Assembly (NCBI GenBank): GCA_017938245.1
Contig: JAGBBX010000015.1
Span: 1-64,000, forward strand
Direction: 5' to 3'
Length of the DNA: 64,000 nucleotides
Origin: Bacteroidaceae bacterium
Lineage (GTDB): Bacteria; Bacteroidota; Bacteroidia; Bacteroidales; Bacteroidaceae
A model generated the notes under the pieces. It was not told the origin of the DNA. It did no database searches and worked only from the letters and a program-made list of their open reading frames with translations. Shown piece after piece: positions 1 to 64,000 of the stretch (the stretch's first letter is position 1; every line of letters starts with the position of its first letter). A program made the translations under genes and the position numbers.

Positions 1-159
1 ATCCGCTAAATGGCTTATTACTTCGTCACCCTCTGTAACGATGGCTATGACTTTGCCCTTACGCGCTTTGATTTCTTGAATATTACTCAAAATCTTGTCA
101 TACATTGCATTTTGTGTTGCAATCACCACAACTGGCATCTCCTCGTCAATCAGAGCAAT
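1..159 (-). pseudogene. glmS: glmS C-terminal fragment (glutamine-fructose-6-phosphate aminotransferase)
   Basis: Read on the minus strand from 159 down to 1, the frame gives [16 protein letters not shown] followed by a stretch ending [12 protein letters not shown] at the window edge. This is the second sugar-isomerase (SIS) domain near the C-terminus of GlmS, which makes glucosamine-6-phosphate from fructose-6-phosphate and glutamine for cell-wall synthesis. The fragment continues past the left edge, so whether its true C-terminus is intact cannot be seen. Its 5' side is abruptly joined, out of frame, to a truncated C39 ABC exporter at about 158-163. The upstream part of glmS is not in the window. 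It may be a deletion scar, an insertion boundary or an assembly chimera. Confidence 0.8.
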
Positions 160-922
160 GTTTCAATAGCTTTGTCAAATAGTCGCTGAGTACACGTATC
201 TTTATTAGTGTACTCATATACAGACTCACATGGCTGCTGATAAGCCCCATGAGAAAGGTGCCGACAAAGATAAACACCTGCGCAAGCAAGATGTTCAGAA
301 TAAACCCCATATCCCGCATGCCAATACCATCGTCCACCATTGCCTGGGTCAGGAAGGGGGCGATGAGCGACAATAGCATGCCAAACAACATGCCACAGGC
401 CGATTGCGAGAGCTCCCATCGGTAGGACCATACATATTTATGGGCAAAGCGCAGAAGGCTGTGTTTTTCCTTAACTGGTTTCTTTTTAAAAAATTCCTCT
501 TTAGGTTCTATGGCCACTACGACACCTTTGTCACCATTGAGCCAAAATCGGGAAAAGGATTCTTCTGTGAAACCATGCTTGCCATAAGCCGGATTAGCTA
601 CATAATACTTCAAGTTTCCCGTCAACTGGCTTTTTCTGATGTCATACAGCACCACGAAATGGTTCTGCTCCCAATGCAAGATGGCGGGCAAAGGGCATTT
701 TTCGTGCAGCTGCTCAGGTGTCATCTCAAATGTGGCACTTTCCATACCTATCGCCTTAAGGGCATCGCGTATGCCAGCAACGCTCACTCCCTCGCGGGTC
801 AGATGAGAAAGTGATCTAAGATATGATAGCGGATAGTCCTTACCATATGCCGAAGCCACCATGCGAATACACGCTGGACCACAATCCATTTGATCAAATT
901 GTCGGGTAAATCTTAGTTTCAT
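146..922 (-). pseudogene. C39-peptidase ABC exporter, N-terminal half only
   Basis: About 255 residues of a bacteriocin/RiPP-type exporter. The N-terminal C39 peptidase has the catalytic Cys motif (QMDCGPACIRM, residues about 10-20) and the His region (LHWEQNHFVVLYD, about 85). Such peptidases cut precursors after a double-glycine leader. The first transmembrane segments of the ABC membrane domain follow (from about residue 165). The reading stops after TKLLK, where homologues continue through the rest of the membrane domain and the ATPase; the following bases read as glmS instead. I prefer the Met at 922 to the one at 934. Without its ATPase domain it cannot work as an exporter. The neighbouring double-glycine precursor and SPASM protein suggest it once served a RiPP locus. 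Confidence 0.85.
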
Positions 923-1029
923 ATGCAATATCAACGTATTGAAATCTGATTATAAGTGGACATTAGTGTTATTACCATATTGTTTTGTTTTTGAACCATT
1001 TCTTATATATTTAAATATACGGATTCTTT

Positions 1030-3954
1030 TTATTTCTTTTTGGGCTGTTTGTTTAATTTATAAATGACACGAAACATACCATAGCGTGGTATGACATTTC
1101 GCCAAGTCTCTGTGACCCCTTGCATATTAACAGAATAATTCAAATTAGAAATATTACCAAGAATATCATATCCAACAAGGGCAAAAATAAGATTACCATG
1201 TAGAATGCTCTTGGATAGTTGGGCATTCCATACAAAATTGTCCGTATTCATTACTTCATTGACAAAACCACGGTGTGCGTAGTAATTAAAGTCTGTAGCG
1301 AATTGCAAGTTCCAGGGCAACTGAACATTACCATAAATACCAGCATCTATGTTCACACCGTTAACATCTATAAAATTTTTTCGATTGCTTCTGGCACTAT
1401 GCCAAGCCATTTGAAATTTAGAACCTATCCTTATCTTCTTATAGTTATACTCTATACTCAGTGGTGTTGCCATATAGTTGGTGAACACCGTACTGCTTTC
1501 TGCTACTTTTAGTTCTGTGCTTTGCAAATCGATATTTCGATAAAAGTTATTGCTAACACCGATATTGAGAATAAAGCGTTGTTTAGCATCAATCGGTGTA
1601 TAGAAATTGCAGTTGAATCCGATGCGATAATTGCCATTGACATTCTGGGGGCGGTATGTTCGCACACCTGTCGCAGCATCATATACTTGAGCCATAGCGA
1701 CAGCATTGCGATAGAATGCAGCCATAATTTTCCCGGAAATTCGGCGCTGCTTTTCCTTGCCCCATTGGTCGGAAGTATAGAAGAGCTCAGTTGAATAAAT
1801 CTCAGTTCGACGCAAATCACTGTTGCCTTCATTGATGTTGAGTGGGTCACTGTCAAAACGAAGATTCATGAGCGAGAACATCGAAGGAAGTTGCTGCTTA
1901 TAACTGCCCTCAAGCCAGATTTGATGCTTCATTCCCGGTGTGTTACGTTCCAATCGCAACATCATAGTCGGAAGCAGCTCGGTTCGGGAACGACTTATCT
2001 GTTGCTGACCATCGAAATCAAAACTTTCCACATTTAATTCAACGCCTGGGGTAAATGTCAAACGCCAAAGCGCAGTGCGTACAAAATCGTTATCACGTTG
2101 TTCGCGTACATCGTTCTCGTAGCAGAAGGTTGCTGTGGCGAAAACATTGTGACAGGTGCGCGTGCTGAGATAGCTATTGTGGCGATCAAGAGTAGAGAGC
2201 AGGGCCTCACGCGTGGACGGCAACATGCCAAAGGTCGCCTCATTCATTTCTTCAAGCCAATCCAACCGATAAAGAGAATTTTCCTGATTGGAATATTCGT
2301 AACCATAACCAACTGATGGATTGAGGGTTGCTCGATTAAATCCTTTGGCAAAAAGAAGATAACCCCACGACAAGCCTAAATTGGCCTTTAGGTTGTCTGA
2401 CGGTTTGTCAAAGTAGCGATTTCGGTAATCATCTTTCCCGGAGTCTGCAAAATTCAGGGTGTAGAGATCAAAGGTATGAGCTTTTTTCCTGCCGGCACTA
2501 AAGTCGCCAGTAAGCCCCATACGTCGACCGGAAAACGGCATACTGAAATAAAGTTGCGTATTTATCCCTCCGCTAAAAATCTCTGAATTGTTTCTCTGAC
2601 GTATGCGCACCTTATTAACTAGAACGTCAGTCAGATTCCGACCTGCATCAGGTCCATTAAAAAGATTCTCTAAATCACCATAGCCAATGGGATTGGCAGA
2701 AAACTCTGCAGAAATTCTGTCTGAATTGTTTTTCTGATAATTGTAATCAAATCGTGGCTTCAGATAAAGTTGCGTATCGTATTTGTCATTTTCGGGACCT
2801 AACATCAGTCGAATTTTATGGTCGGTGCTAACCGAGATATTTTGTGTTTTTCCCGTTTGGCAGGATTGATTGAATACAGAACCATTAGTCTGAAATATTT
2901 CGCTATTTTGTTTAGACATTGCATTATTTTCGGAATGCATGACATTTATATTTCCTTCTATCTCGTAGCGGTGGTTCTTGTCATGTATAAGGTAATCGAA
3001 ACCTGTTGCCTCGGTGGTACTTGTACCATTACCAATAGTGCTCGGAGACCACTCCCCGTTTCTACCGGGTTTTCGACCTTCGTTCGTATTATTGGCATTA
3101 GCATAAAATGACAAACGCGATTGCGGCGTAAATCGTAAAGCAAAAAGTCGTCCAAGCCAACGCTCATGCGTCCCTCCGCCGGCCTCAGCATTGGCTAGCC
3201 AACCAATCTGGTATTCCCGTTTCAAATTCACATCCATGACAAATCTACCATTGTTTAGATTCAACCCCAATCCCTGGCTGTGTTCGCTTTCCTTATCGTA
3301 AAACTTAATATTTTTAACTGTATAGGCTGGTAAGTTGTCCAGTAATATAGTATTGTCGCCTTTGAAAAAATCCTTTCCATTGAGCAAAACGCTCTCCACT
3401 TGCTTTCCATTTACTAAAATACGTCCGTCACGTTTCAATTCCACACCAGGAAGTTGCTCCACCAATGCATCAAGCATTGACCCATTTGCCAGATTAAAAG
3501 CATCAGCATTATAAATCAGTGTGTCCCCTTTGTTATAAAATTTAATTTTTGTAGCTGTTATTGTTACTTCGTCCAATGTGCGTTCTCGGGTTGTTTGCTT
3601 ACGGCGCATTTTTATTTCACCAATAAGATAATCTGAATCCAGCTTCTTGACTTTTATTTTGAATCGTTTTATCACAGTTTCGTATTGCGGATTAGTAAGT
3701 CGAATAATATATTCCCCCGAGCGAAAGTGGACAGGGATAAAGAATCTAGAATTGGGGCGATAGTTATCCCAAAACGGTTCAGTTGTAGCAATAATGGTGC
3801 TATCCAAAGTCATTAATTCAACTCGAGTACTATCAATAACAGGCTGCATAGTAAACGCATCACGAGGCCATCCCCATAATGATAGACTATCAACATCATC
3901 TGCATAAGCAGTAGTTATGCAGAATACACAAATACACAGAATAATAGACCTCAT
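1030..3954 (-). CDS. outer-membrane beta-barrel protein (TonB-receptor-like plug plus barrel)
   Basis: About 974 residues if translation starts at the Met at 3954 (another Met lies at 3969). A signal peptide (MRSIILCICVFCITTAYA) opens this stretch. A carboxypeptidase-regulatory-like beta-sandwich follows, then a plug-like domain (LDEVTITATKIKFYNKGDT... LPGVELKRDGRILVNG), then a long Tyr/Asn/Arg-rich region with alternating strands typical of Bacteroidota OMP_b-brl_3 barrels. I see no clear TonB box. The reading frame stays open upstream to 4347, so the Cys-rich precursor peptide is fused to it without a stop. The internal signal peptide argues that the barrel can be made from its own start. 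Context suggests a role in moving or sensing the peptide at the outer membrane; this is inference. Confidence 0.75.
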   Translation of the reverse strand: MRSIILCICVFCITTAYADDVDSLSLWGWPRDAFTMQPVIDSTRVELMTLDSTIIATTEPFWDNYRPNSRFFIPVHFRSGEYIIRLTNPQYETVIKRFKIKVKKLDSDYLIGEIKMRRKQTTRERTLDEVTITATKIKFYNKGDTLIYNADAFNLANGSMLDALVEQLPGVELKRDGRILVNGKQVESVLLNGKDFFKGDNTILLDNLPAYTVKNIKFYDKESEHSQGLGLNLNNGRFVMDVNLKREYQIGWLANAEAGGGTHERWLGRLFALRFTPQSRLSFYANANNTNEGRKPGRNGEWSPSTIGNGTSTTEATGFDYLIHDKNHRYEIEGNINVMHSENNAMSKQNSEIFQTNGSVFNQSCQTGKTQNISVSTDHKIRLMLGPENDKYDTQLYLKPRFDYNYQKNNSDRISAEFSANPIGYGDLENLFNGPDAGRNLTDVLVNKVRIRQRNNSEIFSGGINTQLYFSMPFSGRRMGLTGDFSAGRKKAHTFDLYTLNFADSGKDDYRNRYFDKPSDNLKANLGLSWGYLLFAKGFNRATLNPSVGYGYEYSNQENSLYRLDWLEEMNEATFGMLPSTREALLSTLDRHNSYLSTRTCHNVFATATFCYENDVREQRDNDFVRTALWRLTFTPGVELNVESFDFDGQQQISRSRTELLPTMMLRLERNTPGMKHQIWLEGSYKQQLPSMFSLMNLRFDSDPLNINEGNSDLRRTEIYSTELFYTSDQWGKEKQRRISGKIMAAFYRNAVAMAQVYDAATGVRTYRPQNVNGNYRIGFNCNFYTPIDAKQRFILNIGVSNNFYRNIDLQSTELKVAESSTVFTNYMATPLSIEYNYKKIRIGSKFQMAWHSARSNRKNFIDVNGVNIDAGIYGNVQLPWNLQFATDFNYYAHRGFVNEVMNTDNFVWNAQLSKSILHGNLIFALVGYDILGNISNLNYSVNMQGVTETWRNVIPRYGMFRVIYKLNKQPKKK

Positions 3955-3969
3955 AAATAATAGATTCAT

Positions 3970-4347
3970 TAAAATGCTAGGAACTCTGGGAGATATACTT
4001 TTAATCAAGATATCTCCCAGAGAAGTTTTTAAGTTAGAAAGTGAAAAACCAATGCCAGTCATAGGCTGACAAGAAGCATTAGTTGCTCCTGTAGGTTCTG
4101 TTGGTGATGCAGTTGTCACGCAGTTACAATTGCAATCACAATTGTGTGCACATGCAGCGTTACATTGACAGTTGTCGTTTCCCATACAACCACTTGCGTT
4201 GTTATTGCACGAGCAATTTCCATTAATACCAGTGTGACCACAAGGGCGGCTACCAAACATGGCAAAACCTCCACGGAGCAAACCTTCTTTGTCTGCTTCC
4301 AAAAGACTGACTTCCATAATGTCAGATAATCTATTTTTGATTAACAT
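3970..4347 (-). CDS. Cys-rich double-glycine RiPP-like precursor, open into the downstream barrel gene
   Basis: The first 126 codons of the open frame 4347-1030 do not resemble the barrel. A short leader (MEVSLLEADKEGLLRGG) ends in a double glycine at residues 26-27, the cut site expected for a C39 exporter. A core with about 12 Cys among Asn, Gly and Ala follows (residues 36-93, e.g. NDNCQCNAACAHNCDCNCNC), then a Thr/Pro/Ser-rich tail. Layout and neighbours (C39 exporter, SPASM domain) fit a radical-SAM-modified natural-product precursor of the GG-Bacteroidales kind. No stop codon separates it from the barrel gene. The frame instead crosses a 13-bp hairpin (3984-4022) and runs into the barrel's signal peptide. 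Either the stop was lost or this is a true fusion. Confidence 0.6.
3984..4022 (-). promoter_or_regulatory. 13-bp perfect inverted repeat between precursor and barrel gene
   Basis: CTCTGGGAGATAT at 3984-3996 pairs perfectly with ATATCTCCCAGAG at 4010-4022 across a 13-base loop. On the minus strand it sits just after the Cys-rich core and about 30 bases before the barrel gene's likely start. There is no strong T-run after it. It may be a partial terminator or mRNA-stabilising hairpin that keeps precursor mRNA more abundant than barrel mRNA, as in other peptide operons; that role is inference. Confidence 0.6.
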
Positions 4348-4389
4348 AAATTAAAAAAATTAAGTTCGGCAATATTACCTTTTTAGTAT

Positions 4390-4830
4390 TTACTTTTGGG
4401 TACTATTGTGAATCTTCTGTTTAATACATGCTTTAATTATCTCATTAACTTGGGCTTTTAGATAGTCTTGCTTAGCATCTTCTGTCATACTTAAAAAACA
4501 AGTGTTTTTTAATCCTGCTTCAATTTTATTTTGTGTACAACTTCCATTGCATATGGGTAAAATAACACAATTTCTACAAGCCTCATTACTGTATTTTATT
4601 GCCATACGTTGAAAAAACTTTTCGTTCCACTCAATACGGCCTTCATTATTTAATCGTCCTTCCCGACTCTCTGTCGCAAAATCACGTGCTGTACATTTAA
4701 AAACATCACCATTATAATTGATAACAGCATGACGCGGAGAATCTGCATAGCAAACATGGTGAAAGTGAACATCATCTGAACCTACATCAAAACCTGCGGC
4801 TTCAAAATTATTCCGTATTTTTTGCATCAA
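4390..4830 (-). pseudogene. radical SAM peptide maturase, SPASM domain remnant
   Basis: 146 residues that match the C-terminal SPASM region of radical SAM peptide maturases: CYADSPRHAV, then INYNGDVFKCTARDF, and NEACRNCVILPICNGSCTQ, with Cys spaced to bind auxiliary iron-sulfur clusters. Complete enzymes of this type are roughly 400-450 residues, with a CxxxCxxC radical SAM core that is absent here. The frame opens about 12 codons above the Met at 4830 and then hits a stop, so the N-terminal two thirds are gone. It lies directly upstream of the Cys-rich precursor on the same strand, which supports a former precursor/maturase/exporter locus. It is most likely dead as an enzyme. Confidence 0.75.
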
Positions 4831-5074
4831 AGGTTTGCTTTTAGATAAATTCTTGCCATCCTGTCACACATGTTTCGTTATCTTGTAATCTCGTGTCGTT
4901 ATCTTGTTTTATCTTGTCGTTCATATCATATTAATGTTTTCTGGCCGCAAATATACAAACTGTTTTTGTATATAGCAAAAAAAAAAAAAAAACGGTTTTT
5001 ATAAATTATTTGCTATTCTATGATATTTCGCTATTTTTGCAGAGCATTATATCAATTCTATATACAATATAATT
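4831..5074. other. intergenic region with A-tract, divergent between RiPP locus and PLP enzyme
   Basis: On the minus strand a 27-codon open reading (MNDKIKQDNDTRLQDNETC...) runs from about 4926 and ends just before the SPASM remnant; it could be a degraded leader or the start of a lost gene. A run of A residues spans about 4977-4992. On the plus strand TCGCTATTTTTGCAG near 5030-5042 resembles a Bacteroides -7 region for the gene at 5075. Nothing else recognisable. Confidence 0.35.
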
Positions 5075-6306
5075 ATGGGTAAGAATTTTCTATCTCTAAA
5101 AGACTTTGAACTTTCCATGCGTGAAGATGCCCTTACTAGGGCTGAACTATTCCAAAACTACATCCATCAAATGGAGCAGTTTGACTCTAAAAGCTACTGG
5201 GTTATGTCACAGGATGTGTTGGAGCCAAGATGTCTTTGACGGAAACAAATACTTTATTTGATTCCTATATTTCAAATGACTACCTTGGAATGTCACAACG
5301 TAAAGAAACTATTGAAGCCGGCATAAATGCGCTTATGAAATATGGAACAGGGGCTTGTGCAGCCCAACTAATTGGAGGATATTTGGATATCCATCGACAG
5401 TTGGAAAAAGAAATTGCTGACTTTGTCGGTCAAGAAGATGCAATTCTTTTCTCTTCTGGATTTGGAGCAAATGCCGGCTTGCTTCGTGCGATACTTGGCA
5501 AGAATGACATTGCCTATATTGATTCTTATATCCATACTAGCGCGATGAGTGGATTGATTGGAACCAACACAAAGCACATCGGGCACAATGATATTGAGTA
5601 TTTGGATATGATTCTTGATAAAGAAAAAGATAAATATCAGACTCGTCTTGTCATTGTTGACGGAGTTTACTCTCAAAATGGTGATTTGTCCAAACTTCCC
5701 GAATACATTTCTGTCTGCAAGAAGCACAACTGCCTGCTTATGGTAGATGATGCCCATGGTATTGGTGTTATGGGAAATAATGGACGTGGAACAGCAGAAC
5801 ACTATAATTGTATGGGACAAGTGGATATTATTACGGGCACATTTAGTAAATCATTTGGTTGTGTTGGAGGTTATGTTGCCGCTTCTTCCAAACTTATTCA
5901 GTATTTAAGATATTATGCAGACAGCAATGTATTCTCCGCTGCAATAACGCCCCAAGTAACATGTTCTGTCCTTAAGGCTTTGGAGTTAATAAAAACCCAA
6001 CCGAGTATTCGCGAAAAATTATGGAACAATGTAAATTTCTTACGTAATGGATTGCTTGAGTCCAAATTTGACATAGGAACATCAGTTTCTCCTATTTTCC
6101 CGTTAATGGTTCGGGATAACGAAAAAGTGTATCGCATAGCTGACATGTTACAAAAAAAACGTATATTTGCAAGTGGGATAGTTTATCCTGCGGTTCGTAC
6201 CAAGGAGGCTAGGATAAGAATCAGTATTTTGGCCTCCCACGAAATAACTCAATTAAAACATCTCATTTGCAGTCTTGAGGAGATAAGAAACGAAATACCT
6301 TTTTAA
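5075..6306 (+). pseudogene. alpha-oxoamine synthase-family PLP enzyme with a frameshift
   Basis: A fold-type I PLP enzyme of the 8-amino-7-oxononanoate / glycine C-acetyltransferase / serine palmitoyltransferase group, which condenses an amino acid with an acyl-CoA or acyl carrier. The main part (5230-6306) has YGTGACAAQLIGGYLDIHR, the Asp region VDDAHGIGVMG and the PLP Lys in GTFSKSFGCVGG. The N-terminal part is in another frame: ATG at 5075 reads MGKNFLSLKDFELSMRED to about 5208, then stops at 5239. The second frame upstream of 5230 reads GYVTGCVGAK back to a stop at 5188. A one-base loss near 5200-5210 explains both. Translation from the Met at 5230 would give 358 residues. Substrate unknown. 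The TetR gene follows by 12 bases, likely one operon. Confidence 0.75.
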
Positions 6307-6318
6307 CTACACCAAGAA

Positions 6319-6957
6319 ATGGCCAACGACGGTAAACGAGTGCGCATAAGGCGCACAAAAGCCACAATAATTGAAGATATAAGGAAAGCTGCTGTGGAAA
6401 GTGTGCTTAAACGCGGGTTCTCCGGTTCACTGGTATCTGAAATTATTAAGAAAGCCAAAATTGAACCTGTTGTTTTCTACAACCGATATCAGAATCTTGA
6501 GGAGTTCTTCAGCGAATTTGTCAAAGGGTATGATTATTGGTTCTCTGATGTGGCGAAAGAAGCAAACAAACGAGAGACATCATACGATCAATTTATCGCA
6601 TTGATAGAGGGACTACAGGAATGTATGATAGAAAAGTCTGTGATGCAGGAATTGATTAGATGGGAGATTGCCGAAGGCAACGACATTACCAAAAGGACTG
6701 CATCCATACGTGAAATGTTCACTATACCACTGGCTGAGAAATACGATGACTTATTCAAAAATTCCGGGATAGATTTTGTCGCTATCGCAACGATTATCGT
6801 TAGTGGATTATATTACCTTTATTTGCATAAGGATCGTTCCACATTCTGCAATATCGACATGAACACGGAAGAAGGAAGAGACAGAATCAATCAAGCCATT
6901 AAGTTCCTTTCCGAACTTCTTTTTAGCAAAAGAAACATGGGAAAGGAAAACTTGTAA
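6319..6957 (+). CDS. TetR/AcrR-family transcriptional regulator
   Basis: 212 residues. The N-terminal helix-turn-helix of the TetR fold is clear: IIEDIRKAAVESVLKRGF, then VSEIIKKAKIEPVVFYNRYQ and NLEEFFSEFV (residues about 15-70). The C-terminal all-helical part should bind a ligand and dimerise; it has no recognisable subgroup signature. It starts 12 bases after the PLP enzyme gene, so the two are probably co-transcribed and the regulator may control that operon in response to a lipid or peptide signal; this is inference. The gene looks intact, unlike its upstream neighbour. Confidence 0.85.
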   Translation: MANDGKRVRIRRTKATIIEDIRKAAVESVLKRGFSGSLVSEIIKKAKIEPVVFYNRYQNLEEFFSEFVKGYDYWFSDVAKEANKRETSYDQFIALIEGLQECMIEKSVMQELIRWEIAEGNDITKRTASIREMFTIPLAEKYDDLFKNSGIDFVAIATIIVSGLYYLYLHKDRSTFCNIDMNTEEGRDRINQAIKFLSELLFSKRNMGKENL

Positions 6958-6965
6958 TTGTAAAT

Positions 6966-7100
6966 ATGATGTTTGGAGGTTTTTATATAAAATTTAAGGA
7001 GTTTGTCCTCAACGTATTGGGCACCATCGAGAATCTCGGTTCGTTGGAAAGCACTTCCGTGATGGACGAAATCAATCATGAATATGGTATAAACGTATAG
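6966..7100 (+). pseudogene. unrecognised 44-residue open frame, probable gene remnant
   Basis: Open from ATG at 6966 to TAG at 7098. It reads MMFGGFYIKF, then KEFVLNVLGTIENLGSLEST and ends SVMDEINHEYGINV. From about residue 11 the composition looks like a real protein C-terminus rather than noise, and it stops just before a pstB remnant on the other strand. I do not recognise the parent family. It may be a fused tail of a lost gene or noise. Confidence 0.3.
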
Positions 7101-7120
7101 GTGCGAGGAATGGTCCTCAA

Positions 7121-7213
7121 TCACCCCATCTTGCCCGTCAGATAGGCTTGGGTGCGCTCGTCGGTGGGGTTGGAGAACATGGTCTCCGTATCGCCGTACT
7201 CCACCAGTTCGCC
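7121..7213 (-). pseudogene. pstB: pstB 3'-end remnant (phosphate ABC transporter ATPase)
   Basis: On the minus strand 30 codons read [16 protein letters not shown] then [14 protein letters not shown] and a stop at 7121-7123. This matches the extreme C-terminus of PstB, the ATPase of the Pst phosphate importer. An in-frame TAG sits directly upstream (7214-7216) and no other part of pstB is present. The GC-richer sequence ends sharply on both sides. It marks a second deletion or insertion boundary, like the glmS fragment at the left edge. Confidence 0.75.
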
Positions 7214-7292
7214 CTAGGGTAGTGGATAAGTAGTGATAAATGGCGAACTTTGCAGTATTAGACTTATTGTTTTCACCCAAAAGATGGTACAA

Positions 7293-8981
7293 ATGAATAT
7301 AATAAAATATTTTAAACATCTTATTATCTTTCTGATTGATGCAACTGTTTCAGTATTCATCTTTCAAATAGTAGCACTGCTAATCTCCTATTTTTACTTT
7401 CTCCCTCCTTTCCCAGGGATATGTATTGTATGGATATTGTATTATATCATTGCCTATTGGAAATATAGAAGAACATTAGGACAAGCATTCTTTAATGCCG
7501 GGATAACAACGAAAGATAATAAACAACCGTTAGTGCTCAGGATTATTTTTAGAGAAGCGTTTACATCTTTTCCAGCGATAATGTTGTGGATACTGGGGTG
7601 GAATCAACTCATTGCATCCAGAGTTTTCTTCGTACTTTTAGTTTGCCTTTTGTTGCTACGATTTAGAAGAAAAATATTCGGAATATCCGTACAAGATAAT
7701 AAGGCATTGTCTGAGCGTAAATGCATATTGAGACTAAGACAAGTTTATTTCCTATTGATAATAACCGGTATTGTTGCCCGCTTTTTGAATATTATTGGCA
7801 CCAATGATGAAGCTATTTATACCGATTCACCATTATACGCTTCCCCCCGTCCCACTCCACACTCTGTTGGAAGATATGTGGATTTCTTAAAAGACAACCG
7901 AAAGGACATCAATGATTATGTAATGGGACTTTTTGATAAGTATGACCATATAATATTGTGTGAACGGCATCATCAGGAAATGACTCAATATGATATGATT
8001 TACAATTTGGTTACAGACAAACGATTTGTTGATAAAGTTGGAGTTATGTTTACAGAAATCGGTTGCGTTGAATCACGAAAAGCATATAAAGAATTTGTGG
8101 ACACGACCTATCCTAACGATACACTTGTCGAAAAAGGACTTGCATCATTTATGACTGAAAACCAATCCGTTCATCTTCTTTGGCCTAATACCAATTGGTT
8201 TAGTTTTCTTAAAAGGATGTATTACTTTAATCATCATAACCCGAAACAAGTGGAAATCCTTTTTGCTGACAGGAATTGGCTGGATAGAAGTATGTTGGAA
8301 GCCAGAGATAGTATTATGGCTGACAATATTATCTCCACAATATTATCGGACAGCATACAGAAATCTCTGATTATCATGAACTATAGACATGCTTATCTTA
8401 CATCTGGCAATTGTGGAAATTACATATCGCAGAAATTCCCAGATAAAGTTGCCAATGTCTTGATAAATTTTGGGAAAGCAGACTTAATTTCTGCAATCAT
8501 AAAGCCAGGAAATGAAATGATTAAACCAATCCAGTATGGGAAATGGGATGTAGCATTCGAACAAACAGAAGATTCAGACTTCGCTTTTGACTTTAGTGAA
8601 TCTCCTTTTGGAAAGGATAGATTCGATCATTTTTTTATTCCAACAAGTTCAGTTAATACTCTTCAATATCAGGATATATTTAATGGCTTTATTTACTACA
8701 AGGCACCAGAAGAACAATACACAAGCTTGGGGTACCCTTATATATTCGATTCCGGGAATATAAAAAAGTTGAAGAATAGAGAACAGATATTGAAAGGCTA
8801 TTCCTTAGAATCGTGGGAATTTCTGAAAGATGGATTGATTGTTACGGAAGGTAAGGAGATATATTACGAGATATATCAAATGGAAAATTTCGTCTTCTTG
8901 GGAGTATGTATTCTATCTTTCATCTTGAATCTTGGCTTAATTATATTAGAAGGAAAATATAGACTTGCTGATTTACACTGA
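7293..8981 (+). CDS. membrane protein: RDD-like N-terminus plus ChaN/Tiki-like domain
   Basis: 562 residues from the preferred Met at 7293 (an earlier Met at 7233 adds 20 unlikely residues). Residues about 5-140 hold four hydrophobic segments and an RDD-like pattern (IIFLIDATVS..., YRRTLGQAFFNAGI). One more segment follows near 160. The large middle region contains YDHIILCERHHQEMTQYDM and VGVMFTEIGCVESR, which resembles the haem-uptake/Tiki-type ChaN or erythromycin-esterase-like fold, and later IIMNYRHAYLTSG. A final membrane segment is near the C-terminus (FVFLGVCILSFILNLGLIIL). The combination is not one I recognise as a named family. The soluble domain likely faces the periplasm. Function unknown. 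Confidence 0.6.
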   Translation: MNIIKYFKHLIIFLIDATVSVFIFQIVALLISYFYFLPPFPGICIVWILYYIIAYWKYRRTLGQAFFNAGITTKDNKQPLVLRIIFREAFTSFPAIMLWILGWNQLIASRVFFVLLVCLLLLRFRRKIFGISVQDNKALSERKCILRLRQVYFLLIITGIVARFLNIIGTNDEAIYTDSPLYASPRPTPHSVGRYVDFLKDNRKDINDYVMGLFDKYDHIILCERHHQEMTQYDMIYNLVTDKRFVDKVGVMFTEIGCVESRKAYKEFVDTTYPNDTLVEKGLASFMTENQSVHLLWPNTNWFSFLKRMYYFNHHNPKQVEILFADRNWLDRSMLEARDSIMADNIISTILSDSIQKSLIIMNYRHAYLTSGNCGNYISQKFPDKVANVLINFGKADLISAIIKPGNEMIKPIQYGKWDVAFEQTEDSDFAFDFSESPFGKDRFDHFFIPTSSVNTLQYQDIFNGFIYYKAPEEQYTSLGYPYIFDSGNIKKLKNREQILKGYSLESWEFLKDGLIVTEGKEIYYEIYQMENFVFLGVCILSFILNLGLIILEGKYRLADLH

Positions 8982-9014
8982 ATTATAAAAATTGTTGGAT
9001 TAAAATTAGTTCTT

Positions 9015-9458
9015 ATGATGAATATTTATACAGCAGTATTGACTTTAGTTCTCTTATTGGTCTCACCCAAAATGATGGCACAACAAAATTTTCAAACACT
9101 AATAGATGACTGCTATCATTCTTTGGAGTTACAAGATAGTATTTCTTTTGTCAAAACATTCAGAGAATAAATGGACAGGAACGTTAAGTATTATAACAAC
9201 AATAACAAACTGCAAGCACTGCTGCACCTTACAAAAGCCATCAACAGCATTCCCATCGACGACGGAAGTCACGGTGAGATTAATCTTTATAACAACATCT
9301 GTTATATTCTGGGTAACATATACATAGATATGGGAATATTCGACAAGGCCTACTACTATCTATTGCACGATATGATTGAGGACGACGAAGATTCCGATTT
9401 TGCAAAAGACCTTTTGAATATGATAAATGGCGAAAATAGTGAGCAAGAGTTGAATTAG
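9015..9458 (+). pseudogene. small secreted protein split by an in-frame stop
   Basis: ATG at 9015 opens a 51-codon frame with a signal peptide (MMNIYTAVLTLVLLLVSPKMMAQ) and then FQTLIDDCYHSLELQDSISF. It ends in TAA at 9168-9170. The next codon, 9171, is ATG in the same frame and runs to 9458 (LQALLHLTKAINSIP, NICYILGNIYIDMGIFDKAYY), which looks like a tetratricopeptide-type helical pair. Both parts together make a plausible 147-residue exported TPR-like protein interrupted by one stop codon. Alternatively the second part is made alone without a signal peptide. It lies 34 bases after the membrane protein, so the two may share a transcript. Confidence 0.5.
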
Positions 9459-9591
9459 ATGATTGGATAATAATACATTTATAAGATATATAATTTAAAA
9501 AAAATAGCTAAAGACTATATAAAATACTATGATAAAGGGACTTTTATATAATATCTCTATCACTTAAGTTGTAATTCGTTTTAACAACATT

Positions 9592-10710
9592 TTACAGCTC
9601 ATTAGAAGTAACAAAATTCATAATGGTATCTACCGCCTCGTCGGGATTATCGGTAAGCGAAAGAAGCAGATTCTTATAACACCCCTTACAATGCAATGAT
9701 GTCAGCATTGAGTAAACGGGGAACCTCCTGGTCCAATATTCGCTGCCGAAAAAGACCATCGGGCTGGCATATCCGCAGGTGAGATAGTGATTTTGTGCCG
9801 CATCCTGGAAAATCTCCTGCATCGTTCCGGCGCTTCCCGGCGAGTATATCACCCCACCCTTTGCTATTGCCAATAGTCCATCCTCGCGTATGCTGTTATC
9901 AAAATATTTTGCAATGTGCGTTGCAAAAGGTGTTGCCGGCTCGTGACCGTAGAACCACGTGGGAATACCAATGCTTCTATACTCTCCTACACGCGGGAAA
10001 CGCTCCATCACCTCAAATGCCGAAGAGAGCCACCCTGCATCCTTATAGGATGGAGAGGATACCAATAAAGCAAGAGATTCATCTACTACTGCATCGGGAC
10101 GTCCTGCCAGCCAAGCGCCAAGATGGGTAGCCTCCATTGCTCCCGGGCCGCCTCCTGTTACCATTAGCGCGCCACGCTCGGTAAGATGCTTGCCCATAAT
10201 CACCACACTGCGATAGGTGGCATCGGTGCGCAAAAGAGCGTGTCCACCCATAACAGCAACAATGCTACGCTCGTCGTACAACGAAAGCATATCATAGAGA
10301 GCATCGCTTATCGAGTGGTCGTGCATAGTACGGGCAAAAGTCTCGGCAATATCACCAGCCTGCTTACCTTTATTCATATAATGAGCATACACCCTTGCAT
10401 CGAAACAAGAGGAGTAGCTATCGGGAGCTTTTGCATCAAATCCTCTGTAAAGTTCGGCTGGCGAGTATAGAGAAGCGCGAAACATATTATACGGTACATT
10501 CATCTTGGGAAAGAAGTAACAATCCTCGTCCAAGCACCGACGCACCTCTTCGGGCATAGTACAACCAAAGAAGATACAATCCGAGAATCGGCAACAGATA
10601 GCCTCGCGACCAAACTCGATGTTCTGAAAAGCGTAATGCCTAAAGATATGACCCGGAACAATGAGTTCGGCAATAGCATTATAATTCTCTATCTCGATAT
10701 ATTTATCCAT
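9592..10710 (-). CDS. LOG-family protein (lysine decarboxylase-like fold)
   Basis: 372 residues. The C-terminal two thirds are a Rossmann-type LOG domain: IVAVMGGHALLRTDATYR, VTGGGPGAMEATHLGAW and SPGSAGTMQEIFQDA, the last two matching the GGGxGxM and PGGxGTxxE nucleotide-binding motifs with small changes. LOG proteins cleave nucleoside 5'-monophosphates to base and ribose phosphate, or have unknown nucleotide substrates. The first 130 residues form an extra N-terminal region (MDKYIEIENYNAIAELIVPG) that resembles the longer LOG group seen in Bacteroidales and Proteobacteria. A TAAGTTTG box on the minus strand at 10746-10753 is a likely -7 element, giving a short leader. It appears monocistronic. 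Confidence 0.8.
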   Translation of the reverse strand: MDKYIEIENYNAIAELIVPGHIFRHYAFQNIEFGREAICCRFSDCIFFGCTMPEEVRRCLDEDCYFFPKMNVPYNMFRASLYSPAELYRGFDAKAPDSYSSCFDARVYAHYMNKGKQAGDIAETFARTMHDHSISDALYDMLSLYDERSIVAVMGGHALLRTDATYRSVVIMGKHLTERGALMVTGGGPGAMEATHLGAWLAGRPDAVVDESLALLVSSPSYKDAGWLSSAFEVMERFPRVGEYRSIGIPTWFYGHEPATPFATHIAKYFDNSIREDGLLAIAKGGVIYSPGSAGTMQEIFQDAAQNHYLTCGYASPMVFFGSEYWTRRFPVYSMLTSLHCKGCYKNLLLSLTDNPDEAVDTIMNFVTSNEL

Positions 10711-10817
10711 AACAGTTTCTTTATATTCCTTAAGTTATATTTCTACAAACTTAAATAAAAATAAATATTTTATATATGTTTCTTGAGTAATTTTAGTTGT
10801 AGAATCGTTTATAAATA

Positions 10818-10878
10818 CAAAAAAACAGTCCTACCCGAGAGTAGGACTGTTAGGTTCGACTAACCAAACTGTTTTTTT
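10818..10878 (-). terminator. nested hairpin terminator after the BspA-like gene
   Basis: CAGTCCTAC (10826-10834) pairs with GTAGGACTG (10841-10849). An outer pairing joins the A-rich CAGT at 10818-10829 to ACTGTTTTTTT at 10868-10878. On the minus strand the hairpin follows the BspA-like gene by about 35 bases and is flanked by T and A runs on both sides, so it could stop transcription in either direction. Confidence 0.75.
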
Positions 10879-10912
10879 ACTCCTCAATTCGAAAAGAGGT
10901 TAAGTGGAGCAA

Positions 10913-13400
10913 TTATTTTATTAATACCTTTTTACCGTTCACAATGTAGATACCCTTTGCGGGATTCTCTACTCGGCTGCCGCTGAGGTCGTAATAAACA
11001 GCCTCGTCCTGCTCGCTCTCGATACTTTCTATGGCTGTTGTGCCGCTAAAGTCGAAGCGGTAACCGTTGCTCAACTGAGAGCCTGGGTCGCTTGTGTCGA
11101 GATTACCATCGCCCACATTAAGCTCGCTCAAAAGCATATAAGCTCGGTTGGCGTTGTTTTTGAATGTTCCATCGGTTAATTTTGCGCGATACATTCCAAC
11201 AACACCATCAACCATTGAAAGGACGTATGCAACGCTGCCCGACTGAGGTTCAACGTATGTATCGGCCACTGTTCCACGCAGCAGATTATCGCTGATAGCC
11301 TCGGGTGTCTCATCGCTATAAGCAAATGAGTAGGTACCCTCGCCGGCTTTGATAATTACCGCGGTATTTGCAGGGATAACACCCTCTACAAGCTGCATCT
11401 TCATATAGTCACTCTCGACGCGGTTAGCGGTATAAGCCTTGGCACCCGCGGGAATCTTCACAGCCTTGTCTAAATACATTGTGGCGTACCCGGCGGACGA
11501 AACAGTAAGGGAATATTCCGCAGTGCTCATTTCTACAATATTTGTAAAGTTGCTCCAACCGTCGGTTGCAGCGTATGTGCTCTTGGCACCTGCGGGCACG
11601 TATAGGGTGCAAGCCTCATTATCTATTCCCGAAAAAGCCACGGTATTGATTGCAAATAAATCCTCGGCTGCAATACACGAAACAACACTTGTAAGAGACG
11701 TGCAACCACTGAACGCCCACGCGCCGATGCTTGTAACACTGCTTGGAATTTCAATGCTTGTAAGGCCGGTGCAATAAGCGAACGCACTCCCGCCGATGCT
11801 TGTAACACTGCTTGGAATTTCAATGCTTGTAAGGCCGTCGCAATGATAGAACGTATAGTTGCCTATGCTTGTAACACTGCTTGGAATTTCAATGCTTGTA
11901 AGGACGGTGCAATGAGCGAACGCACTATTGCCGATGCTTGTAACACTGCTTGGAATTTCAATGCTTGTAAGTCCGTTGCAATAAAAGAACGCACTCTCGC
12001 CTATGCTTGTTACACTGCTTGGAATTTCAATGCTTGTAAGGCTGTAGCAATGATAGAACGCACTATTGCCGATGCTTGTTACACCCTCGGGGATAATAGT
12101 ATTTTTAAAACCCGCTATCAAAGTATTTGATGCAGTCTCAATAATGGCATTACAATTATTGCGACTATCATAAATGGTATTTCCCTCATCGACAACAATG
12201 CTTGTAAGGCCGGTGCAACCACGGAACGCCCTCTCTCCTATGCTTGTAACACTGCTTGGAATTTCAATGCTTGTAAGGCCGCTGCAACTACCGAACGCAC
12301 TCTCGCCTATGCTTGTAACACCGCTTGGAATTTCAATGCTTGTAAGGCCGCAATATTCGAACGCATAGTCGCCTATGCTTGTAACACTGCTTGGAATTTC
12401 AATGCTTGTAAGGCCTGGGCAATAATTGAACGCACTCTCGCCTATGCTTGTAACACTGCTTGGAATTTCAATGCTTGTAAGGCCGGTGCAATCAGCGAGC
12501 GCACTATTGCCGATGCTTGTAACGCCCTCCTCGATAGTTACGCTGGTGATGTTCTCTTTATTGCTGTACCACGGTACGCGGTTGGCATCGTTGTCGGCAT
12601 AGTTGTACATTGCGCCCACGCCAAAGATTGTGAGCACGCCCGTCTCCTCATTGAGTGCCCAATAGGCGTCGTCGCCACACTTTCCGTTAAACTCGACAAT
12701 ATTTTCAAAAGCGTTCCAACCGTCAAAGCTCTCGTATGTACTCTTTGCACCTGCGGGCACGTAGAGGGTGCAAGTCTCATTATTGACACTTTGGAAAGCA
12801 TAGTCACCGGGAGTAAAAAGTTTATTGGCAGGAATATACGAAATAATACGTTTAAGACCGGAACAACCACTGAACACACTAATGCCGATGCTTGTTACAC
12901 TGCTTGGAATTTCAATGCTTGTAAGGCCGGTGCAATAATAGAACGCATTGTCGCCTATGCTTGTAACGCCCTCGGGAATAATAGTATTTTTACAACCCGC
13001 TATCAATGTATTTGATGCAGTCTCAATAATGGCATTACAATTCTTGTGACTATCATAAATGGTATTTCCCTCATCGACAACAATGCTTGTAAGGTTCCGG
13101 CAATCTTCGAACGCCCTCTCGCCGATGCTTGTAACACTGCTTGGAATTTCAATGCTTGTAAGGATCATACAACTACTGAACGCCCACTTACCTATGCTTG
13201 TAACACTGCTTGGTATTTCAATGCTTGTAAGGCCGGTGCAATAATAGAACGCATCGTTACCGATGCTTGTAACACTGCTTGGAATTTCAATGCTTGTAAG
13301 GCCGTGGCAACCTTCGAACGCACCATTGCCGATGCTTGTAACACTATAAGTGATACTATTGTAAGTAACACTTGCGGGAATAGTTACTGCACCGGAGTAT
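10913..13400 (-). repeat. tandem 69-base coding repeats inside the BspA-like gene
   Basis: On the plus strand a unit containing TGCTTGTAACACTGCTTGG and AATTTCAATGCTTGTAAGG returns every 69 bases, in arrays at about 11700-12090, 12200-12520 and 12880-13340, with short variable stretches of about 30 bases between. The near-identical 37-base core with variable gaps mimics a CRISPR array but encodes LTSIEIPSSVTSIG repeats in frame. Confidence 0.85.
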
Positions 13401-13552
13401 TTGTTACTACCGCTTGTTACCTCAACGGTTTTATCCTCAGAGGATAAAATGTTGTAATAAATTCCATCGACCTCAAAATCCGCGGCACCTGCCACTGTGC
13501 AACAAAGCAGTAGCAGGGCTGTCATTAGTTGCTTTAAGTAATTTTGTGTCAT
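10913..13552 (-). CDS. BspA-family leucine-rich-repeat surface protein
   Basis: 879 residues. A Sec signal peptide (MTQNYLKQLMTALLLLCCTVAGA) precedes two blocks of 23-residue TPLRR/LRR_5 repeats of the form LTSIEIPSSVTSIGxxAFxxC, about 7 and 12 repeats. Each block contains a longer VDEGNTIYDS... insert and a CTLYVPAGAKSTY cap. A beta-rich region follows (about 680-810). The C-terminus YYDLSGSRVENPAKGIYIV then NGKKVLIK is the motif common on exported Bacteroidales proteins. BspA-type repeats bind host matrix proteins or other bacteria in some oral species. The repeats are nearly identical at DNA level (period 69 bases), so copy number may change by recombination. Confidence 0.9.
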   Translation of the reverse strand: MTQNYLKQLMTALLLLCCTVAGAADFEVDGIYYNILSSEDKTVEVTSGSNKYSGAVTIPASVTYNSITYSVTSIGNGAFEGCHGLTSIEIPSSVTSIGNDAFYYCTGLTSIEIPSSVTSIGKWAFSSCMILTSIEIPSSVTSIGERAFEDCRNLTSIVVDEGNTIYDSHKNCNAIIETASNTLIAGCKNTIIPEGVTSIGDNAFYYCTGLTSIEIPSSVTSIGISVFSGCSGLKRIISYIPANKLFTPGDYAFQSVNNETCTLYVPAGAKSTYESFDGWNAFENIVEFNGKCGDDAYWALNEETGVLTIFGVGAMYNYADNDANRVPWYSNKENITSVTIEEGVTSIGNSALADCTGLTSIEIPSSVTSIGESAFNYCPGLTSIEIPSSVTSIGDYAFEYCGLTSIEIPSGVTSIGESAFGSCSGLTSIEIPSSVTSIGERAFRGCTGLTSIVVDEGNTIYDSRNNCNAIIETASNTLIAGFKNTIIPEGVTSIGNSAFYHCYSLTSIEIPSSVTSIGESAFFYCNGLTSIEIPSSVTSIGNSAFAHCTVLTSIEIPSSVTSIGNYTFYHCDGLTSIEIPSSVTSIGGSAFAYCTGLTSIEIPSSVTSIGAWAFSGCTSLTSVVSCIAAEDLFAINTVAFSGIDNEACTLYVPAGAKSTYAATDGWSNFTNIVEMSTAEYSLTVSSAGYATMYLDKAVKIPAGAKAYTANRVESDYMKMQLVEGVIPANTAVIIKAGEGTYSFAYSDETPEAISDNLLRGTVADTYVEPQSGSVAYVLSMVDGVVGMYRAKLTDGTFKNNANRAYMLLSELNVGDGNLDTSDPGSQLSNGYRFDFSGTTAIESIESEQDEAVYYDLSGSRVENPAKGIYIVNGKKVLIK

Positions 13553-13673
13553 AATTTTATTTTATAAAATGTTATATCATAATCAAACGCAAAAACCAAC
13601 AGCATTTGCGTACAACTTGCGCGTGTTAACACTCTCAGACGGCAATTGTATTAAACGTCTTATTATCTTTTAC

Positions 13674-14306
13674 TTACTTTTTTTTCATTCCCTTATATAT
13701 CAATACAGCAAGCACAACAAGTACAACAACAGCAATACCGATGCCAATCTCCTTGCTATACTTCTCGACTGCTTCCATCACCTCGGCCTCTGTTGTCAAT
13801 CCGGGAATCTGTGCCATTGCATAACCAAGAGCAGCAAGAACAATGTTCCAAGCACCGGCACCAAGTGCTGTAAAGAGCACAAATTTACCGAGCCCCATAC
13901 GTGCAAGACCCGCAGGAATTGAAATAAGCTGACGTACAGCAGGAATAAGACGACCCACAAATGTTGAAACAGCACCGTGCTTGTCGAAATACTCCTCGGC
14001 ATACTTTACCTTTGCCTCGTCAATCAGACATAAATGTCCAAAGCGGCTGTTGGCAAATTTATACACGATGGGACGTCCCAACCACAAAGCCAAATAATAA
14101 TTTATAAATGCTCCGATTAGCGCGCCAAGTGTAGCAAAGAGTACCACCAGCACTATATTCATATCACCGCTCACAGTAGCCTTCCACGCGGCAGGAGGCA
14201 CCACAGCCTCCGATGGGAAAGGTATAAAAGAACTCTCGACAGCCATAAAAAAAGTTACTGTCCAATAATTTAAATGCTCAAGACAAAATTGTATCAAAGA
14301 TTCCAT
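13674..14306 (-). CDS. DedA-family membrane protein
   Basis: 210 residues with the DedA/SNARE-associated (VTT) fold. Visible markers are the N-terminal FFMAVESSFIPFPSEAV, the central GRPIVYKFANSRFG and the signature FVGRLIPAVRQLISIPAGLAR. There are five to six hydrophobic segments, the last near the C-terminus (IGIGIAVVVLVVLAVLIYKG). Family members are inner-membrane lipid-flippase-like proteins; some move undecaprenyl phosphate or phosphatidylethanolamine and affect envelope and drug tolerance. It is on the same strand as the calcium ATPase gene upstream, with 71 bases between, so possibly co-transcribed. Substrate cannot be told from sequence. Confidence 0.88.
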   Translation of the reverse strand: MESLIQFCLEHLNYWTVTFFMAVESSFIPFPSEAVVPPAAWKATVSGDMNIVLVVLFATLGALIGAFINYYLALWLGRPIVYKFANSRFGHLCLIDEAKVKYAEEYFDKHGAVSTFVGRLIPAVRQLISIPAGLARMGLGKFVLFTALGAGAWNIVLAALGYAMAQIPGLTTEAEVMEAVEKYSKEIGIGIAVVVLVVLAVLIYKGMKKK

Positions 14307-14377
14307 ACTTTTTCTTAATTAGGCAATTATATACAAAACTACTCAATTACTTTATAAAACTCGACAAAAGAACTCGC

Positions 14378-17056
14378 TTATCTCGGAGCAAAAAATCTCC
14401 TACGAATATAACCCACAAGAATTCCCACCAAAAGTACCGGAGAGGTTGCAACAGTAATCTGCACCCAATCTTTTATACCAAGCGGCTCTACACTGAACAT
14501 TTCTCCTCCAAATTCAACTATCAACACCTGACCAATGAATATAAGCAACAATATAAATAGAAATGTACGCTCTTTCAGTATTCCGCTGAAAGTCCACTTA
14601 TCGGTCATAAAAGCCTTTGCGTTAAAGAGGTTCCACCATTGCAACATTACAAAGAATGTAAAGAAGAACGACATATTACGCATTGTCATTCCACCATTGG
14701 CATTCATATAGAGAAGAAGCCCCATAAGCGCTGCAAAAAAGAGTGCTGCTACCGAGAATATCGTACAAGCCATATTACGCGTAACAATAAAATCGCTGTT
14801 CTTGCGGGGTTTCTCATTCATCACGCTCTCGCTGGGAGAGAGCGAGGCCAACGCACAAGATGCAAAAGTGTCCATAATAAGGTTTACCCACAACATCTGA
14901 GTGATTGTCAGCGGAGAGGATGTTCCAATGAGTGAGCCAAACATTACAATAAGGCAAGCCACCACATTTATGGTAAGCTGGAACAGCAGGAAACGCTGAA
15001 TATTCTTATAGAGCGAACGTCCCCACATCACAGCACGTACAATGCTGCTAAAGGAGTTATCGATAATTGTTATATCACTCGCCTCCTTCGCAACCGATGT
15101 ACCGTCGCCCATAGAGAGTCCCACTTGTGCAGCCTTAAGTGCCGGAGCATCATTTGTACCATCGCCCGTAACAGCAACCACCTCACCCTGCTCTTGCAGC
15201 AGACGCACCAGCCGCTGTTTATCCATAGGACGTGCACGACACATTATTTTCAGTCTCTTTATACGCTGCACAGCCTCCTCGTCACTAAGTGCCTCGAAAG
15301 CCGGGCCAGTGATTACCGCATCTCCGGCTTCTGAACCATTTAAGATTCCAATCTGTCGGCCAATCTCCGAAGCTGTGCCGGGGGTATCTCCGGTAACAAT
15401 TTTAATATCAATTCCGGCAGATAAACAACGCGAAACAGCATCGGGAACGTCACTGCGCACAGGGTCGGAAATAGCAGCAAAACCTATATATTTAAGGTCT
15501 AATCCACTCACAAGGCGACCATTGCTATATGGTGCATCATTTTCATCCTCGCGCAGCACAGCGTATGCAAAACCCAATGTACGCATAGCCTTACTCTGAT
15601 ACTCAAGCAATTTTCGTTCTATAGCTTCGCGACACTCGTCGATGCTCTTATCCCCTGCTGCAGTCTCAACAGCATTACACATCGAGAGAACAATCTCGGG
15701 GGCGCCTTTTACATAAAGAATGCGTTTACCAGAGTGTGCCGACCTCACCACCGTTGCCATATATTTGCGTTCAGTAGAAAAGGTGAGCACACTCAGCACA
15801 TCGGGCTCGGCACGCAGCGGAGCATAGTCAATGCCTTGCTTATCCATCCATAGCAACAATGCACACTCAGTAGGATTACCGATTGTCTCTACCCCACTCG
15901 CCGACCTATCGAGATTGGCTGTTGAGTTTACGGCAATCCCCTCCATTATCAAGTTACGACTCTCGGAAGTGGGATTCTTGGTATCGAGAGGAAAGAAATC
16001 GGCTTCGTACACCTGCATACGATTCTGTGTAAGTGTTCCTGTCTTATCGGTACAGATTACCGTTGCTGCACCCATTGTCTCGCAGGCGTGCATCTTGCGC
16101 ACCAGGTTATTTGTCTTTAGCATACGGTTCATACTAAGTGCCAGGCTCAGTGTAACACTCATAGGTAGTCCCTCGGGCACAGACACAACAATAAGTGTTA
16201 CGGCAATCATAAAGTTGCTTAGAAGTTCCGAACCTATTTGCAACCACGACAACTCGCTAAAATTCCACAATCCTTTTATCGAAAGCAGAATGAATGTAAT
16301 TGCAGCGACAGAATAGCCCACCTTGCTTATTAGGCCAGCCAGTCTCTTCAGCTGCATCTGTAGCGGTGTTTCAAGGTTATTTTCTATCAACGAGCCGTGA
16401 TTCACCTTGCCATATTCGGTAGCATCGCCAACAGTGGTGACACGCATCACACCGTTTCCATCGACCACAGTGGTACTGCGCATAGCCATATTCGACGGAT
16501 AGGTTGCCTCAGGGTCGAACTCCTCTTCAATTGTAGTCTTTGATATCACAGGCTCTCCCGTCAGTGTCGATTCGTTTATCTGCAAAGAGTTTGCCTCGAT
16601 AATCTCACCATCGGCCGGGACTTCGTCGCCCGTATTCAGTATGACAATATCCCCTACGACAATATCTTTTCGCGGAACCTGATGCACACCACCGTCGCGC
16701 TTCACCGTCACCGCAATGTCATCGTTTACCGTATTCAATCGGTCAAAAGCATTGGCGGCCTTTACCTCAAAAGCGAATCCTATTACCGTTGCCAACAGCA
16801 CCGCCACAAAGATACCTATCGGCTCGAGAAAAGCCGAAAAGCCCTCTTGCTCGGGGCCGAAACAGTGGAAGCACGAGATTGCAAACGCAAGCACCAGCGC
16901 AACCAATAAAATAATAATTATTGGATCCTTGAATTTTTCCAAGAAACGTATCCACAGAGGAGTCTTTTCGGGCGGTGTCAAAATGTTAGCACCATAAAGG
17001 CGTCTCTGTTCTTCGACCTCTTTCGAGGTAAGTCCTTTAAATTGTTTATTTTCCAT
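14378..17056 (-). CDS. calcium-translocating P-type ATPase (PMCA/SERCA type)
   Basis: 892 residues with the full P-type ATPase layout: N-terminal cation-ATPase segment (FKGLTSKEVEEQRRLYGANI), TGE actuator motif (NESTLTGEPVISK), the M4 motif VSVPEGLPMSV typical of Ca2+ pumps, the phosphorylation motif ICTDKTGTLTQNRM, the KGAPE nucleotide-binding motif and the hinge VTGDGTNDAPALK, followed by the C-terminal membrane helices. It exports Ca2+ from the cytoplasm at the expense of ATP. The PEGLP motif and length favour the PMCA-like bacterial group over heavy-metal pumps. Complete and apparently normal. Confidence 0.9.
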   Translation of the reverse strand: MENKQFKGLTSKEVEEQRRLYGANILTPPEKTPLWIRFLEKFKDPIIIILLVALVLAFAISCFHCFGPEQEGFSAFLEPIGIFVAVLLATVIGFAFEVKAANAFDRLNTVNDDIAVTVKRDGGVHQVPRKDIVVGDIVILNTGDEVPADGEIIEANSLQINESTLTGEPVISKTTIEEEFDPEATYPSNMAMRSTTVVDGNGVMRVTTVGDATEYGKVNHGSLIENNLETPLQMQLKRLAGLISKVGYSVAAITFILLSIKGLWNFSELSWLQIGSELLSNFMIAVTLIVVSVPEGLPMSVTLSLALSMNRMLKTNNLVRKMHACETMGAATVICTDKTGTLTQNRMQVYEADFFPLDTKNPTSESRNLIMEGIAVNSTANLDRSASGVETIGNPTECALLLWMDKQGIDYAPLRAEPDVLSVLTFSTERKYMATVVRSAHSGKRILYVKGAPEIVLSMCNAVETAAGDKSIDECREAIERKLLEYQSKAMRTLGFAYAVLREDENDAPYSNGRLVSGLDLKYIGFAAISDPVRSDVPDAVSRCLSAGIDIKIVTGDTPGTASEIGRQIGILNGSEAGDAVITGPAFEALSDEEAVQRIKRLKIMCRARPMDKQRLVRLLQEQGEVVAVTGDGTNDAPALKAAQVGLSMGDGTSVAKEASDITIIDNSFSSIVRAVMWGRSLYKNIQRFLLFQLTINVVACLIVMFGSLIGTSSPLTITQMLWVNLIMDTFASCALASLSPSESVMNEKPRKNSDFIVTRNMACTIFSVAALFFAALMGLLLYMNANGGMTMRNMSFFFTFFVMLQWWNLFNAKAFMTDKWTFSGILKERTFLFILLLIFIGQVLIVEFGGEMFSVEPLGIKDWVQITVATSPVLLVGILVGYIRRRFFAPR

Positions 17057-17145
17057 TTGTTTGTATTAACAAAATACTTTTACCCTAAGAAACTAATTGC
17101 CAGAAGTCTCTTATCTTGCTAACGTAATTGTTTACAAAATTAACA

Positions 17146-17174
17146 CTCCTAAACGGGACCGGCCAATTTAGGAG
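17146..17174 (-). terminator. hairpin downstream of metH
   Basis: CTCCTAAA at 17146-17153 pairs with TTTAGGAG at 17167-17174, 28 bases after the metH stop on the minus strand. The T-run is interrupted (TTAATTTT), so this is a weak terminator candidate. Confidence 0.45.
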
Positions 17175-17201
17175 GTTAAATGAGGTTAAATAATGTTTAT
17201 A

Positions 17202-19982
17202 TTACTCATTACAATGTCCGCAACTACATCCCGAGGGGTGTTCATTGGAATTTTCAAACAAATTAAGGCGGTTTTTGCGAGCCTCATCCAGTGTACGCAT
17301 AGGTGTCTCGCTACGCTCGGCTACCGACTCTCGAAGCGCTCTCTGCTGCTCCCTCACCACCGACGCAAATGCCTCGCGACGCTCTTTGCCGCCTAACAAT
17401 TCTGCTGCGACAATTACATTCTGCGAAACATCCTTCACGTGCACAACAAGACCCGGATAAACAGGAGCAATCTTCAGCGCAGTGTGCATAGGGCTGGTGG
17501 TGGCTCCGGCAATAAGAACAGGCACATCCATCCCTGCGGCATCCAGCGACTTTACTACGGTAATCATCTCATCAAGAGACGGAGTTATAAGACCGCTTAA
17601 AATTACCATATCAACATTATTATCACGTGCCTCGGCAACGATTCTCTCGGGCGGCACCATAACACCGAGGTCGATGATGTGATAACCGTTGCAACCCATC
17701 ACCACCCCTGCAATGTTTTTGCCAATATCGTGAACATCGCCCTTTACGGTAGCTACAAGCACCGTTCCAGCAGCGCTTCGTTCACTATTCTGCTGTTCGA
17801 TAAGAGGTTGCAAGATAGCTACAGCCTGTTTCATTGTTCGCGCTGTCTTAACCACTTGTGGCAAGAATAGTTTTCCTGCACCGAACAACTCTCCTACATA
17901 TCCCATTCCATCCATCAAGGGGCCGGAGATAACATCAACAGCAGTGCCATATTTTGCAACAGCTTCGTCGAGGTCGACCTGCAGATAGTCGCCCACACCC
18001 TTTAAAAGAGCACTCTTCAATCGTTCCTCGACCGATGCTGTTCGCCACGTATCGTCGCTATGATGAACCATCGTTGTGCTTTTCTCTTTCAACCCTGCTG
18101 CAATCTCAATGAGACGTTCGGTAGCATCGGCTCTGCGGTTGAGGATTACATCTTCCATTACCTCGCGCACATCTGAGGGAATATCTTCGTACAACACCGA
18201 ACTTTGCGGATTTACAATTCCCATATCCATTCCCGCCGCTATCGCGTGATACAAAAATACCGCGTGCAGTGCCTCGCGCACGTAATTGTTACCTCTGAAC
18301 GAGAAAGAGAGGTTACTTACTCCACCGCTTATATGTGTTCCGGGAAGATTTTTATTTATCCACTCACAAGCACGAATAAAATCGAGTCCGTAGGCAGCGT
18401 GTTCCTCTATACCCGTTGCAATGGCAAGGATATTCGGGTCGAAGATAATCTCTTGCGGAGAGAATCCCACTCGCTCGGTAAGCAGATTATATGCACGACT
18501 GCACACCTGAATTTTACGCTCGTATGTGGTAGCCTGCCCCTCTTCGTCGAATGCCATTACAACCACAGCCGCACCCAATCGCTTTGCTTCGGCCGCACGT
18601 TCAAGGAAAAGCGTCTCACCCTCTTTCAGCGATATTGAGTTTACTATGGCACGTCCTTGCAGACATTTCAGTCCTGCACATATTACATCCCAATTGGATG
18701 AGTCGACCATTATAGGCAAACGTGCAATCTCGGGCTCACTTCCTAAGAGATTCAAGAAGTTTATCATCTCCTCTTTTGTATCGAGCAAACCGTCGTCCAT
18801 ATTTATATCGAGTACCTGCGCTCCATCCTCAACCTGAATGCGGGCAATCTTCAGCGCCTCGGTGTAGTTCTTCTCGTTTATAAGACGAAGGAATTTTCTC
18901 GAACCTGCCACATTGCATCGCTCGCCGATATTTATAAAATTCATCGAACGGTTAACCACAAGTCTATCGAGTCCCGAGAGCCATAGGTCGCAAGGATAAT
19001 CGGCAGGCCTACGTGGCTCTTTACCCTCGACAAGCGCGGGGAACTCGGCAATATAAGCATCTGTTGTACCGCAACAACCACCTATAATATTCACTAATCC
19101 CTCATCGATGTATTCGCGCACACACTCGGCCATCTGCTCGGGAGTCTGGTCGTAACCACCAAGAGCATTGGGGAGTCCTGCATTGGGATAAGCACTTACG
19201 TAACAGGGGGCAATATCGGCAATCTGTTTTATGAAAGGTTTCATCTGCTCGGCACCGAATGAGCAGTTTAGTCCCACCGAGAGAATGTTACGGCTCATCA
19301 CCGATGACATAAAAGCCTCGATGGTCTGTCCCGAGAGGGTGCGTCCCGCTGCATCGGCAACTGTGAGCGACAGCATTATAGGCATCTCTTTATTGCAACG
19401 ACGCATAGCCTCATCAGCGGCGTAGATGGCAGCCTTTGCATTAAGAGTATCGAAAATTGTCTCGCACAAAAGCGCATCTACCCCCGCATCTATAAGCACT
19501 GTCATCTGCTCGAGATAAGCAGCTACAAGTGTGTCGAATGTAATATTTCGCATTGCGGGATTCTCGACATCGGGGCTTATTGAACAGGTGCGGCTTGTAG
19601 GACCTATTGATGCCACCACAAAACGCGGTTTCTCGGGCGTAGAGTATCTGTCGGCAACCTCACGCGCAAGACGCACAGCCTCGCGGTTAATCTCGTAACA
19701 GAGCGCCTCGCAACCATAATCGGCCTGTGAAATTTCGTTGGCATTGAATGTGCTTGTCTCTATAATATCGGCTCCTGCTATAAGATATTTCTCGTGTATG
19801 CCCTGAATAATATCGGGACGTGTGAGCACCAGAATATCATTGTTTCCTTTCAGTTGTCGGGGGTGCGATGCGAATCTTGTTCCGCGAAAATCCTCTTCAC
19901 TAAGATTGTATCGCTGAATCATAGTGCCCATTGCACCATCGAGCACCAGTATTCTCTTTTGTAAAATTTCTTTCAGGTTCAT
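17202..19982 (-). CDS. metH: cobalamin-dependent methionine synthase lacking the AdoMet reactivation domain
   Basis: About 926 residues from the Met at 19982, which fits the usual MetH start (LQKRILVLDGAMGTMIQRYN) better than the one at 20012. Domains in order: homocysteine S-methyltransferase with the zinc-binding Cys (GLNCSFG, GGCCGTTD, to about 330), pterin-binding domain (FINIGERCNVAGSRKF, MVDSSNWDV), cap region, and B12-binding domain with KGDVHDIGKNI (about 755). It transfers the methyl group of methyltetrahydrofolate to homocysteine. Full-length MetH is about 1,220 residues. This one ends in the linker after the B12 domain (MRTLDEARKNRLNLF) with a Cys/His tail GCSCGHCNE. Reactivation would need a separate protein, as described for Thermotoga. 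It lies downstream of smpB on the same strand. Confidence 0.92.
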   Translation of the reverse strand: MNLKEILQKRILVLDGAMGTMIQRYNLSEEDFRGTRFASHPRQLKGNNDILVLTRPDIIQGIHEKYLIAGADIIETSTFNANEISQADYGCEALCYEINREAVRLAREVADRYSTPEKPRFVVASIGPTSRTCSISPDVENPAMRNITFDTLVAAYLEQMTVLIDAGVDALLCETIFDTLNAKAAIYAADEAMRRCNKEMPIMLSLTVADAAGRTLSGQTIEAFMSSVMSRNILSVGLNCSFGAEQMKPFIKQIADIAPCYVSAYPNAGLPNALGGYDQTPEQMAECVREYIDEGLVNIIGGCCGTTDAYIAEFPALVEGKEPRRPADYPCDLWLSGLDRLVVNRSMNFINIGERCNVAGSRKFLRLINEKNYTEALKIARIQVEDGAQVLDINMDDGLLDTKEEMINFLNLLGSEPEIARLPIMVDSSNWDVICAGLKCLQGRAIVNSISLKEGETLFLERAAEAKRLGAAVVVMAFDEEGQATTYERKIQVCSRAYNLLTERVGFSPQEIIFDPNILAIATGIEEHAAYGLDFIRACEWINKNLPGTHISGGVSNLSFSFRGNNYVREALHAVFLYHAIAAGMDMGIVNPQSSVLYEDIPSDVREVMEDVILNRRADATERLIEIAAGLKEKSTTMVHHSDDTWRTASVEERLKSALLKGVGDYLQVDLDEAVAKYGTAVDVISGPLMDGMGYVGELFGAGKLFLPQVVKTARTMKQAVAILQPLIEQQNSERSAAGTVLVATVKGDVHDIGKNIAGVVMGCNGYHIIDLGVMVPPERIVAEARDNNVDMVILSGLITPSLDEMITVVKSLDAAGMDVPVLIAGATTSPMHTALKIAPVYPGLVVHVKDVSQNVIVAAELLGGKERREAFASVVREQQRALRESVAERSETPMRTLDEARKNRLNLFENSNEHPSGCSCGHCNE

Positions 19983-20033
19983 ATTGAAAAAAATATGGGG
20001 TAAGGTAGCCACTACCCACCCCGAATAAATTCG

Positions 20034-20495
20034 TTAATAACTGCGTTTTATTCTGTCTATCTCGCGCTTGTCGTCGCGTTCTTTTATACTCTGTCGCTTG
20101 TCATATTCGTGTTTGCCTCGCGCAAGACCGATGACAAGTTTTGCCAATCCTCGCTCATTTATAAAAAGGCGGATGGGCACAATTGTAAATCCCGGGTTCT
20201 TTACCGTCTGTTGCAACTTACGCAGCTCTTTTTTCTCGAGCAGAAGTTTGCGGTCGCGACGTGCCACGTGATTGTTATACGAGCCATAGAAATACTCGGC
20301 AATGTGCATATTCTTTACCCACAACTCATCGGCAATGAATGTGCAATAGGTATCGACAAGACTGGCACGTTGCAAACGTATCGACTTTATCTCGGTACCA
20401 GTAAGCACAATTCCGGCTGTGTAGGTATCGGTTATCAGATAGTCGAACGTAGCTCGTTTATTCTTTATATTTACATTAGTTTTTCTCTTATCCAT
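20034..20495 (-). CDS. smpB: SsrA-binding protein SmpB
   Basis: 153 residues with the full SmpB signature: [54 protein letters not shown], and the basic C-terminal tail [20 protein letters not shown]. SmpB binds tmRNA and brings it to stalled ribosomes for trans-translation. The tmRNA gene itself is not in the window. The gene is followed by metH and preceded by the Yip1-family gene (30-base gap), all on the minus strand, so the three may be co-transcribed. Normal length. Confidence 0.95.
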
Positions 20496-20525
20496 ATTAA
20501 CATAGGGTTTATAGGCAAATCGACT

Positions 20526-21095
20526 TTAAAACAGATTCACCGATAATGCCGACATTATACGTCCCATTAGCAACGGCATAACGATTATTATCACCGATAC
20601 AACCATCGTAAATAGCAGACGTCGTTCCTCGTGTATGCGCATCAACACCGCTGCACCATCCCACACAATCTTAACAGTATAGAACTGGGCTATCCACGCT
20701 ATTATGCGAAAGTTGGGAAATAGTCCGAGGCACGACTCAAGCAATAGTACAATTACCATTGAGTAACCGGTGAGCAGGTCGCTGTTCTTGGCTGTTGCAG
20801 GGGTGTAGTTTTGTGAGAATTTATGTATTACCAGTGCCGATAGATAGTAGCTGAGGAACATTGCAAAAAATACCACTACCATTCTCACCGCAGCCGGGAA
20901 GAAGCTTGCGCCCTCGAACCCGCTGCCAAATACTTTACCAACGAATACTGCAATTCCCGAAAAAGCTATCAGCGGCAAAAGGAAAGTGTTGGTCATTGCG
21001 CCCCTATCGACCTTACGCGATACAAGCAGCCACGCCTTTGCCGGTTGCATAACCAGCATCAGCACATCTTTAACCAACTTCTTTATATCAATCAT
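20526..21095 (-). CDS. Yip1-family integral membrane protein
   Basis: 189 residues with four to five hydrophobic segments. The start (MIDIKKLVKDVLMLVMQPAKAW) is typical of bacterial Yip1-domain proteins, and YSMVIVLLLESCLGLFP and VIIIVMPLLMGRIMSAL are later membrane helices. Family members are inner-membrane proteins of unknown role, distantly related to eukaryotic Golgi Yip1. In Bacteroidales the gene is often found near smpB and metH, as here. It lies 30 bases downstream of the NigD-like lipoprotein gene on the minus strand. Confidence 0.75.
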   Translation of the reverse strand: MIDIKKLVKDVLMLVMQPAKAWLLVSRKVDRGAMTNTFLLPLIAFSGIAVFVGKVFGSGFEGASFFPAAVRMVVVFFAMFLSYYLSALVIHKFSQNYTPATAKNSDLLTGYSMVIVLLLESCLGLFPNFRIIAWIAQFYTVKIVWDGAAVLMRIHEERRLLFTMVVSVIIIVMPLLMGRIMSALSVNLF

Positions 21096-21125
21096 CCCTT
21101 TTACCCCATTTATTCTTCCTCTCCT

Positions 21126-21842
21126 TTATTTGCGAAAAGGATTGGCACACTTTCCGGCAAAGAACTTTGCCATATACACGGTATCGGCCACAGCGTCGTA
21201 GTAGCGCATTGTAATCTTTGTGCGCAATGTATCCTTACCGGTCAATAATCCCTGCTCTTGATTTTTCAGCAGTGGAAGCGCCGAAGCAAGGTCGAACGAC
21301 AGCAGGTGCGAAGTCAGCTCCTCGCCATCCTCTATTTTCGAAAGCAAAGTCACACACAAAGTATCATTTACAAAAGCCGGTGCAGTCATTTTAAAATCGG
21401 GCTCATCACCATTTGTATAATACACCACATTTACATTTTGAATACCATTCCAAATCCACGATGTACCATAGTTGAAGTAAGGAGTTATACCCACCAATGA
21501 CGAGTTATACTGCAATGAGTCGGCTGACGATACACTCTCGATGCTGCGTGTAGGCACAATGCTGAAAACCTTATCTACACTCCACTGTGCAGCCAATGGA
21601 CCAAACACATTGTCGACGAAACAACGTACACGCAACAGCGCACGGTCACCAGTCTTAAGTCCCATACTCTTTACGTTTGGAGCCACATAAAAAGTATCCT
21701 GTTGCTCGGGCCACAACATCTCACCCCTGACAGTATACAATCCGTCGATGTAGTACTCGGTAGTATTATTAGCATCATCACAAGCCGCAAAAGAGAGCAG
21801 CGTCACCATCGCAAAAAAAGCATTTACAAATCTCTTCATCAT
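21126..21842 (-). CDS. NigD-like lipoprotein
   Basis: 238 residues with a lipoprotein signal peptide (MMKRFVNAFFAMVTLLSFAAC, lipobox Cys about residue 21) followed by Asp/Asn-rich DDANNTTEYY. The body resembles NigD-like Bacteroidota lipoproteins: an N-terminal OB-like beta barrel (TFYVAPNVKSMGLKTGDRAL) and a C-terminal beta-sandwich. NigD1 was first noted in a bacteriocin-associated operon of Prevotella, but most copies stand alone and their role is unknown. The protein probably sits in the outer membrane. No start conflict beyond two adjacent Met codons. Confidence 0.6.
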   Translation of the reverse strand: MMKRFVNAFFAMVTLLSFAACDDANNTTEYYIDGLYTVRGEMLWPEQQDTFYVAPNVKSMGLKTGDRALLRVRCFVDNVFGPLAAQWSVDKVFSIVPTRSIESVSSADSLQYNSSLVGITPYFNYGTSWIWNGIQNVNVVYYTNGDEPDFKMTAPAFVNDTLCVTLLSKIEDGEELTSHLLSFDLASALPLLKNQEQGLLTGKDTLRTKITMRYYDAVADTVYMAKFFAGKCANPFRK

Positions 21843-22012
21843 TCAAATTATTTATCGGTAACAGAGCCCCGACGCGCCTACGCATACGGGTACATTTTGT
21901 GCAAAGTTACAAACAAAATTGCAAAAAGCATAAAATAGATGATAAATATCGCACACACGTTATACATTTTTAGCAACTAAAGAGTCCCGGACAGATATTT
22001 TTGCAATTATCC

Positions 22013-22044
22013 TTTGAAATTAAAAATAAAATTTCATATCTTCG
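22013..22044 (+). promoter_or_regulatory. Bacteroides-type promoter of the scaffold/GGGtGRT operon
   Basis: TTTG at 22013-22016 and TATCTTCG at 22037-22044 are spaced 20 bases apart, close to the Bacteroides consensus -33 TTTG / -7 TAnnTTTG with one mismatch. The promoter lies upstream of the Met at 22094 but inside the longer open frame from 22001, which decides the start in favour of 22094. Confidence 0.65.
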
Positions 22045-22093
22045 CAAATTGAAAAGAGACAAAAAACTGTTTCACACATTAAAACATACAATT

Positions 22094-22795
22094 ATGGTTT
22101 ATTCACACGAAGTAGAAAACATGTGTGTTGTGAAGAAAGGTCCCAATCACGGTCCCGCTCCCATCCCCGAGGAGGGCAAATGGATTAAGGCTAAAGAGAT
22201 TGCCGACATTTCGGGTTTCACACACGGTATTGGTTGGTGCGCTCCTCAGCAGGGTGCTTGTAAGCTATCGCTTAACGTTAAGAACGGTGTAATCCAGGAG
22301 GCTCTTGTAGAGACAATCGGTTGCTCGGGTATGACACACTCGGCTGCTATGGCATCAGAGATTCTTCCCGGCAAGACTATTCTTGAGGCATTGAACACCG
22401 ACCTCGTTTGCGACGCTATCAACACAGCTATGCGCGAGTTGTTCCTTCAGATTGTTTACGGCCGCAGCCAGTCGGCATTCTCTGAGGGCGGTCTTATCAT
22501 CGGTGCAGGTCTCGAGGATCTTGGTAAAGGTCTTCGCAGCCAGACAGGTACATTGTACGGTACATTGGCAAAGGGTCCCCGCTATCTCGAGATGGCCGAG
22601 GGTTACATCACACGCCTTGCACTCGACAAGAACGATGAGATTTGCGGTTACGAGTTCGTAAATCTGGGCCAGCTTATGGATGAGATTAAGAAAGGCACCG
22701 ATGCCAACGAGGCAGTAAAGAAGCTCACCAAGACATACGGTCGCTTCTCTGAGGAGGCAGGTGCAGTTAAGTATATTGACCCACGTAAAGAATAA
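22094..22795 (+). CDS. NifU-like iron-sulfur scaffold-type protein
   Basis: 233 residues from ATG at 22094 (MVYSHEVENMCVVKKGPNHG). Conserved Cys are at CVVKK, at GIGWCAPQQGAC and at ETIGCSGMTHSAAMASEI; the last resembles the IscU/NifU N-terminal pattern GC..A..S. The protein belongs to an anaerobe family annotated as iron-sulfur cluster assembly scaffold-like and almost always paired with a GGGtGRT protein, which follows here after 12 bases. The cluster-binding role is by family resemblance; the target enzyme is unknown. The codon use and GC content are high, typical of a strongly expressed core operon. Confidence 0.75.
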   Translation: MVYSHEVENMCVVKKGPNHGPAPIPEEGKWIKAKEIADISGFTHGIGWCAPQQGACKLSLNVKNGVIQEALVETIGCSGMTHSAAMASEILPGKTILEALNTDLVCDAINTAMRELFLQIVYGRSQSAFSEGGLIIGAGLEDLGKGLRSQTGTLYGTLAKGPRYLEMAEGYITRLALDKNDEICGYEFVNLGQLMDEIKKGTDANEAVKKLTKTYGRFSEEAGAVKYIDPRKE

Positions 22796-22807
22796 GGAGG
22801 AAAAGCT

Positions 22808-23818
22808 ATGATAAGACCAGTTAAATTTGAGAGTCAAGACCGTCGTATCAAGCAGATCCTTGCTGTTTTGAACGAGAACGGTATCGCCAGCATCGAAGAG
22901 GCAAACGAGATTTGCGAGCAGTATGGCATCGACCCTTACAAGACTTGTGAGGAGACACAGCCCATCTGTTTCGAGAACGCAAAGTGGGCTTACGTAGTAG
23001 GCGCCGCTATCGCACTGAAGAAAGGTTGCACCAATGCAGCCGACGCAGCCGAGGCTATCGGCCTTGGTCTTCAGGCATTCTGTATCCCCGGCTCGGTAGC
23101 CGACGACCGTAAGGTAGGTATCGGCCACGGTAACCTTGCAGCACGTCTGTTGCGCGAGGAGACAAAGTGCTTCGCATTCCTTGCAGGTCACGAGTCATTC
23201 GCAGCAGCCGAGGGTGCTATCAAGATTGCAGCCAAGGCAGATAAGGTACGTAAAGAGCCCCTCCGTTGCATCCTCAACGGTTTGGGTAAGGACGCTGCAC
23301 AGATTATCTCACGTATCAACGGCTTTACATACGTAGAGACCGACTTCGACTACTTCACAGGTGAGTTGAAGGTTGTTCGCGAGATTGCTTACAGCGACGG
23401 CCCCCGCGCCAAGGTTCGCTGCTACGGTGCCAACGACGTACGCGAGGGTGTAGCTATTATGTGGAAAGAGGACGTTGACGTATCTATCACAGGTAACTCA
23501 ACCAACCCCACACGTTTCCAGCATCCCGTTGCAGGTACATACAAGAAAGAGCGCGTTCTCGCAGGCCGTAACTACTTCTCAGTAGCTTCGGGTGGTGGTA
23601 CAGGTCGTACATTGCACCCCGATAATATGGCTGCCGGTCCCGCTTCTTACGGTATGACCGACACTATGGGCCGTATGCACTCAGACGCACAGTTTGCAGG
23701 TTCTTCATCGGTTCCCGCACACGTAGAGATGATGGGCTTCCTCGGCATCGGTAACAACCCTATGGTAGGTGCTACCGTTGCTATCGCCGTTGATATCGCA
23801 TCGGTTCTTGCAAAGTAA
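22808..23818 (+). CDS. GGGtGRT protein
   Basis: 336 residues ending at TAA 23816-23818. The family-naming motif is present as VASGGGTGRTLHPDNMAAGP (about residues 258-277). Other conserved stretches are CEETQPICFENAKWAYVVGA and IPGSVADDRKVGIGHGNLA, with several Cys that could hold a metal centre. The start ATG follows a clear ribosome-binding site (AAGGAGGAAA, 22794-22803), unusual strength for Bacteroidota and consistent with high expression. It forms an operon with the scaffold-like gene. Biochemical function is not established. The last 151 bases are duplicated downstream (23930-24080) and an eroded third copy lies at 26631. Confidence 0.85.
   Translation: MIRPVKFESQDRRIKQILAVLNENGIASIEEANEICEQYGIDPYKTCEETQPICFENAKWAYVVGAAIALKKGCTNAADAAEAIGLGLQAFCIPGSVADDRKVGIGHGNLAARLLREETKCFAFLAGHESFAAAEGAIKIAAKADKVRKEPLRCILNGLGKDAAQIISRINGFTYVETDFDYFTGELKVVREIAYSDGPRAKVRCYGANDVREGVAIMWKEDVDVSITGNSTNPTRFQHPVAGTYKKERVLAGRNYFSVASGGGTGRTLHPDNMAAGPASYGMTDTMGRMHSDAQFAGSSSVPAHVEMMGFLGIGNNPMVGATVAIAVDIASVLAK
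23668..23818 (+). repeat. copy A of the GGGtGRT 3'-end repeat (native gene end)
   Basis: The 151 bases from GGGCCGTATGCAC to the stop codon are the source copy of the repeat. Copy B starts exactly 262 bases downstream. Confidence 0.9.
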
Positions 23819-23861
23819 TAAATGTCATTCCGAGCTAAGCGAGGAATCCAACACACATTAT

Positions 23862-23899
23862 AATCTCCTGTAACTCTTGAAGTTATAGGAGATTTTTTG
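23862..23899 (+). terminator. Rho-independent terminator of the GGGtGRT operon
   Basis: AATCTCCTGTAACT (23862-23875) pairs with AGTTATAGGAGATT (23881-23894), one mismatch, 5-base loop, followed by TTTTTG. It lies 44 bases after the stop codon. The segment before it, GTCATTCCGAGCTAAGCGAG (23824-23843), resembles a motif often seen as a dispersed repeat in Bacteroidales genomes. Confidence 0.8.
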
Positions 23900-23929
23900 T
23901 AGGTACAACCGACCTTATACACTATTTGG

Positions 23930-24080
23930 GGGCCGTATGCACTCAGACGCACAGTTTGCAGGTTCTTCATCGGTTCCCGCACACGTAGAGATGATGGGCT
24001 TCCTCGGCATCGGTAACAACCCTATGGTAGGTGCTACTGTTGCTATCGCCGTTGATATTGCATCGGTTCTTGCAAAGTAA
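23930..24080 (+). repeat. copy B of the GGGtGRT 3'-end repeat
   Basis: Identical to 23668-23818 at all but two positions (C to T in GCTACTGTTG and in GATATTGCA), both silent third-codon changes. It includes the stop codon but no start and lacks the upstream gene. It is followed by its own terminator, so the native gene end appears twice in tandem. Confidence 0.9.
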
Positions 24081-24102
24081 ATCTCACTGATTTATAATAT
24101 TT

Positions 24103-24143
24103 TAAAGAGAGTTGTCTTTTAAGGGCGACTCTCTTTATTTTTT
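24103..24143 (+). terminator. terminator after copy B
   Basis: TAAAGAGAGT (24103-24112) pairs perfectly with ACTCTCTTTA (24128-24137), followed by TTTTTTG. Probably the ancestral terminator of the GGGtGRT gene, since its right half and the next 45 bases reappear at copy C (26694-26753). Confidence 0.8.
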
Positions 24144-24497
24144 GCTTTTCCCTACCCTATCACCGTTAAAACACACAAGCAGCCGGTTCTATTGTTTGTA
24201 CTTGGGCTTTTTGGAATCTGCCCTTAAATCTGTCATACAAATCGACTGCTACGCCGATTGCAATCACAATTGAAGCCACTGTATTTGCAGCCCTCTGTGT
24301 TTAAAAAAAATACTCATTTGGTTCTTTTTTTTGTTGTTAATACTGTGTTGTTTCTCTCTATTTTCTCTGTTTTATGTTCATTTTCTCTTATATTATTGAT
24401 TATTACACATATAAGGCTTTGAAGGAGTGCAAAACGGAGAGAAAAAGTGTAGGATAACGTGCGGAATGTGCTAAAATAAATAGCCTACCAATATAAA
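24144..24497. other. non-coding stretch before the AbiE genes, with a possible gene scrap
   Basis: On the minus strand an open stretch without a start codon (24297-24166) reads QRAANTVASIVIAIGVAVDL then YDRFKGRFQKAQ before a stop; it looks like the hydrophobic tail of a lost membrane protein but I cannot name it. The rest (24300-24497) is AT-rich with T/TCTCTT runs and shows nothing recognisable. Confidence 0.35.
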
Positions 24498-24526
24498 TGT
24501 CGTAAAAAAAGATTATATTTGCGACA
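24498..24526 (+). promoter_or_regulatory. promoter and candidate operator of the AbiE operon
   Basis: TATATTTG at 24514-24521 matches the Bacteroides -7 consensus. It is framed by the inverted pair TGTCG (24498-24502) and CGACA (24522-24526). AbiEi proteins repress their own operon by binding inverted repeats at the promoter, so this is a candidate operator. The 5-base arms are short. Confidence 0.5.
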
Positions 24527-24545
24527 AAATAAAATATAATACGAT

Positions 24546-25151
24546 ATGCAATCCATTGATGATAAGATATTAAGCAAGGTCAGAAAGTGCGGGAGAGGCA
24601 CAATATTCTCTTCTGTTGACTTCACAAATTTGGGAGAGCCTAAATCTGTGCTGAAAGCTTTGGAAAGAATGGCAAATGCTGAAACTATAATTCGTGTATC
24701 AAGAGGTATATATTGCTATCCTAAAACTGAAAAGACTTTAGGCTTGGGGGTTATTTACCCGACATTTGAGGAAATTGCTCAATACATTGCCAAACGCGAT
24801 AAAGCAAGGATAGTCCCTACTGGCAGTTATGCACTGAATGTTCTTGGGCTATCAACACAGGTTCCGGCTAATGTAGTGTTTTTAACTGATGGTTCTCCAC
24901 GAAGCATAACTTTGAAATCGGGCCGTGGAATTAAATTTGTCAAAACAGCTCCCAAAAATCTCGCCTTCAAAAACAAGCTGGCGATGCTACTTACTTTTGC
25001 CTTGAAGGAGATTGGGGAAGGCAACATTACAAAAGAGCAGGAACTGCATATTGCCAAACTATTGAAAAACGAAGAGAAGGCGGCAATAGAAAAAGATTAC
25101 CCAATTATGCCCAATTGGATTCAAATGCTAATTTCGAGACTATATGAATAA
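24546..25151 (+). CDS. AbiEi-type antitoxin/repressor (DUF6088 family)
   Basis: 201 residues. The N-terminal winged helix is visible (MQSIDDKILSKVRKCGRGTI, then ALERMANAETIIRVSRGIYCYP), followed by the C-terminal antitoxin region (RIVPTGSYALNVLGLSTQVP, NVVFLTDGSPRSITL, NLAFKNKLAMLLTFALKEIG). In type IV AbiE systems this protein represses the operon and counteracts the nucleotidyltransferase toxin without binding it directly. The stop overlaps the next gene's start by 8 bases, the usual coupling of the pair. It sits between copies B and C of the GGGtGRT repeat, so it was probably acquired. Confidence 0.85.
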   Translation: MQSIDDKILSKVRKCGRGTIFSSVDFTNLGEPKSVLKALERMANAETIIRVSRGIYCYPKTEKTLGLGVIYPTFEEIAQYIAKRDKARIVPTGSYALNVLGLSTQVPANVVFLTDGSPRSITLKSGRGIKFVKTAPKNLAFKNKLAMLLTFALKEIGEGNITKEQELHIAKLLKNEEKAAIEKDYPIMPNWIQMLISRLYE

Positions 25152-26151
25152 CTTCCATACATTACCCAATGATTCAAAGAGAATCATTATTGAACAAACA
25201 GCCTTAAAGCAGGGATTATCCAAACAAATTGTAGAAAAAGACCTATGGGTAAGCACTTTGCTAGAAGTTGTATTCACTCTTCCGTTTGCCGACAAACTAG
25301 TATTCAAGGGTGGAACATCTTTGAGTAAGGTGTGGGGACTGATTGAGCGTTTCTCCGAGGATATTGACCTTGCAGTAGACCGTAGCTTGTTTGGGTTTGA
25401 AGGAGATTTGACTACAAAACAAATTAAGAAACTACGTAAAGCATCTTCTTTATTTGTCTGCAATGAATTCCTGAGTGAACTGCAAAGTTCCACAAACAGG
25501 TTTGAGTTAGGTAAGTACATCGAACTGGAGGTGCAGCCTGATGGCGAAGGAGACAAGACATATCCTGAGCCACGTCAGATATTCATTAAATATCAATCAC
25601 TGTTCGAGACGGAACTATCATATGTTAAGCCACAAATAATTCTGGAGATAGGTGCACGTTCTTTGTTTGAGCCAACTCAAAAGGCCCGTATCAATAGTAT
25701 TGTTGCTACTGAGTTCCCCAGTGTGCAGACATCTGTCGTCTCTGCTGATATAACAACAGCCGTTGCAGCCAAGACATTTTTAGAAAAGACATTCTTGTTG
25801 CATGAACTCTTTACAACAAATGGATGTAGCAAAGCAGAGCGAAAAAGCCGCCACCTATATGACCTTGAGAGAATGATGGATAAAGAGTTTGCATTAGTGG
25901 CAATCAAGGATGACGAGCTATGGAATACAATTCACCACCACAGAGATGTGTTTACCCATATGCACGATGTTGATTACAAACCAGATATTCGCGACCGTAT
26001 AGTGCTTGTGCCACCAACAGAGCATTACCAAATTTGGGAAAGCGATTACGCCACTATGCAATCAAGTATGATTTATGGTGAATCCATTTCTTTTGATAAA
26101 CTAATCAATAGAATGAAAGAATTGGAAAATAGGTTTAGACATTCTAAATAA
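25144..26151 (+). CDS. AbiEii-type nucleotidyltransferase toxin
   Basis: 335 residues with the minimal nucleotidyltransferase core LVFKGGTSLSKVWGLIERFS then EDIDLAVDRS (residues about 55-83): GG(T/S)x9-13DxD is the catalytic motif. Further conserved parts are RQIFIKYQSLF and KSRHLYDLERMM (KSRHxxDL), typical of AbiEii. Such toxins transfer nucleotides to tRNA acceptor ends or other targets and halt growth during phage infection. The start codon lies inside the end of the AbiEi gene. Full length and apparently intact. Confidence 0.88.
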   Translation: MNNFHTLPNDSKRIIIEQTALKQGLSKQIVEKDLWVSTLLEVVFTLPFADKLVFKGGTSLSKVWGLIERFSEDIDLAVDRSLFGFEGDLTTKQIKKLRKASSLFVCNEFLSELQSSTNRFELGKYIELEVQPDGEGDKTYPEPRQIFIKYQSLFETELSYVKPQIILEIGARSLFEPTQKARINSIVATEFPSVQTSVVSADITTAVAAKTFLEKTFLLHELFTTNGCSKAERKSRHLYDLERMMDKEFALVAIKDDELWNTIHHHRDVFTHMHDVDYKPDIRDRIVLVPPTEHYQIWESDYATMQSSMIYGESISFDKLINRMKELENRFRHSK

Positions 26152-26204
26152 TCTCATCTAGTAAGACAAAACACTTCTTCTTGTAATCAAGTAAAGAAAA
26201 AAGA

Positions 26205-26248
26205 AACCACCTTACTCATAACTCTTCGCTATGGGTTTGGTGGTTCAA
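26205..26248 (+). terminator. possible terminator after AbiEii
   Basis: AACCACC (26205-26211) pairs with GGTGGTT (26239-26245), extended by an inner CTCAT/ATGGG-type pairing. No proper T-run follows, so this is tentative. It lies 54 bases after the stop. Confidence 0.4.
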
Positions 26249-26884
26249 TAGTTTAGCGTTTTCATTCAAAGGGACTAAGCCTCAATGCCTACTTACACTA
26301 CTCTATTCTTCCAATAAAATATAGACGCTCTTCGCCCTCTCTATATCTTACCAGGTATATAATTGTTTTTATTGTTTGTTAGTTGCTATGTCCCCTCTCT
26401 AAAGGCCGGACTATAGTTCTTTCTATTTATAAGGTTTTAGAGAGATTTGAGACGGTAGAAATTTATAAAAAATATGGTATAAATTTTGCGGCTTATATGT
26501 AGCCAATTTATTAAAAATTGATTATTTTTGTACATAGGCGTTCTTTTAAATAATCACAATTTATCTGTAATACAAACAATTACATGAGAATAACAAATAT
26601 GCCCGTATTATTTCCACATCAATTAAGTTAGTATGACCGACACTATGGGCGTCGCTTCCCGCACACGTCGAGATAATGGGCTTCCTCGGCATCGCGACTC
26701 TCTTTATTCGTTGTCTTTTCCCTACCCTATCACCGTTAAAACACACAAGTAGCTATATTTTTAAAGCAAAATAATTATTGTATATCTACAAATTTTGCTA
26801 TATTTGAGGTACCCTCGAATATATTCTGCACTCGCTGCAAAAAAATATTCAAGCAAGCTTGATATTATTTAGCTCGTTTGTCAC
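26249..26884. other. gene-free stretch holding the eroded repeat copy C
   Basis: No open frame here looks like a gene. 26249-26630 is AT-rich with nothing recognisable apart from a loose TCTCTAAA / TTTTAGAGAGA inverted pair (about 26396-26450). 26631-26753 is repeat copy C. 26754-26884 is AT-rich leader to the HipB promoter. Confidence 0.6.
26631..26753 (+). repeat. copy C: eroded remnant of the GGGtGRT 3' end and downstream sequence
   Basis: GTATGACCGACACTATGGGC (26631-26650) matches the gene at 23652-23671. CTTCCCGCACACGTCGAGAT and GGGCTTCCTCGGCATCG match 23709-23750 with a few changes. CGACTCTCTTTATT and CCCTACCCTATCACCGTTAA AACACACAAG match 24126-24180. Internal deletions removed the rest. 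It contains bases that copy B lacks, so it does not derive from copy B alone. Confidence 0.8.
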
Positions 26885-26919
26885 TATATTTGCAAATGAC
26901 AATATATTATCATTTGCAA
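26885..26919 (+). promoter_or_regulatory. HipB promoter with palindromic operator
   Basis: TATATTTG (26885-26892) is a -7 element. Overlapping it, TTGCAAATGA (26890-26899) and TCATTTGCAA (26910-26919) form a perfect 10-base inverted repeat with a 10-base spacer, so the half-sites are 20 bases apart, two helical turns. It lies 17 bases before the HipB-like start. This is the expected place and shape for an autoregulatory HTH-dimer operator. Confidence 0.75.
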
Positions 26920-26935
26920 CAAGCAGCACCCGTAT

Positions 26936-27265
26936 ATGAATAATATTTTATCTGTTTTAGACAATTACACATTTGACAATGCCGATGATATTGCCAAGAA
27001 GTTGGCTGCCGATTTTCGTGCGCGGCGTATCGAGAAGAATATGACGCGCGAACAGGTGGCTGAGAAATCAGGTGTGGCGGTAAGCAACATCATACGCTTT
27101 GAGCAAAAAGGGCTTATTTCGCTCAAGAACCTTATAGGCATTGCTATGGCTATGGAATATACGGCCGAGGTGAAGAATATTTTCGACCAGCCTAAATTCT
27201 CTACAATGGAAGAGCTCTCGCAGATACGCAAGAATTCCGGTAAAAAGAAAGCGCATAGGTTATGA
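26936..27265 (+). CDS. HipB-like XRE-family antitoxin/repressor
   Basis: 109 residues with a lambda-repressor-like helix-turn-helix at about 25-75 (FRARRIEKNMTREQVAEKSG, VAVSNIIRFEQKGLISLKNL), followed by IGIAMAMEYTAEVKNIFDQP and a basic tail (NSGKKKAHRL). HipB proteins bind promoter palindromes and neutralise the HipA kinase. A perfect palindrome lies just upstream (26890-26919). Its stop overlaps the start of the HipA-N gene by 4 bases. It looks intact. Confidence 0.82.
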   Translation: MNNILSVLDNYTFDNADDIAKKLAADFRARRIEKNMTREQVAEKSGVAVSNIIRFEQKGLISLKNLIGIAMAMEYTAEVKNIFDQPKFSTMEELSQIRKNSGKKKAHRL

Positions 27266-27573
27266 AAAGGATAGATAAACTCACTGTAAAATATAACGGA
27301 ACAGAGGTTGGTATTTTGTCGCTAACCCCGGACAACAAATTGTGTGCATTTGAATATGACAAGGTTTGGCTTGCCGAGGGATTCAGCATATCCCCGCTGG
27401 AACTGCCATTAAAGCCGGGGTTGTTCATTGCAAATGCCGAACCGTTTTATGGCAACTTTGGCATATTTGAAGACAGCCTGCCCGACGGCTATGGACGTTA
27501 TCTCTTGCATAAGGCCTTTGCTCTTGATATTGGCAAGATATACAAGAAAATTAAGGTGTCGCATTTGATATAG
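27262..27573 (+). CDS. HipA N-subdomain-only protein (truncated HipA or HipS-like)
   Basis: 103 residues covering only the first subdomain of HipA: LTVKYNGTEVGILSLTPDNK, GFSISPLELPLKPGLF, FGIFEDSLPDGYGRYLLHKA. Full-length HipA kinases are about 400-440 residues; the kinase core (ATP-binding loop, catalytic Asp) is absent here and I find no downstream remainder. The last residues (GKIYKKIKVSHLI) do not look like HipA, so the frame was cut near 27540. It may be a simple truncation by an inserted gene. Alternatively it could act like HipS of HipBST systems, a protein of about this size that matches HipA's N-subdomain and serves as antitoxin. There is no HipT kinase beside it. Confidence 0.7.
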   Translation: MKRIDKLTVKYNGTEVGILSLTPDNKLCAFEYDKVWLAEGFSISPLELPLKPGLFIANAEPFYGNFGIFEDSLPDGYGRYLLHKAFALDIGKIYKKIKVSHLI

Positions 27574-27584
27574 TAAATGGATTA

Positions 27585-28904
27585 TTGAGATATAAATGGT
27601 ATTATAGCAGTTTTATTGTGAATAGAAGAAAAATTACAGATGTTACACGAAAAGAGATATTTACTCTTTTTAGCGAAGGATATATAGAACACACCTTCTC
27701 ATTACTTGGTAGCACTGAAGAAAGAATGATATATGCTTACAATGGAGATATTTCTGAGATACTTTTTTTGAGCGAGCTGTATCAATTAGAGAAAATGCCA
27801 AGTTTAAATCATAGATTTAATAATGCGCTTGATGATATATATCAACACACCGTAAAAAATGATGATTGGGAACTTGGATGGGTATTTTATGATTCACGTT
27901 TCAACTTGAAAGAGTGTGAGGATGAAGAACTGCTAAAATTTATATGTAGAATTTTTCATCCGACTGTCCGTAATGAAAATGCCTGTTGGAAAGGTTTCCT
28001 TGATAGAATTCAAAATTTATTAAAACCGGATGGTTATGAATTGTATACCGCAGAGCTCATATCGGGTAGGGCTGTTTACAAATGGAGAGAACTAACTGAA
28101 TATGAAATAAGGAGTAATAGATTTGTTCCTTTTTCAGAAAGGTTTAAAGGTTGTTCTATACAAATACCGAGTATTAGCCGTAATAAGCGCAAAGCATTAG
28201 TAGAGCTAATGCATCATATTGAAGAGAATCTTCCTATAGTAGATGATACTGGGTATCAAGATTATAAGTATTCTTGTCAGATTGTAATGGATGAAATAAA
28301 AGAATTTTATAAACCCAAAGCATATAATGACAAAAACGAATATATTGAGGAAAATGATTTTGATAGATTTGTAATACATACTTCGCCTAAAAGCGTATTT
28401 GATGTAATCGAACTATATTCGCTTTTTAATAATGGTAATTTCTCCTATGAGGTTAATAAAATTTTATCTGACATTGGTTATAAACTAGTGGATGGTAAGA
28501 TGATGATTGTACGGACTAATATTGATGCTGAAATACCGCAAGAGCAAACCTTAAAAGATCTAATATTAGAAGCAGAACATCATTACAGGAGCAAGGATAT
28601 AAATAGTAAACAAAGAGCATTGGAAAAGATTTGGGATGCTTTTGAACGAGTCAAAACATATTATTATACATATAATAAAAGAGATTCGATAGAAAAGATT
28701 ATACAAAAAATTTCTAATGAGGATACAGACCTAAAGAATAGATTAGATGCAGAATTCAAAGAACTTACCGAAATTGGAAATAATTATCAAATAAGACATT
28801 TTGAAACAAACAAAAAACCTATTACAGATATAAGAATAAAGGAATATTGGTACACAAGGTGTCTTGCTATTATCAATTTGGTAATTAGATTTGTAGAGAA
28901 ATAA
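27585..28904 (+). CDS. AbiJ-like abortive-infection protein (tentative)
   Basis: 439 residues from a TTG at 27585; the frame is open further up to about 27556 but has no ATG until codon 48, so the start may have been lost or altered by the junction with the HipA gene. The N-terminal part (ITDVTRKEIFTLFSEG, LYQLEKMPSLNHRFNNALDD IYQHTVKNDDWEL, LLKPDGYELY) resembles AbiJ N-terminal domains found in phage-defence proteins. The C-terminal part (HHYRSKDINSKQRALEKIWD, YQIRHFETNKKPITD, RCLAIINLVIRFVEK) is helical and could be a HEPN-like effector, but I see no clean R-x4-6-H motif. The region is clearly richer in A/T than its neighbours, a sign of transfer. RhuM follows after 3 bases. Confidence 0.5.
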   Translation: MRYKWYYSSFIVNRRKITDVTRKEIFTLFSEGYIEHTFSLLGSTEERMIYAYNGDISEILFLSELYQLEKMPSLNHRFNNALDDIYQHTVKNDDWELGWVFYDSRFNLKECEDEELLKFICRIFHPTVRNENACWKGFLDRIQNLLKPDGYELYTAELISGRAVYKWRELTEYEIRSNRFVPFSERFKGCSIQIPSISRNKRKALVELMHHIEENLPIVDDTGYQDYKYSCQIVMDEIKEFYKPKAYNDKNEYIEENDFDRFVIHTSPKSVFDVIELYSLFNNGNFSYEVNKILSDIGYKLVDGKMMIVRTNIDAEIPQEQTLKDLILEAEHHYRSKDINSKQRALEKIWDAFERVKTYYYTYNKRDSIEKIIQKISNEDTDLKNRLDAEFKELTEIGNNYQIRHFETNKKPITDIRIKEYWYTRCLAIINLVIRFVEK

Positions 28905-28907
28905 TAT

Positions 28908-29909
28908 ATGAACGAAAATAATAGCATAGTTATCTACCAAAGCGAGGATGGTAAAGTGCACCTCGATGTAGTGTATAATGAGGAGACAATGTGGCTCACT
29001 CAGCAGCAGATGTCCGATTTATATCAGACATCGCGTACAAATGTTGTGGAACATATCAAGCATATCTATGAGGATGGTGAATTGACAGAGGAAGCAACCT
29101 GTCGGAAATTCCGACAGGTTCGATTAGAGGGTAATCGCAGCGTTGAAAGAGAGATACCGCATTACAACCTCGATATGATTCTTTCGCTTGGCTATCGCGT
29201 CCGTTCAGTTACTGCAACCCGTTTCCGTCAGTGGGCAACGGAGCGATTGAAGGAGTATATCATAAAGGGCTTTACAATGGACGATGAGCGTCTGAAACAG
29301 TTGGGTGGCGGTAACTATTGGAAAGAGTTGCTCGACCGAATAAGGGATATTCGTTCATCGGAAAAGGTGATGTATCGTCAGGTGCTCGACCTTTACGCAA
29401 CCGCAGTCGATTATGACCCTCGCAGCGAAATTTCAATAGAATTCTTCAAGATAGTGCAGAATAAATTGCACTTTGCTGCGCACGGACATACCGCTGCCGA
29501 GGTTATCTATGAACGCGCCGATGCCGAGCAACCTTTTATGGGGCTAACGACATTCAAAGGGGAGCACCCTACCCTTGCCGATGTAAAGATTGCCAAAAAC
29601 TATTTAAGTGAGGATGAACTAAAGATTCTGAATAATCTTGTATCGGGATATTTCGATTTTGCCGAAATTCAGGCAATGAAACGTCGTCCAATGTATATGA
29701 GCGACTATATTCAACAACTCGACAATATCCTCTCTTCTACCGGCGAGCCCTTATTGGTTGGGGCCGGAAAAGTGAGCCACGCTACCGCAATTTCAAAAGC
29801 CGAGAGCGAATATCGAAAATATGAGTTACGCACCCTCTCACCGGTGGAACAGGCTTATTTGGATACCATTAAGCAATTAAACAAAGAGGCAAAAAACAAA
29901 AGTAAATAA
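28908..29909 (+). CDS. RhuM-family protein
   Basis: 333 residues that match the virulence RhuM family: MWLTQQQMSDLYQTSRTNVV EHIKHIYEDGEL near the N-terminus (a DNA-binding-like region at about 25-60), YNLDMILSLGYRVRSVTATR FRQWATERLKEYI in the centre, and AEVIYERADAEQPFMGLTTF then MKRRPMYMSDYI later. RhuM was named from a Salmonella pathogenicity island but has no known biochemical activity; copies often lie in mobile or restriction/defence loci. It begins 3 bases after the AbiJ-like stop, so it is translated from the same mRNA. GC content is higher than that of the AbiJ-like gene, so the two have different histories. Confidence 0.85.
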   Translation: MNENNSIVIYQSEDGKVHLDVVYNEETMWLTQQQMSDLYQTSRTNVVEHIKHIYEDGELTEEATCRKFRQVRLEGNRSVEREIPHYNLDMILSLGYRVRSVTATRFRQWATERLKEYIIKGFTMDDERLKQLGGGNYWKELLDRIRDIRSSEKVMYRQVLDLYATAVDYDPRSEISIEFFKIVQNKLHFAAHGHTAAEVIYERADAEQPFMGLTTFKGEHPTLADVKIAKNYLSEDELKILNNLVSGYFDFAEIQAMKRRPMYMSDYIQQLDNILSSTGEPLLVGAGKVSHATAISKAESEYRKYELRTLSPVEQAYLDTIKQLNKEAKNKSK

Positions 29910-29970
29910 AGTAAATAAATTCCATACCGGTTAGAAAGTAAAACACCCCTGAACCACCTGTATAATAAGC

Positions 29971-30016
29971 GAACAGCCCCCCAAAAGTTTTGCGTCTAAA
30001 TTTTGGGGGGCTGTTC
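29971..30016. terminator. bidirectional terminator between rhuM and the cysteine desulfidase gene
   Basis: GAACAGCCCCCCAAAA (29971-29986) pairs perfectly over 16 bases with TTTTGGGGGGCTGTTC (30001-30016). It separates convergent genes and has an A-run on one side and a T-run on the other, so it can serve both. Confidence 0.85.
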
Positions 30017-30063
30017 AATATTATGTTCTATGGTATTTTGGTTTTGTAAAGAGATATATTTGT

Positions 30064-31356
30064 TTATCTCTTTTTGCTTGTCATAATAGAGAGAATCATA
30101 CTATCGGTCTGCTGCATTCCCTGCGAGCCGATAGAGGTTAGGTTGCGGATTGACCTATCTACATCGTCGTCGACAATTCCTTCGAGGGAGGTAACGCAGC
30201 GATGCTCTTTTGCCATCACTGCCGAGAACATTGCTGTAGAGACAGCGCTTGCAAGCTTAAGCGCGCAACTGGGCTTTGCACCGTCACAGATTACTCCCGT
30301 CAGATTGGCAACCATATTCTTTACTGCCATCGCAGCCTCGGCATAGCCACAGCCCATAAGGTAGGTTATTCCGCAGCTGGAGCCTGTCGATGCTACTACG
30401 CATCCGCATAGAGCCGAAAGACGACCAAGACTCTGCTTAATGTAAATAACTGTAAGGTGGCTTAGAATGAGCGCACGAATTAGCTGCTCTTCGCTTGCCT
30501 TTATCTCCTCGGCATAGACTACCACAGGAAGCGTAGAGGCAATTCCTTGATTACCGCTACCCGAATTGCTCATAACAGGAATTTTTGCGCCACCCATACG
30601 AGCATCGCACGCCGCCGAGGTATAAGAGACCATTCGGGTGAATGTTGTATCGCCAAATATTTCCTGCTGCGAGGCTGCGCTTATAGTGCGTCCTAAACAG
30701 TGTCCCCACTCCCCTTTCAAAGACTCCTCGGCAACGGCTTTATTTAGGTCGCGCGCCTTAAGAATGAAACGGAGTTCGTCGATGGGCGAGGTGGTTGCAA
30801 ATTCCCATACCTTTTCAAAAGTAAGTTCGACGCTGTTGCCCAAGGCAGCCACAGTTCCCACAGGAGTGCGTCCGTCGTGTAATACAACGCCATTATGCTC
30901 TACGTATACGAAATTTGTATGTGAACCCGAGATTATGACTGTGGCGCTATCATCGCCTGCCGCAACTGCAACCTCGATATACAGCATATCGCAAGCACCC
31001 TCTTTCAGGGCAATCTTTATGCAACCGTCATCTATCATACGGCGACCCTGTTCTACAGCCTCGGGAGTGGTGTCTTTCAGTACCTCGAGGCTATACTCGC
31101 TGCGTCCCACGATGGCACCAAGAGCAACAGCAATGGGCAGTCCAATCATTCCTGTGCCAGGTATACCTACTCCCATAGCATTTTTAAGGATGTTAGGACT
31201 GAGGCGCACCTCGATACTCTGCGGCAGACAGCCTAGCGTCTCTACTGCCTTAGCTGTACACAACGACACTGCTACGGGCTCGGTACAACCTGTTGCAGGA
31301 ACCACTTCGCGGTTTATGAGTGCTATAATCTCTTTTCTTGTTTCTACAGAAAGCAT
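30064..31356 (-). CDS. L-cysteine desulfidase / serine dehydratase alpha-like enzyme (UPF0597)
   Basis: 430 residues, the length of the UPF0597 (YhaM/CyuA) family. The N-terminal CTEPVAVSLCTAKAV and the C-terminal LCGCVVASTGSSCGITYLMG and DGAKPSCALKLASA carry the Cys that hold a [4Fe-4S] cluster in this group. Studied members degrade L-cysteine to pyruvate, ammonia and sulfide in anaerobes; related proteins are annotated as serine dehydratase alpha subunits, so the exact substrate is uncertain. A lipoprotein gene lies 71 bases upstream on the same strand. Complete and ordinary. Confidence 0.82.
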   Translation of the reverse strand: MLSVETRKEIIALINREVVPATGCTEPVAVSLCTAKAVETLGCLPQSIEVRLSPNILKNAMGVGIPGTGMIGLPIAVALGAIVGRSEYSLEVLKDTTPEAVEQGRRMIDDGCIKIALKEGACDMLYIEVAVAAGDDSATVIISGSHTNFVYVEHNGVVLHDGRTPVGTVAALGNSVELTFEKVWEFATTSPIDELRFILKARDLNKAVAEESLKGEWGHCLGRTISAASQQEIFGDTTFTRMVSYTSAACDARMGGAKIPVMSNSGSGNQGIASTLPVVVYAEEIKASEEQLIRALILSHLTVIYIKQSLGRLSALCGCVVASTGSSCGITYLMGCGYAEAAMAVKNMVANLTGVICDGAKPSCALKLASAVSTAMFSAVMAKEHRCVTSLEGIVDDDVDRSIRNLTSIGSQGMQQTDSMILSIMTSKKR

Positions 31357-31427
31357 AATTTTGTCGGTTATGATTTTCGGTTCAAAGGTAACGGTTTTTG
31401 GCGATTTTAACGACTATATACCAAATT

Positions 31428-32114
31428 TTATTTGCTCTGACAGATTGGAATTTCGTGTGTCTCGAAATATCCGTTATATAGTCGCAGAGTGTCGTAGCGT
31501 TGCACACCTGTTGTGTTTTCGTCATACGACAATGACACGTACGCCACATTTGGCTGCAAACGCGCCCACTCACCCGATGTCAAGGTTGCTGTGTAAGTTG
31601 TTGGATGAATTATAAAGGCTGCCGTGTCTCCAGCCTCGGCTGTAAGGCTGAACTCTTTGGGATTTACGGCGAAGCGGTCGAAACGTCCGAAAAGCGGAAC
31701 AAGACTCTTAACAGTTGCCACTCCAAGAGAGTCAATGGCATCGACATACAGCGAGGCAAAAGTGCTTCCTTCATCGGTTATGTTGCAAGCGATATATCCC
31801 TCTCCCACACGAAGGGAGTTACAGGTTCTTTGCCATCCCACACGTGGAATCTCGATGATATATCCCACACCCTTGCACTGCCCCACCGATACAAAGCGCA
31901 GATTCTCGCCATATAGTCCTAATGTATCGTCGGCAAAAACAGTGGTGTCGAATATATCGATTTTTATTGACGATTTTCCGGGGACCACCTTGAATGTTTG
32001 TGTTCCCACAGGGTCGACGGGCAATTGGGGTACAGAACTGTTGCCGCTATCCGACGAACAGGCGCAGACAAGCGGCAACAGTGTTATTAATAGTCTTTTA
32101 AATAGTTTATACAT
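31428..32114 (-). CDS. lipoprotein of unknown function
   Basis: 228 residues. A lipoprotein signal peptide ([20 protein letters not shown]) with Cys at 17/19 is followed by Ser/Asp-rich linker sequence. The rest is predicted beta ([58 protein letters not shown]), perhaps two immunoglobulin-like sandwiches. I do not recognise a named family. Its stop is adjacent to the 5' side of nothing essential; hppA ends 2 bases before its start codon region on the same strand, so it may be read from the hppA transcript. Confidence 0.6.
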
Positions 32115-32116
32115 TA

Positions 32117-34315
32117 TCAGATAAGAGTAAATGCGAGTGTAAGACCTGCCATAACAATGGCAACCATACTCATAAGCTTAATAAGGATATTGAGGCTGGG
32201 ACCCGAGGTATCTTTGCAGGGGTCGCCAACTGTATCGCCAACTACGGTAGCCTTGTGAGTATCGCTACCCTTGCCACCATAGTTACCCTCCTCGATATAT
32301 TTCTTGGCATTATCCCAAGCTCCTCCTGCATTTGCAAGGAACACTGCGAGCAAGAATCCTGCCGAGAGACTGCCGACAAGCAGACCGATGACACCGGGAA
32401 CACCAAGAACAACACCGGTGATGATGGGTGCAGCGATGGCAAGCACCGAGGGGACAATCATCTCTTGCTGTGCACCAAGAGTAGAAATCTCGACACAACG
32501 AGAATAGTCGGGCTCGGCTTTACCCTCGAGGATACCCTTAATCTCGGTAAACTGACGACGAACCTCGTTTACCATCTTCTGAGCAGCACGTCCGACGGCA
32601 TTCATTGTCAATCCGCAGAAGAGGAAAGCCATCATAGCACCAATGAAGATACCGCAAATGACCATAGGATTCATTAGCGTTACATTAAAGTGCTGCATAA
32701 AGTCGAAAATATTTGCCTGCATAAGAGGAACACCGTTAATGAGAGCATCGGGGTCGGTACGCTCCATTGCAATGCGAATCTCCTCGATATATGATGCCAA
32801 CAGCGCCAGTGCTGTAAGCGCAGCCGAACCAATGGCAAAACCCTTACCTGTAGCGGCAGTTGTGTTGCCAAGTGAGTCGAGAGCATCGGTGCGACGACGA
32901 ACCTCGGGCTCAAGACCACTCATCTCGGCATTACCACCGGCATTATCGGCAATGGGGCCGTAAGCGTCGGTTGCAAGAGTAATACCAAGTGTCGAGAGCA
33001 TACCTACCGAAGCAATGGCAATACCATAAAGTCCAAGCGATACATTCTCGATAGCAGGGTCGAAGTTTGTTGCACAAAGATAAGAGAGGACAATTCCTAC
33101 AACTACCGACAATACAGGAATAGCTGTCGAGAGCATACCCAGTCCCATTCCCGAGATAATTACTGTTGCAGGGCCTGTCTTACCGGCCTCGGCAACCTTG
33201 CGTGTGGGAGCGTAAGACTGCGAAGTATAATACTCGGTAGAGCGACCGATAATAATACCCACCAAAAGTCCTACAACCACAGCAAATGATAATCCCAACC
33301 AATTCTCTATGCCAAGAGCATACAGAATACCGAATGTAGCAACCACGATAAGCGCCGAAGAGAGATTGGTTCCGCGTGAAAGGGCACCGATAAGACTCTT
33401 GATATCGGCATTCTCCTTTGTCTTAACCGAGAAGATACCAATGATAGAGAGCACGATACCCACTGCAGCAATGAGCATAGGAGCAAAAACAGCCTTTGTC
33501 TGCATTGCACCACCATCGGCGGCAAATGCAGCGGCACCAAGTGCAGCCGACGAAAGAATAGAGCCGCAATAACTCTCATAAAGGTCGGCACCCATACCGG
33601 CAACATCACCAACATTATCACCAACATTATCGGCAATGGTAGCGGGATTACGTGGGTCGTCCTCGGGGATATTATACTCGGTTTTTCCGACAAGGTCGGC
33701 ACCAACATCGGCTGCCTTAGTGTAGATACCGCCACCTACACGTGCAAAGAGAGCCTGTGTCGAAGCACCCATACCAAAAGTAAGCATTGTTGTGGTAATG
33801 ATACAAAGTTTCATACCGGTGTTATTAAGGTCGGCAGGGATACAAGCATCAAGAATGAGATACCACACCGAGATATCGAGCAGGCCAAGACCCACCACGA
33901 TAAGTCCCATAACAGCACCGCTGCGGAAAGCCATACGCAATCCCTGATTCATAGACTTACGGGCTGCATTGGCTGTACGTGCCGATGCGTAGGTAGCTGT
34001 TTTCATTCCCAAAAATCCCGACAGACCACTGAAGAGTCCACCTGTGAGGAAGGCAAAAGGCACCCACTCATTCTGAATGTGGAACACGTATGCCATTACG
34101 GCAAAAATCAACGCCAAAAGAACAAACACGATGGAAACAATCTTATACTGCTGTTTAAGATAGGCCATTGCGCCTTTACGAACAGCCTCGGCAATGTATG
34201 CCATACGCTCGGTTCCTTCACTCTCACGTTTCATTTGCTTGTAGAAGTACCAAGCAAACACCAGTGCCAACAGCGATGCCGCAGGCACAAACCAAAATAG
34301 TACATTATAATCCAT
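32117..34315 (-). CDS. hppA: membrane-bound cation-pumping pyrophosphatase
   Basis: 732 residues from the Met at 34315 ([20 protein letters not shown]); the longer open frame to 34501 adds an unlikely 62 residues. About 16 membrane helices. The pyrophosphate-binding motif [20 protein letters not shown] and [16 protein letters not shown] are intact. The segment [10 protein letters not shown] has Ala and Gly at the positions that mark the K+-dependent class (K+-independent pumps have Lys there). Enzymes of this class from Bacteroides have been shown to pump Na+, or Na+ and H+ together, using PPi hydrolysis. This would help the cell save energy and supply an ion gradient under anaerobiosis. Confidence 0.93.
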
Positions 34316-34543
34316 AAAGAAAAAATAGTTAGTTAAAGTTTTATTTTGTGCAAAAACAGATAAAAACAAGCTATCTGTTTTGCCGATACAGCAAAGATAG
34401 ACATTAGTAATTAATTTACAAAAAAAACAGACAAAGAGTAAGTGTACTGCGAAAAATATACTGCGAAAAAGAGTATTACTCCTTAGGTTTTGCCGAGGCA
34501 AGACGAGTACCGAGGAGCAAAGATAGTGAAATGGAACAAAACC

Positions 34544-34819
34544 TTAATCCTTATCGTCCGTTTTATCGTCGCAGAAGAGTGTATGGAGAAACGATTGTAC
34601 GGTCCTATAAATTCGCTCTACCATTGCTGCCTGCGACACAATATCGAAAATATTTTTTGCCACTTTTGTTGCAATATTTACCGGTTCAACCGAATCGAGC
34701 AGAGAATCCCAATGACGGGCAAACTCTCGGTCGGCATCTTGTAACTGTTCACTTAAATCCCGTCGAGCCTCACACAGTTGTTGCATAGAGGTTATTTCTC
34801 TGTAATCATTTTTCATCAT
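34544..34819 (-). CDS. small soluble partner protein of the holin-family protein
   Basis: 91 residues, acidic at the C-terminus (FCDDKTDDKD), helical throughout (MQQLCEARRDLSEQLQDADR, EPVNIATKVAKNIFDIVSQA). No known domain seen. The start overlaps the end of the holin-family gene by 14 bases, which argues for translational coupling. Pairs of this kind (DUF883/YqjD- or holin-type membrane protein plus small helical protein) are common in Bacteroidota and are often stress-related. Function unknown. Confidence 0.6.
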   Translation of the reverse strand: MMKNDYREITSMQQLCEARRDLSEQLQDADREFARHWDSLLDSVEPVNIATKVAKNIFDIVSQAAMVERIYRTVQSFLHTLFCDDKTDDKD

Positions 34820-35165
34820 TATTCTCTTTTTTGAAAAACATACTACAAAAGGTTCTCAACATAACCTTTGTAAAAAAGGGAGGGCATAAAAGATACAGTA
34901 CTATTGACAGAAGCATAAGCACAGCCGACATTATAAAAAAACTCCACACTACCCCAAATGCAGAAATAAGCAGAAAAGTTATTGCCACAAGAAGGAATAA
35001 TAAAGCAAAGAATATCGGAAAAGTGAGGATAAGATACGTAAGCAACAGAGCCGACATTTTAGACAACTCTTCTACTGCTGCGAGTTTCATACTATCGAAA
35101 CGCAATTCGATACAACGACGCAGACAGTCGGTAAACTCTTTGATATTTTCTTTTATTCCATCCAT
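34806..35165 (-). CDS. phage holin superfamily III-like membrane protein
   Basis: 119 residues with two strong hydrophobic segments (MSALLLTYLILTFPIFFALL FLLVAITFLL and FFIMSAVLMLLSIVLYLLCP) preceded by a charged amphipathic helix (EFTDCLRRCIELRFDSMKLA). This is the layout of the Holin_X / YqjE-like family, which is widespread outside phages as envelope stress proteins. No phage genes are near, so a lytic role is unlikely. It is coupled to the 91-residue gene downstream. Confidence 0.65.
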   Translation of the reverse strand: MDGIKENIKEFTDCLRRCIELRFDSMKLAAVEELSKMSALLLTYLILTFPIFFALLFLLVAITFLLISAFGVVWSFFIMSAVLMLLSIVLYLLCPPFFTKVMLRTFCSMFFKKENNDEK

Positions 35166-35342
35166 ATTGCTATACTATTTTGGTTCGGAAAAGTATTATT
35201 TACCCGTTTTTTACAATTCAATCAAAAAATGGAAACTGTTTTTGGGGGCAGTTCGTTATAAAATAATTATCTTCGTGGCTTGAAGAGACTGCTACTCTAT
35301 ATGTGACAGTTTCCTCTCATCAAACCATAAACAAAAATAAGT

Positions 35343-36161
35343 ATGAAAAAGTGCGTATATTTACTAATATTATTTTTAGCCGGCACAATGGTTAGTTGTT
35401 TCGACGGTGGCAGTAAGAGCGTCAATGGAGAGAATATCGAGGATATTAACAGCACAATACCCTTTGCCGTTACAGATACTACAACAAAATTCATAATGGA
35501 TACGTTGGAGAGCAACTCACCCTGTTTGGATATTGAGATTTCCCTCCCGTTTGCACAGGGGGAGAGTTCTCTTTCAGGCAATATAAATTCGGGGATTATA
35601 TATGCTGCATTCGGGCTCGACAGTATGTCGCCACAAGCTGCAATATCGACACTTCTTAATACCGCCGGAAACGAATATCTGGCAAACAGGCACGACTATA
35701 TTAATGAGAAAAGTGCCGACAACTCCCCGGCTTGGTTCAACTATCAGCTAATTATTAAAGGAGAGCAAAAGAGAGGCTACAAGGAGTGTATAAACTACAG
35801 TATCAATAATTACACTTACGAGGGAGGTGCACACGGGTTAGAAACCTGTATACTGCTTAACTTCGACCACAAAAGCGGAAAGGAGATAAAACTACAAGAC
35901 TTTTTTGTCGAAAACTACGAAGAGCAGTTGAGTAACTTGCTGTTAGAGACTTTAGGTCGACAAATTGGTGCAACAACCATCGATGAGATAAATGAATATG
36001 GTTATTTTAATATCGCAGAGCTTTATCCCACAGAGAATTTCCTACTTGCGCCCGATAGCATTATCTTTGTATACAATTGTTACGAGATTGCACCATATAG
36101 TATGGGCAGAACAAGAATTGCTCTTGGATACGACCAAATAGAGAATATCATAAAAAAATAA
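35343..36161 (+). CDS. lipoprotein with a DUF3298 (RsiV-like) domain
   Basis: 272 residues. Lipoprotein signal peptide MKKCVYLLILFLAGTMVSC with the lipid-attachment Cys at 19. The C-terminal half has the DUF3298 pattern: NYTYEGGAHGLETCILLNFD, KSGKEIKLQDFF and a final beta-strand region. The N-terminal half corresponds to the partner PdaC/DUF4163-like region. Related domains occur in RsiV, the anti-sigma factor that senses lysozyme, but here there is no anti-sigma part. Likely in the outer membrane; ligand unknown. rsmG follows after 20 bases. Confidence 0.78.
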   Translation: MKKCVYLLILFLAGTMVSCFDGGSKSVNGENIEDINSTIPFAVTDTTTKFIMDTLESNSPCLDIEISLPFAQGESSLSGNINSGIIYAAFGLDSMSPQAAISTLLNTAGNEYLANRHDYINEKSADNSPAWFNYQLIIKGEQKRGYKECINYSINNYTYEGGAHGLETCILLNFDHKSGKEIKLQDFFVENYEEQLSNLLLETLGRQIGATTIDEINEYGYFNIAELYPTENFLLAPDSIIFVYNCYEIAPYSMGRTRIALGYDQIENIIKK

Positions 36162-36181
36162 TAAGCTTATAAGAGACTACT

Positions 36182-36805
36182 ATGGATAGAATAAAGAAAT
36201 ATTTTCCGAAACTTACAGAAAAGCAGATTCAGCAGTATACAGCGCTCTACGACCTGTATTACGATTGGAATAACAAGATAAATGTAATATCGCGTAAAGA
36301 TATCGAGAATCTATATCTTCACCACGTTCTGCACTCATTGGCAATAGCAAAAACAATAACTTTCCGTCCCGGAACAACTGTTATGGATATGGGCTGCGGA
36401 GGTGGATTCCCGGGTATTCCTTTGGCAATTATGTTCCCCGAGGTTAAATTCCATCTTGTCGACAGCATTGGAAAGAAAGTGCGTGTTGCATCGGAGATTG
36501 CAGCTGCAATAGGACTTGAGAATGTCACTACCACTCATAGTCGCGCACAGGAGATTAAAGAGAAATACAATTTTGTTGTCAGCCGTGCTGTGATGCAACT
36601 CCCCGAACTTGTAAAAATATGCCGCAAGAACATTGGAAAAGAACAGCTGAATGCACTGCCCAACGGTATTATCTGTCTTAAAGGAGGCAACATACAGGCC
36701 GAGGTTCAGCAATATAAAAACATAGTTGACATCACACCGCTTGAGAGCATTTTCGAAGAGGAGTTCTTCAAAGACAAAAAGGTTGTTTATCTGCCAATAG
36801 GATAA
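36182..36805 (+). CDS. rsmG: 16S rRNA (guanine-527-N7)-methyltransferase
   Basis: 207 residues, the normal RsmG length. It has the N-terminal helices YYDWNNKINVISRKDIENLY, the AdoMet-binding loop VMDMGCGGGFPGIPLAIMFP, the motif HLVDSIGKKVRVA and the catalytic-region VVSRAVMQLPELV. RsmG methylates G527 of 16S rRNA; loss gives low-level streptomycin resistance. It is followed by the MBL hydrolase gene after 4 bases, so the two are translationally close. In many bacteria rsmG sits in the gid/par region, which is not the case here. Confidence 0.95.
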   Translation: MDRIKKYFPKLTEKQIQQYTALYDLYYDWNNKINVISRKDIENLYLHHVLHSLAIAKTITFRPGTTVMDMGCGGGFPGIPLAIMFPEVKFHLVDSIGKKVRVASEIAAAIGLENVTTTHSRAQEIKEKYNFVVSRAVMQLPELVKICRKNIGKEQLNALPNGIICLKGGNIQAEVQQYKNIVDITPLESIFEEEFFKDKKVVYLPIG

Positions 36806-36809
36806 TTTT

Positions 36810-37448
36810 ATGGAACTTAAAATATTTACTTTTAACCCTATACAGGTAAACTGCCATCTGTTGTGGGACGAGACAAATGAGGCCGCCCTCATCGATTGCG
36901 GCTGCTTGTTCGATAGCGAAAAGAGCGAACTAAAAAGGTTCATAGAGAGCAACAATCTGCAACTGAAAGTGTATCTTAATACGCATCTGCATTTCGACCA
37001 CATTTTTGGAAACCCCTACATTTATAAAGAGTTTGGGCTTGCAGCCTGGGCCAATGACGCCGATTGGCATTGGGCCGAGAATATTGCACAACGTGTAGCA
37101 CGGTTCGGCCTGCGTTACGACGAAAGAATCCCTGCATTAGGACGCATTCTCAGTGACGGCGACGAGATTCATTTCGGCAAACAACGCATTGTCGCAATAT
37201 CGGTTCCGGGACACTCACCCGGCAGCCTTGCCTACCACATTCCCGAGCACAAGATGCTTTTCTCGGGCGATGCACTTTTCCGCGACAGCATAGGACGCAC
37301 CGATTTCCCCGACTCGAACCACACCCTGCTTATATCGAGTATAAAGGAGAAACTTTTCACATTACCCAAAGACACGGTCGTATATCCCGGACACGACCGC
37401 AGTACAACAATAGAATACGAGAGCGAATATAATATGTTTGTAAGATAA
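36810..37448 (+). CDS. MBL-fold metallo-hydrolase (glyoxalase II-like)
   Basis: 212 residues with all zinc-binding motifs of the metallo-beta-lactamase fold: NTHLHFDHIFGN (HxHxDH), SVPGHSPGSLAYH, FSGDALFRDSIGRTDFP and VYPGHDRSTT. This set is typical of glyoxalase II-like hydrolases (YcbL type), which cleave thioesters. Bacteroidota lack classical glutathione in most cases, so the true substrate is uncertain. It is the last gene of a three-gene plus-strand unit ending in a strong terminator. Confidence 0.88.
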   Translation: MELKIFTFNPIQVNCHLLWDETNEAALIDCGCLFDSEKSELKRFIESNNLQLKVYLNTHLHFDHIFGNPYIYKEFGLAAWANDADWHWAENIAQRVARFGLRYDERIPALGRILSDGDEIHFGKQRIVAISVPGHSPGSLAYHIPEHKMLFSGDALFRDSIGRTDFPDSNHTLLISSIKEKLFTLPKDTVVYPGHDRSTTIEYESEYNMFVR

Positions 37449-37461
37449 ATTACCAAAATAC

Positions 37462-37499
37462 AACAAGGTGTGTCAGAACATTTCTTGACACACCTTGTT
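37462..37499. terminator. bidirectional terminator
   Basis: AACAAGGTGTGTCA (37462-37475) pairs perfectly with TGACACACCTTGTT (37486-37499), with T-rich sequence on the plus side. It ends the rsmG-MBL unit and can also end the convergent repressor gene, whose stop is only 3 bases away. Confidence 0.85.
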
Positions 37500-37502
37500 T
37501 GT

Positions 37503-38135
37503 TTATAGTCGTTCTATCCTGTTTACCACGTGAAAGACTGCACAGATATCGCTTTTCTTAATAGCAAACGATGGATAGTTGGGCGATACGCACCACATTA
37601 ATTCGCTGTTATCCTTGTCGTGATAGCAACGCTTAATCATCCTCGACTCGTTAGTCACAATCATATAAATCTTATCGGGGTCAATATCGCGCAACGACTC
37701 TACCCTATTTACACCAATTATGTCTCCCGAATGAATCTCGGGTTCCATAGAGGTACCCGAAACAGGAAAATAGAACTGCGCACTCCACTGTGGTACCGAG
37801 ATATACCCCGAAGGTCTCTCTGCCGAAGGGTCAAAAGCATCCTTAAAACCTGCCGACACAGGAAGGTCATTGTAAAAAGGAGAGAAATCCTTTGACAACA
37901 TTGGCTGCCCTGCATCTAAAAGCATATCACCTTCGCCAAGCATAAGCCACGCCGGAGAAATATCACCGAAATTATTCAATATCGCCGACACAAGCTCCAT
38001 ACCAACCTTTGCATCCTCATTTATCTGTCGGTTAAGCGTTCTTTGCGGAATGCCAAGAATAGGACTTGCACTGTTTGCATTCAGCCCTTTGTACTCCATT
38101 ACTCTTATAATACGTTGTTTTATTGTTTCTCTCAT
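37503..38135 (-). CDS. XRE-type repressor with S24 (LexA/CI-like) peptidase domain
   Basis: 210 residues from the Met at 38135 (alternative Met at 38144). The N-terminus is a helix-turn-helix (KGLNANSASPILGIPQRTLN, NRQINEDAKVGMELVSAIL). The C-terminus is an S24 autoproteolysis domain with the catalytic Ser in VSGTSMEPEIHSGDIIGV and the Lys in SRMIKRCYHD. Such repressors cleave themselves when RecA filaments form, or act as phage-type CI proteins without cleavage. I see no clear Ala-Gly cleavage site, though PVSAGFKDAF near residue 95 is a possible one (AG). Two small plus-strand genes are divergent from it across a 270-base regulatory region with repeated motifs. Confidence 0.85.
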   Translation of the reverse strand: MRETIKQRIIRVMEYKGLNANSASPILGIPQRTLNRQINEDAKVGMELVSAILNNFGDISPAWLMLGEGDMLLDAGQPMLSKDFSPFYNDLPVSAGFKDAFDPSAERPSGYISVPQWSAQFYFPVSGTSMEPEIHSGDIIGVNRVESLRDIDPDKIYMIVTNESRMIKRCYHDKDNSELMWCVSPNYPSFAIKKSDICAVFHVVNRIERL

Positions 38136-38266
38136 AATATCCAAATTACATATAACTAATTATAATTAAAGTAGATAAGTCTTAAAATTCACAATCCTAT
38201 TATTTAGAGACATTCTAAATAGACAAATTTTGCTAATTTAACAACAAATTTTCTACTTTTAGAGCT

Positions 38267-38360
38267 TATATTTGTAGCCACAAATGGCTAACCAATTTTA
38301 AAAAAAACAAAACAGTTTATATAAAAGCCATTTTTGTCTCAAATAAAAGATATTTGTGGC
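38267..38360 (+). promoter_or_regulatory. divergent control region between repressor and small genes
   Basis: TATATTTG at 38267-38274 is a -7 element for the plus strand. Just downstream the motif GCCACAAAT occurs at 38278-38286 and its reverse complement ATTTGTGGC at 38352-38360. The first copy sits in a small palindrome AGCCA-CAAA-TGGCT. These are candidate binding sites for the S24 repressor encoded on the other side. The rest of 38136-38414 is AT-rich without genes. Confidence 0.45.
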
Positions 38361-38414
38361 AAACATACGATAATTCTTTAAAACGAAAAAGGAAAACTAT
38401 AAAAAGATTATAAT

Positions 38415-38807
38415 ATGGAGAAAGTGAGCAAGACAAAATTCTTCTGCGAATGCTTCTTCGAGAAGTGTATGGAATGGATAGAGTTCCTTCGCAACGGCAT
38501 TGTAAGACGCGACCAGTGGGTAAGTAATTTATCGGAGCATTACTGCATATATAAAGATTATATGTGCAAGGAGTTTGTCAAAGACTTTCTGGACGAACGC
38601 GAGAAGATATTGGGAAATAATCGCTACAAGATGTTCATAAATATTATTCAAGAAAAGGGAGAACCCGGAACAGTGGGTAAGGTTATGCTCTACAGCAAAG
38701 ACAAACTCATACATCAAGCAACACTGAAAGTAAAGATTATGGATGATAATGAGGGAAACATTATCTTTTGGGCATTCGACAAGAACGAGAACAAAAAAGA
38801 TAATTAA
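38415..38807 (+). CDS. 130-residue protein of unknown function
   Basis: Open from ATG at 38415 and divergent from the S24 repressor. The protein is charged and has no signal peptide: KTKFFCECFFEKCMEWIEFL near the start, KEFVKDFLDEREKILGNNRY in the middle, and GEPGTVGKVMLYSKDKLIHQ then KVKIMDDNEGNIIFWAFDKN at the end. I recognise no family. Its position opposite a CI/LexA-like repressor, behind a consensus promoter with shared motifs, suggests it is a repressor target, perhaps induced under stress. Confidence 0.55.
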   Translation: MEKVSKTKFFCECFFEKCMEWIEFLRNGIVRRDQWVSNLSEHYCIYKDYMCKEFVKDFLDEREKILGNNRYKMFINIIQEKGEPGTVGKVMLYSKDKLIHQATLKVKIMDDNEGNIIFWAFDKNENKKDN

Positions 38808-38873
38808 TATAACAACACACGAACCATTTAGAATAATTCTGATAAGAACAAATAAATATTAAATATAAATATT

Positions 38874-39071
38874 ATGAGAGCAATTACACTTATGACAGCG
38901 CAGGTGGTGAGTCTGTTTATTCTCATCGCATCTGCAAACAGACTTTTCGAGGAGACAAAAAGCACATTCGCGTTTGCACTATCATTTATAGCATTTGCTG
39001 CGTGCAGTATATATATTGGGAACCATCAAAAAGAGCTGCTCAAAGAGGTCGATAGAGAATACGGAGCATAG
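38874..39071 (+). CDS. 65-residue membrane protein
   Basis: Small protein with two hydrophobic helices (ITLMTAQVVSLFILIASANR and FAFALSFIAFAACSIYIGNH) and a charged tail (QKELLKEVDREYGA). It lies 66 bases after the 130-residue gene and before a strong terminator, so both probably form one transcript. Unknown function; a short two-helix protein next to an SOS-like repressor could act on the membrane, but that is speculation. Confidence 0.55.
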   Translation: MRAITLMTAQVVSLFILIASANRLFEETKSTFAFALSFIAFAACSIYIGNHQKELLKEVDREYGA

Positions 39072-39113
39072 AAAAGATTGACAATACCGTTGTTTGTTTA
39101 TTTCATTATTCAA

Positions 39114-39152
39114 GCCCTTCCTCTGTCTTTTTTCGAGAGACAGAGGAAGGGC
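39114..39152 (+). terminator. terminator after the small divergent operon
   Basis: GCCCTTCCTCTGTCT (39114-39128) pairs perfectly over 15 bases with AGACAGAGGAAGGGC (39138-39152), with GTTTAT following. It lies between convergent genes and could also serve the RSH gene on the minus strand. Confidence 0.8.
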
Positions 39153-39194
39153 GTTTATGTAAAAAAGTCCGATAGTCTGGAATAACAGCAGAAA

Positions 39195-41057
39195 TTACTC
39201 ATTTGTAATCTTAACCTCCTCTACTCCCTCTATTGCAGAAATATTTGCAATAACCTCAAGCAGCTCGGCCGAAGAGTGCACATTGAATTTCATCGAGCAA
39301 GTAACAATCTCGTCGACACACTCGGTGAGTATTCTCGTCAGCGATAATCGCAAATGGTTGGTAATGCTGTCAATAAGGTCACTAAGCAAATGATAGCGGT
39401 CTATTGCTGTAACAACTATTCCTACAGGATAGAGGAATGAAGCATCCTCCTCGAAGTTTACGGCTACAATATCGTCGCCGTGCTGCGAAGCAAGGCGAAT
39501 AGCAGTCTTACAATCGCGTCGGTGCAGTGTAATTGTACCATCCTCGGCCTTGAAGCCAATAACCTCGTCACCGGGCAGCGGATGACAATTAGTGCATCGC
39601 TCGTATGGTATTTTCTTCTGTTTATTGAGCAGACCGTGCAGGTGTGTCTTTGCCTTGTATGTGCGCACGTGATCGAGCCAATCGGGCGAAGGAGTAACAC
39701 TCTCGTTAGAGCCAATCTCGACACAATCGCCCGATGCCAACTCTGTCTTTACCGATACAAGGCGACCATTTACACGAGCATATTGTGCGTGTTCGGCAAG
39801 CTTGCTGTGTATCTCAAAAGCAAAGTCGAGTGCAGTTGAATCTTTTGGCAGAATGACAGGCTCTCCTTGCGGAGTAAAAACTGTAATATCATCGTTGTAG
39901 AACGACGATGTTATTCCATCCATATACTCAACCTCCTTACGGTGGCTGGCAATATCCTTAAGAAGTTCTTTGAATTTCTCTATCCAGTTGGCAATATTAC
40001 CCTCGCTGCGCTCTGAGAGACAACCGAACTGCGATTTTCGCACCATACGCTCGGACGAAATATGCACCTCTTCCCACACACCCGACTCGGTAAGTAACTT
40101 CACGTGGAAACTCTGATAGCCGTTCTCTTTTGGCGAGTCGATGTAGTTGGCAACGCTGCCTGGTTTCTCCTTGAAACGGTCGGTGAGCATAGAGTATATT
40201 CTTAGGCTCATATCCTTCTCGGAGTAGTCGCCGTATGGGTATATTATACGTATATAATACTTCCCTTGCACGTGGTTGAAGTCGCAATTTGCAGCGTGCA
40301 TCTTTTTCCACACACTATATGGCCCACGACTCACAATCTCGGTTCGTGCCAAAAGAATATCATTGTCGCTGAGCATTTTCTCTATTTTGGCAATGAACCC
40401 CGAGAGTGCAGTTGTCTTTTCGTTCATCTCTTTCTCGACAAGTTGTGCCATCATCGCATAGTCACGAGGACAACGGAAACGGAAAGAAAGATTTTCAAGT
40501 TCGCGCTTAATGTGGTACAGTCCCAAACGGTGTGCCAAAGGAGCATAGAAGTAGTCGGTCTCTCCTGCAATCTTCATCTGTTTGTCGGGACGCATACTGC
40601 TTAGTGTACGCATATTATGCAGACGGTCGGCAAGTTTTATGAGCAGAGCACGAATATCGTACTGCAGCGAGTCGAGCATCTGTTTATAATTATCAATCTG
40701 TTTCGATGCCTCGTAATGCGTACGTTTCTTCTTTGTAACCACATTTACAAGGAAAGCAACATCGTCGCCGAAACGCTCACGAATATCCTCTATTGTATAA
40801 TCGGTATCCTCGACCACATCGTGCAGGAATGCAGCAATTATCGGGTCGGGACCAAGAGCCAACTCCTCGGCAACGATACGTGCCACAGCCAGCGGATGCA
40901 TAATGTAAGGTTCGCCCGATTTACGACGCTGATCTTTATGCGCCTCCTTTGCCAAAAGATATGCCTCGCGGATGCGTTTTACATCCTCGGAACCCAAACG
41001 ACGGGCAAGAATTGCCAACAACTCATCTACCCCACGATCAATTTCCTTGTATTCCAT
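39195..41057 (-). CDS. RelA/SpoT-homologue (RSH), hydrolase intact, synthetase site degenerate
   Basis: 620 residues from the Met at 41057 (the longer frame adds 35 hydrophobic residues and is unlikely). The HD hydrolase has H54, HD at 79-80 (AAFLHDVVEDTDYT) and KLADRLHNMRTL, so (p)ppGpp hydrolysis looks possible. In the synthetase region the usual D-L-x-A-x-R motif reads GKYYIRIIYPYG, losing the metal-binding Asp, and the GRxK motif reads SRGPYSVWKKM. The NGYQSFH motif remains. TGS (ITVFTPQGEPVILPKDST), a Cys/His zinc region (YERCTNCHPLPGD) and an ACT domain follow. This suggests a SpoT-like hydrolase without synthesis. A second RSH elsewhere in the genome would be expected. Confidence 0.85.
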   Translation of the reverse strand: MEYKEIDRGVDELLAILARRLGSEDVKRIREAYLLAKEAHKDQRRKSGEPYIMHPLAVARIVAEELALGPDPIIAAFLHDVVEDTDYTIEDIRERFGDDVAFLVNVVTKKKRTHYEASKQIDNYKQMLDSLQYDIRALLIKLADRLHNMRTLSSMRPDKQMKIAGETDYFYAPLAHRLGLYHIKRELENLSFRFRCPRDYAMMAQLVEKEMNEKTTALSGFIAKIEKMLSDNDILLARTEIVSRGPYSVWKKMHAANCDFNHVQGKYYIRIIYPYGDYSEKDMSLRIYSMLTDRFKEKPGSVANYIDSPKENGYQSFHVKLLTESGVWEEVHISSERMVRKSQFGCLSERSEGNIANWIEKFKELLKDIASHRKEVEYMDGITSSFYNDDITVFTPQGEPVILPKDSTALDFAFEIHSKLAEHAQYARVNGRLVSVKTELASGDCVEIGSNESVTPSPDWLDHVRTYKAKTHLHGLLNKQKKIPYERCTNCHPLPGDEVIGFKAEDGTITLHRRDCKTAIRLASQHGDDIVAVNFEEDASFLYPVGIVVTAIDRYHLLSDLIDSITNHLRLSLTRILTECVDEIVTCSMKFNVHSSAELLEVIANISAIEGVEEVKITNE

Positions 41058-41267
41058 AGCCAATATGTTTTTTAATCCAAGAGTGCGAATATGGCAAAAA
41101 AATATCGACATACAAACGAAAAGTATAAAAAATACGAAAAAATATAAAAATAGCTGTAGCATTATAGAAATAAATTCCTTGATACAGTTCGGTATATCGT
41201 CATAAATGATTAACTTCGCGACGAATTTTGTTTTTATAAGAATTAAGGATTAAATTTTATAGATAAT

Positions 41268-42287
41268 ATGATAGAACAGATAAACCTGTTGTTTGAAGAG
41301 GTTAAAGGACTCACCGCCGCCAATGCCGAGGAACTGGAGGCGCTACGTCTTAAATACCTTAGCAAAAAAGGAATTATAAACGGACTTATGGCACAGTTCC
41401 GCGAGGTTCCTGCCGAGCAAAAGCGCGAAGTGGGTGTAAAGCTCAACGAACTTAAGAATGCGATACAAGAGCAGTTCAATGCCCTTAAAGAGAGCCTTGC
41501 AAGCAAGGACGAGGAGTTATGCGGAATAGACCTTACACGTACTTCGTACCCCACCCGTTTGGGAACACGACATCCTCTGTCAATCGTAAAGAACGAGATT
41601 GTGGATATTTTTGCACGATTGGGATTCTCTATTGCCGATGGAGTTGAGGTCGAGGACGACTGGCACGTATTCTCGTCGATGAACTTTGCCGAGGACCATC
41701 CTGCACGCGATATGCAAGATACATTCTTCATCGAGGCACACCCCGATATTATTCTGCGTACACACACCAGTAGCGTACAGAGCCACGTGATGGAGACAAG
41801 CAAGCCCCCTATCCGCATCATCGCCCCCGGACGTGTATACCGTAACGAGGCAATCAGCTACCGCGCCCACTGTTTCTTCCATCAGTTAGAGGGACTTTAC
41901 ATCGACAAGAATGTATCGTTCACCGACCTTAAGCAGGTTCTTTTGCTCTTTGCTCAGGAGATGTTCGGCACAGGCACCAAGATTCGTCTGCGTCCTTCGT
42001 ACTTCCCCTTTACCGAGCCCAGCGCCGAGATGGACATCAGTTGTAACATCTGCGGTGGCAAGGGATGTCCTTTCTGTAAAGGTACAGGATGGGTCGAGAT
42101 TTTGGGTTGCGGAATGGTCGACCCTAACGTTCTTGAACTGTGTGGCATAGACAGCAAGGAGTATACAGGTTACGCATTCGGAATGGGAATTGAGCGCATC
42201 ACCAACCTCAAATATCAGGTTAAGGACTTGCGTCTTTTCAGCGAGAATGATGTTCGTTTCTTGAAACTTTTTGAGAGTGCCAACTAA
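41268..42287 (+). CDS. pheS: phenylalanine-tRNA ligase alpha subunit
   Basis: 339 residues, normal for PheS. It has the N-terminal coiled-coil (LLFEEVKGLTAANAEELEAL), then class II motifs: GTRHPLSIVKNEIVDIF, motif 2 PGRVYRNEAISYRAHCFFHQ LEG and motif 3 GYAFGMGIERITNLKYQ. A Cys-rich insertion CNICGGKGCPFCKGTGW (four CxxC-type Cys) is typical of Bacteroidota PheS and probably binds zinc. With PheT (not in the window) it charges tRNA-Phe. The gene appears monocistronic and divergent from the RSH gene. Confidence 0.96.
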   Translation: MIEQINLLFEEVKGLTAANAEELEALRLKYLSKKGIINGLMAQFREVPAEQKREVGVKLNELKNAIQEQFNALKESLASKDEELCGIDLTRTSYPTRLGTRHPLSIVKNEIVDIFARLGFSIADGVEVEDDWHVFSSMNFAEDHPARDMQDTFFIEAHPDIILRTHTSSVQSHVMETSKPPIRIIAPGRVYRNEAISYRAHCFFHQLEGLYIDKNVSFTDLKQVLLLFAQEMFGTGTKIRLRPSYFPFTEPSAEMDISCNICGGKGCPFCKGTGWVEILGCGMVDPNVLELCGIDSKEYTGYAFGMGIERITNLKYQVKDLRLFSENDVRFLKLFESAN

Positions 42288-42317
42288 ATAGGTTATGTCA
42301 CCAACACATATTATGTT

Positions 42318-42370
42318 ATAATAATAGACGCAGTGAGAGTGCGAATACTTCTCGCTGCGTTTATTATTAT
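42318..42370 (+). terminator. long hairpin after pheS
   Basis: A 21-base arm at 42318-42338 (ATAATAATAGACGCAGTGAGA) pairs with 42350-42370 with only two G-T wobbles. The loop is 11 bases. It lies 30 bases after the pheS stop. The T-run is mixed with A, so it may also act as a processing or stability element before the M3 peptidase gene. Confidence 0.65.
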
Positions 42371-42413
42371 AGCAGGATACACCGCGATAAACAAACTAAC
42401 AAAATAAAACATT

Positions 42414-44516
42414 ATGAAGAAAACAATCATCACTTCACTTACAACAATCGTTATGATTACACAAATTTCCTGTGGTGGAGGCAGCGACCCCAAAATGGCG
42501 ATCCTGAGCGAGAGCAAAGCACCCTTCGGTGCCCCCGAGTTCCACCTTTATCAGACAGCCGACTACCTTGAGGCATTCAAGATTGGCATCGAAGAGAAAC
42601 GTGCCGACATCAAGAAAATTATCGAGAACAGCGAGGCGCCCACCTTTGCCAACACCATCGATGCTCTTGAGCTTAGTGGCGAAAGCCTCGAGAAGGTATC
42701 ATCAATCTTCTTCAACCTTAACGAGAGCGACAACACCCCCGAGATGACCGAGATTGAGAATGCCGTCTCGCCCTTGCTCACCGAACTCAGCGGCTACATC
42801 TTTATGAACGACTCGCTCTTCACCCGCATACGCACACTGTACGACCAGCGCGAGAGCCTGCACCTTAGCGAGGAGCAGATGATTGTGCTTGACAACTACT
42901 ACCAGCAGTTTGTTCGTGGCGGTGCACTTCTGAACGAGGAGGATAAAGCAAAATTGCTCGATATAAACACCAAGCTGAGCCTCGCATCAATCGAGTTCAG
43001 CAAGAATCTCTTGGCCGACAGCAAGCTATTCAAGCTTGTTATCACCGACGAGAAAGACCTTAGCGGATTGCCTCAAGGCGTGCGCGACGCTGCTGCCGAG
43101 GCTGCCAAAGCCGAGGGAGTTGAGGGGTGGATTTTTACTCTCGACAAGCCCAGCTGCATCCCCTTCTTGCAATATGCCGATAACCGTGAACTGCGCGAGA
43201 AGGTTTACAAAGCCTACTATGGTCGCGGCGACAACAAGAATGAGAATAACAACAAAGATGTAATACGTCGCATACTGCAACTGCGCCAACAGAAAGCAAA
43301 ACTCTTAGGATTCAACGATTTTGCAGCATTCACATTGGATGCAAAGATGGCAAAAACAGCCGAGGCCGCCAACAACCTGCTTATGAGCATTTGGGAGCCC
43401 GCCGTACAGCGCGCAAAAGAGGAGCGTGCTGCGCTTCAGGCAATTATTGATATGGAGGGAGGAAAATTCAAATTGGAAGGTTGGGACTGGTTCTACTACA
43501 CCGAAAAACTGCGCAAAGCAAAATACTCGCTGAACGATGCCGACATTAAACCTTACTTTAAATTAGAGAATGTTCTTGCCGGTGCATTCGACTGTGCACA
43601 GCGCCTGTACGGTGTAAAATTTGTCGAGCGCAACGACATCCCCGTTTACCACAATGAGGTGAGCACATACGAGGTTATCGACAGCAAAGGCGAGCATCTA
43701 GCAATCTTCTACACCGACTTCTTCCCCCGCCCCAGCAAACGCGGTGGTGCCTGGATGACCAACTTTGTCAACCAGCGTAACATCGGTGGTCCCGAGGTTC
43801 GTCCAATGGTAGTAAACGTATGTAACTTCACTGCTCCTACAGGCGACACACCCGCACTGCTTAACATCGACGAGACACGCACACTGTTCCACGAGTTTGG
43901 CCACGCACTACACGGAATGCTCACTAAGACACACTATCCCAACGTTAGCGGCACAAGTGTTAAGCACGATTTTGTGGAGTTGTTCTCACAGATTAACGAA
44001 AAGTGGGCAATAGAACCCGAGGTAATGCGCAGCTATGCAAAGCACTACCAGACAGGCGAGATTATCCCCGACACACTCATCGCCAAGATGCAGCGCAGCT
44101 CACACTTTAACCTTGGATTCGAGACAAGTGAGCTTGTTGCAGCAGCACTGCTCGACCTGCGTATGCACACCATCGAGGACTATAGCAATTTTGACTGCAA
44201 CGAGTTCGAGAAAGAGGTACGCAAGGAGCTTGGTTTCATCCCCGAGATTGAGTATCGCTACCGCAGCACAAACTTCTCGCACGTATTTGGTGGAGGCTAT
44301 GCAGTAGGATATTACGCTTATCTTTGGGCCGAGGTACTCGACTGCGACGCATTCGAGTTGTTCAAGGAGCGCGGAATCTTTGATGCCGAGACAGCAGCAA
44401 GCTTCAAGATGCTTGTCGAGATGGGCGGCAGCAAAGACCCTATGCGCGAGTATGTTCGTTTCCGTGGTGCACAGCCTAACCCCAATGCGTTGTTGCGCGC
44501 ACGCGGACTTAAATAA
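42414..44516 (+). CDS. M3-family metallopeptidase, lipoprotein (Dcp-like)
   Basis: 700 residues. The signal peptide MKKTIITSLTTIVMITQISC with Cys at 20 marks a lipoprotein, so the enzyme is anchored in the envelope. The catalytic zinc motif is LFHEFGHALHGML (HExxH, about residue 490). Other conserved segments are RGGAWMTNFVNQRNIGGPEV and FNLGFETSELVAAALLDLRM. Family members are peptidyl-dipeptidases or oligopeptidases that clear short peptides. A second, non-lipoprotein M3 enzyme starts at 62362. The C-GCAxxG-C-C gene follows after 10 bases. Confidence 0.92.
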   Translation: MKKTIITSLTTIVMITQISCGGGSDPKMAILSESKAPFGAPEFHLYQTADYLEAFKIGIEEKRADIKKIIENSEAPTFANTIDALELSGESLEKVSSIFFNLNESDNTPEMTEIENAVSPLLTELSGYIFMNDSLFTRIRTLYDQRESLHLSEEQMIVLDNYYQQFVRGGALLNEEDKAKLLDINTKLSLASIEFSKNLLADSKLFKLVITDEKDLSGLPQGVRDAAAEAAKAEGVEGWIFTLDKPSCIPFLQYADNRELREKVYKAYYGRGDNKNENNNKDVIRRILQLRQQKAKLLGFNDFAAFTLDAKMAKTAEAANNLLMSIWEPAVQRAKEERAALQAIIDMEGGKFKLEGWDWFYYTEKLRKAKYSLNDADIKPYFKLENVLAGAFDCAQRLYGVKFVERNDIPVYHNEVSTYEVIDSKGEHLAIFYTDFFPRPSKRGGAWMTNFVNQRNIGGPEVRPMVVNVCNFTAPTGDTPALLNIDETRTLFHEFGHALHGMLTKTHYPNVSGTSVKHDFVELFSQINEKWAIEPEVMRSYAKHYQTGEIIPDTLIAKMQRSSHFNLGFETSELVAAALLDLRMHTIEDYSNFDCNEFEKEVRKELGFIPEIEYRYRSTNFSHVFGGGYAVGYYAYLWAEVLDCDAFELFKERGIFDAETAASFKMLVEMGGSKDPMREYVRFRGAQPNPNALLRARGLK

Positions 44517-44526
44517 ATAAAGAATA

Positions 44527-44994
44527 ATGGAAGATAGAATAGAACTTGCTGTTTCCCTCTTCAAAGAGGGGTACAACTGCTCACAATCGGTTGTTGCAGC
44601 ATTTGCCGATATGTATGGATTCACACGCGAACAGGCACTCAGAATGAGTGCCTCGTTCGGCGGTGGCATAGGACGTATGCGACAGACGTGTGGCGCTGCC
44701 TGCGGTCTTTTCCTTGTTGCAGGATTAGAGACAGGATGCACCGAGGGGAGTAACCGCGAAGGCAAAGAGGCCAACTACAAGCTTGTGCAACAACTTGCCC
44801 AGGAGTTTAAACAGCGCAACGGCTCACTAATATGCGCACAACTTCTTGGGCTCGACAAGAGCGCCCCTACCCCCGCCACCCCCGAGGCACGTACAGCCGA
44901 GTATTATAAAAAACGTCCCTGCGTTAAAATGGTAGAGGAAGCAGCACGAATATGGGTGGAATATCTCGAGAATAAGAATAAAAACAATATATAA
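44527..44994 (+). CDS. C-GCAxxG-C-C family protein
   Basis: 155 residues with the family pattern: CSQSVVAAFAD near residue 18, FGGGIGRMRQTCGAACGLFL (GxxCGAxxG), then CTEGSNREG and a late RPCVKMVEEAA. The spaced Cys suggest a redox or metal-binding site. Members occur in anaerobes, often next to cobalamin or metal proteins, and have no proven activity. It begins 10 bases after the M3 peptidase, so probably the same transcript. Confidence 0.85.
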   Translation: MEDRIELAVSLFKEGYNCSQSVVAAFADMYGFTREQALRMSASFGGGIGRMRQTCGAACGLFLVAGLETGCTEGSNREGKEANYKLVQQLAQEFKQRNGSLICAQLLGLDKSAPTPATPEARTAEYYKKRPCVKMVEEAARIWVEYLENKNKNNI

Positions 44995-45028
44995 GTACAT
45001 TAAAATTGTTGAAAATCACGCTTTTTCA

Positions 45029-45058
45029 TTGTTTTTTCAAAAAAAAGCATTACCTTTG
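45029..45058 (+). promoter_or_regulatory. Bacteroides-type promoter of the winged-helix gene
   Basis: TTG at 45029-45031 and TACCTTTG at 45051-45058 are 19 bases apart and fit the -33/-7 consensus. Transcription should start near 45063. Confidence 0.7.
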
Positions 45059-45093
45059 CAACCGTTTTTGAGGCATAACCTTAAAAACGGTTG
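45059..45093 (+). promoter_or_regulatory. 5'-leader hairpin of the winged-helix gene
   Basis: CAACCGTTTTT (45059-45069) pairs perfectly with AAAAACGGTTG (45083-45093), then TATTTTAAA. Given the promoter at 45051-45058, the hairpin would form at the very 5' end of the mRNA, 60 bases before the start codon. It may stabilise the mRNA or act as an attenuator. Confidence 0.6.
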
Positions 45094-45156
45094 TATTTTA
45101 AAGATATATAGAGAGTTATCTATATTAAGAAGTTGAATTAAAATTTAAAGGAAATT

Positions 45157-45354
45157 ATGAAAGAATTGGCAGGCGAATATGCAGGTCGCATTTGGAACGC
45201 TCTCAACGAGACAGAGGGTCGTACACTCAAAGAAATCAAGAAGGTTACTAAACTTAAAGACAAAGAGCTCTACCTGGGTCTCGGTTGGCTTCTCCGCGAG
45301 GACAAGATCTTCAACTGTGTTGCAGGTGAGGAGGAGATCTTCGCTCTTAAGTAA
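45157..45354 (+). CDS. small winged-helix protein (DUF2582 family)
   Basis: 65 residues: MKELAGEYAGRIWNALNETE, then GRTLKEIKKVTKLKDKELYL GLGWLLREDKIF. This is the short winged helix-turn-helix of the DUF2582 family, common in Bacteroidota and abundant in expression data for related species, although its role is unknown. A strong ribosome-binding region (AAAGGAAA, 45145-45152) precedes the start. It has its own promoter, leader hairpin and a very strong terminator, all signs of high expression. Confidence 0.85.
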   Translation: MKELAGEYAGRIWNALNETEGRTLKEIKKVTKLKDKELYLGLGWLLREDKIFNCVAGEEEIFALK

Positions 45355-45373
45355 GAAGAACCTTATTACTAAT

Positions 45374-45415
45374 AAAAAAACGACAAACATTTTTAAAAAT
45401 GTTTGTCGTTTTTTT
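45374..45415 (+). terminator. strong terminator after the winged-helix gene
   Basis: A 21-base arm (45374-45394, AAAAAAACGACAAACATTTTT) pairs perfectly with 45395-45415 with almost no loop, and a T-run ends it. Confidence 0.92.
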
Positions 45416-45505
45416 GTACCCGCTTTATAAGGTAATCAGGCCTTAGTAAACAAACTTATTAACCTACAAGACATTCAAGGACTGAAAGCTAATGATAAAT
45501 AAAAT

Positions 45506-45535
45506 AGTCTGTACCGTTACTTTCCGGTACAGACT
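45506..45535 (-). terminator. terminator of the exopolysaccharide-type operon
   Basis: AGTCTGTACC (45506-45515) pairs perfectly with GGTACAGACT (45526-45535), 24 bases after the DUF1573 stop on the minus strand, followed on that strand by ATTTTATTT. Confidence 0.75.
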
Positions 45536-45558
45536 ATAACAATTCCAAAAAATCACTT

Positions 45559-46134
45559 TTATCTGTTAAACGGGTCGTTCTCTTCGCGACGCTGTGTATG
45601 CGAGGGTGATATAACCTCCTCGGGGTAGTAGCCTTTGATATAGTATCCCTTGTCGCGCATCTTACCATCTACAATATCGCCAACAGCACCACCCTCGGTA
45701 GTCTCACGATATAGTTCTTCGTAGTCACGTGTATAATCGGGGTCGGGAACAACATTCACTATGAATTTTAATTCCTTGACACCTCGCGGCTCTATATTGC
45801 CGTATATTCGTACAGTATGCCTAACCTCTCCTACATTCTTACGACTATTGTATTTCATGTGCAAATAACTATTGCCATTAGGAGGTACAAGACGCTCGGC
45901 ATCCTGGTCTATGACTATGCAACCACACGAAGTGTGTATGTCCTGAATGATAAGTGGCTCTTCGCCTGTATTCTCTATATTGTATAATATACTCAACTCT
46001 TCGCCCTGTCTTATGGGAAAATAGTGACGTACCGAGTCTTCGACAAATACCGTTGTATTACGTATTAAGCGTTTACATCCGGTTGTACCTGTAAGCAGTG
46101 CAATCATCACTACCGCAAATATTAGTTTTTTCAT
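45559..46134 (-). CDS. DUF1573 lipoprotein
   Basis: 191 residues from the Met at 46134. Lipoprotein signal peptide (MKKLIFAVVMIALLTGTTGC) with Cys at 20. The DUF1573 immunoglobulin-like domain shows LSILYNIENTGEEPLIIQDI HTSCGCIVIDQ, the usual T(S)CGC motif, then YNSRKNVGEVRHTVRIYGN. The C-terminal 60 residues are a charged, unordered tail (REENDPFNR). It overlaps the end of the DUF4838 gene by a few bases and is the last gene in the six-gene minus-strand cluster. DUF1573 proteins are envelope proteins of unknown role. Confidence 0.8.
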   Translation of the reverse strand: MKKLIFAVVMIALLTGTTGCKRLIRNTTVFVEDSVRHYFPIRQGEELSILYNIENTGEEPLIIQDIHTSCGCIVIDQDAERLVPPNGNSYLHMKYNSRKNVGEVRHTVRIYGNIEPRGVKELKFIVNVVPDPDYTRDYEELYRETTEGGAVGDIVDGKMRDKGYYIKGYYPEEVISPSHTQRREENDPFNR

Positions 46135-46139
46135 AATCA

Positions 46140-48290
46140 TTATTTTATTAGACGTATCTCATCAATGGCTATATGATATCGTCCCGATGAATATATTTTC
46201 AGTGTAATCTCTTTTTTGTTTATCCTGTTCCCTAATTTCTCATTCCAAGCTATCAGTTTTGGCCCGTCTTTATGCTCAGCTTTTGGTTTATACTGTGCAA
46301 TAAGTTTGTCGCCCAAATATATCTCAATCTTCGATGGCACCTCTATTCTATGACGTAGCAGCGAGAGGAAGTTCATCTGTAACGATGTTGCTCCTGTGGC
46401 AGGCAGTTTAATGCTTATCTCTTGTTGGGGAATAATGTTCCAACCATAGAAATAACTATTGGGGATACCGGGTACCCCATCGGTCAGTCCTTTACAGGGT
46501 TGTATCCCATCGGTCGATTCTACGGCGAGTTTCTTGCCATAAAGGAGATTAGGAGCATTTCTTGCATCTAATATATACCTCTTCCAACTATCTACATAAT
46601 CGGTACTTTTTTCAGCTGCTTCATTTATCTTGAAGAGTTCGAATGCTTTGTATCCATCTTCGAATATTCCCAGTAGTTCATATATGTATTTGTTTACTTG
46701 TATGTGGTTATCCTTTCCAAGAGAAGCAAAGCCATATTTACCATAACCTGCGTTACGGGCTATTTCGAGACGGGTAAATGAAAGTGCTGTTATTAATTTA
46801 CGCAATAGAAAAGCCTCATCCTCATCGGCTCTGTTTTTAAGAACCGTTATTGTATCGTAAAACTCGACAAAGCTTTGCGGGTCGAGAAAGACATCTATTT
46901 TCTCATCTATACCACCGTATATTGGAATAACCTTATCGGTACTCTCCTCGTTTTTGAGCAGATTGCAATAATAATCCGAGATAACCTCTCCTGCAACAGG
47001 ATAGGTGCGACAAAAATAGTCCTTGACGAGTGACTCGACATTGACATCGGGGTTCATCATAAGAGCTGCAAGCAGATTGGTGTGCATATCCTCAAAAGTG
47101 GAATAGTCGTATCCGCTACCATTGAGAAAGATGCCTTTTATACCATTATCACGATAGACCTTAAACCTGCGCTGCATAGACTTGAGTATGGGATAGGGTG
47201 TAAAATAGTCGTCGTAGTTATTTATATAGTCCCATACATAAATATTATTCGTCTTTGCGCTCCACTCCTTTATTGTTTTTTCGAATTGTGATACACTCTT
47301 TCCTTTCAGTTCCGTTCCGGGCTGCCAATCTATAGCGCTGACAATGACACCTGCATTCTGTGGTAACTTGTGCTTGCAAGGTTTGTCGGTGGTGTGATAG
47401 GCCGAAGTGAAAAAAGTGTGATTGGGAAAGTGTGCTGCCAGTTTCCTTATCATCTTTGTAACAGCAGGAGTAGCATTACCCACAGTGTTACCGGCTCCTT
47501 GACAATGACCGCAAAGACAGGCTATATTGTTATCATTGGGAAGGATGGCAAAGTTATATGGCACACTCTTTCCATCGCCACAATTATCTATTATATAATC
47601 GCAGATATATTTATACAGTTTGTCGGAACTGAAACAGAACTGCGAACCTACACGTTGTCCCTCGTGATAGGCATATATGTTTCTATCGGGTTCGTCGGGC
47701 AAGGTAAGTGCAATATTATGTCCCCAGATACCCCAATCGGTATCAATATTGTTCAACCCCAATACACCTCGGGCATCCTCTTGTCGGTTAGTCGGAGAGT
47801 AAACATCGCGGTAGCGGAAAGAGAATGTAGCCACTGTATCATTAAACGATATTATTGCTGCCGGCAGGTCATTTTTAGGGAAACGTTCATCGACATCACC
47901 TATCATACGCATATACTGATGCAGCAACCAAACCATAGTACGCTCGTTGCGTGCTGTCAAATGCAGACCTTTGTCATCGTTTTTTATCCTGAAATCCTCT
48001 TCGGCATCTTCATCGAGATGTACCGTAACAAATTTACTCTCGGCAATATCATATATATCGTAGAAAACGGGAGCACTGTCGTTCCCTCCACGATGCCGCA
48101 GATGTCTAAACAGATACTCGGCCCATTTCAAATCTTTCTTGCTATCGTAATCTTCGGGCAGAACAACGTACACCTCACCGTCGCCATTGTATGTTGCAAC
48201 CTTTCCGGCACAACTTATACTTGCAACGGTTATAATTAAGAGGTATGCTACCCAAATAGTAGACTTAGAAAGAGATGAAAATTTGCACAT
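46140..48290 (-). CDS. DUF4838 protein, probable glycan-acting enzyme
   Basis: 716 residues from the Met at 48290 (MCKFSSLSKSTIWVAYLLII), which carries a signal/lipoprotein peptide ending SISC. The start overlaps the TPR-barrel gene's end by 26 bases. The N-terminal part resembles the GH-associated alpha/beta domain (EVYVVLPEDYDSKKDLKWAE YLFRHL). The centre has the DUF4838 TIM-barrel-like region (FRYRDVYSPTN, NNIACLCGHCQGAGNTVGNA, NNIYVWDYINNYDDYFTPYP) and the C-terminus is a beta-sandwich. DUF4838 proteins are usually called glycoside-hydrolase-like. Inside a polysaccharide synthase operon it could trim or modify the polymer, as PgaB or BcsZ do elsewhere. The activity is inference. Confidence 0.7.
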   Translation of the reverse strand: MCKFSSLSKSTIWVAYLLIITVASISCAGKVATYNGDGEVYVVLPEDYDSKKDLKWAEYLFRHLRHRGGNDSAPVFYDIYDIAESKFVTVHLDEDAEEDFRIKNDDKGLHLTARNERTMVWLLHQYMRMIGDVDERFPKNDLPAAIISFNDTVATFSFRYRDVYSPTNRQEDARGVLGLNNIDTDWGIWGHNIALTLPDEPDRNIYAYHEGQRVGSQFCFSSDKLYKYICDYIIDNCGDGKSVPYNFAILPNDNNIACLCGHCQGAGNTVGNATPAVTKMIRKLAAHFPNHTFFTSAYHTTDKPCKHKLPQNAGVIVSAIDWQPGTELKGKSVSQFEKTIKEWSAKTNNIYVWDYINNYDDYFTPYPILKSMQRRFKVYRDNGIKGIFLNGSGYDYSTFEDMHTNLLAALMMNPDVNVESLVKDYFCRTYPVAGEVISDYYCNLLKNEESTDKVIPIYGGIDEKIDVFLDPQSFVEFYDTITVLKNRADEDEAFLLRKLITALSFTRLEIARNAGYGKYGFASLGKDNHIQVNKYIYELLGIFEDGYKAFELFKINEAAEKSTDYVDSWKRYILDARNAPNLLYGKKLAVESTDGIQPCKGLTDGVPGIPNSYFYGWNIIPQQEISIKLPATGATSLQMNFLSLLRHRIEVPSKIEIYLGDKLIAQYKPKAEHKDGPKLIAWNEKLGNRINKKEITLKIYSSGRYHIAIDEIRLIK

Positions 48291-51135
48291 ATCCGTTATA
48301 TAGGTTTCTGTATTGTGTAACCAATGTTCCGTCTTCCATCTGTTTTTGGTCGTACAGTGTATTCCAGACTCCAAGAAGTCCTAATGAGAGGTGTGGGGTA
48401 AGCATATACTGTCCTCCAAGACTCACATACGTATTCATATGAGAGAATGAACTTGAGATAGAATATAGGTCAATAATATTAAGTTCGGGAGCAGTTCCGC
48501 ATCCTGCAGATGCCACAACCGAGGTACGCCCATCATCAAGTGGAGAATATTTAATTTTTGTGTAGGCATTAAAAAACAGTTCCGAGTCATAAGTAATAAG
48601 CGAACCGCCCAATGTTAGCGTAAATGGCTCAAACACCTTGTTTATCGCTGTGCTATAGCTAAAGAGATTCTCTTCGTCCATAAGATAACGATAACCGCAT
48701 CCTGCATCTATAAACCAATCATATTTAAAGTATCGTGTCACATTTATATTACCTACAACTTTGGGGAAATAACTGCAACCCACTCCGCCCGACAAAGAAG
48801 CGGTCCATTTGCGATTGATTTTACGTGTATACCCTAACAGGAACTGATAACCGGTGCCACCATCATCATCACCCGTAGCCTCTTCATCGTTCCAAAATAG
48901 CGAGCCGTTTCGTCCCGAATAATTTATACGAGCCGAGAAAGCATTTCTACGACCGAGTCTTTCGTAACCGATACTTGCAATGCTTGTTATCACATCCTGC
49001 TCACTGAAACGTGCCTGCATATATTCGTAATCTACACGGTTTTTCATTATTCTATTACTCAGTCCCTTAAGTTTAGAGAGATGTTCAGCGGTCTCATAAG
49101 GTGAAGGCTCGTAATATTTCTGATAATGAAAAGCCGAGTCATATTGATTGTCATACTCATAGATACGACCTTTGGTATAAAGCATATTCTTATTACCGGG
49201 ACTATAAAGCAATGCACTCTCAATGGTCTCCATCGCCTCAGAATGTTTACCCTTTTTGGCCTGCTCAATAGCTAGCAGTTCACAACTTGCGGTATAAGCA
49301 TTTACAAAGTCGGTATTGCCACTGAAATTGTTTATATTGCTGCGCAGCAATTCAACAGATTTTTCATACTTCTTTTCACGATTATAGATGGCTGCCTGTT
49401 TTAATATAAAATGCGGGTCATCGGGATAGGTTTCCCGTCCTATTGCAGTGTATTTATCGAAACCTTCTAAATCGTTCATCTGCCCCGATATGTTTACGGC
49501 ATAAAGCAATCCCAGATAGTTCTTTGGGTCGTACTCTAAAAGTTGTATGGTTGCCGAATAGGCCTTTGCCCTCTCGCCTCTCTCTATTTTTTCCTTAATG
49601 TAAGGAACCGCAAGTTCTTCGTATCCGCTAATGTATAATTTTCTCTCTGCGTCATCCGAACTGTTTGCTATTGCATTAGTGTATATTTGCAATGCTTCTT
49701 CTTTTTTTCCTAATCCGTAGAGCAGTTCTGCCTCTTTATGCATACTCTCATTGGCTGTCAACGAAGGTTTAATGTAGGTATATGCATCGTGTGCCTCTTC
49801 ATATTTCTTTAATGCTATATAGCAAGCGTATAGTTTATGAAGAGCCGCATTGGTAAGTTCCACATCTACTGCAGCATCTACAATATATTTCAGTTCAGGG
49901 ATAGCCTCACTGTAAGCGCCACTATTAGTTAGCGACTCGGCAAGAGCCAATTTGTGTTTACACAATGACAATGCAATATCGTAATCATCGGGGAAATCCT
50001 CGTGCAACTTGGCAAGAACACTCACAGCCTGCTTATCATTTCCCATAGAGTAATATAGTTCATACTCCATATATCGTATTCTCTTGTCGTTGATACCGTA
50101 GATACGTTTTGCCTCTTTAAGATAATATATAGCATCTTGGTGATATCCACGCATTACGGCAGTTCTTAATAAGAAATCAAGGGCTTCGCGGTTATTCTTG
50201 TTTTTCTCGAATATCTTGCCATATATGATATAGGGTTCATTGTTATGCCCCTGTCGCGCCGTCTCTAACAGAAGTTCGTCGTATAGTGCTCTTGCTTCGG
50301 GAGTATTATATCCACTATTGATAAAATACTGAACACGCGCCATTGCAAGAGAGAGCTGACCATTCTCGTTCAGTATTCCCACCTGCTTACGCAAGAGGGT
50401 TATATTGCCCGGATTCTGGGCAAGTGCTACCGATGCCTGTTCTATGGCTTTATCCATAAGATGAGCATTATAATAATGGTTTATAAGTGCCAACTGATAG
50501 TCGATATTCTTAGGGTCGATACTTACAAGCTCACGCAGGGTATTTCCAACAGCGACAAGATTTCCCTCCTCTTTTTGTTTGTTATACTCTACCTCGAGTT
50601 CGTAGTAATAGGCATCTTTAATCTGTGCATTATTAGGGTAAATCTGTTGTAGACGCTTAAAAAGACGAGTAGCCTCTCTTGTATTACCCTGCTTCTTATA
50701 TAGCTCTATTTTTTTACGCCATAACCCCTCCCAATATGGGTTTACCTCGAGAAGTTCGTTAATGTAGCAGATAGCCGATGAGTAGTTGCCGGTTATATCT
50801 TCTACCGTCACAAGCATCTGCTTTGCCTCGACATTATTGTAGTTGGCATTAACAGCCTTTACTAAATAGAAACGAGCCTTATCGTACTCCTCTTTATGCA
50901 GCCAATATTTTCCGGCAAGAGTATTTAGATTGCTGTCATCGGGGTAACGTTTGAGTCCACTGTCGAGTATCTTTTTTCCACTCTGCCACTGCTCATCGCC
51001 AAACATCTCTTGTACCTTATCGTAATACTCCACAGGAAGTGTTATTCTCGACTTTTCATCAGCTGCAGCCGGTATAACTGCAAATACCGACAATAGCAAA
51101 AATATAGCTGTTATTTTGTTTTTCAGTTTTCTCAT
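48265..51135 (-). CDS. TPR protein with C-terminal YaiO-like outer-membrane barrel
   Basis: 956 residues. A Sec signal peptide (ITAIFLLLSVFAVIPAAA) is followed by about 16-18 tetratricopeptide repeats (residues about 30-690, e.g. LNTLAGKYWLHKEEYDKARF YLVKAVNANY). A C-terminal beta-barrel of about 260 residues (from RNAFSARINYSGRNGSLFW to TQYRNLYNGYVQIFISF, ending in Phe) resembles the YaiO family. The layout matches PgaA and BcsC, in which periplasmic TPRs lead a polymer to an outer-membrane pore. It is directly downstream of the GT2 gene (8 bases), as expected for a polymer exporter. Confidence 0.8.
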   Translation of the reverse strand: MRKLKNKITAIFLLLSVFAVIPAAADEKSRITLPVEYYDKVQEMFGDEQWQSGKKILDSGLKRYPDDSNLNTLAGKYWLHKEEYDKARFYLVKAVNANYNNVEAKQMLVTVEDITGNYSSAICYINELLEVNPYWEGLWRKKIELYKKQGNTREATRLFKRLQQIYPNNAQIKDAYYYELEVEYNKQKEEGNLVAVGNTLRELVSIDPKNIDYQLALINHYYNAHLMDKAIEQASVALAQNPGNITLLRKQVGILNENGQLSLAMARVQYFINSGYNTPEARALYDELLLETARQGHNNEPYIIYGKIFEKNKNNREALDFLLRTAVMRGYHQDAIYYLKEAKRIYGINDKRIRYMEYELYYSMGNDKQAVSVLAKLHEDFPDDYDIALSLCKHKLALAESLTNSGAYSEAIPELKYIVDAAVDVELTNAALHKLYACYIALKKYEEAHDAYTYIKPSLTANESMHKEAELLYGLGKKEEALQIYTNAIANSSDDAERKLYISGYEELAVPYIKEKIERGERAKAYSATIQLLEYDPKNYLGLLYAVNISGQMNDLEGFDKYTAIGRETYPDDPHFILKQAAIYNREKKYEKSVELLRSNINNFSGNTDFVNAYTASCELLAIEQAKKGKHSEAMETIESALLYSPGNKNMLYTKGRIYEYDNQYDSAFHYQKYYEPSPYETAEHLSKLKGLSNRIMKNRVDYEYMQARFSEQDVITSIASIGYERLGRRNAFSARINYSGRNGSLFWNDEEATGDDDGGTGYQFLLGYTRKINRKWTASLSGGVGCSYFPKVVGNINVTRYFKYDWFIDAGCGYRYLMDEENLFSYSTAINKVFEPFTLTLGGSLITYDSELFFNAYTKIKYSPLDDGRTSVVASAGCGTAPELNIIDLYSISSSFSHMNTYVSLGGQYMLTPHLSLGLLGVWNTLYDQKQMEDGTLVTQYRNLYNGYVQIFISF

Positions 51136-51143
51136 TTTGTTGT

Positions 51144-52643
51144 TTATTTGTTTGTCTTGTCTTGTTCAGATGAGGGATTAAGTTCATCGCCCAATTGTTC
51201 GTATTTTTTGGCTGCATTGGCATTTGCCTCTTTCTTAAATCCTTTACGTTTCATCTCACCCCACTTAAAGTCACGCGATGTAAGGTAGCTGTAGTATCCT
51301 TTGAGTGCAAAAAACACCGTCAGAGGATGATATATAAAGGCCTCAAGAATAGAGGGAATGGCAAGCCACGCATACCAACGTAGTTTTGAATATACTCGTC
51401 CTGCATAATTATCGTAGTTTATACACATAATATTTACAAACTGCATAAACATATATACAGTAAAGAGCAGAAGCCATAATGTGGTCCAGTTTACAGCGCC
51501 CGATATAATAAGAAAAAGAAGAACAAAGTATCCTACAAACTCAATAATAGGACCAAGGAACTCAAATATGAACAGATAAGGAAGTGTCACCGTACCGTAA
51601 ACTCCATATTTGTGGTTAAATACGATATCCCAATAGAGGTGGAAAAACTGGAATAGGCCACGACCCCATCGGGTACGCTGACGGTTGAAAACAGTGAGTG
51701 TCGAAGGCCCCTCGGTCCAACATACCGTCTGTGGAACCTGTGTAACCCTATAAGGAGTCTTTGTGTGATACATATAAGCTGTCATACGGGCTATCATATC
51801 CATATCCTCGGCCATAGAGAGTCCGTGATAACCTCCGACACGTATAGCAATATCAGTATCGAAGAGTCCGAATCCTCCCGAGACATTAGGCATACCGCCT
51901 ATTGCAGCCCACCAGGTTTTACCTATAAGAAACGAACGCATATACTCTAACTCCTGGAACATAGGCAGAAGCGACATAGGCGGACGCACCTCACTCAAAC
52001 GTCCATCTTTCATTGTGCAACCATTAGCCATACGCATAGTTGCACTAACTGCTATAACGCGCTTATCCGAAGATAAAACGTCCCAAATAAGATAGTAAAG
52101 ACCTTGTGGGTTAAGAATACAATCGACGTCGGTACAAACAAAATAGGGATATTGTGCTACATTGACACCGGCATTAGAAGCATCGGCCTTCGTTCCACCA
52201 TTCTCTTTATCTACGACTACCAGACGTTTGTATTTTTCGTTTGTACTTTTGAAAAGTCGTTTATATGGTTTTGTTTTGATGTATTCAATGTAGTTATAGG
52301 GAACTTCTACAAGGTCGAAATTCTCGATAAGTTTCTCAAGTGTCTTATCCTTTGAACCATCATTAACGATTATAACCTCGAACTTCGGATAGTCCATACC
52401 CAAAAGCGAGTTTACATTGTCGACCACAGTGGTCTCCTCGTTATATGCAGGAGCAACGATAGAGATGCCCGGAGTATGTGGCGAATTTAGCAAAATTCGC
52501 TTTATATACTCGGCCGAGTAATATTTCTTTCTTCTATGTATCTGTACAAAAGATACAATTGTCATAAGCAGGTAGGATAGTATAAGCCCCCCGCTATAGA
52601 ATATCATAAAATAATTAAAAAATGTAAACAGCCAGTTATTCAT
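51144..52643 (-). CDS. processive family-2 glycosyltransferase (polysaccharide synthase)
   Basis: 499 residues. One N-terminal membrane helix, a cytoplasmic GT2 domain and four to five C-terminal helices. Visible motifs: VNDGSKDKT (first Asp), CTDVDCILN (DxD), SMAEDMDMIARMTAY (ED) and NRQRTRWGRGLFQF (QxxRW), the set used by BcsA, PgaC and hyaluronan synthases that polymerise and extrude sugar chains. The C-terminal tail is charged (KKYEQLGDELNPSSEQDKTN). It overlaps the HEAT-repeat gene by 4 bases and precedes the TPR-barrel gene. The sugar polymerised cannot be read from the sequence. It has no PilZ domain, so regulation is not by that route. Confidence 0.88.
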   Translation of the reverse strand: MNNWLFTFFNYFMIFYSGGLILSYLLMTIVSFVQIHRRKKYYSAEYIKRILLNSPHTPGISIVAPAYNEETTVVDNVNSLLGMDYPKFEVIIVNDGSKDKTLEKLIENFDLVEVPYNYIEYIKTKPYKRLFKSTNEKYKRLVVVDKENGGTKADASNAGVNVAQYPYFVCTDVDCILNPQGLYYLIWDVLSSDKRVIAVSATMRMANGCTMKDGRLSEVRPPMSLLPMFQELEYMRSFLIGKTWWAAIGGMPNVSGGFGLFDTDIAIRVGGYHGLSMAEDMDMIARMTAYMYHTKTPYRVTQVPQTVCWTEGPSTLTVFNRQRTRWGRGLFQFFHLYWDIVFNHKYGVYGTVTLPYLFIFEFLGPIIEFVGYFVLLFLIISGAVNWTTLWLLLFTVYMFMQFVNIMCINYDNYAGRVYSKLRWYAWLAIPSILEAFIYHPLTVFFALKGYYSYLTSRDFKWGEMKRKGFKKEANANAAKKYEQLGDELNPSSEQDKTNK

Positions 52644-53866
52644 CGCTCGTATGCTCTATCGTTTGTAATCGGGTTCTTAATATGTTCAAAGCGTATTTTA
52701 TGCTCGAGGGCTGCTTCACTCTCAAGCATATAGAAAGCAGTTCTACCCTCCTCGCCACAACAATAGAGGGCATTAAGAATAGTCATTATTACCTTCTCGC
52801 GACGCGCCAATGTATATGCTTCTTTATAGAATTCTACTATTTTGTTTCCGCGAAGACCTAATTCGCGCAAAGCCACAATGATAGATGCGCGCATATATCC
52901 GGCCGAGTTGGCAAACATCGAACATATTTCATTCTCCATCTTTGTGTATCCCAGTTTGCCAAGAGCACGTATGGCACGTCCCTTTATCTGGGTATCGTTT
53001 GTTTTTTGCATATAGTCGTACAGTTCGTCGCACAACTCGGTCTTATTAAAAAATGCTATCTCATCAATGGTAAAGAGGCGAAATTTATTGTTAGGTTGTT
53101 CAAGTTTTATCCAATCGATAAAGTTTGGCATCAGCATATTATTGTCTCTACGATACAAAAGCATATCGTGCAAAGCCGGACCATCACTATCGTTGAAGTG
53201 AAAATCGGTATCGGGTTCCATATATCGGAAAGGGTCCTCTCGATTGGTAAATGTATATGTCGAACGGGCTACACTTCGCAACTCCTTATTTCTATGGTAT
53301 GCAAAACGTGTAGATACAGAGCCTCGAAGTGTGCAATCGAGAATCTGCGCTGTTTGAAAACTACGGATACACGTTGTCACACTACCCTTCTCTATTCTAT
53401 CCTCGAGCCAACCGGCAATGTTCAGCACATAAAGTATCTGCTGGTAGTTATGTCGGTTAAGATTGCGTTCGCTGTAGTTCTGAACTTTCTCGGTGAGCAA
53501 TTTAGAGATAAGTTCAAGTTCGCTGCTCGAGAACTTGGACGACGTATTATTACCGCGACAATCTAATATTTTCTCGCGTACATAGTCCTCGTTAAGATTC
53601 TCCGGATTGGTAAGTATATCACGAAACACCTTTGAATACCTTTCACGCACTTTCTGAAGCTTATTTTTTCGATAGATAATAAGCTGATTGCGTATAAATA
53701 GGATAAATACACTTATAGGGATAGCGAGTATGAGTCCTATAAGCACCACCGAACACACCCTAATCATTAAAGGGTACTCGAGAAACTTATAGTATAATGA
53801 GAATATAAAATACCATAGATATTCCAGGTATCCCAATTCATAAAATGTATATATTTGTTCCATCAT
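52640..53866 (-). CDS. membrane-anchored HEAT-repeat protein
   Basis: 408 residues. A single N-terminal membrane helix (VCSVVLIGLILAIPISVFIL) is followed by a long soluble helical part. The second half shows HEAT-type repeats (TQIKGRAIRALGKLGYTKME, AGYMRASIIVALRELGLRGN and REKVIMTILNALYCCGEEGR). It overlaps the GT2 gene by 4 bases, so the two are coupled. Similar HEAT proteins accompany GT2 synthases in other Bacteroidota, where they may scaffold or regulate the synthase from the cytoplasmic side; that is inference. No enzyme motif is seen. Confidence 0.7.
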   Translation of the reverse strand: MMEQIYTFYELGYLEYLWYFIFSLYYKFLEYPLMIRVCSVVLIGLILAIPISVFILFIRNQLIIYRKNKLQKVRERYSKVFRDILTNPENLNEDYVREKILDCRGNNTSSKFSSSELELISKLLTEKVQNYSERNLNRHNYQQILYVLNIAGWLEDRIEKGSVTTCIRSFQTAQILDCTLRGSVSTRFAYHRNKELRSVARSTYTFTNREDPFRYMEPDTDFHFNDSDGPALHDMLLYRRDNNMLMPNFIDWIKLEQPNNKFRLFTIDEIAFFNKTELCDELYDYMQKTNDTQIKGRAIRALGKLGYTKMENEICSMFANSAGYMRASIIVALRELGLRGNKIVEFYKEAYTLARREKVIMTILNALYCCGEEGRTAFYMLESEAALEHKIRFEHIKNPITNDRAYER

Positions 53867-53954
53867 CAGTCTGTTTTGTCGCCATCATATTTGTTGCAAG
53901 TTATATGACTTTCAAAGGTCATATAACTTGCAAAAGTTGTTCTACACAACTTCG

Positions 53955-55355
53955 TCACTCGGGCCTTTTACTATAATTTATATCGTCATCTGCAAAATAT
54001 GCCGATGTTGTCTGACCGTATGTATAGGTACAACAATCTCCACTCTTAGGCCAACCTGTGAATGAGGTCTGTGCACACTCCGTTCCTTGCAGCCACTCCC
54101 AAACAGTCTCGGGCGCGACACCGGAGTAGATGTAGCTGAAAATCTCGAATGTAATACCGTCGTCGTAAATCTCACGAGCAAGTTTCAATGCCTCGGCACA
54201 GGTGTTGCCCTCGATGAGAATCTCAATACCGTCAACCTTGTGAGTTACATAGATATAGGTCTCGAAGTTTACGTGTCCTACCTTGTACTCTACCTTAATT
54301 TTTTCACTAATCTCCTCGACAGGCTCTTCCTCGAATACATAACCCCAAGTATCTCCTACACGAATATCAAAATCGTCGGCAACAGCAACATATCTTCCAT
54401 CAACGGGGAGGAAAATGCGCACATTAACTGTATCTCTTAGGTGTACTGTTGTCTTAATCTCGTTCCAGTTCTGGTGCTCTTGCTGATGAATATCGAACTC
54501 TACTTCACCCTCGCCGACATAACCATCGTTGTTACCGTCATCGTTGCCGTCATTGTCGTCACCGCCACCGGGGTTAGGTGTTGGCTCAACTTTTGTATCT
54601 TCGAGTTCCTCATCCTTCTCCTTCTCGGGAATCTCTGTTACATCTTTTGTTGTAAGTATACCATCTACGTGCCAGCCGTCGCTCTGAAGCTTAACTATGT
54701 ACCAGATAACGTGATACTTTGCTGTATCGATAGGCTCGCCATTGATTGACCATTTTGTAATATCGGGAGTCTCAATAATAATCTCCTCTGTTGCACTACC
54801 ATTACTGCTATAGATATACTTTGTTACACCTTTATTATAATAGTTCCACTTCGCAGGTTTTATTGCAGTGTTTGACAGGTCGGTTTCAATGACACCTTTG
54901 TTCATCTCGCCATAATGCGATGAACCATCGGCATCTTGGGGATAATAATACTTAGAATCTACAACACCGTGATTGGTGATAGCCTCACCATCGAGACGAA
55001 TGAAGAAGTAGGCTCTTTCGAGGCTGTTATCGGTTGTACCCATAAACTTATCCTCCCAGCCATCTTCGAGGTCATCGTCACCATCACAATCTTTCCAATC
55101 GTAATCCTTGTCATTCATATTGGGACCATTGGGGTCCTTATCACCCCAGCTGTTGGGACGCTGCCAACTATTGTCTTTACACTTCGCCGATGCTGTGGTC
55201 GATTTTTTTCCATAAACCTCCATATTATGAAGGAGCGTAGCAACTGCCTCGTTATACTCTTTGTCAAGAACCACATCATCGTCAGAGGTACAAGCCACTA
55301 TACAGCACAGCATAAATGCAATCGCAAATAAATTTGTCAGAAAATTTCTTTTCAT
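53955..55355 (-). CDS. acidic lipoprotein of unknown family
   Basis: 466 residues with a lipoprotein signal peptide (MKRNFLTNLFAIAFMLCCIV ACTSDDD, Cys at 22). The mature part is very acidic: a Trp/Asp-rich region (KDYDWKDCDGDDDLEDGWED), a beta domain, a low-complexity linker (NPGGGDDNDGNDDGNNDG, about 270-290) and a C-terminal beta domain with paired Cys (NTCAEALKLAREIYDDGI, ECAQTSFTGW, GDCCTYTYG). I recognise no family. It is first in the operon of GT2, TPR-barrel and DUF4838 genes (88-base gap). A surface protein that binds or carries the polymer is possible. Confidence 0.5.
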   Translation of the reverse strand: MKRNFLTNLFAIAFMLCCIVACTSDDDVVLDKEYNEAVATLLHNMEVYGKKSTTASAKCKDNSWQRPNSWGDKDPNGPNMNDKDYDWKDCDGDDDLEDGWEDKFMGTTDNSLERAYFFIRLDGEAITNHGVVDSKYYYPQDADGSSHYGEMNKGVIETDLSNTAIKPAKWNYYNKGVTKYIYSSNGSATEEIIIETPDITKWSINGEPIDTAKYHVIWYIVKLQSDGWHVDGILTTKDVTEIPEKEKDEELEDTKVEPTPNPGGGDDNDGNDDGNNDGYVGEGEVEFDIHQQEHQNWNEIKTTVHLRDTVNVRIFLPVDGRYVAVADDFDIRVGDTWGYVFEEEPVEEISEKIKVEYKVGHVNFETYIYVTHKVDGIEILIEGNTCAEALKLAREIYDDGITFEIFSYIYSGVAPETVWEWLQGTECAQTSFTGWPKSGDCCTYTYGQTTSAYFADDDINYSKRPE

Positions 55356-55815
55356 AGTTTAATTTAGTTTGTTTAGTAATTTAATAAAGTTAATTTAAAT
55401 AATTTAGTTTTATTTTTACATAATTTTATGATAGTATATAAGCAAAAAAAACTGCACCTAAAAGGCACAGCAAAAAGCAATACACATTCGCGCAGAACAA
55501 ACCACGCAAAGCATTACAAACCAATAAGTTGCTACAGGAGGAGGTGAATAAAAAGTATTATATATTACCGACAGTGGCACTCCACAAAGTGGATGCTCCA
55601 TTAAGCAATTATATTGTGTCGGCAAAAGCATATAAAGTGTTTGTATTGTTAATATTGTTAATTATAATTTTCGGCGCGAAGATACTCTCATTTATTTAAA
55701 TTCAAAATATTTTAATTAAAAAAGAGTGCGCTGTTAATTATTTTTCACAAAAATACACATTTAAACACAAAAAGTGACACAATAAAGGAAACGTTCCGAC
55801 ATTGTTTAACAAAAA
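55356..55815. other. gene-free stretch upstream of the acidic lipoprotein
   Basis: AT-rich. A plus-strand stretch free of stops runs from 55442 to 55696 (85 codons, TAA at 55697) and ends KAYKVFVLLILLIIIFGAKI LSFI, like a membrane segment. It has no ATG in frame, so I do not call it a gene. A small hairpin TCCAC-AAA-GTGGA lies near 55580-55592. The minus-strand promoter of the operon should lie within 55360-55480. Confidence 0.4.
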
Positions 55816-57063
55816 CTACATAAAAGGAGTTAACACATAACCCAGCCATCCGTAGAATCGGTTAATCCAGGGGCGCGACTTCCAATACTCCTTTGTCAGA
55901 AGAAAAGCCTCTTTCCTATCGTTGCGATAGTGCGTCAGCAGTTCCTCAGTATCATCTTTATCAAAGACAAAAAGGTTACACTCGTAGTCGTAGCATAGAC
56001 TGCGGCTGTTTAGATTGGCCGAACCCACTGTGCAGAAACGGCCGTCAACACTCATCACCTTAGCGTGATTGAAACCACCATCGTACAGATAAACCACCGC
56101 GCCTTTTTTCATAAGTTGGTACGCTGTATAGAGGGCAACATCAGGGGTAAATGGAATATCCGATTTCGAAGAGAGCATAATCTCGACGTGAACACCGTTC
56201 TTTAGTGCATCTCTCATTGCACCGCGCACAATATATGTTGGGATAAAATAGGGGTTAATGATATGTACGCTGTCTTTTGCGGCATAGATAGCATTGGCAT
56301 ACACGCGACGCATATTCTCGGCTGTACGTTTGGGCCAACGGTCGACAACGGCAGCACGGGCATCGTCCTTTGCCGAGGGAGTGGGATAATACTCACTGCC
56401 ACCGATATTCTGTCCTGTCTCGCGGTTCCACATCGCAAGGAATACATTTTGCAGTTGTGCAACAACAGCTCCCTCGACACGCGAATGAATATCGCGCCAC
56501 TTTCCAACTCCTTCGAGCCCGTCGACATAATAGTCGGCAACATTAATTCCACCCGTATATCCTATCTTTCCGTCGATAACAACTATCTTACGATGGTCGC
56601 GATGATAGGCGTGGTTTATCCAAGGGAAATTTATCGGGTCGAACTTTACAATCTCTATGCCTTGTTCACGTATCTTTTTCAGGTGCTCTTTCTTTAGCGG
56701 ACGGTTATTTGACATATTACCAAACGCATCGAACAGAGCGCGCACCTCTACCCCACGCTCGGCTGCACGGGCAAGCGCTTCAATTACCACAGCATTTATG
56801 GAGTCGTTACGAAAATTGAAATACTCTAAATGTACGTGGTGCTTGGCCTGGGCAATATCCTTTAGCAGATGTTCGAATTTTATCTTACCGCCATTGAGAA
56901 TCTCAATGCTATTGCTATCTGTTATTGCAATATTCTTCTCATCGAGATACTTTATAAGTGCAACATCGGAGGTTGCATAGTTATTACGTTCCAATGCCAC
57001 AAAACGAGATTTACAAGAGACAAAAAGGAGTGAGAGTAGTATTAGATATATCAGTCTGTTCAT
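55816..57063 (-). CDS. phospholipase D-family lipoprotein (cardiolipin-synthase-like)
   Basis: 415 residues. Signal peptide with lipobox MNRLIYLILLSLLFVSC (Cys 17). Both HKD motifs are present: HRDHRKIVVIDGKIGYTGGI (HxKx4D) and FNHAKVMSVDGRFCTVGSAN. The rest fits bacterial cardiolipin synthase (ALFDAFGNMSNN, NPYFIPTYIVRGAMRDAL). Cardiolipin synthases usually have membrane helices instead of a lipid anchor, so this one acts from the outside of the membrane and could also be a phospholipase or transphosphatidylase. Monocistronic, with a terminator at its 5' side belonging to the upstream M16 gene. Confidence 0.82.
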   Translation of the reverse strand: MNRLIYLILLSLLFVSCKSRFVALERNNYATSDVALIKYLDEKNIAITDSNSIEILNGGKIKFEHLLKDIAQAKHHVHLEYFNFRNDSINAVVIEALARAAERGVEVRALFDAFGNMSNNRPLKKEHLKKIREQGIEIVKFDPINFPWINHAYHRDHRKIVVIDGKIGYTGGINVADYYVDGLEGVGKWRDIHSRVEGAVVAQLQNVFLAMWNRETGQNIGGSEYYPTPSAKDDARAAVVDRWPKRTAENMRRVYANAIYAAKDSVHIINPYFIPTYIVRGAMRDALKNGVHVEIMLSSKSDIPFTPDVALYTAYQLMKKGAVVYLYDGGFNHAKVMSVDGRFCTVGSANLNSRSLCYDYECNLFVFDKDDTEELLTHYRNDRKEAFLLTKEYWKSRPWINRFYGWLGYVLTPFM

Positions 57064-57120
57064 ATCGTACTGCTTATAATCACAATATTTTGGTATTTTA
57101 TTTCGAGACGCGAAGATACA

Positions 57121-57158
57121 AAAAAACTGCCACCTTATAAAACAGATGGCAGTTTTTT
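57121..57158 (-). terminator. terminator of the M16 peptidase gene
   Basis: AAAAAACTGCCA (57121-57132) pairs perfectly with TGGCAGTTTTTT (57147-57158), 18 bases after the M16 stop on the minus strand, followed there by TTTTT. Confidence 0.85.
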
Positions 57159-57176
57159 AACCTTATGTAACGTATG

Positions 57177-59972
57177 TTACTTTGCAGGCGACATCATTAT
57201 CTCGACAAAGTTACCGCTGTTTACTACTTTCTGAAGTACTGAGAGAATATTCTCGGCACTAATCTGTGCTACAGCCTCCTCGTACTCTTTGTCATAGTCG
57301 TACTTATCATTTTCCCAAGTAGTGAGAACCGACATCCAATAGCCGTTGTTTATACGCTGCTCGGGGATATTCTTCTTGAGGTTCTCGACAACCTTTGCCA
57401 GCTTATCGGCGGGGATGCCATCCTTAACGAGGTTTAGCACACCCTCTTTTGCCATCTTGGCAAGTTTCTCGGACTGCTCGGGATTTGTCTCGAAAGCAAC
57501 TTGAATAGCAACATACTCTTTGGGCTCGTCGGCAGCTATTGTAGCTACGCTTGCACCGTATGTACCACCCTCGCTCTCGCGCAGTGTCTCGGTAAACACC
57601 ATATCGAGAATCTGCTTTGCGGCATCGAGCATAACAGCGTTCTTGACACTGTAGGGCATATCGGCCGAATAGAGCTGGAACACAGTTGTCTTGGGAGTCT
57701 CCATTGCAACCTGAGGATGCTCTATTACCTCACCCTTAACAAAGTACTCACCGCGGTCGTTCCATTTGGTAGCTTTACCGCCCTTTGCGATAGAACCGAT
57801 ATATTTCTCGATAAGAGGTTTTGCAGTCTCTACATCTACGTTACCTACAATATAAAGTGTGGCACCATTAACGCCATCGAATAGACGACGATAAACAGCC
57901 TCGGCTGTAGCAATATTTGCCTTATCGAGAATATCGTTGCTGATAACCTGACGACGGGGATGATTGCCATAGATTGTACTCATAAGAATCTGCTGGAACT
58001 TGAAGTTGGGTTGTCCCTCGAGATTGGGAAGCAGAGCTTTTATTTGTGTAATTCCAAGCTGATACTCCTCGTTGTCGAAGCGGGGAGCCATATAGTTGAG
58101 ATAAACCATCTGTAAAGCTGTCTCAAAATCCTTGGGAGTAGCCTCGGCACTTACACCGTGACGCAATGCGCTAATGTAGGGCGAGCAGCTGATATTCTTT
58201 CCTGCGAGCATTTTGCGAAGCTGTGTACCCGAGAATGTAGAGATACCGCTATTAGAATTGAACATACCCCAGATATTATCGTCGAACGAAGCAAGCTCAT
58301 CGTTCTCGATGAGTGAACGTCCACCCTTCTCGACAAGATTAATCTTTATCTGGTCTTTCTTGTGGTCGGTCTTTAGGAGTACTACCTTCACTCCATTAGA
58401 GAGCTGCCAGGTAACAGAACCGTGAATACCCTCTTTCATCTTCTTAGACTTTGCACCCTTCAAAAGGCTCGCGTCGAGAAGAGGCTCGTTTGTGCTCTCC
58501 TCTACGTTTGCTGCTATCTCGGCAGCCTTAACCTCGGCAAGAGTAGCTGTAAGTTGCTCGGCTGTGGGCTGTACAAGACCCTCGCGCTCGGGAGCCTTAG
58601 AGATAATAACGCAGTTTTTCTCGGGAATAATCTGTGAAAGAACCTGCTGAAGTACGGGAGCCGAGAGCTGAGCCATTACAGCCTTTGCAATCTCGTGCTC
58701 GGTCTTTGGCTCAAGATTATAACCGCCCGAGAAGAAGCTGTTGAGGATGGGGTTTACAAGCTCGGCATTCTTACGTGTCTCGGCTGCCGAAGCGCGCTTC
58801 TCCAAACGGCTGAGAATTCTCTCCTTTGCACGCTCGAGCTCGGCATCGCTGAATCCGTAGCGCTTCATCTTCTCGACCTCGGTAAGGTATGCCTTAAATG
58901 CCGACAGAGCCTCGCCATCCTTGAATGATACTGTTCCCTGTACCGCATCGCTCGACTCGCACAGACCACCAATATAGAACTGAGCACCCAGGAAAGGAGC
59001 ATCGCTCTTTGATGTAATATCATTGAAACGCTCGCTCATAACTGTACCGATGAGAGATTTCATAAGGTTGTTTACAAAAGCAACATCGGTGTTACGATAC
59101 TCGCGGGGCATAGGAGCCACACGCCACAGAATTTCTATCGAAGAGCTTGTAGCCTCGGGGTCGGTGAGCACTGCCACCTGAGGAGCCTCGTTCTCGGGGA
59201 TTGCGATAAGCGGCTTCACTGTGGGCTGTGCAGGTGCGGGAATCTCCCCGAAGATTGCCTTAATCTTAGCCTCAATTTTATCGGGGTCGATGTCACCAAC
59301 AACAACCACTGCCTGCATATCGGGATGATACCAGGTGCGGTAGAAGTTTGTCAGACTCTCGTACTTGAAGGTCTTTAACTGCTCCTCGCCACCAATGAGT
59401 GTACGGCGCGACATTTGTGTATCGCCAAAATAATAAGGAAGCGATTTTTCGAGCATACGCCAGTCGGCAGTACGACGACTGCGACGCTCCTCAAGGATTA
59501 CACCACGCTCGGCATCAATCTCCTCGGGCGCACAGGTAACATAGTGCGAGTAGTCGCGCAGAATCATAAGACAAGAGTCTATGATACCCTCGCGCACGAT
59601 GGGGATATTGTTGAGCATATAGCTTGTCTGCTCGAATCCGGTAGATGCATTGATATTACGTCCAAACTCGGCACCTATACTCTGCAGATACTCAAGAATA
59701 GCCTTACCCGGGAAATTCTTTGTACCATTGAAGCACATATGCTCGAGGAAGTGAGCAAGACCATCCTGGTCGTCGGTCTCCTGGAATGCGCCCACATTAG
59801 TTGCAAGATAGAACTCGGCTCTCTGAGCTGGCTGAGCATTCTTGCGAATGTAATAGGTGAGTCCATTCTCTAACTTACCAACCTTTACGGCAGAATCGTT
59901 GGGCAGTTGAGTCTGTCCGAATGATACAAGTGCGATAAGAAGCATCGCACAGGAAAAGAAAAACCTTTTCAT
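57177..59972 (-). CDS. M16-family zinc metallopeptidase
   Basis: 931 residues with a Sec signal peptide (MKRFFFSCAMLLIALVSFG). The N-terminal active domain has the inverted zinc motif HFLEHMCFNG (HxxEH, about residue 77) and downstream Glu-rich ERGVILEERRSRRTADWRML that supplies the third ligand. Three inactive M16 domains follow (PFLGAQFYIGGLCESSDAVQ, SGISTFSGTQLRKMLAG, TVFQLYSADMPYSVKNAV). Such enzymes degrade peptides in the periplasm, like PqqL and pitrilysin relatives. A Bacteroides-type -7 TAAATTTG on the minus strand lies at 60121-60128, about 145 bases upstream of the start. Confidence 0.92.
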   Translation of the reverse strand: MKRFFFSCAMLLIALVSFGQTQLPNDSAVKVGKLENGLTYYIRKNAQPAQRAEFYLATNVGAFQETDDQDGLAHFLEHMCFNGTKNFPGKAILEYLQSIGAEFGRNINASTGFEQTSYMLNNIPIVREGIIDSCLMILRDYSHYVTCAPEEIDAERGVILEERRSRRTADWRMLEKSLPYYFGDTQMSRRTLIGGEEQLKTFKYESLTNFYRTWYHPDMQAVVVVGDIDPDKIEAKIKAIFGEIPAPAQPTVKPLIAIPENEAPQVAVLTDPEATSSSIEILWRVAPMPREYRNTDVAFVNNLMKSLIGTVMSERFNDITSKSDAPFLGAQFYIGGLCESSDAVQGTVSFKDGEALSAFKAYLTEVEKMKRYGFSDAELERAKERILSRLEKRASAAETRKNAELVNPILNSFFSGGYNLEPKTEHEIAKAVMAQLSAPVLQQVLSQIIPEKNCVIISKAPEREGLVQPTAEQLTATLAEVKAAEIAANVEESTNEPLLDASLLKGAKSKKMKEGIHGSVTWQLSNGVKVVLLKTDHKKDQIKINLVEKGGRSLIENDELASFDDNIWGMFNSNSGISTFSGTQLRKMLAGKNISCSPYISALRHGVSAEATPKDFETALQMVYLNYMAPRFDNEEYQLGITQIKALLPNLEGQPNFKFQQILMSTIYGNHPRRQVISNDILDKANIATAEAVYRRLFDGVNGATLYIVGNVDVETAKPLIEKYIGSIAKGGKATKWNDRGEYFVKGEVIEHPQVAMETPKTTVFQLYSADMPYSVKNAVMLDAAKQILDMVFTETLRESEGGTYGASVATIAADEPKEYVAIQVAFETNPEQSEKLAKMAKEGVLNLVKDGIPADKLAKVVENLKKNIPEQRINNGYWMSVLTTWENDKYDYDKEYEEAVAQISAENILSVLQKVVNSGNFVEIMMSPAK

Positions 59973-60170
59973 AGTTTGATAATTATTTATAAATTAATTG
60001 ATAGAAAATATCATATTTACTATTTAAAAGTTATTCAATCTTTTGAATTTTGAAGACAGTCAATAAATAATGACGGCCTTAAAATAAAAAGAAAGTTGCC
60101 TTTTTATATATAAGAGCCGACAAATTTACGACTTTAGTCTGTAAAATAGAATATTTTCCAAAAAATTAAC

Positions 60171-60216
60171 AAAAAAGAGGAAACTATTCTTTCAAATTGA
60201 ATGTTTCCTCTTTTTT
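60171..60216 (-). terminator. terminator of the acyl-CoA synthetase gene
   Basis: AAAAAAGAGGAAAC (60171-60184) pairs perfectly with GTTTCCTCTTTTTT (60203-60216), 14 bases after the synthetase stop on the minus strand. The stretch 59973-60170 between it and the M16 gene is AT-rich and holds only the M16 promoter. Confidence 0.85.
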
Positions 60217-60230
60217 GAATGTTATACTCC

Positions 60231-61874
60231 TTATTTATATAAATAGCGCTTTATGCTACCTTTCGGTGTTTTAGCAAAAGGCTCGTCGCGCAACTCGAAA
60301 TCACTTATCTGCGAATAGGACGGAATAACCTTGTTCAGAGCCTCGATATTCTTCTCCATTACAATAGAATAGGTCTCGGCATTTACCCCCTCCGAGGCCA
60401 GTTGCTCGGCATTGGGTACTATTAGCGCCACAAATTTCTCGCCGCGCTGAACCACGATAGACTCGGCAATATAGGGAAGAGCATTCATCTTAACCTCAAT
60501 CTCTTCGGGGTAGACATTCTGTCCGTTGCTCGAAAGGAGCATACTCTTGCAACGTCCAACAAGGAACAGAGTGCCGTCACCATCTATTGTTCCAAGATCA
60601 CCGGTGCGAAACCAACCATCTTTAGTAAACACCTCGCTCTCGGCCTCGGGGTTCTTGTAATAACCGAGCAGAAGATTATCGCCCTTAACAAGCACCTCGC
60701 CTACCATATTATGGGGGTCGGAAGAGTCAATCCTCGCCTCCATACGTTCGATAATCTCGCCACAAGACTTTAGTTTGTATCGTCCCAAGTGACCAAGAGA
60801 AATAAGTGGACCACACTCGGTCATACCATATCCCGTAACAAATGGCATCTGCAATTTTGTAATGAGCAAATCCTCGATATACTCGGGAATTGCAGCTCCG
60901 CCGGTTATAATAACCTCACAATTTCCACCCATATAAGAGAGAAGAATTGTGCGCAAAGCCATACAGAACTCGGGGTTATGCTTGTAGTCATCGAGGCGCG
61001 CCTTACCCGTCTTACTGTTTACAAACTCTCCAATGGCAAACTCGGCTAGTTTGGATAGTACAAGGGGAACCATCATCACAACTCGAGGACGAACAAGCTG
61101 CATAGCATCCTTTAATATAGAAGGTGCAGGGGGCATACCAAGCACAGTGAGATGCATACCGGCACACACACAAGAGAGCATATCGGCTAAAAGGCCGAAT
61201 ATGTGAGTAAAGGGGAGTACACTAATGAAAGACTCACCTCGGCGATAGGGACAATGGAACAGGAAAGACTCGACATTGCTGCTTATACATTTTACCGAAA
61301 GCATTACACCCTTAGGATTACCTGTAGAGCCCGATGTATAGTTGAGACAGCAAAGCTCGTCCATCTCGGGTAACACATACTCTACCGCATCGGCAGTGAA
61401 TCCGTTGGGATGCGCCGCTGCAAACAGCTCCTCGCGACGAGCATAAATCCCGGCGAAATTACCACGCGATGCAAGAAGCTCCATACTTTTCATATCGAAT
61501 ACAGCAATAACCTGAGGCATTGTCTCGAAATCCATTCCTTCGAAGATAGCCTTTTCGGTAAATAGAATCTTACTGTCGGAGTGATGAACAAATTTCTGTG
61601 TATCGACAGGGGTGAATCCATTAAAAAGCTGACAAGCCACGTAACCACCCGATGTTGCAGCCATAAAAACAACTGCCCAATTGGCACTGCTACGGGCATT
61701 CAGCGAGATTTTATCGCCCTTTACAAGTCCTGCCTCGCGCCATACAAGATGCATTTTTTCAATCTCTTGCGCCATATCGGCGTATGTCTGTGTAACACCG
61801 CGATAATCACTTACTGCGGGAGCCGCCCAACAAGTCTTTACAATCTCTTGAAATCTTGATATAAAGTTCTTCAT
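60231..61874 (-). CDS. AMP-binding long-chain acyl-CoA synthetase-like protein
   Basis: 547 residues from the Met at 61874 (MKNFISRFQEIVKTCWAAPA); the longer frame to 61955 is unlikely. Adenylate-forming motifs are complete: CLNYTSGSTGNPKGVML, FVTGYGMTECGPLIS, WFRTGDLGTIDGDGTLFLVG and the C-terminal catalytic Lys region AKTPKGSIKRYLY. The FAD-like core length and the hydrophobic pocket fit long-chain fatty-acid:CoA ligases. The enzyme activates exogenous or recycled fatty acids. Monocistronic between an AT-rich promoter region and a strong terminator. Confidence 0.88.
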   Translation of the reverse strand: MKNFISRFQEIVKTCWAAPAVSDYRGVTQTYADMAQEIEKMHLVWREAGLVKGDKISLNARSSANWAVVFMAATSGGYVACQLFNGFTPVDTQKFVHHSDSKILFTEKAIFEGMDFETMPQVIAVFDMKSMELLASRGNFAGIYARREELFAAAHPNGFTADAVEYVLPEMDELCCLNYTSGSTGNPKGVMLSVKCISSNVESFLFHCPYRRGESFISVLPFTHIFGLLADMLSCVCAGMHLTVLGMPPAPSILKDAMQLVRPRVVMMVPLVLSKLAEFAIGEFVNSKTGKARLDDYKHNPEFCMALRTILLSYMGGNCEVIITGGAAIPEYIEDLLITKLQMPFVTGYGMTECGPLISLGHLGRYKLKSCGEIIERMEARIDSSDPHNMVGEVLVKGDNLLLGYYKNPEAESEVFTKDGWFRTGDLGTIDGDGTLFLVGRCKSMLLSSNGQNVYPEEIEVKMNALPYIAESIVVQRGEKFVALIVPNAEQLASEGVNAETYSIVMEKNIEALNKVIPSYSQISDFELRDEPFAKTPKGSIKRYLYK

Positions 61875-62361
61875 AATATTGATTTTTCTACCTTTAAAAT
61901 ATAGCCTACTGGTTTCTGGCGACAAAAGTAGATATAAAATTTTATCAAATTGCACAATTATTTACTTTTGTGCAATTATTTCATATTTTTTGTGCTTTCC
62001 AAATTTTAATTTATATTTATTGTTCATTTTAATCATATATATCAGACTATATTGTACTTTATATTCATCAACAATAAGTATAATGTAAAAAAATATTCAA
62101 AGGAATATAAAGGATAAAGAGAGGACTTTTTGTTCGCAAAAAGCAGAGATGTAATTGTTTTATCAGCCTTCGGAAGAGATACTATTTACGACACTTACTA
62201 CAAAAAATATCCCGGTCGTTTGATATTTCTCACCCGTTTATTGAGGAATTTGCTGCAAACCGCGCTATATTTGCAAGCAATTGCTACGCAAAGGTATTGT
62301 TTCGGACCATTTCTAAACAAAAACCACCTATTGCACATTTTAAAAGATAGACTACACTATT
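61875..62361. other. AT-rich promoter region between divergent genes
   Basis: 487 bases. On the minus side the first 70 bases should hold the synthetase promoter (GACAAAAGTAGATAT on the plus strand reads ATATCTACTTTTGTC, a TACTTTTG box at about 61922-61929). On the plus side TATATTTG at 62266-62273 is a -7 element for the M3 gene at 62362. TTTACTTTTGTGC near 61960 is another. A weak frame from TTG 62130 is not convincing. Confidence 0.5.
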
Positions 62362-64000
62362 ATGATGAATAAAGAGATTAAAACCAATGCAGATATCAAG
62401 GATAACCCTTTCTGCTCAGAATACAATACTCCATTCAATGCTATTCCATACGACCGAATAACATTGGAACATTTTATTCCTGCCGTAAAAGAGGGAATAA
62501 GACGAGAGCAAGAGAACATTGACAATATTTGCAATAATCCACAAGAAGCTACATTCGAGAATACAATAGAGGAATTTGAACGTGCAGGAGCGATGTTGGG
62601 CGATGTAATGTGCGCATTCGAGGCGCTCATTAACTCACGCAGCTACGACAAGATTGCGGCTGTGTCGGAGGAGATTCATAAACTTTACACTATTCACAGC
62701 AATAACATCACTCTTAACAAGGCACTTTTTGCAAGAATAAAAGCAGTAAAGGAGCAAGAAAACAGTTATCTTAGAAAAGACCAAAAGCGACTGCTCGACG
62801 AGATATATAGAATGTTTGAACGCTCGGGAGCCAACCTCAACGATAGTGAGCGCAAAGAGTACCGTGAACTGAGCGAGAAACTGAGTATGCTCTCGCTTAA
62901 ATTCCAGGAAAACCTGATAAAAGAGACTGACGAATATACACTGCACATCACTAATGCATCTGATGTAGAGGGTATGCCTGCCGACCTTTTAGAGACAGCA
63001 GCAGCCACAGCAAAAGAACAGAATAATGAGGGATGGATATTTACTTTGCATCGTCCCAGCTATCTGCCTTTCATAACATTCTGCCGCAACCGCGAACTGC
63101 GCCGACAGATGTATATGGAATATAGCACACTTTGTGCCAAAGGGAACGAATACGACAATCGCGAAATAGTAAAGGAGATTGTAAACGCCCGCTTGCACCT
63201 TGCCAATCTGCTGGGTTACGACACATACAGTGACTACATACTCGCCGAAAGGATGGCAAAGAACAGCGATGCAGTGTTTGCTCTGCTTGGCAAACTAACT
63301 TGGGCCTATCTGCCTGCGGCACGAAAAGAGATGGACGAGATAAAAGCAGTCGCATACGCAAGTGAGGGCGAAGGATTCGAGTTTATGCCTTGGGATTTTG
63401 CCTACTACAGCGAGAGACTGAAAGAGCAGAAATTCGACCTCAGCGACGAGATGATACGTCCATATTTCAACCTCGAACAAGCCATATACGGGGCATTCTA
63501 TCTTGCCACACGACTATACGGAATAACGTTCAAGCTGTGCCACAATGTACCCACATTCCACCCCGATGTAAAGGTGTGGGAGGTACTCGACTACGACGGC
63601 TCGCACCTTGCACTGCTCTACTGCGATTTCTACACTCGCAAAGGAAAGCACGGCGGTGCGTGGATGGACTCACTAAAGCCACAATGGCGCGATGCCAATG
63701 GAAACGACCACCGTCCCCACGTGACACTATCTACCAACTACCGCAAGCCGCAACCGGGAAAGCCCACACTGCTTACATTCGACGAGCTGAACACACTTAT
63801 GCACGAGTTCGGACACTGCCTGCACGGGATAGTATCGAACGTGACATACGCAAGCCAATGCAGTCCCAATGTGCTATGGGACTTTGTAGAGATGCCATCG
63901 CAAATAATGGAGAATTTCATCACCGAGGAGGAATTTCTAAAGGCATTTGCTTTCCACCACGAGAGCGGCGAGATTATCCCAAAAGAGCTATTGGAGAAAC
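62362..64000 (+). CDS. M3-family metallopeptidase, partial (Dcp/oligopeptidase-like)
   Basis: At least 546 residues; the gene runs off the right edge. ATG at 62362 or 62365 (MMNKEIKTNADIKDNPFCSE) opens without a signal peptide, so this is a cytoplasmic enzyme, unlike the lipoprotein M3 at 42414. It shares the N-terminal helical lobe (NTPFNAIPYDRITLEHFIPA VKEGI), RKGKHGGAWMDSL and the zinc motif LMHEFGHCLHGIVS near residue 480. These enzymes degrade peptides released by proteases. The window ends soon after the active site, so about 140 residues are missing. Confidence 0.93.
   Translation, partial: MMNKEIKTNADIKDNPFCSEYNTPFNAIPYDRITLEHFIPAVKEGIRREQENIDNICNNPQEATFENTIEEFERAGAMLGDVMCAFEALINSRSYDKIAAVSEEIHKLYTIHSNNITLNKALFARIKAVKEQENSYLRKDQKRLLDEIYRMFERSGANLNDSERKEYRELSEKLSMLSLKFQENLIKETDEYTLHITNASDVEGMPADLLETAAATAKEQNNEGWIFTLHRPSYLPFITFCRNRELRRQMYMEYSTLCAKGNEYDNREIVKEIVNARLHLANLLGYDTYSDYILAERMAKNSDAVFALLGKLTWAYLPAARKEMDEIKAVAYASEGEGFEFMPWDFAYYSERLKEQKFDLSDEMIRPYFNLEQAIYGAFYLATRLYGITFKLCHNVPTFHPDVKVWEVLDYDGSHLALLYCDFYTRKGKHGGAWMDSLKPQWRDANGNDHRPHVTLSTNYRKPQPGKPTLLTFDELNTLMHEFGHCLHGIVSNVTYASQCSPNVLWDFVEMPSQIMENFITEEEFLKAFAFHHESGEIIPKELLEK

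Follow-up and report, generated by a model that had tools for sequence, protein, structure and literature searches.

The window analyzed here, a stretch of 64,000 nucleotides from a Bacteroidaceae genome, carries on its reverse strand a single open reading frame (ORF) that extends from an ATG at position 4347 to a stop codon ending at 1030. The frame comprises 1105 codons with no internal stop, which bears out the continuity seen in the sequence-only reading, and encodes a double-glycine (GG) leader, a Cys-rich stretch, and then an outer-membrane barrel. A maturase remnant lies upstream of this fused frame and an exporter remnant lies downstream.

The RiPP precursor gene occupies positions 4034 to 4347 (−), as delimited by alignment with relatives (L052/L002 and L005) and by a free-standing ORF of 104 amino acids in L052. 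Its GG leader, MLIKNRLSDIMEVSLLEADKEGLLRGG (4267 to 4347, −), was defined from a family alignment of 17 rows and ends in EGLLRGGF, with the two glycines at residues 26 and 27; E21, G22, L24, G26, G27, and F28 are invariant in that alignment. The Cys/Asn-rich core (4050 to 4266, −), placed by the sequence and the family alignment, holds all 12 Cys of the precursor part, in agreement with the GG leader and core of about 12 Cys reported before. The free 104-amino-acid copy in L052 also has 12 Cys and is identical over residues 1 to 101. Other precursors end in GFFTF (G162 and G188) or GLFTF (G252), and the last residue of the 38 non-fused precursors is F in 23 and F, I, L, V, or W in 34. This hydrophobic end is missing from the window copy because of a frame change. 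The precursor-barrel pair had been called intact, a description that suits the complete barrel and not the precursor. The window copy carries a GG leader but, lacking its own stop, is not a short free-standing precursor. Its first 127 residues had no NCBIfam match at E values up to 1, and the sole Pfam model found was subthreshold (10.2 bits against a cut-off of 22). The GG precursor family TIGR04149 matched neither the window precursor at E values up to 1 nor three relatives at E values up to 0.01. For the tested members of the precursor family (the window copy and these three relatives), neither NCBIfam nor Pfam gave a match above the cut-off.

Between the precursor and the barrel, the codons of the fused frame cover an intercistronic hairpin at 3985 to 4021 (−); the folded piece, 3966 to 4050, has a minimum free energy of −24.8 kcal/mol (z = −4.4). 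The barrel gene (1030 to 3969, −) was assigned by profile, structure model, and Foldseek search to PF14905 (47.4 bits, above the cut-off of 27) and to a TonB-dependent-transporter-like fold. The barrel of the relative L061, 66% identical, has no Pfam match at E values up to 0.01, and the barrel profile matched none of the sequences of solved structures at the same limit. Judged by eye, the N-terminus resembles a signal peptide with its own start, either ATG 3969 (MNLLFMRSIILC...) or ATG 3954. An internal signal peptide starting at 3954 had been proposed; the signal-peptide-like N-terminus was recovered, while the start could be either ATG, 3954 being the equivalent of the barrel start in the relative L055. 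TonB-dependent transporters combine a plug with a barrel of 22 strands. The structure model has a mean pLDDT of 78.9 and a plug region of low confidence. The 50 listed of 176 Foldseek hits with E ≤ 0.001 (E values of 3.7e-12 to 2.7e-10) are proteins that we take to be TonB-dependent transporters; their query TM-scores are only 0.23 to 0.34 with rmsd values of 19 to 33, the plug region being of low confidence. The model thus suggests a TonB-transporter-like barrel.

The dN/dS values of the barrel against L054 and L055 (0.073 and 0.078) point to purifying selection in these comparisons; dS is saturated against L056, L061, and L062. L054, L055, and L056 are also the nearest barrels in the tree outside the G162/G252 clade, and loci L054 to L057 gave no precursor match at E values up to 1, within a view limited by contig ends. 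The L054, L055, and L056 barrels, having no precursor match, indicate that a barrel can persist alone, and the window barrel would presumably still be made from its own start at 3969 or 3954. In L054, positions 278 to 8991 hold three tandem barrels of the window-barrel family, with no precursor match in the locus.

Both neighboring genes are broken, as noted earlier. The radical SAM/SPASM maturase remnant (4390 to 4830, −; DNA match to 4875) retains only the C-terminal SPASM part, residues 284 to 437 of the 445-amino-acid G188 enzyme. The remnant of the C39 peptidase-ABC exporter (PCAT) (146 to 934, −) retains the peptidase domain and the start of the membrane domain, residues 1 to 254 of a 728-amino-acid relative. 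Neither gene is intact in the window; full-length maturases are found in G188, G239, G125, and others, and full-length C39-ABC exporters in L062, L066, and L078. The remnants in G162 are cut elsewhere (maturase residues 326 to 437, exporter residues 3 to 187), and these differing break points are read as independent decay. The contig itself begins inside glmS (window 16 to 162, −; model positions 505 to 553), joined to the truncated exporter gene, and no other glmS match turned up in the genome, which is incomplete. The join reflects either a deletion or a chimeric contig end.

Intact relatives share the order glycosyltransferase, radical SAM/SPASM maturase, one or more GG-leader Cys-rich precursors, hairpin, barrel, and, in some, PCAT. 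Their maturases have 429 to 445 amino acids and their GT2-type glycosyltransferases mostly about 800. A domain scan covered the glycosyltransferases of L061 and a shorter gene of L066. The L061 gene (4778 to 7171, −), of the GT2 type, adjoins the maturase and has a weak C-terminal LanC-like match (20.7 bits, below the Pfam cut-off of 23.2).

Close copies and the origin of the fused frame

A protein search of 301 family genomes returned 21 rows in 13 genomes, the window's own row included. The G162 match has 92% identity over residues 1 to 114 and the G252 match 80% identity over 40 residues, each with a TAA inside. DNA alignment showed that both copies (the G162 contig is also L052) have one extra base at a short run of T, followed by an in-frame TAA. 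In G162/L052 the genes are separate, with a 104-amino-acid ORF ending in GFFTF and a stop and a barrel ATG 85 nt past that stop. They are likewise separate in G252, where the precursor remnant ends in GLFTF and a stop and the barrel ATG follows after 10 nt. The G188 precursor, 68% identical to that of the window, also ends in GFFTF and a stop, with a separate barrel.

The frame-change site is the T run at 4044 to 4048 (−); the corresponding stretch is one base longer in G162/L052, G252/L005, and G188/L061. In the alignment with L052/L002 and L005 this run precedes the ancestral precursor TAA, which is still present in the window at 4036 to 4034, out of frame. The one-base difference in length ahead of this TAA makes the window frame slide into the barrel and accounts for the continuity of the ORF across the join. 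The loss of a stop codon suggested earlier is accurate in that the stop no longer ends the frame, but its bases are unmutated and were shifted out of frame by the difference upstream. Two larger differences accompany the single base. G162 has 21 additional bases directly upstream of the barrel ATG, which carry a stop in the barrel frame, and the 54 bases that contain the hairpin in the window and G162, a length divisible by three, are absent from G252. The window thus differs from G252 by the one base and the in-frame 54, and from G162 by the one base and the 21.

We scored 29 precursor-barrel spacers (28 from relatives and that of the G252 remnant) for a barrel frame that is open back into the precursor end. 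This frame was already open in 10, among them G252, and closed in 19, among them G162, whose extra 21 bases bring a stop. With 10 of 29 spacers open, one small change can give such a fusion, and selection is not needed to explain it.

The window locus is very probably a Bacteroidaceae RiPP cluster copy in decay, whose precursor is one base short in the T run before its stop and falls by chance into the barrel frame. This explanation draws support from the truncation of maturase and exporter, from the separate genes of the relatives, from the hairpin that the fused frame crosses, and from the barrel dN/dS against L054 and L055; decay had also been favored in the first reading. On this account a ribosome would pass the old precursor stop in another frame and then read through the intercistronic hairpin, by chance in frame with the barrel. 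Any read-through product would presumably be functionless, because the remnant maturase has no radical SAM core and the exporter no ATPase. Two observations count against this explanation. Clear constraint on the barrel is not seen between near-identical copies, where synonymous and non-synonymous codon differences number 1 and 3 to G162 and 2 and 6 to G252, and the join is fully open in the barrel frame, an outcome that a random event need not produce, since 19 of 29 spacers are closed.

The decaying-copy explanation covers both a base missing in the organism and a base missing only in the assembly. There is an appreciable chance, somewhat below even, that the difference is a sequencing or assembly error and that the real strain has two separate genes; this concerns only whether the deletion is real and is compatible with the account of the fused look given above. 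The difference sits in a short T run of a MAG of 63 contigs with 86% completeness and 6.9% contamination, whose contig start here is the doubtful join inside glmS. As a rule of thumb, however, typical homopolymer errors tend to fall in runs longer than five T, and since the neighboring genes are broken too, the locus is decaying and may plausibly have undergone a real change.

The region around the fused frame is 98.8% identical to G162 over 977 to 4755 and 98.4% over 4861 to 6985, the two genomes being assigned to different genera, and 99.7% identical to G252 over 908 to 3674. Other matches longer than 1 kb within 4900 to 24000, in four other genomes, are 66 to 88% identical. From these identities, the simplest reading would be a recent transfer of region 977 to 6985 between genera.

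Precursors, barrels, and hairpins across the family

A precursor profile built from the 17-row alignment, window row included, was searched against 399 family genomes drawn from a larger group and found 43 precursor places in 24 genomes (G000 included). The window place is the only one in a long open frame (1106 in this search). The other 42 lie in frames of 70 to 292 amino acids, and in 3 of these the match itself contains a stop. We re-read 37 of the 42 in larger fetched stretches, leaving out the five places of G015, G150, G247, G366, and G432. Together with the G252 remnant and the window this gave 39 frames. All except the window, 38 in total, are unfused; all except the G252 remnant, which has no leader, carry the GG motif, again 38; and 37 combine both. 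The proposed check of whether homologues of the precursor region are free-standing or fused therefore returned no fusion at the 42 other places. Long barrel frames in three loci were rejected as true fusions: the upstream frame in L056 has no precursor-like sequence, the L068 barrel is extended by N-terminal domains and its precursor is a separate gene next to it, and the L071 barrel is apparently partly duplicated.

A barrel lies directly downstream of the precursor in 28 of the 38 non-fused frames, with spacers of 52 to 136 nt; the L068 and L071 barrel starts were set from separate readings of these loci, the automatic estimate having taken a later Met. Five of the remaining 10 are first members of tandem pairs (L062, L069, L116, L118, and L067). 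The others are an L067 precursor before a broken barrel, an L115 precursor separated from its barrel start by 416 nt, the G252 remnant, with a spacing of 10 nt, and two precursors, one in L065 and one in L076, with no barrel match within 700 nt downstream.

Hairpins were examined in the spacers of loci L060 to L079 and L110 to L123. Measured against dinucleotide-shuffled RNA, 27 of 28 precursor-to-barrel spacers hold a hairpin with z ≤ −2.5 (median, −4.9); the second spacer in L066 has no significant fold (z = +0.9). The stems in the 28 spacers have 10 to 19 pairs and begin 1 to 20 nt past the precursor stop in 26. Their sequences look unrelated in most loci; the nearly identical pair formed by L118 and one L111 spacer means that not every one of the 28 is independent. 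The control sets, small and taken from the same loci, gave a hairpin in 1 of 8 maturase-to-precursor spacers (a 291-nt spacer holding another precursor; a ninth, of 4 nt, was left out), in 0 of 2 precursor-to-precursor spacers (a third, of 17 nt, was left out), and in 3 of 14 co-directional spacers of 40 to 150 nt, one of these preceding a barrel in G162. The precursor-to-barrel hairpin is a family trait, kept in position but not in sequence. It may serve transcript stability or the separate setting of precursor and barrel levels. A standard terminator was rejected, as none of the 6 terminator-like sites at 900 to 5300 (3.5 expected by shuffling) coincides with the window hairpin, although one of them sits inside the precursor end at 4071 to 4053. 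No clear terminator tail follows the stems of the 28 spacers, where up to 8 bases past the stem hold 1 to 6 T. A repeated element was rejected as well: of the genomes searched, G000 and G162 have the window stem once each, and the four others do not have it.

Since the relatives' spacers hold such hairpins and the fused frame translates through one, the window stretch at the hairpin appears to be non-coding in origin. This bears on the suggestion that an outer-membrane barrel carries the Cys-rich peptide at its N-terminus, for display or export. The 1105 open codons and the complete barrel would suit such a functional fusion. It is nevertheless highly improbable, and we rejected it because none of the 42 other places, 37 of them re-read, has such a frame; the relatives examined all have a stop between precursor and barrel. 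The window frame moreover crosses a hairpin that is intergenic in relatives, the barrel would have its signal peptide inside the chain, the C-terminus usual for precursors is missing, and the maturase core and exporter ATPase are absent from the locus.

Programmed frameshifting that joins precursor and barrel throughout the family and is hard-wired in the window is extremely improbable. In its favor, 17 of the 29 spacers have a length of 3n+1, placing the barrel in the +1 frame, and a strong hairpin follows the stop. The loci are related, however, so the offset count is not independent, and the hairpin lies past the stop and not at a known shift site. Programmed frameshifting was rejected on the 19 of 29 spacers with a barrel-frame stop before the precursor end, in which the long product is impossible.

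The fusion, read as a one-base event in a decaying cluster, cautions against calling long frames in MAGs new architectures. The fused frame is not a new kind of gene, and the intact family is the more interesting subject.

Relation to known systems

The best match of the two intact maturases tested is the radical SAM/SPASM family TIGR04463, with 146.8 and 144.2 bits; these scores are far below its curated cut-off of 525 bits, so the two enzymes are not members. Methanobactin-type peptides are Cys-derived, modified, and encoded with a TonB-dependent receptor or transporter. Such systems would resemble the window family in pairing a Cys-rich peptide with a TonB-type barrel, but their modifying enzymes differ, and the likeness covers the genes alone and not metal binding.

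TIGR04149 precursors have a GG-type leader. As described in the available text of PMC4573289, they form pairs with radical SAM enzymes in Bacteroides; these GG-Bacteroidales precursors would thus share with the window family a radical SAM partner and an origin in Bacteroidetes, and differ from it in that neither the window precursor nor the three relatives tested match the profile. The available text of PMC10352776 reports gene clusters of Bacteroidales that hold radical SAM enzymes and PCATs together with GG-motif precursors, LanC-like proteins, and outer-membrane proteins. BGC1-9 of that study resemble the intact clusters in their GG-motif precursors, radical SAM enzymes, and PCAT exporters, with LanC-like and glycosyltransferase genes in some, and in their outer-membrane proteins, several clusters having no identified membrane-fusion protein. 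Within that text, an NxxC-type Cys-rich precursor, a pairing of one precursor with one barrel, and the hairpin are not described, and the main text as available does not use the word "TonB." A non-exhaustive literature search on related clusters, precursor fusions, and post-precursor hairpins found nothing relevant beyond PMC10352776 and PMC4573289.

Judging from the gene families of the intact clusters, the radical SAM enzyme would modify the precursor, the PCAT would cut the leader and export the core, and the partner barrel would handle the mature peptide, via uptake, as a receptor, or in release. We tentatively propose, as a possible though rather doubtful reading, that the intact family is a Bacteroidaceae RiPP system in which most of the Cys-rich precursors with a GG leader are neighbored by a TonB-transporter-like barrel of their own, the hairpin between them persists as a structure despite turnover of its sequence, and the mature peptide is a secreted ligand (e.g., metal binding) taken back by the partner barrel. 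If this is true, barrels that outlive their clusters would be scavengers of neighbors' peptides. The precursor-barrel pairing (28 of 38 adjacent), the positional hairpin, and the unmatched precursors together give a testable model of outer-membrane peptide handling.

On a single contig of 14.5 kb, the L111 locus (G099:C27) has three pairs of precursor and barrel, and every pair has a hairpin of its own.
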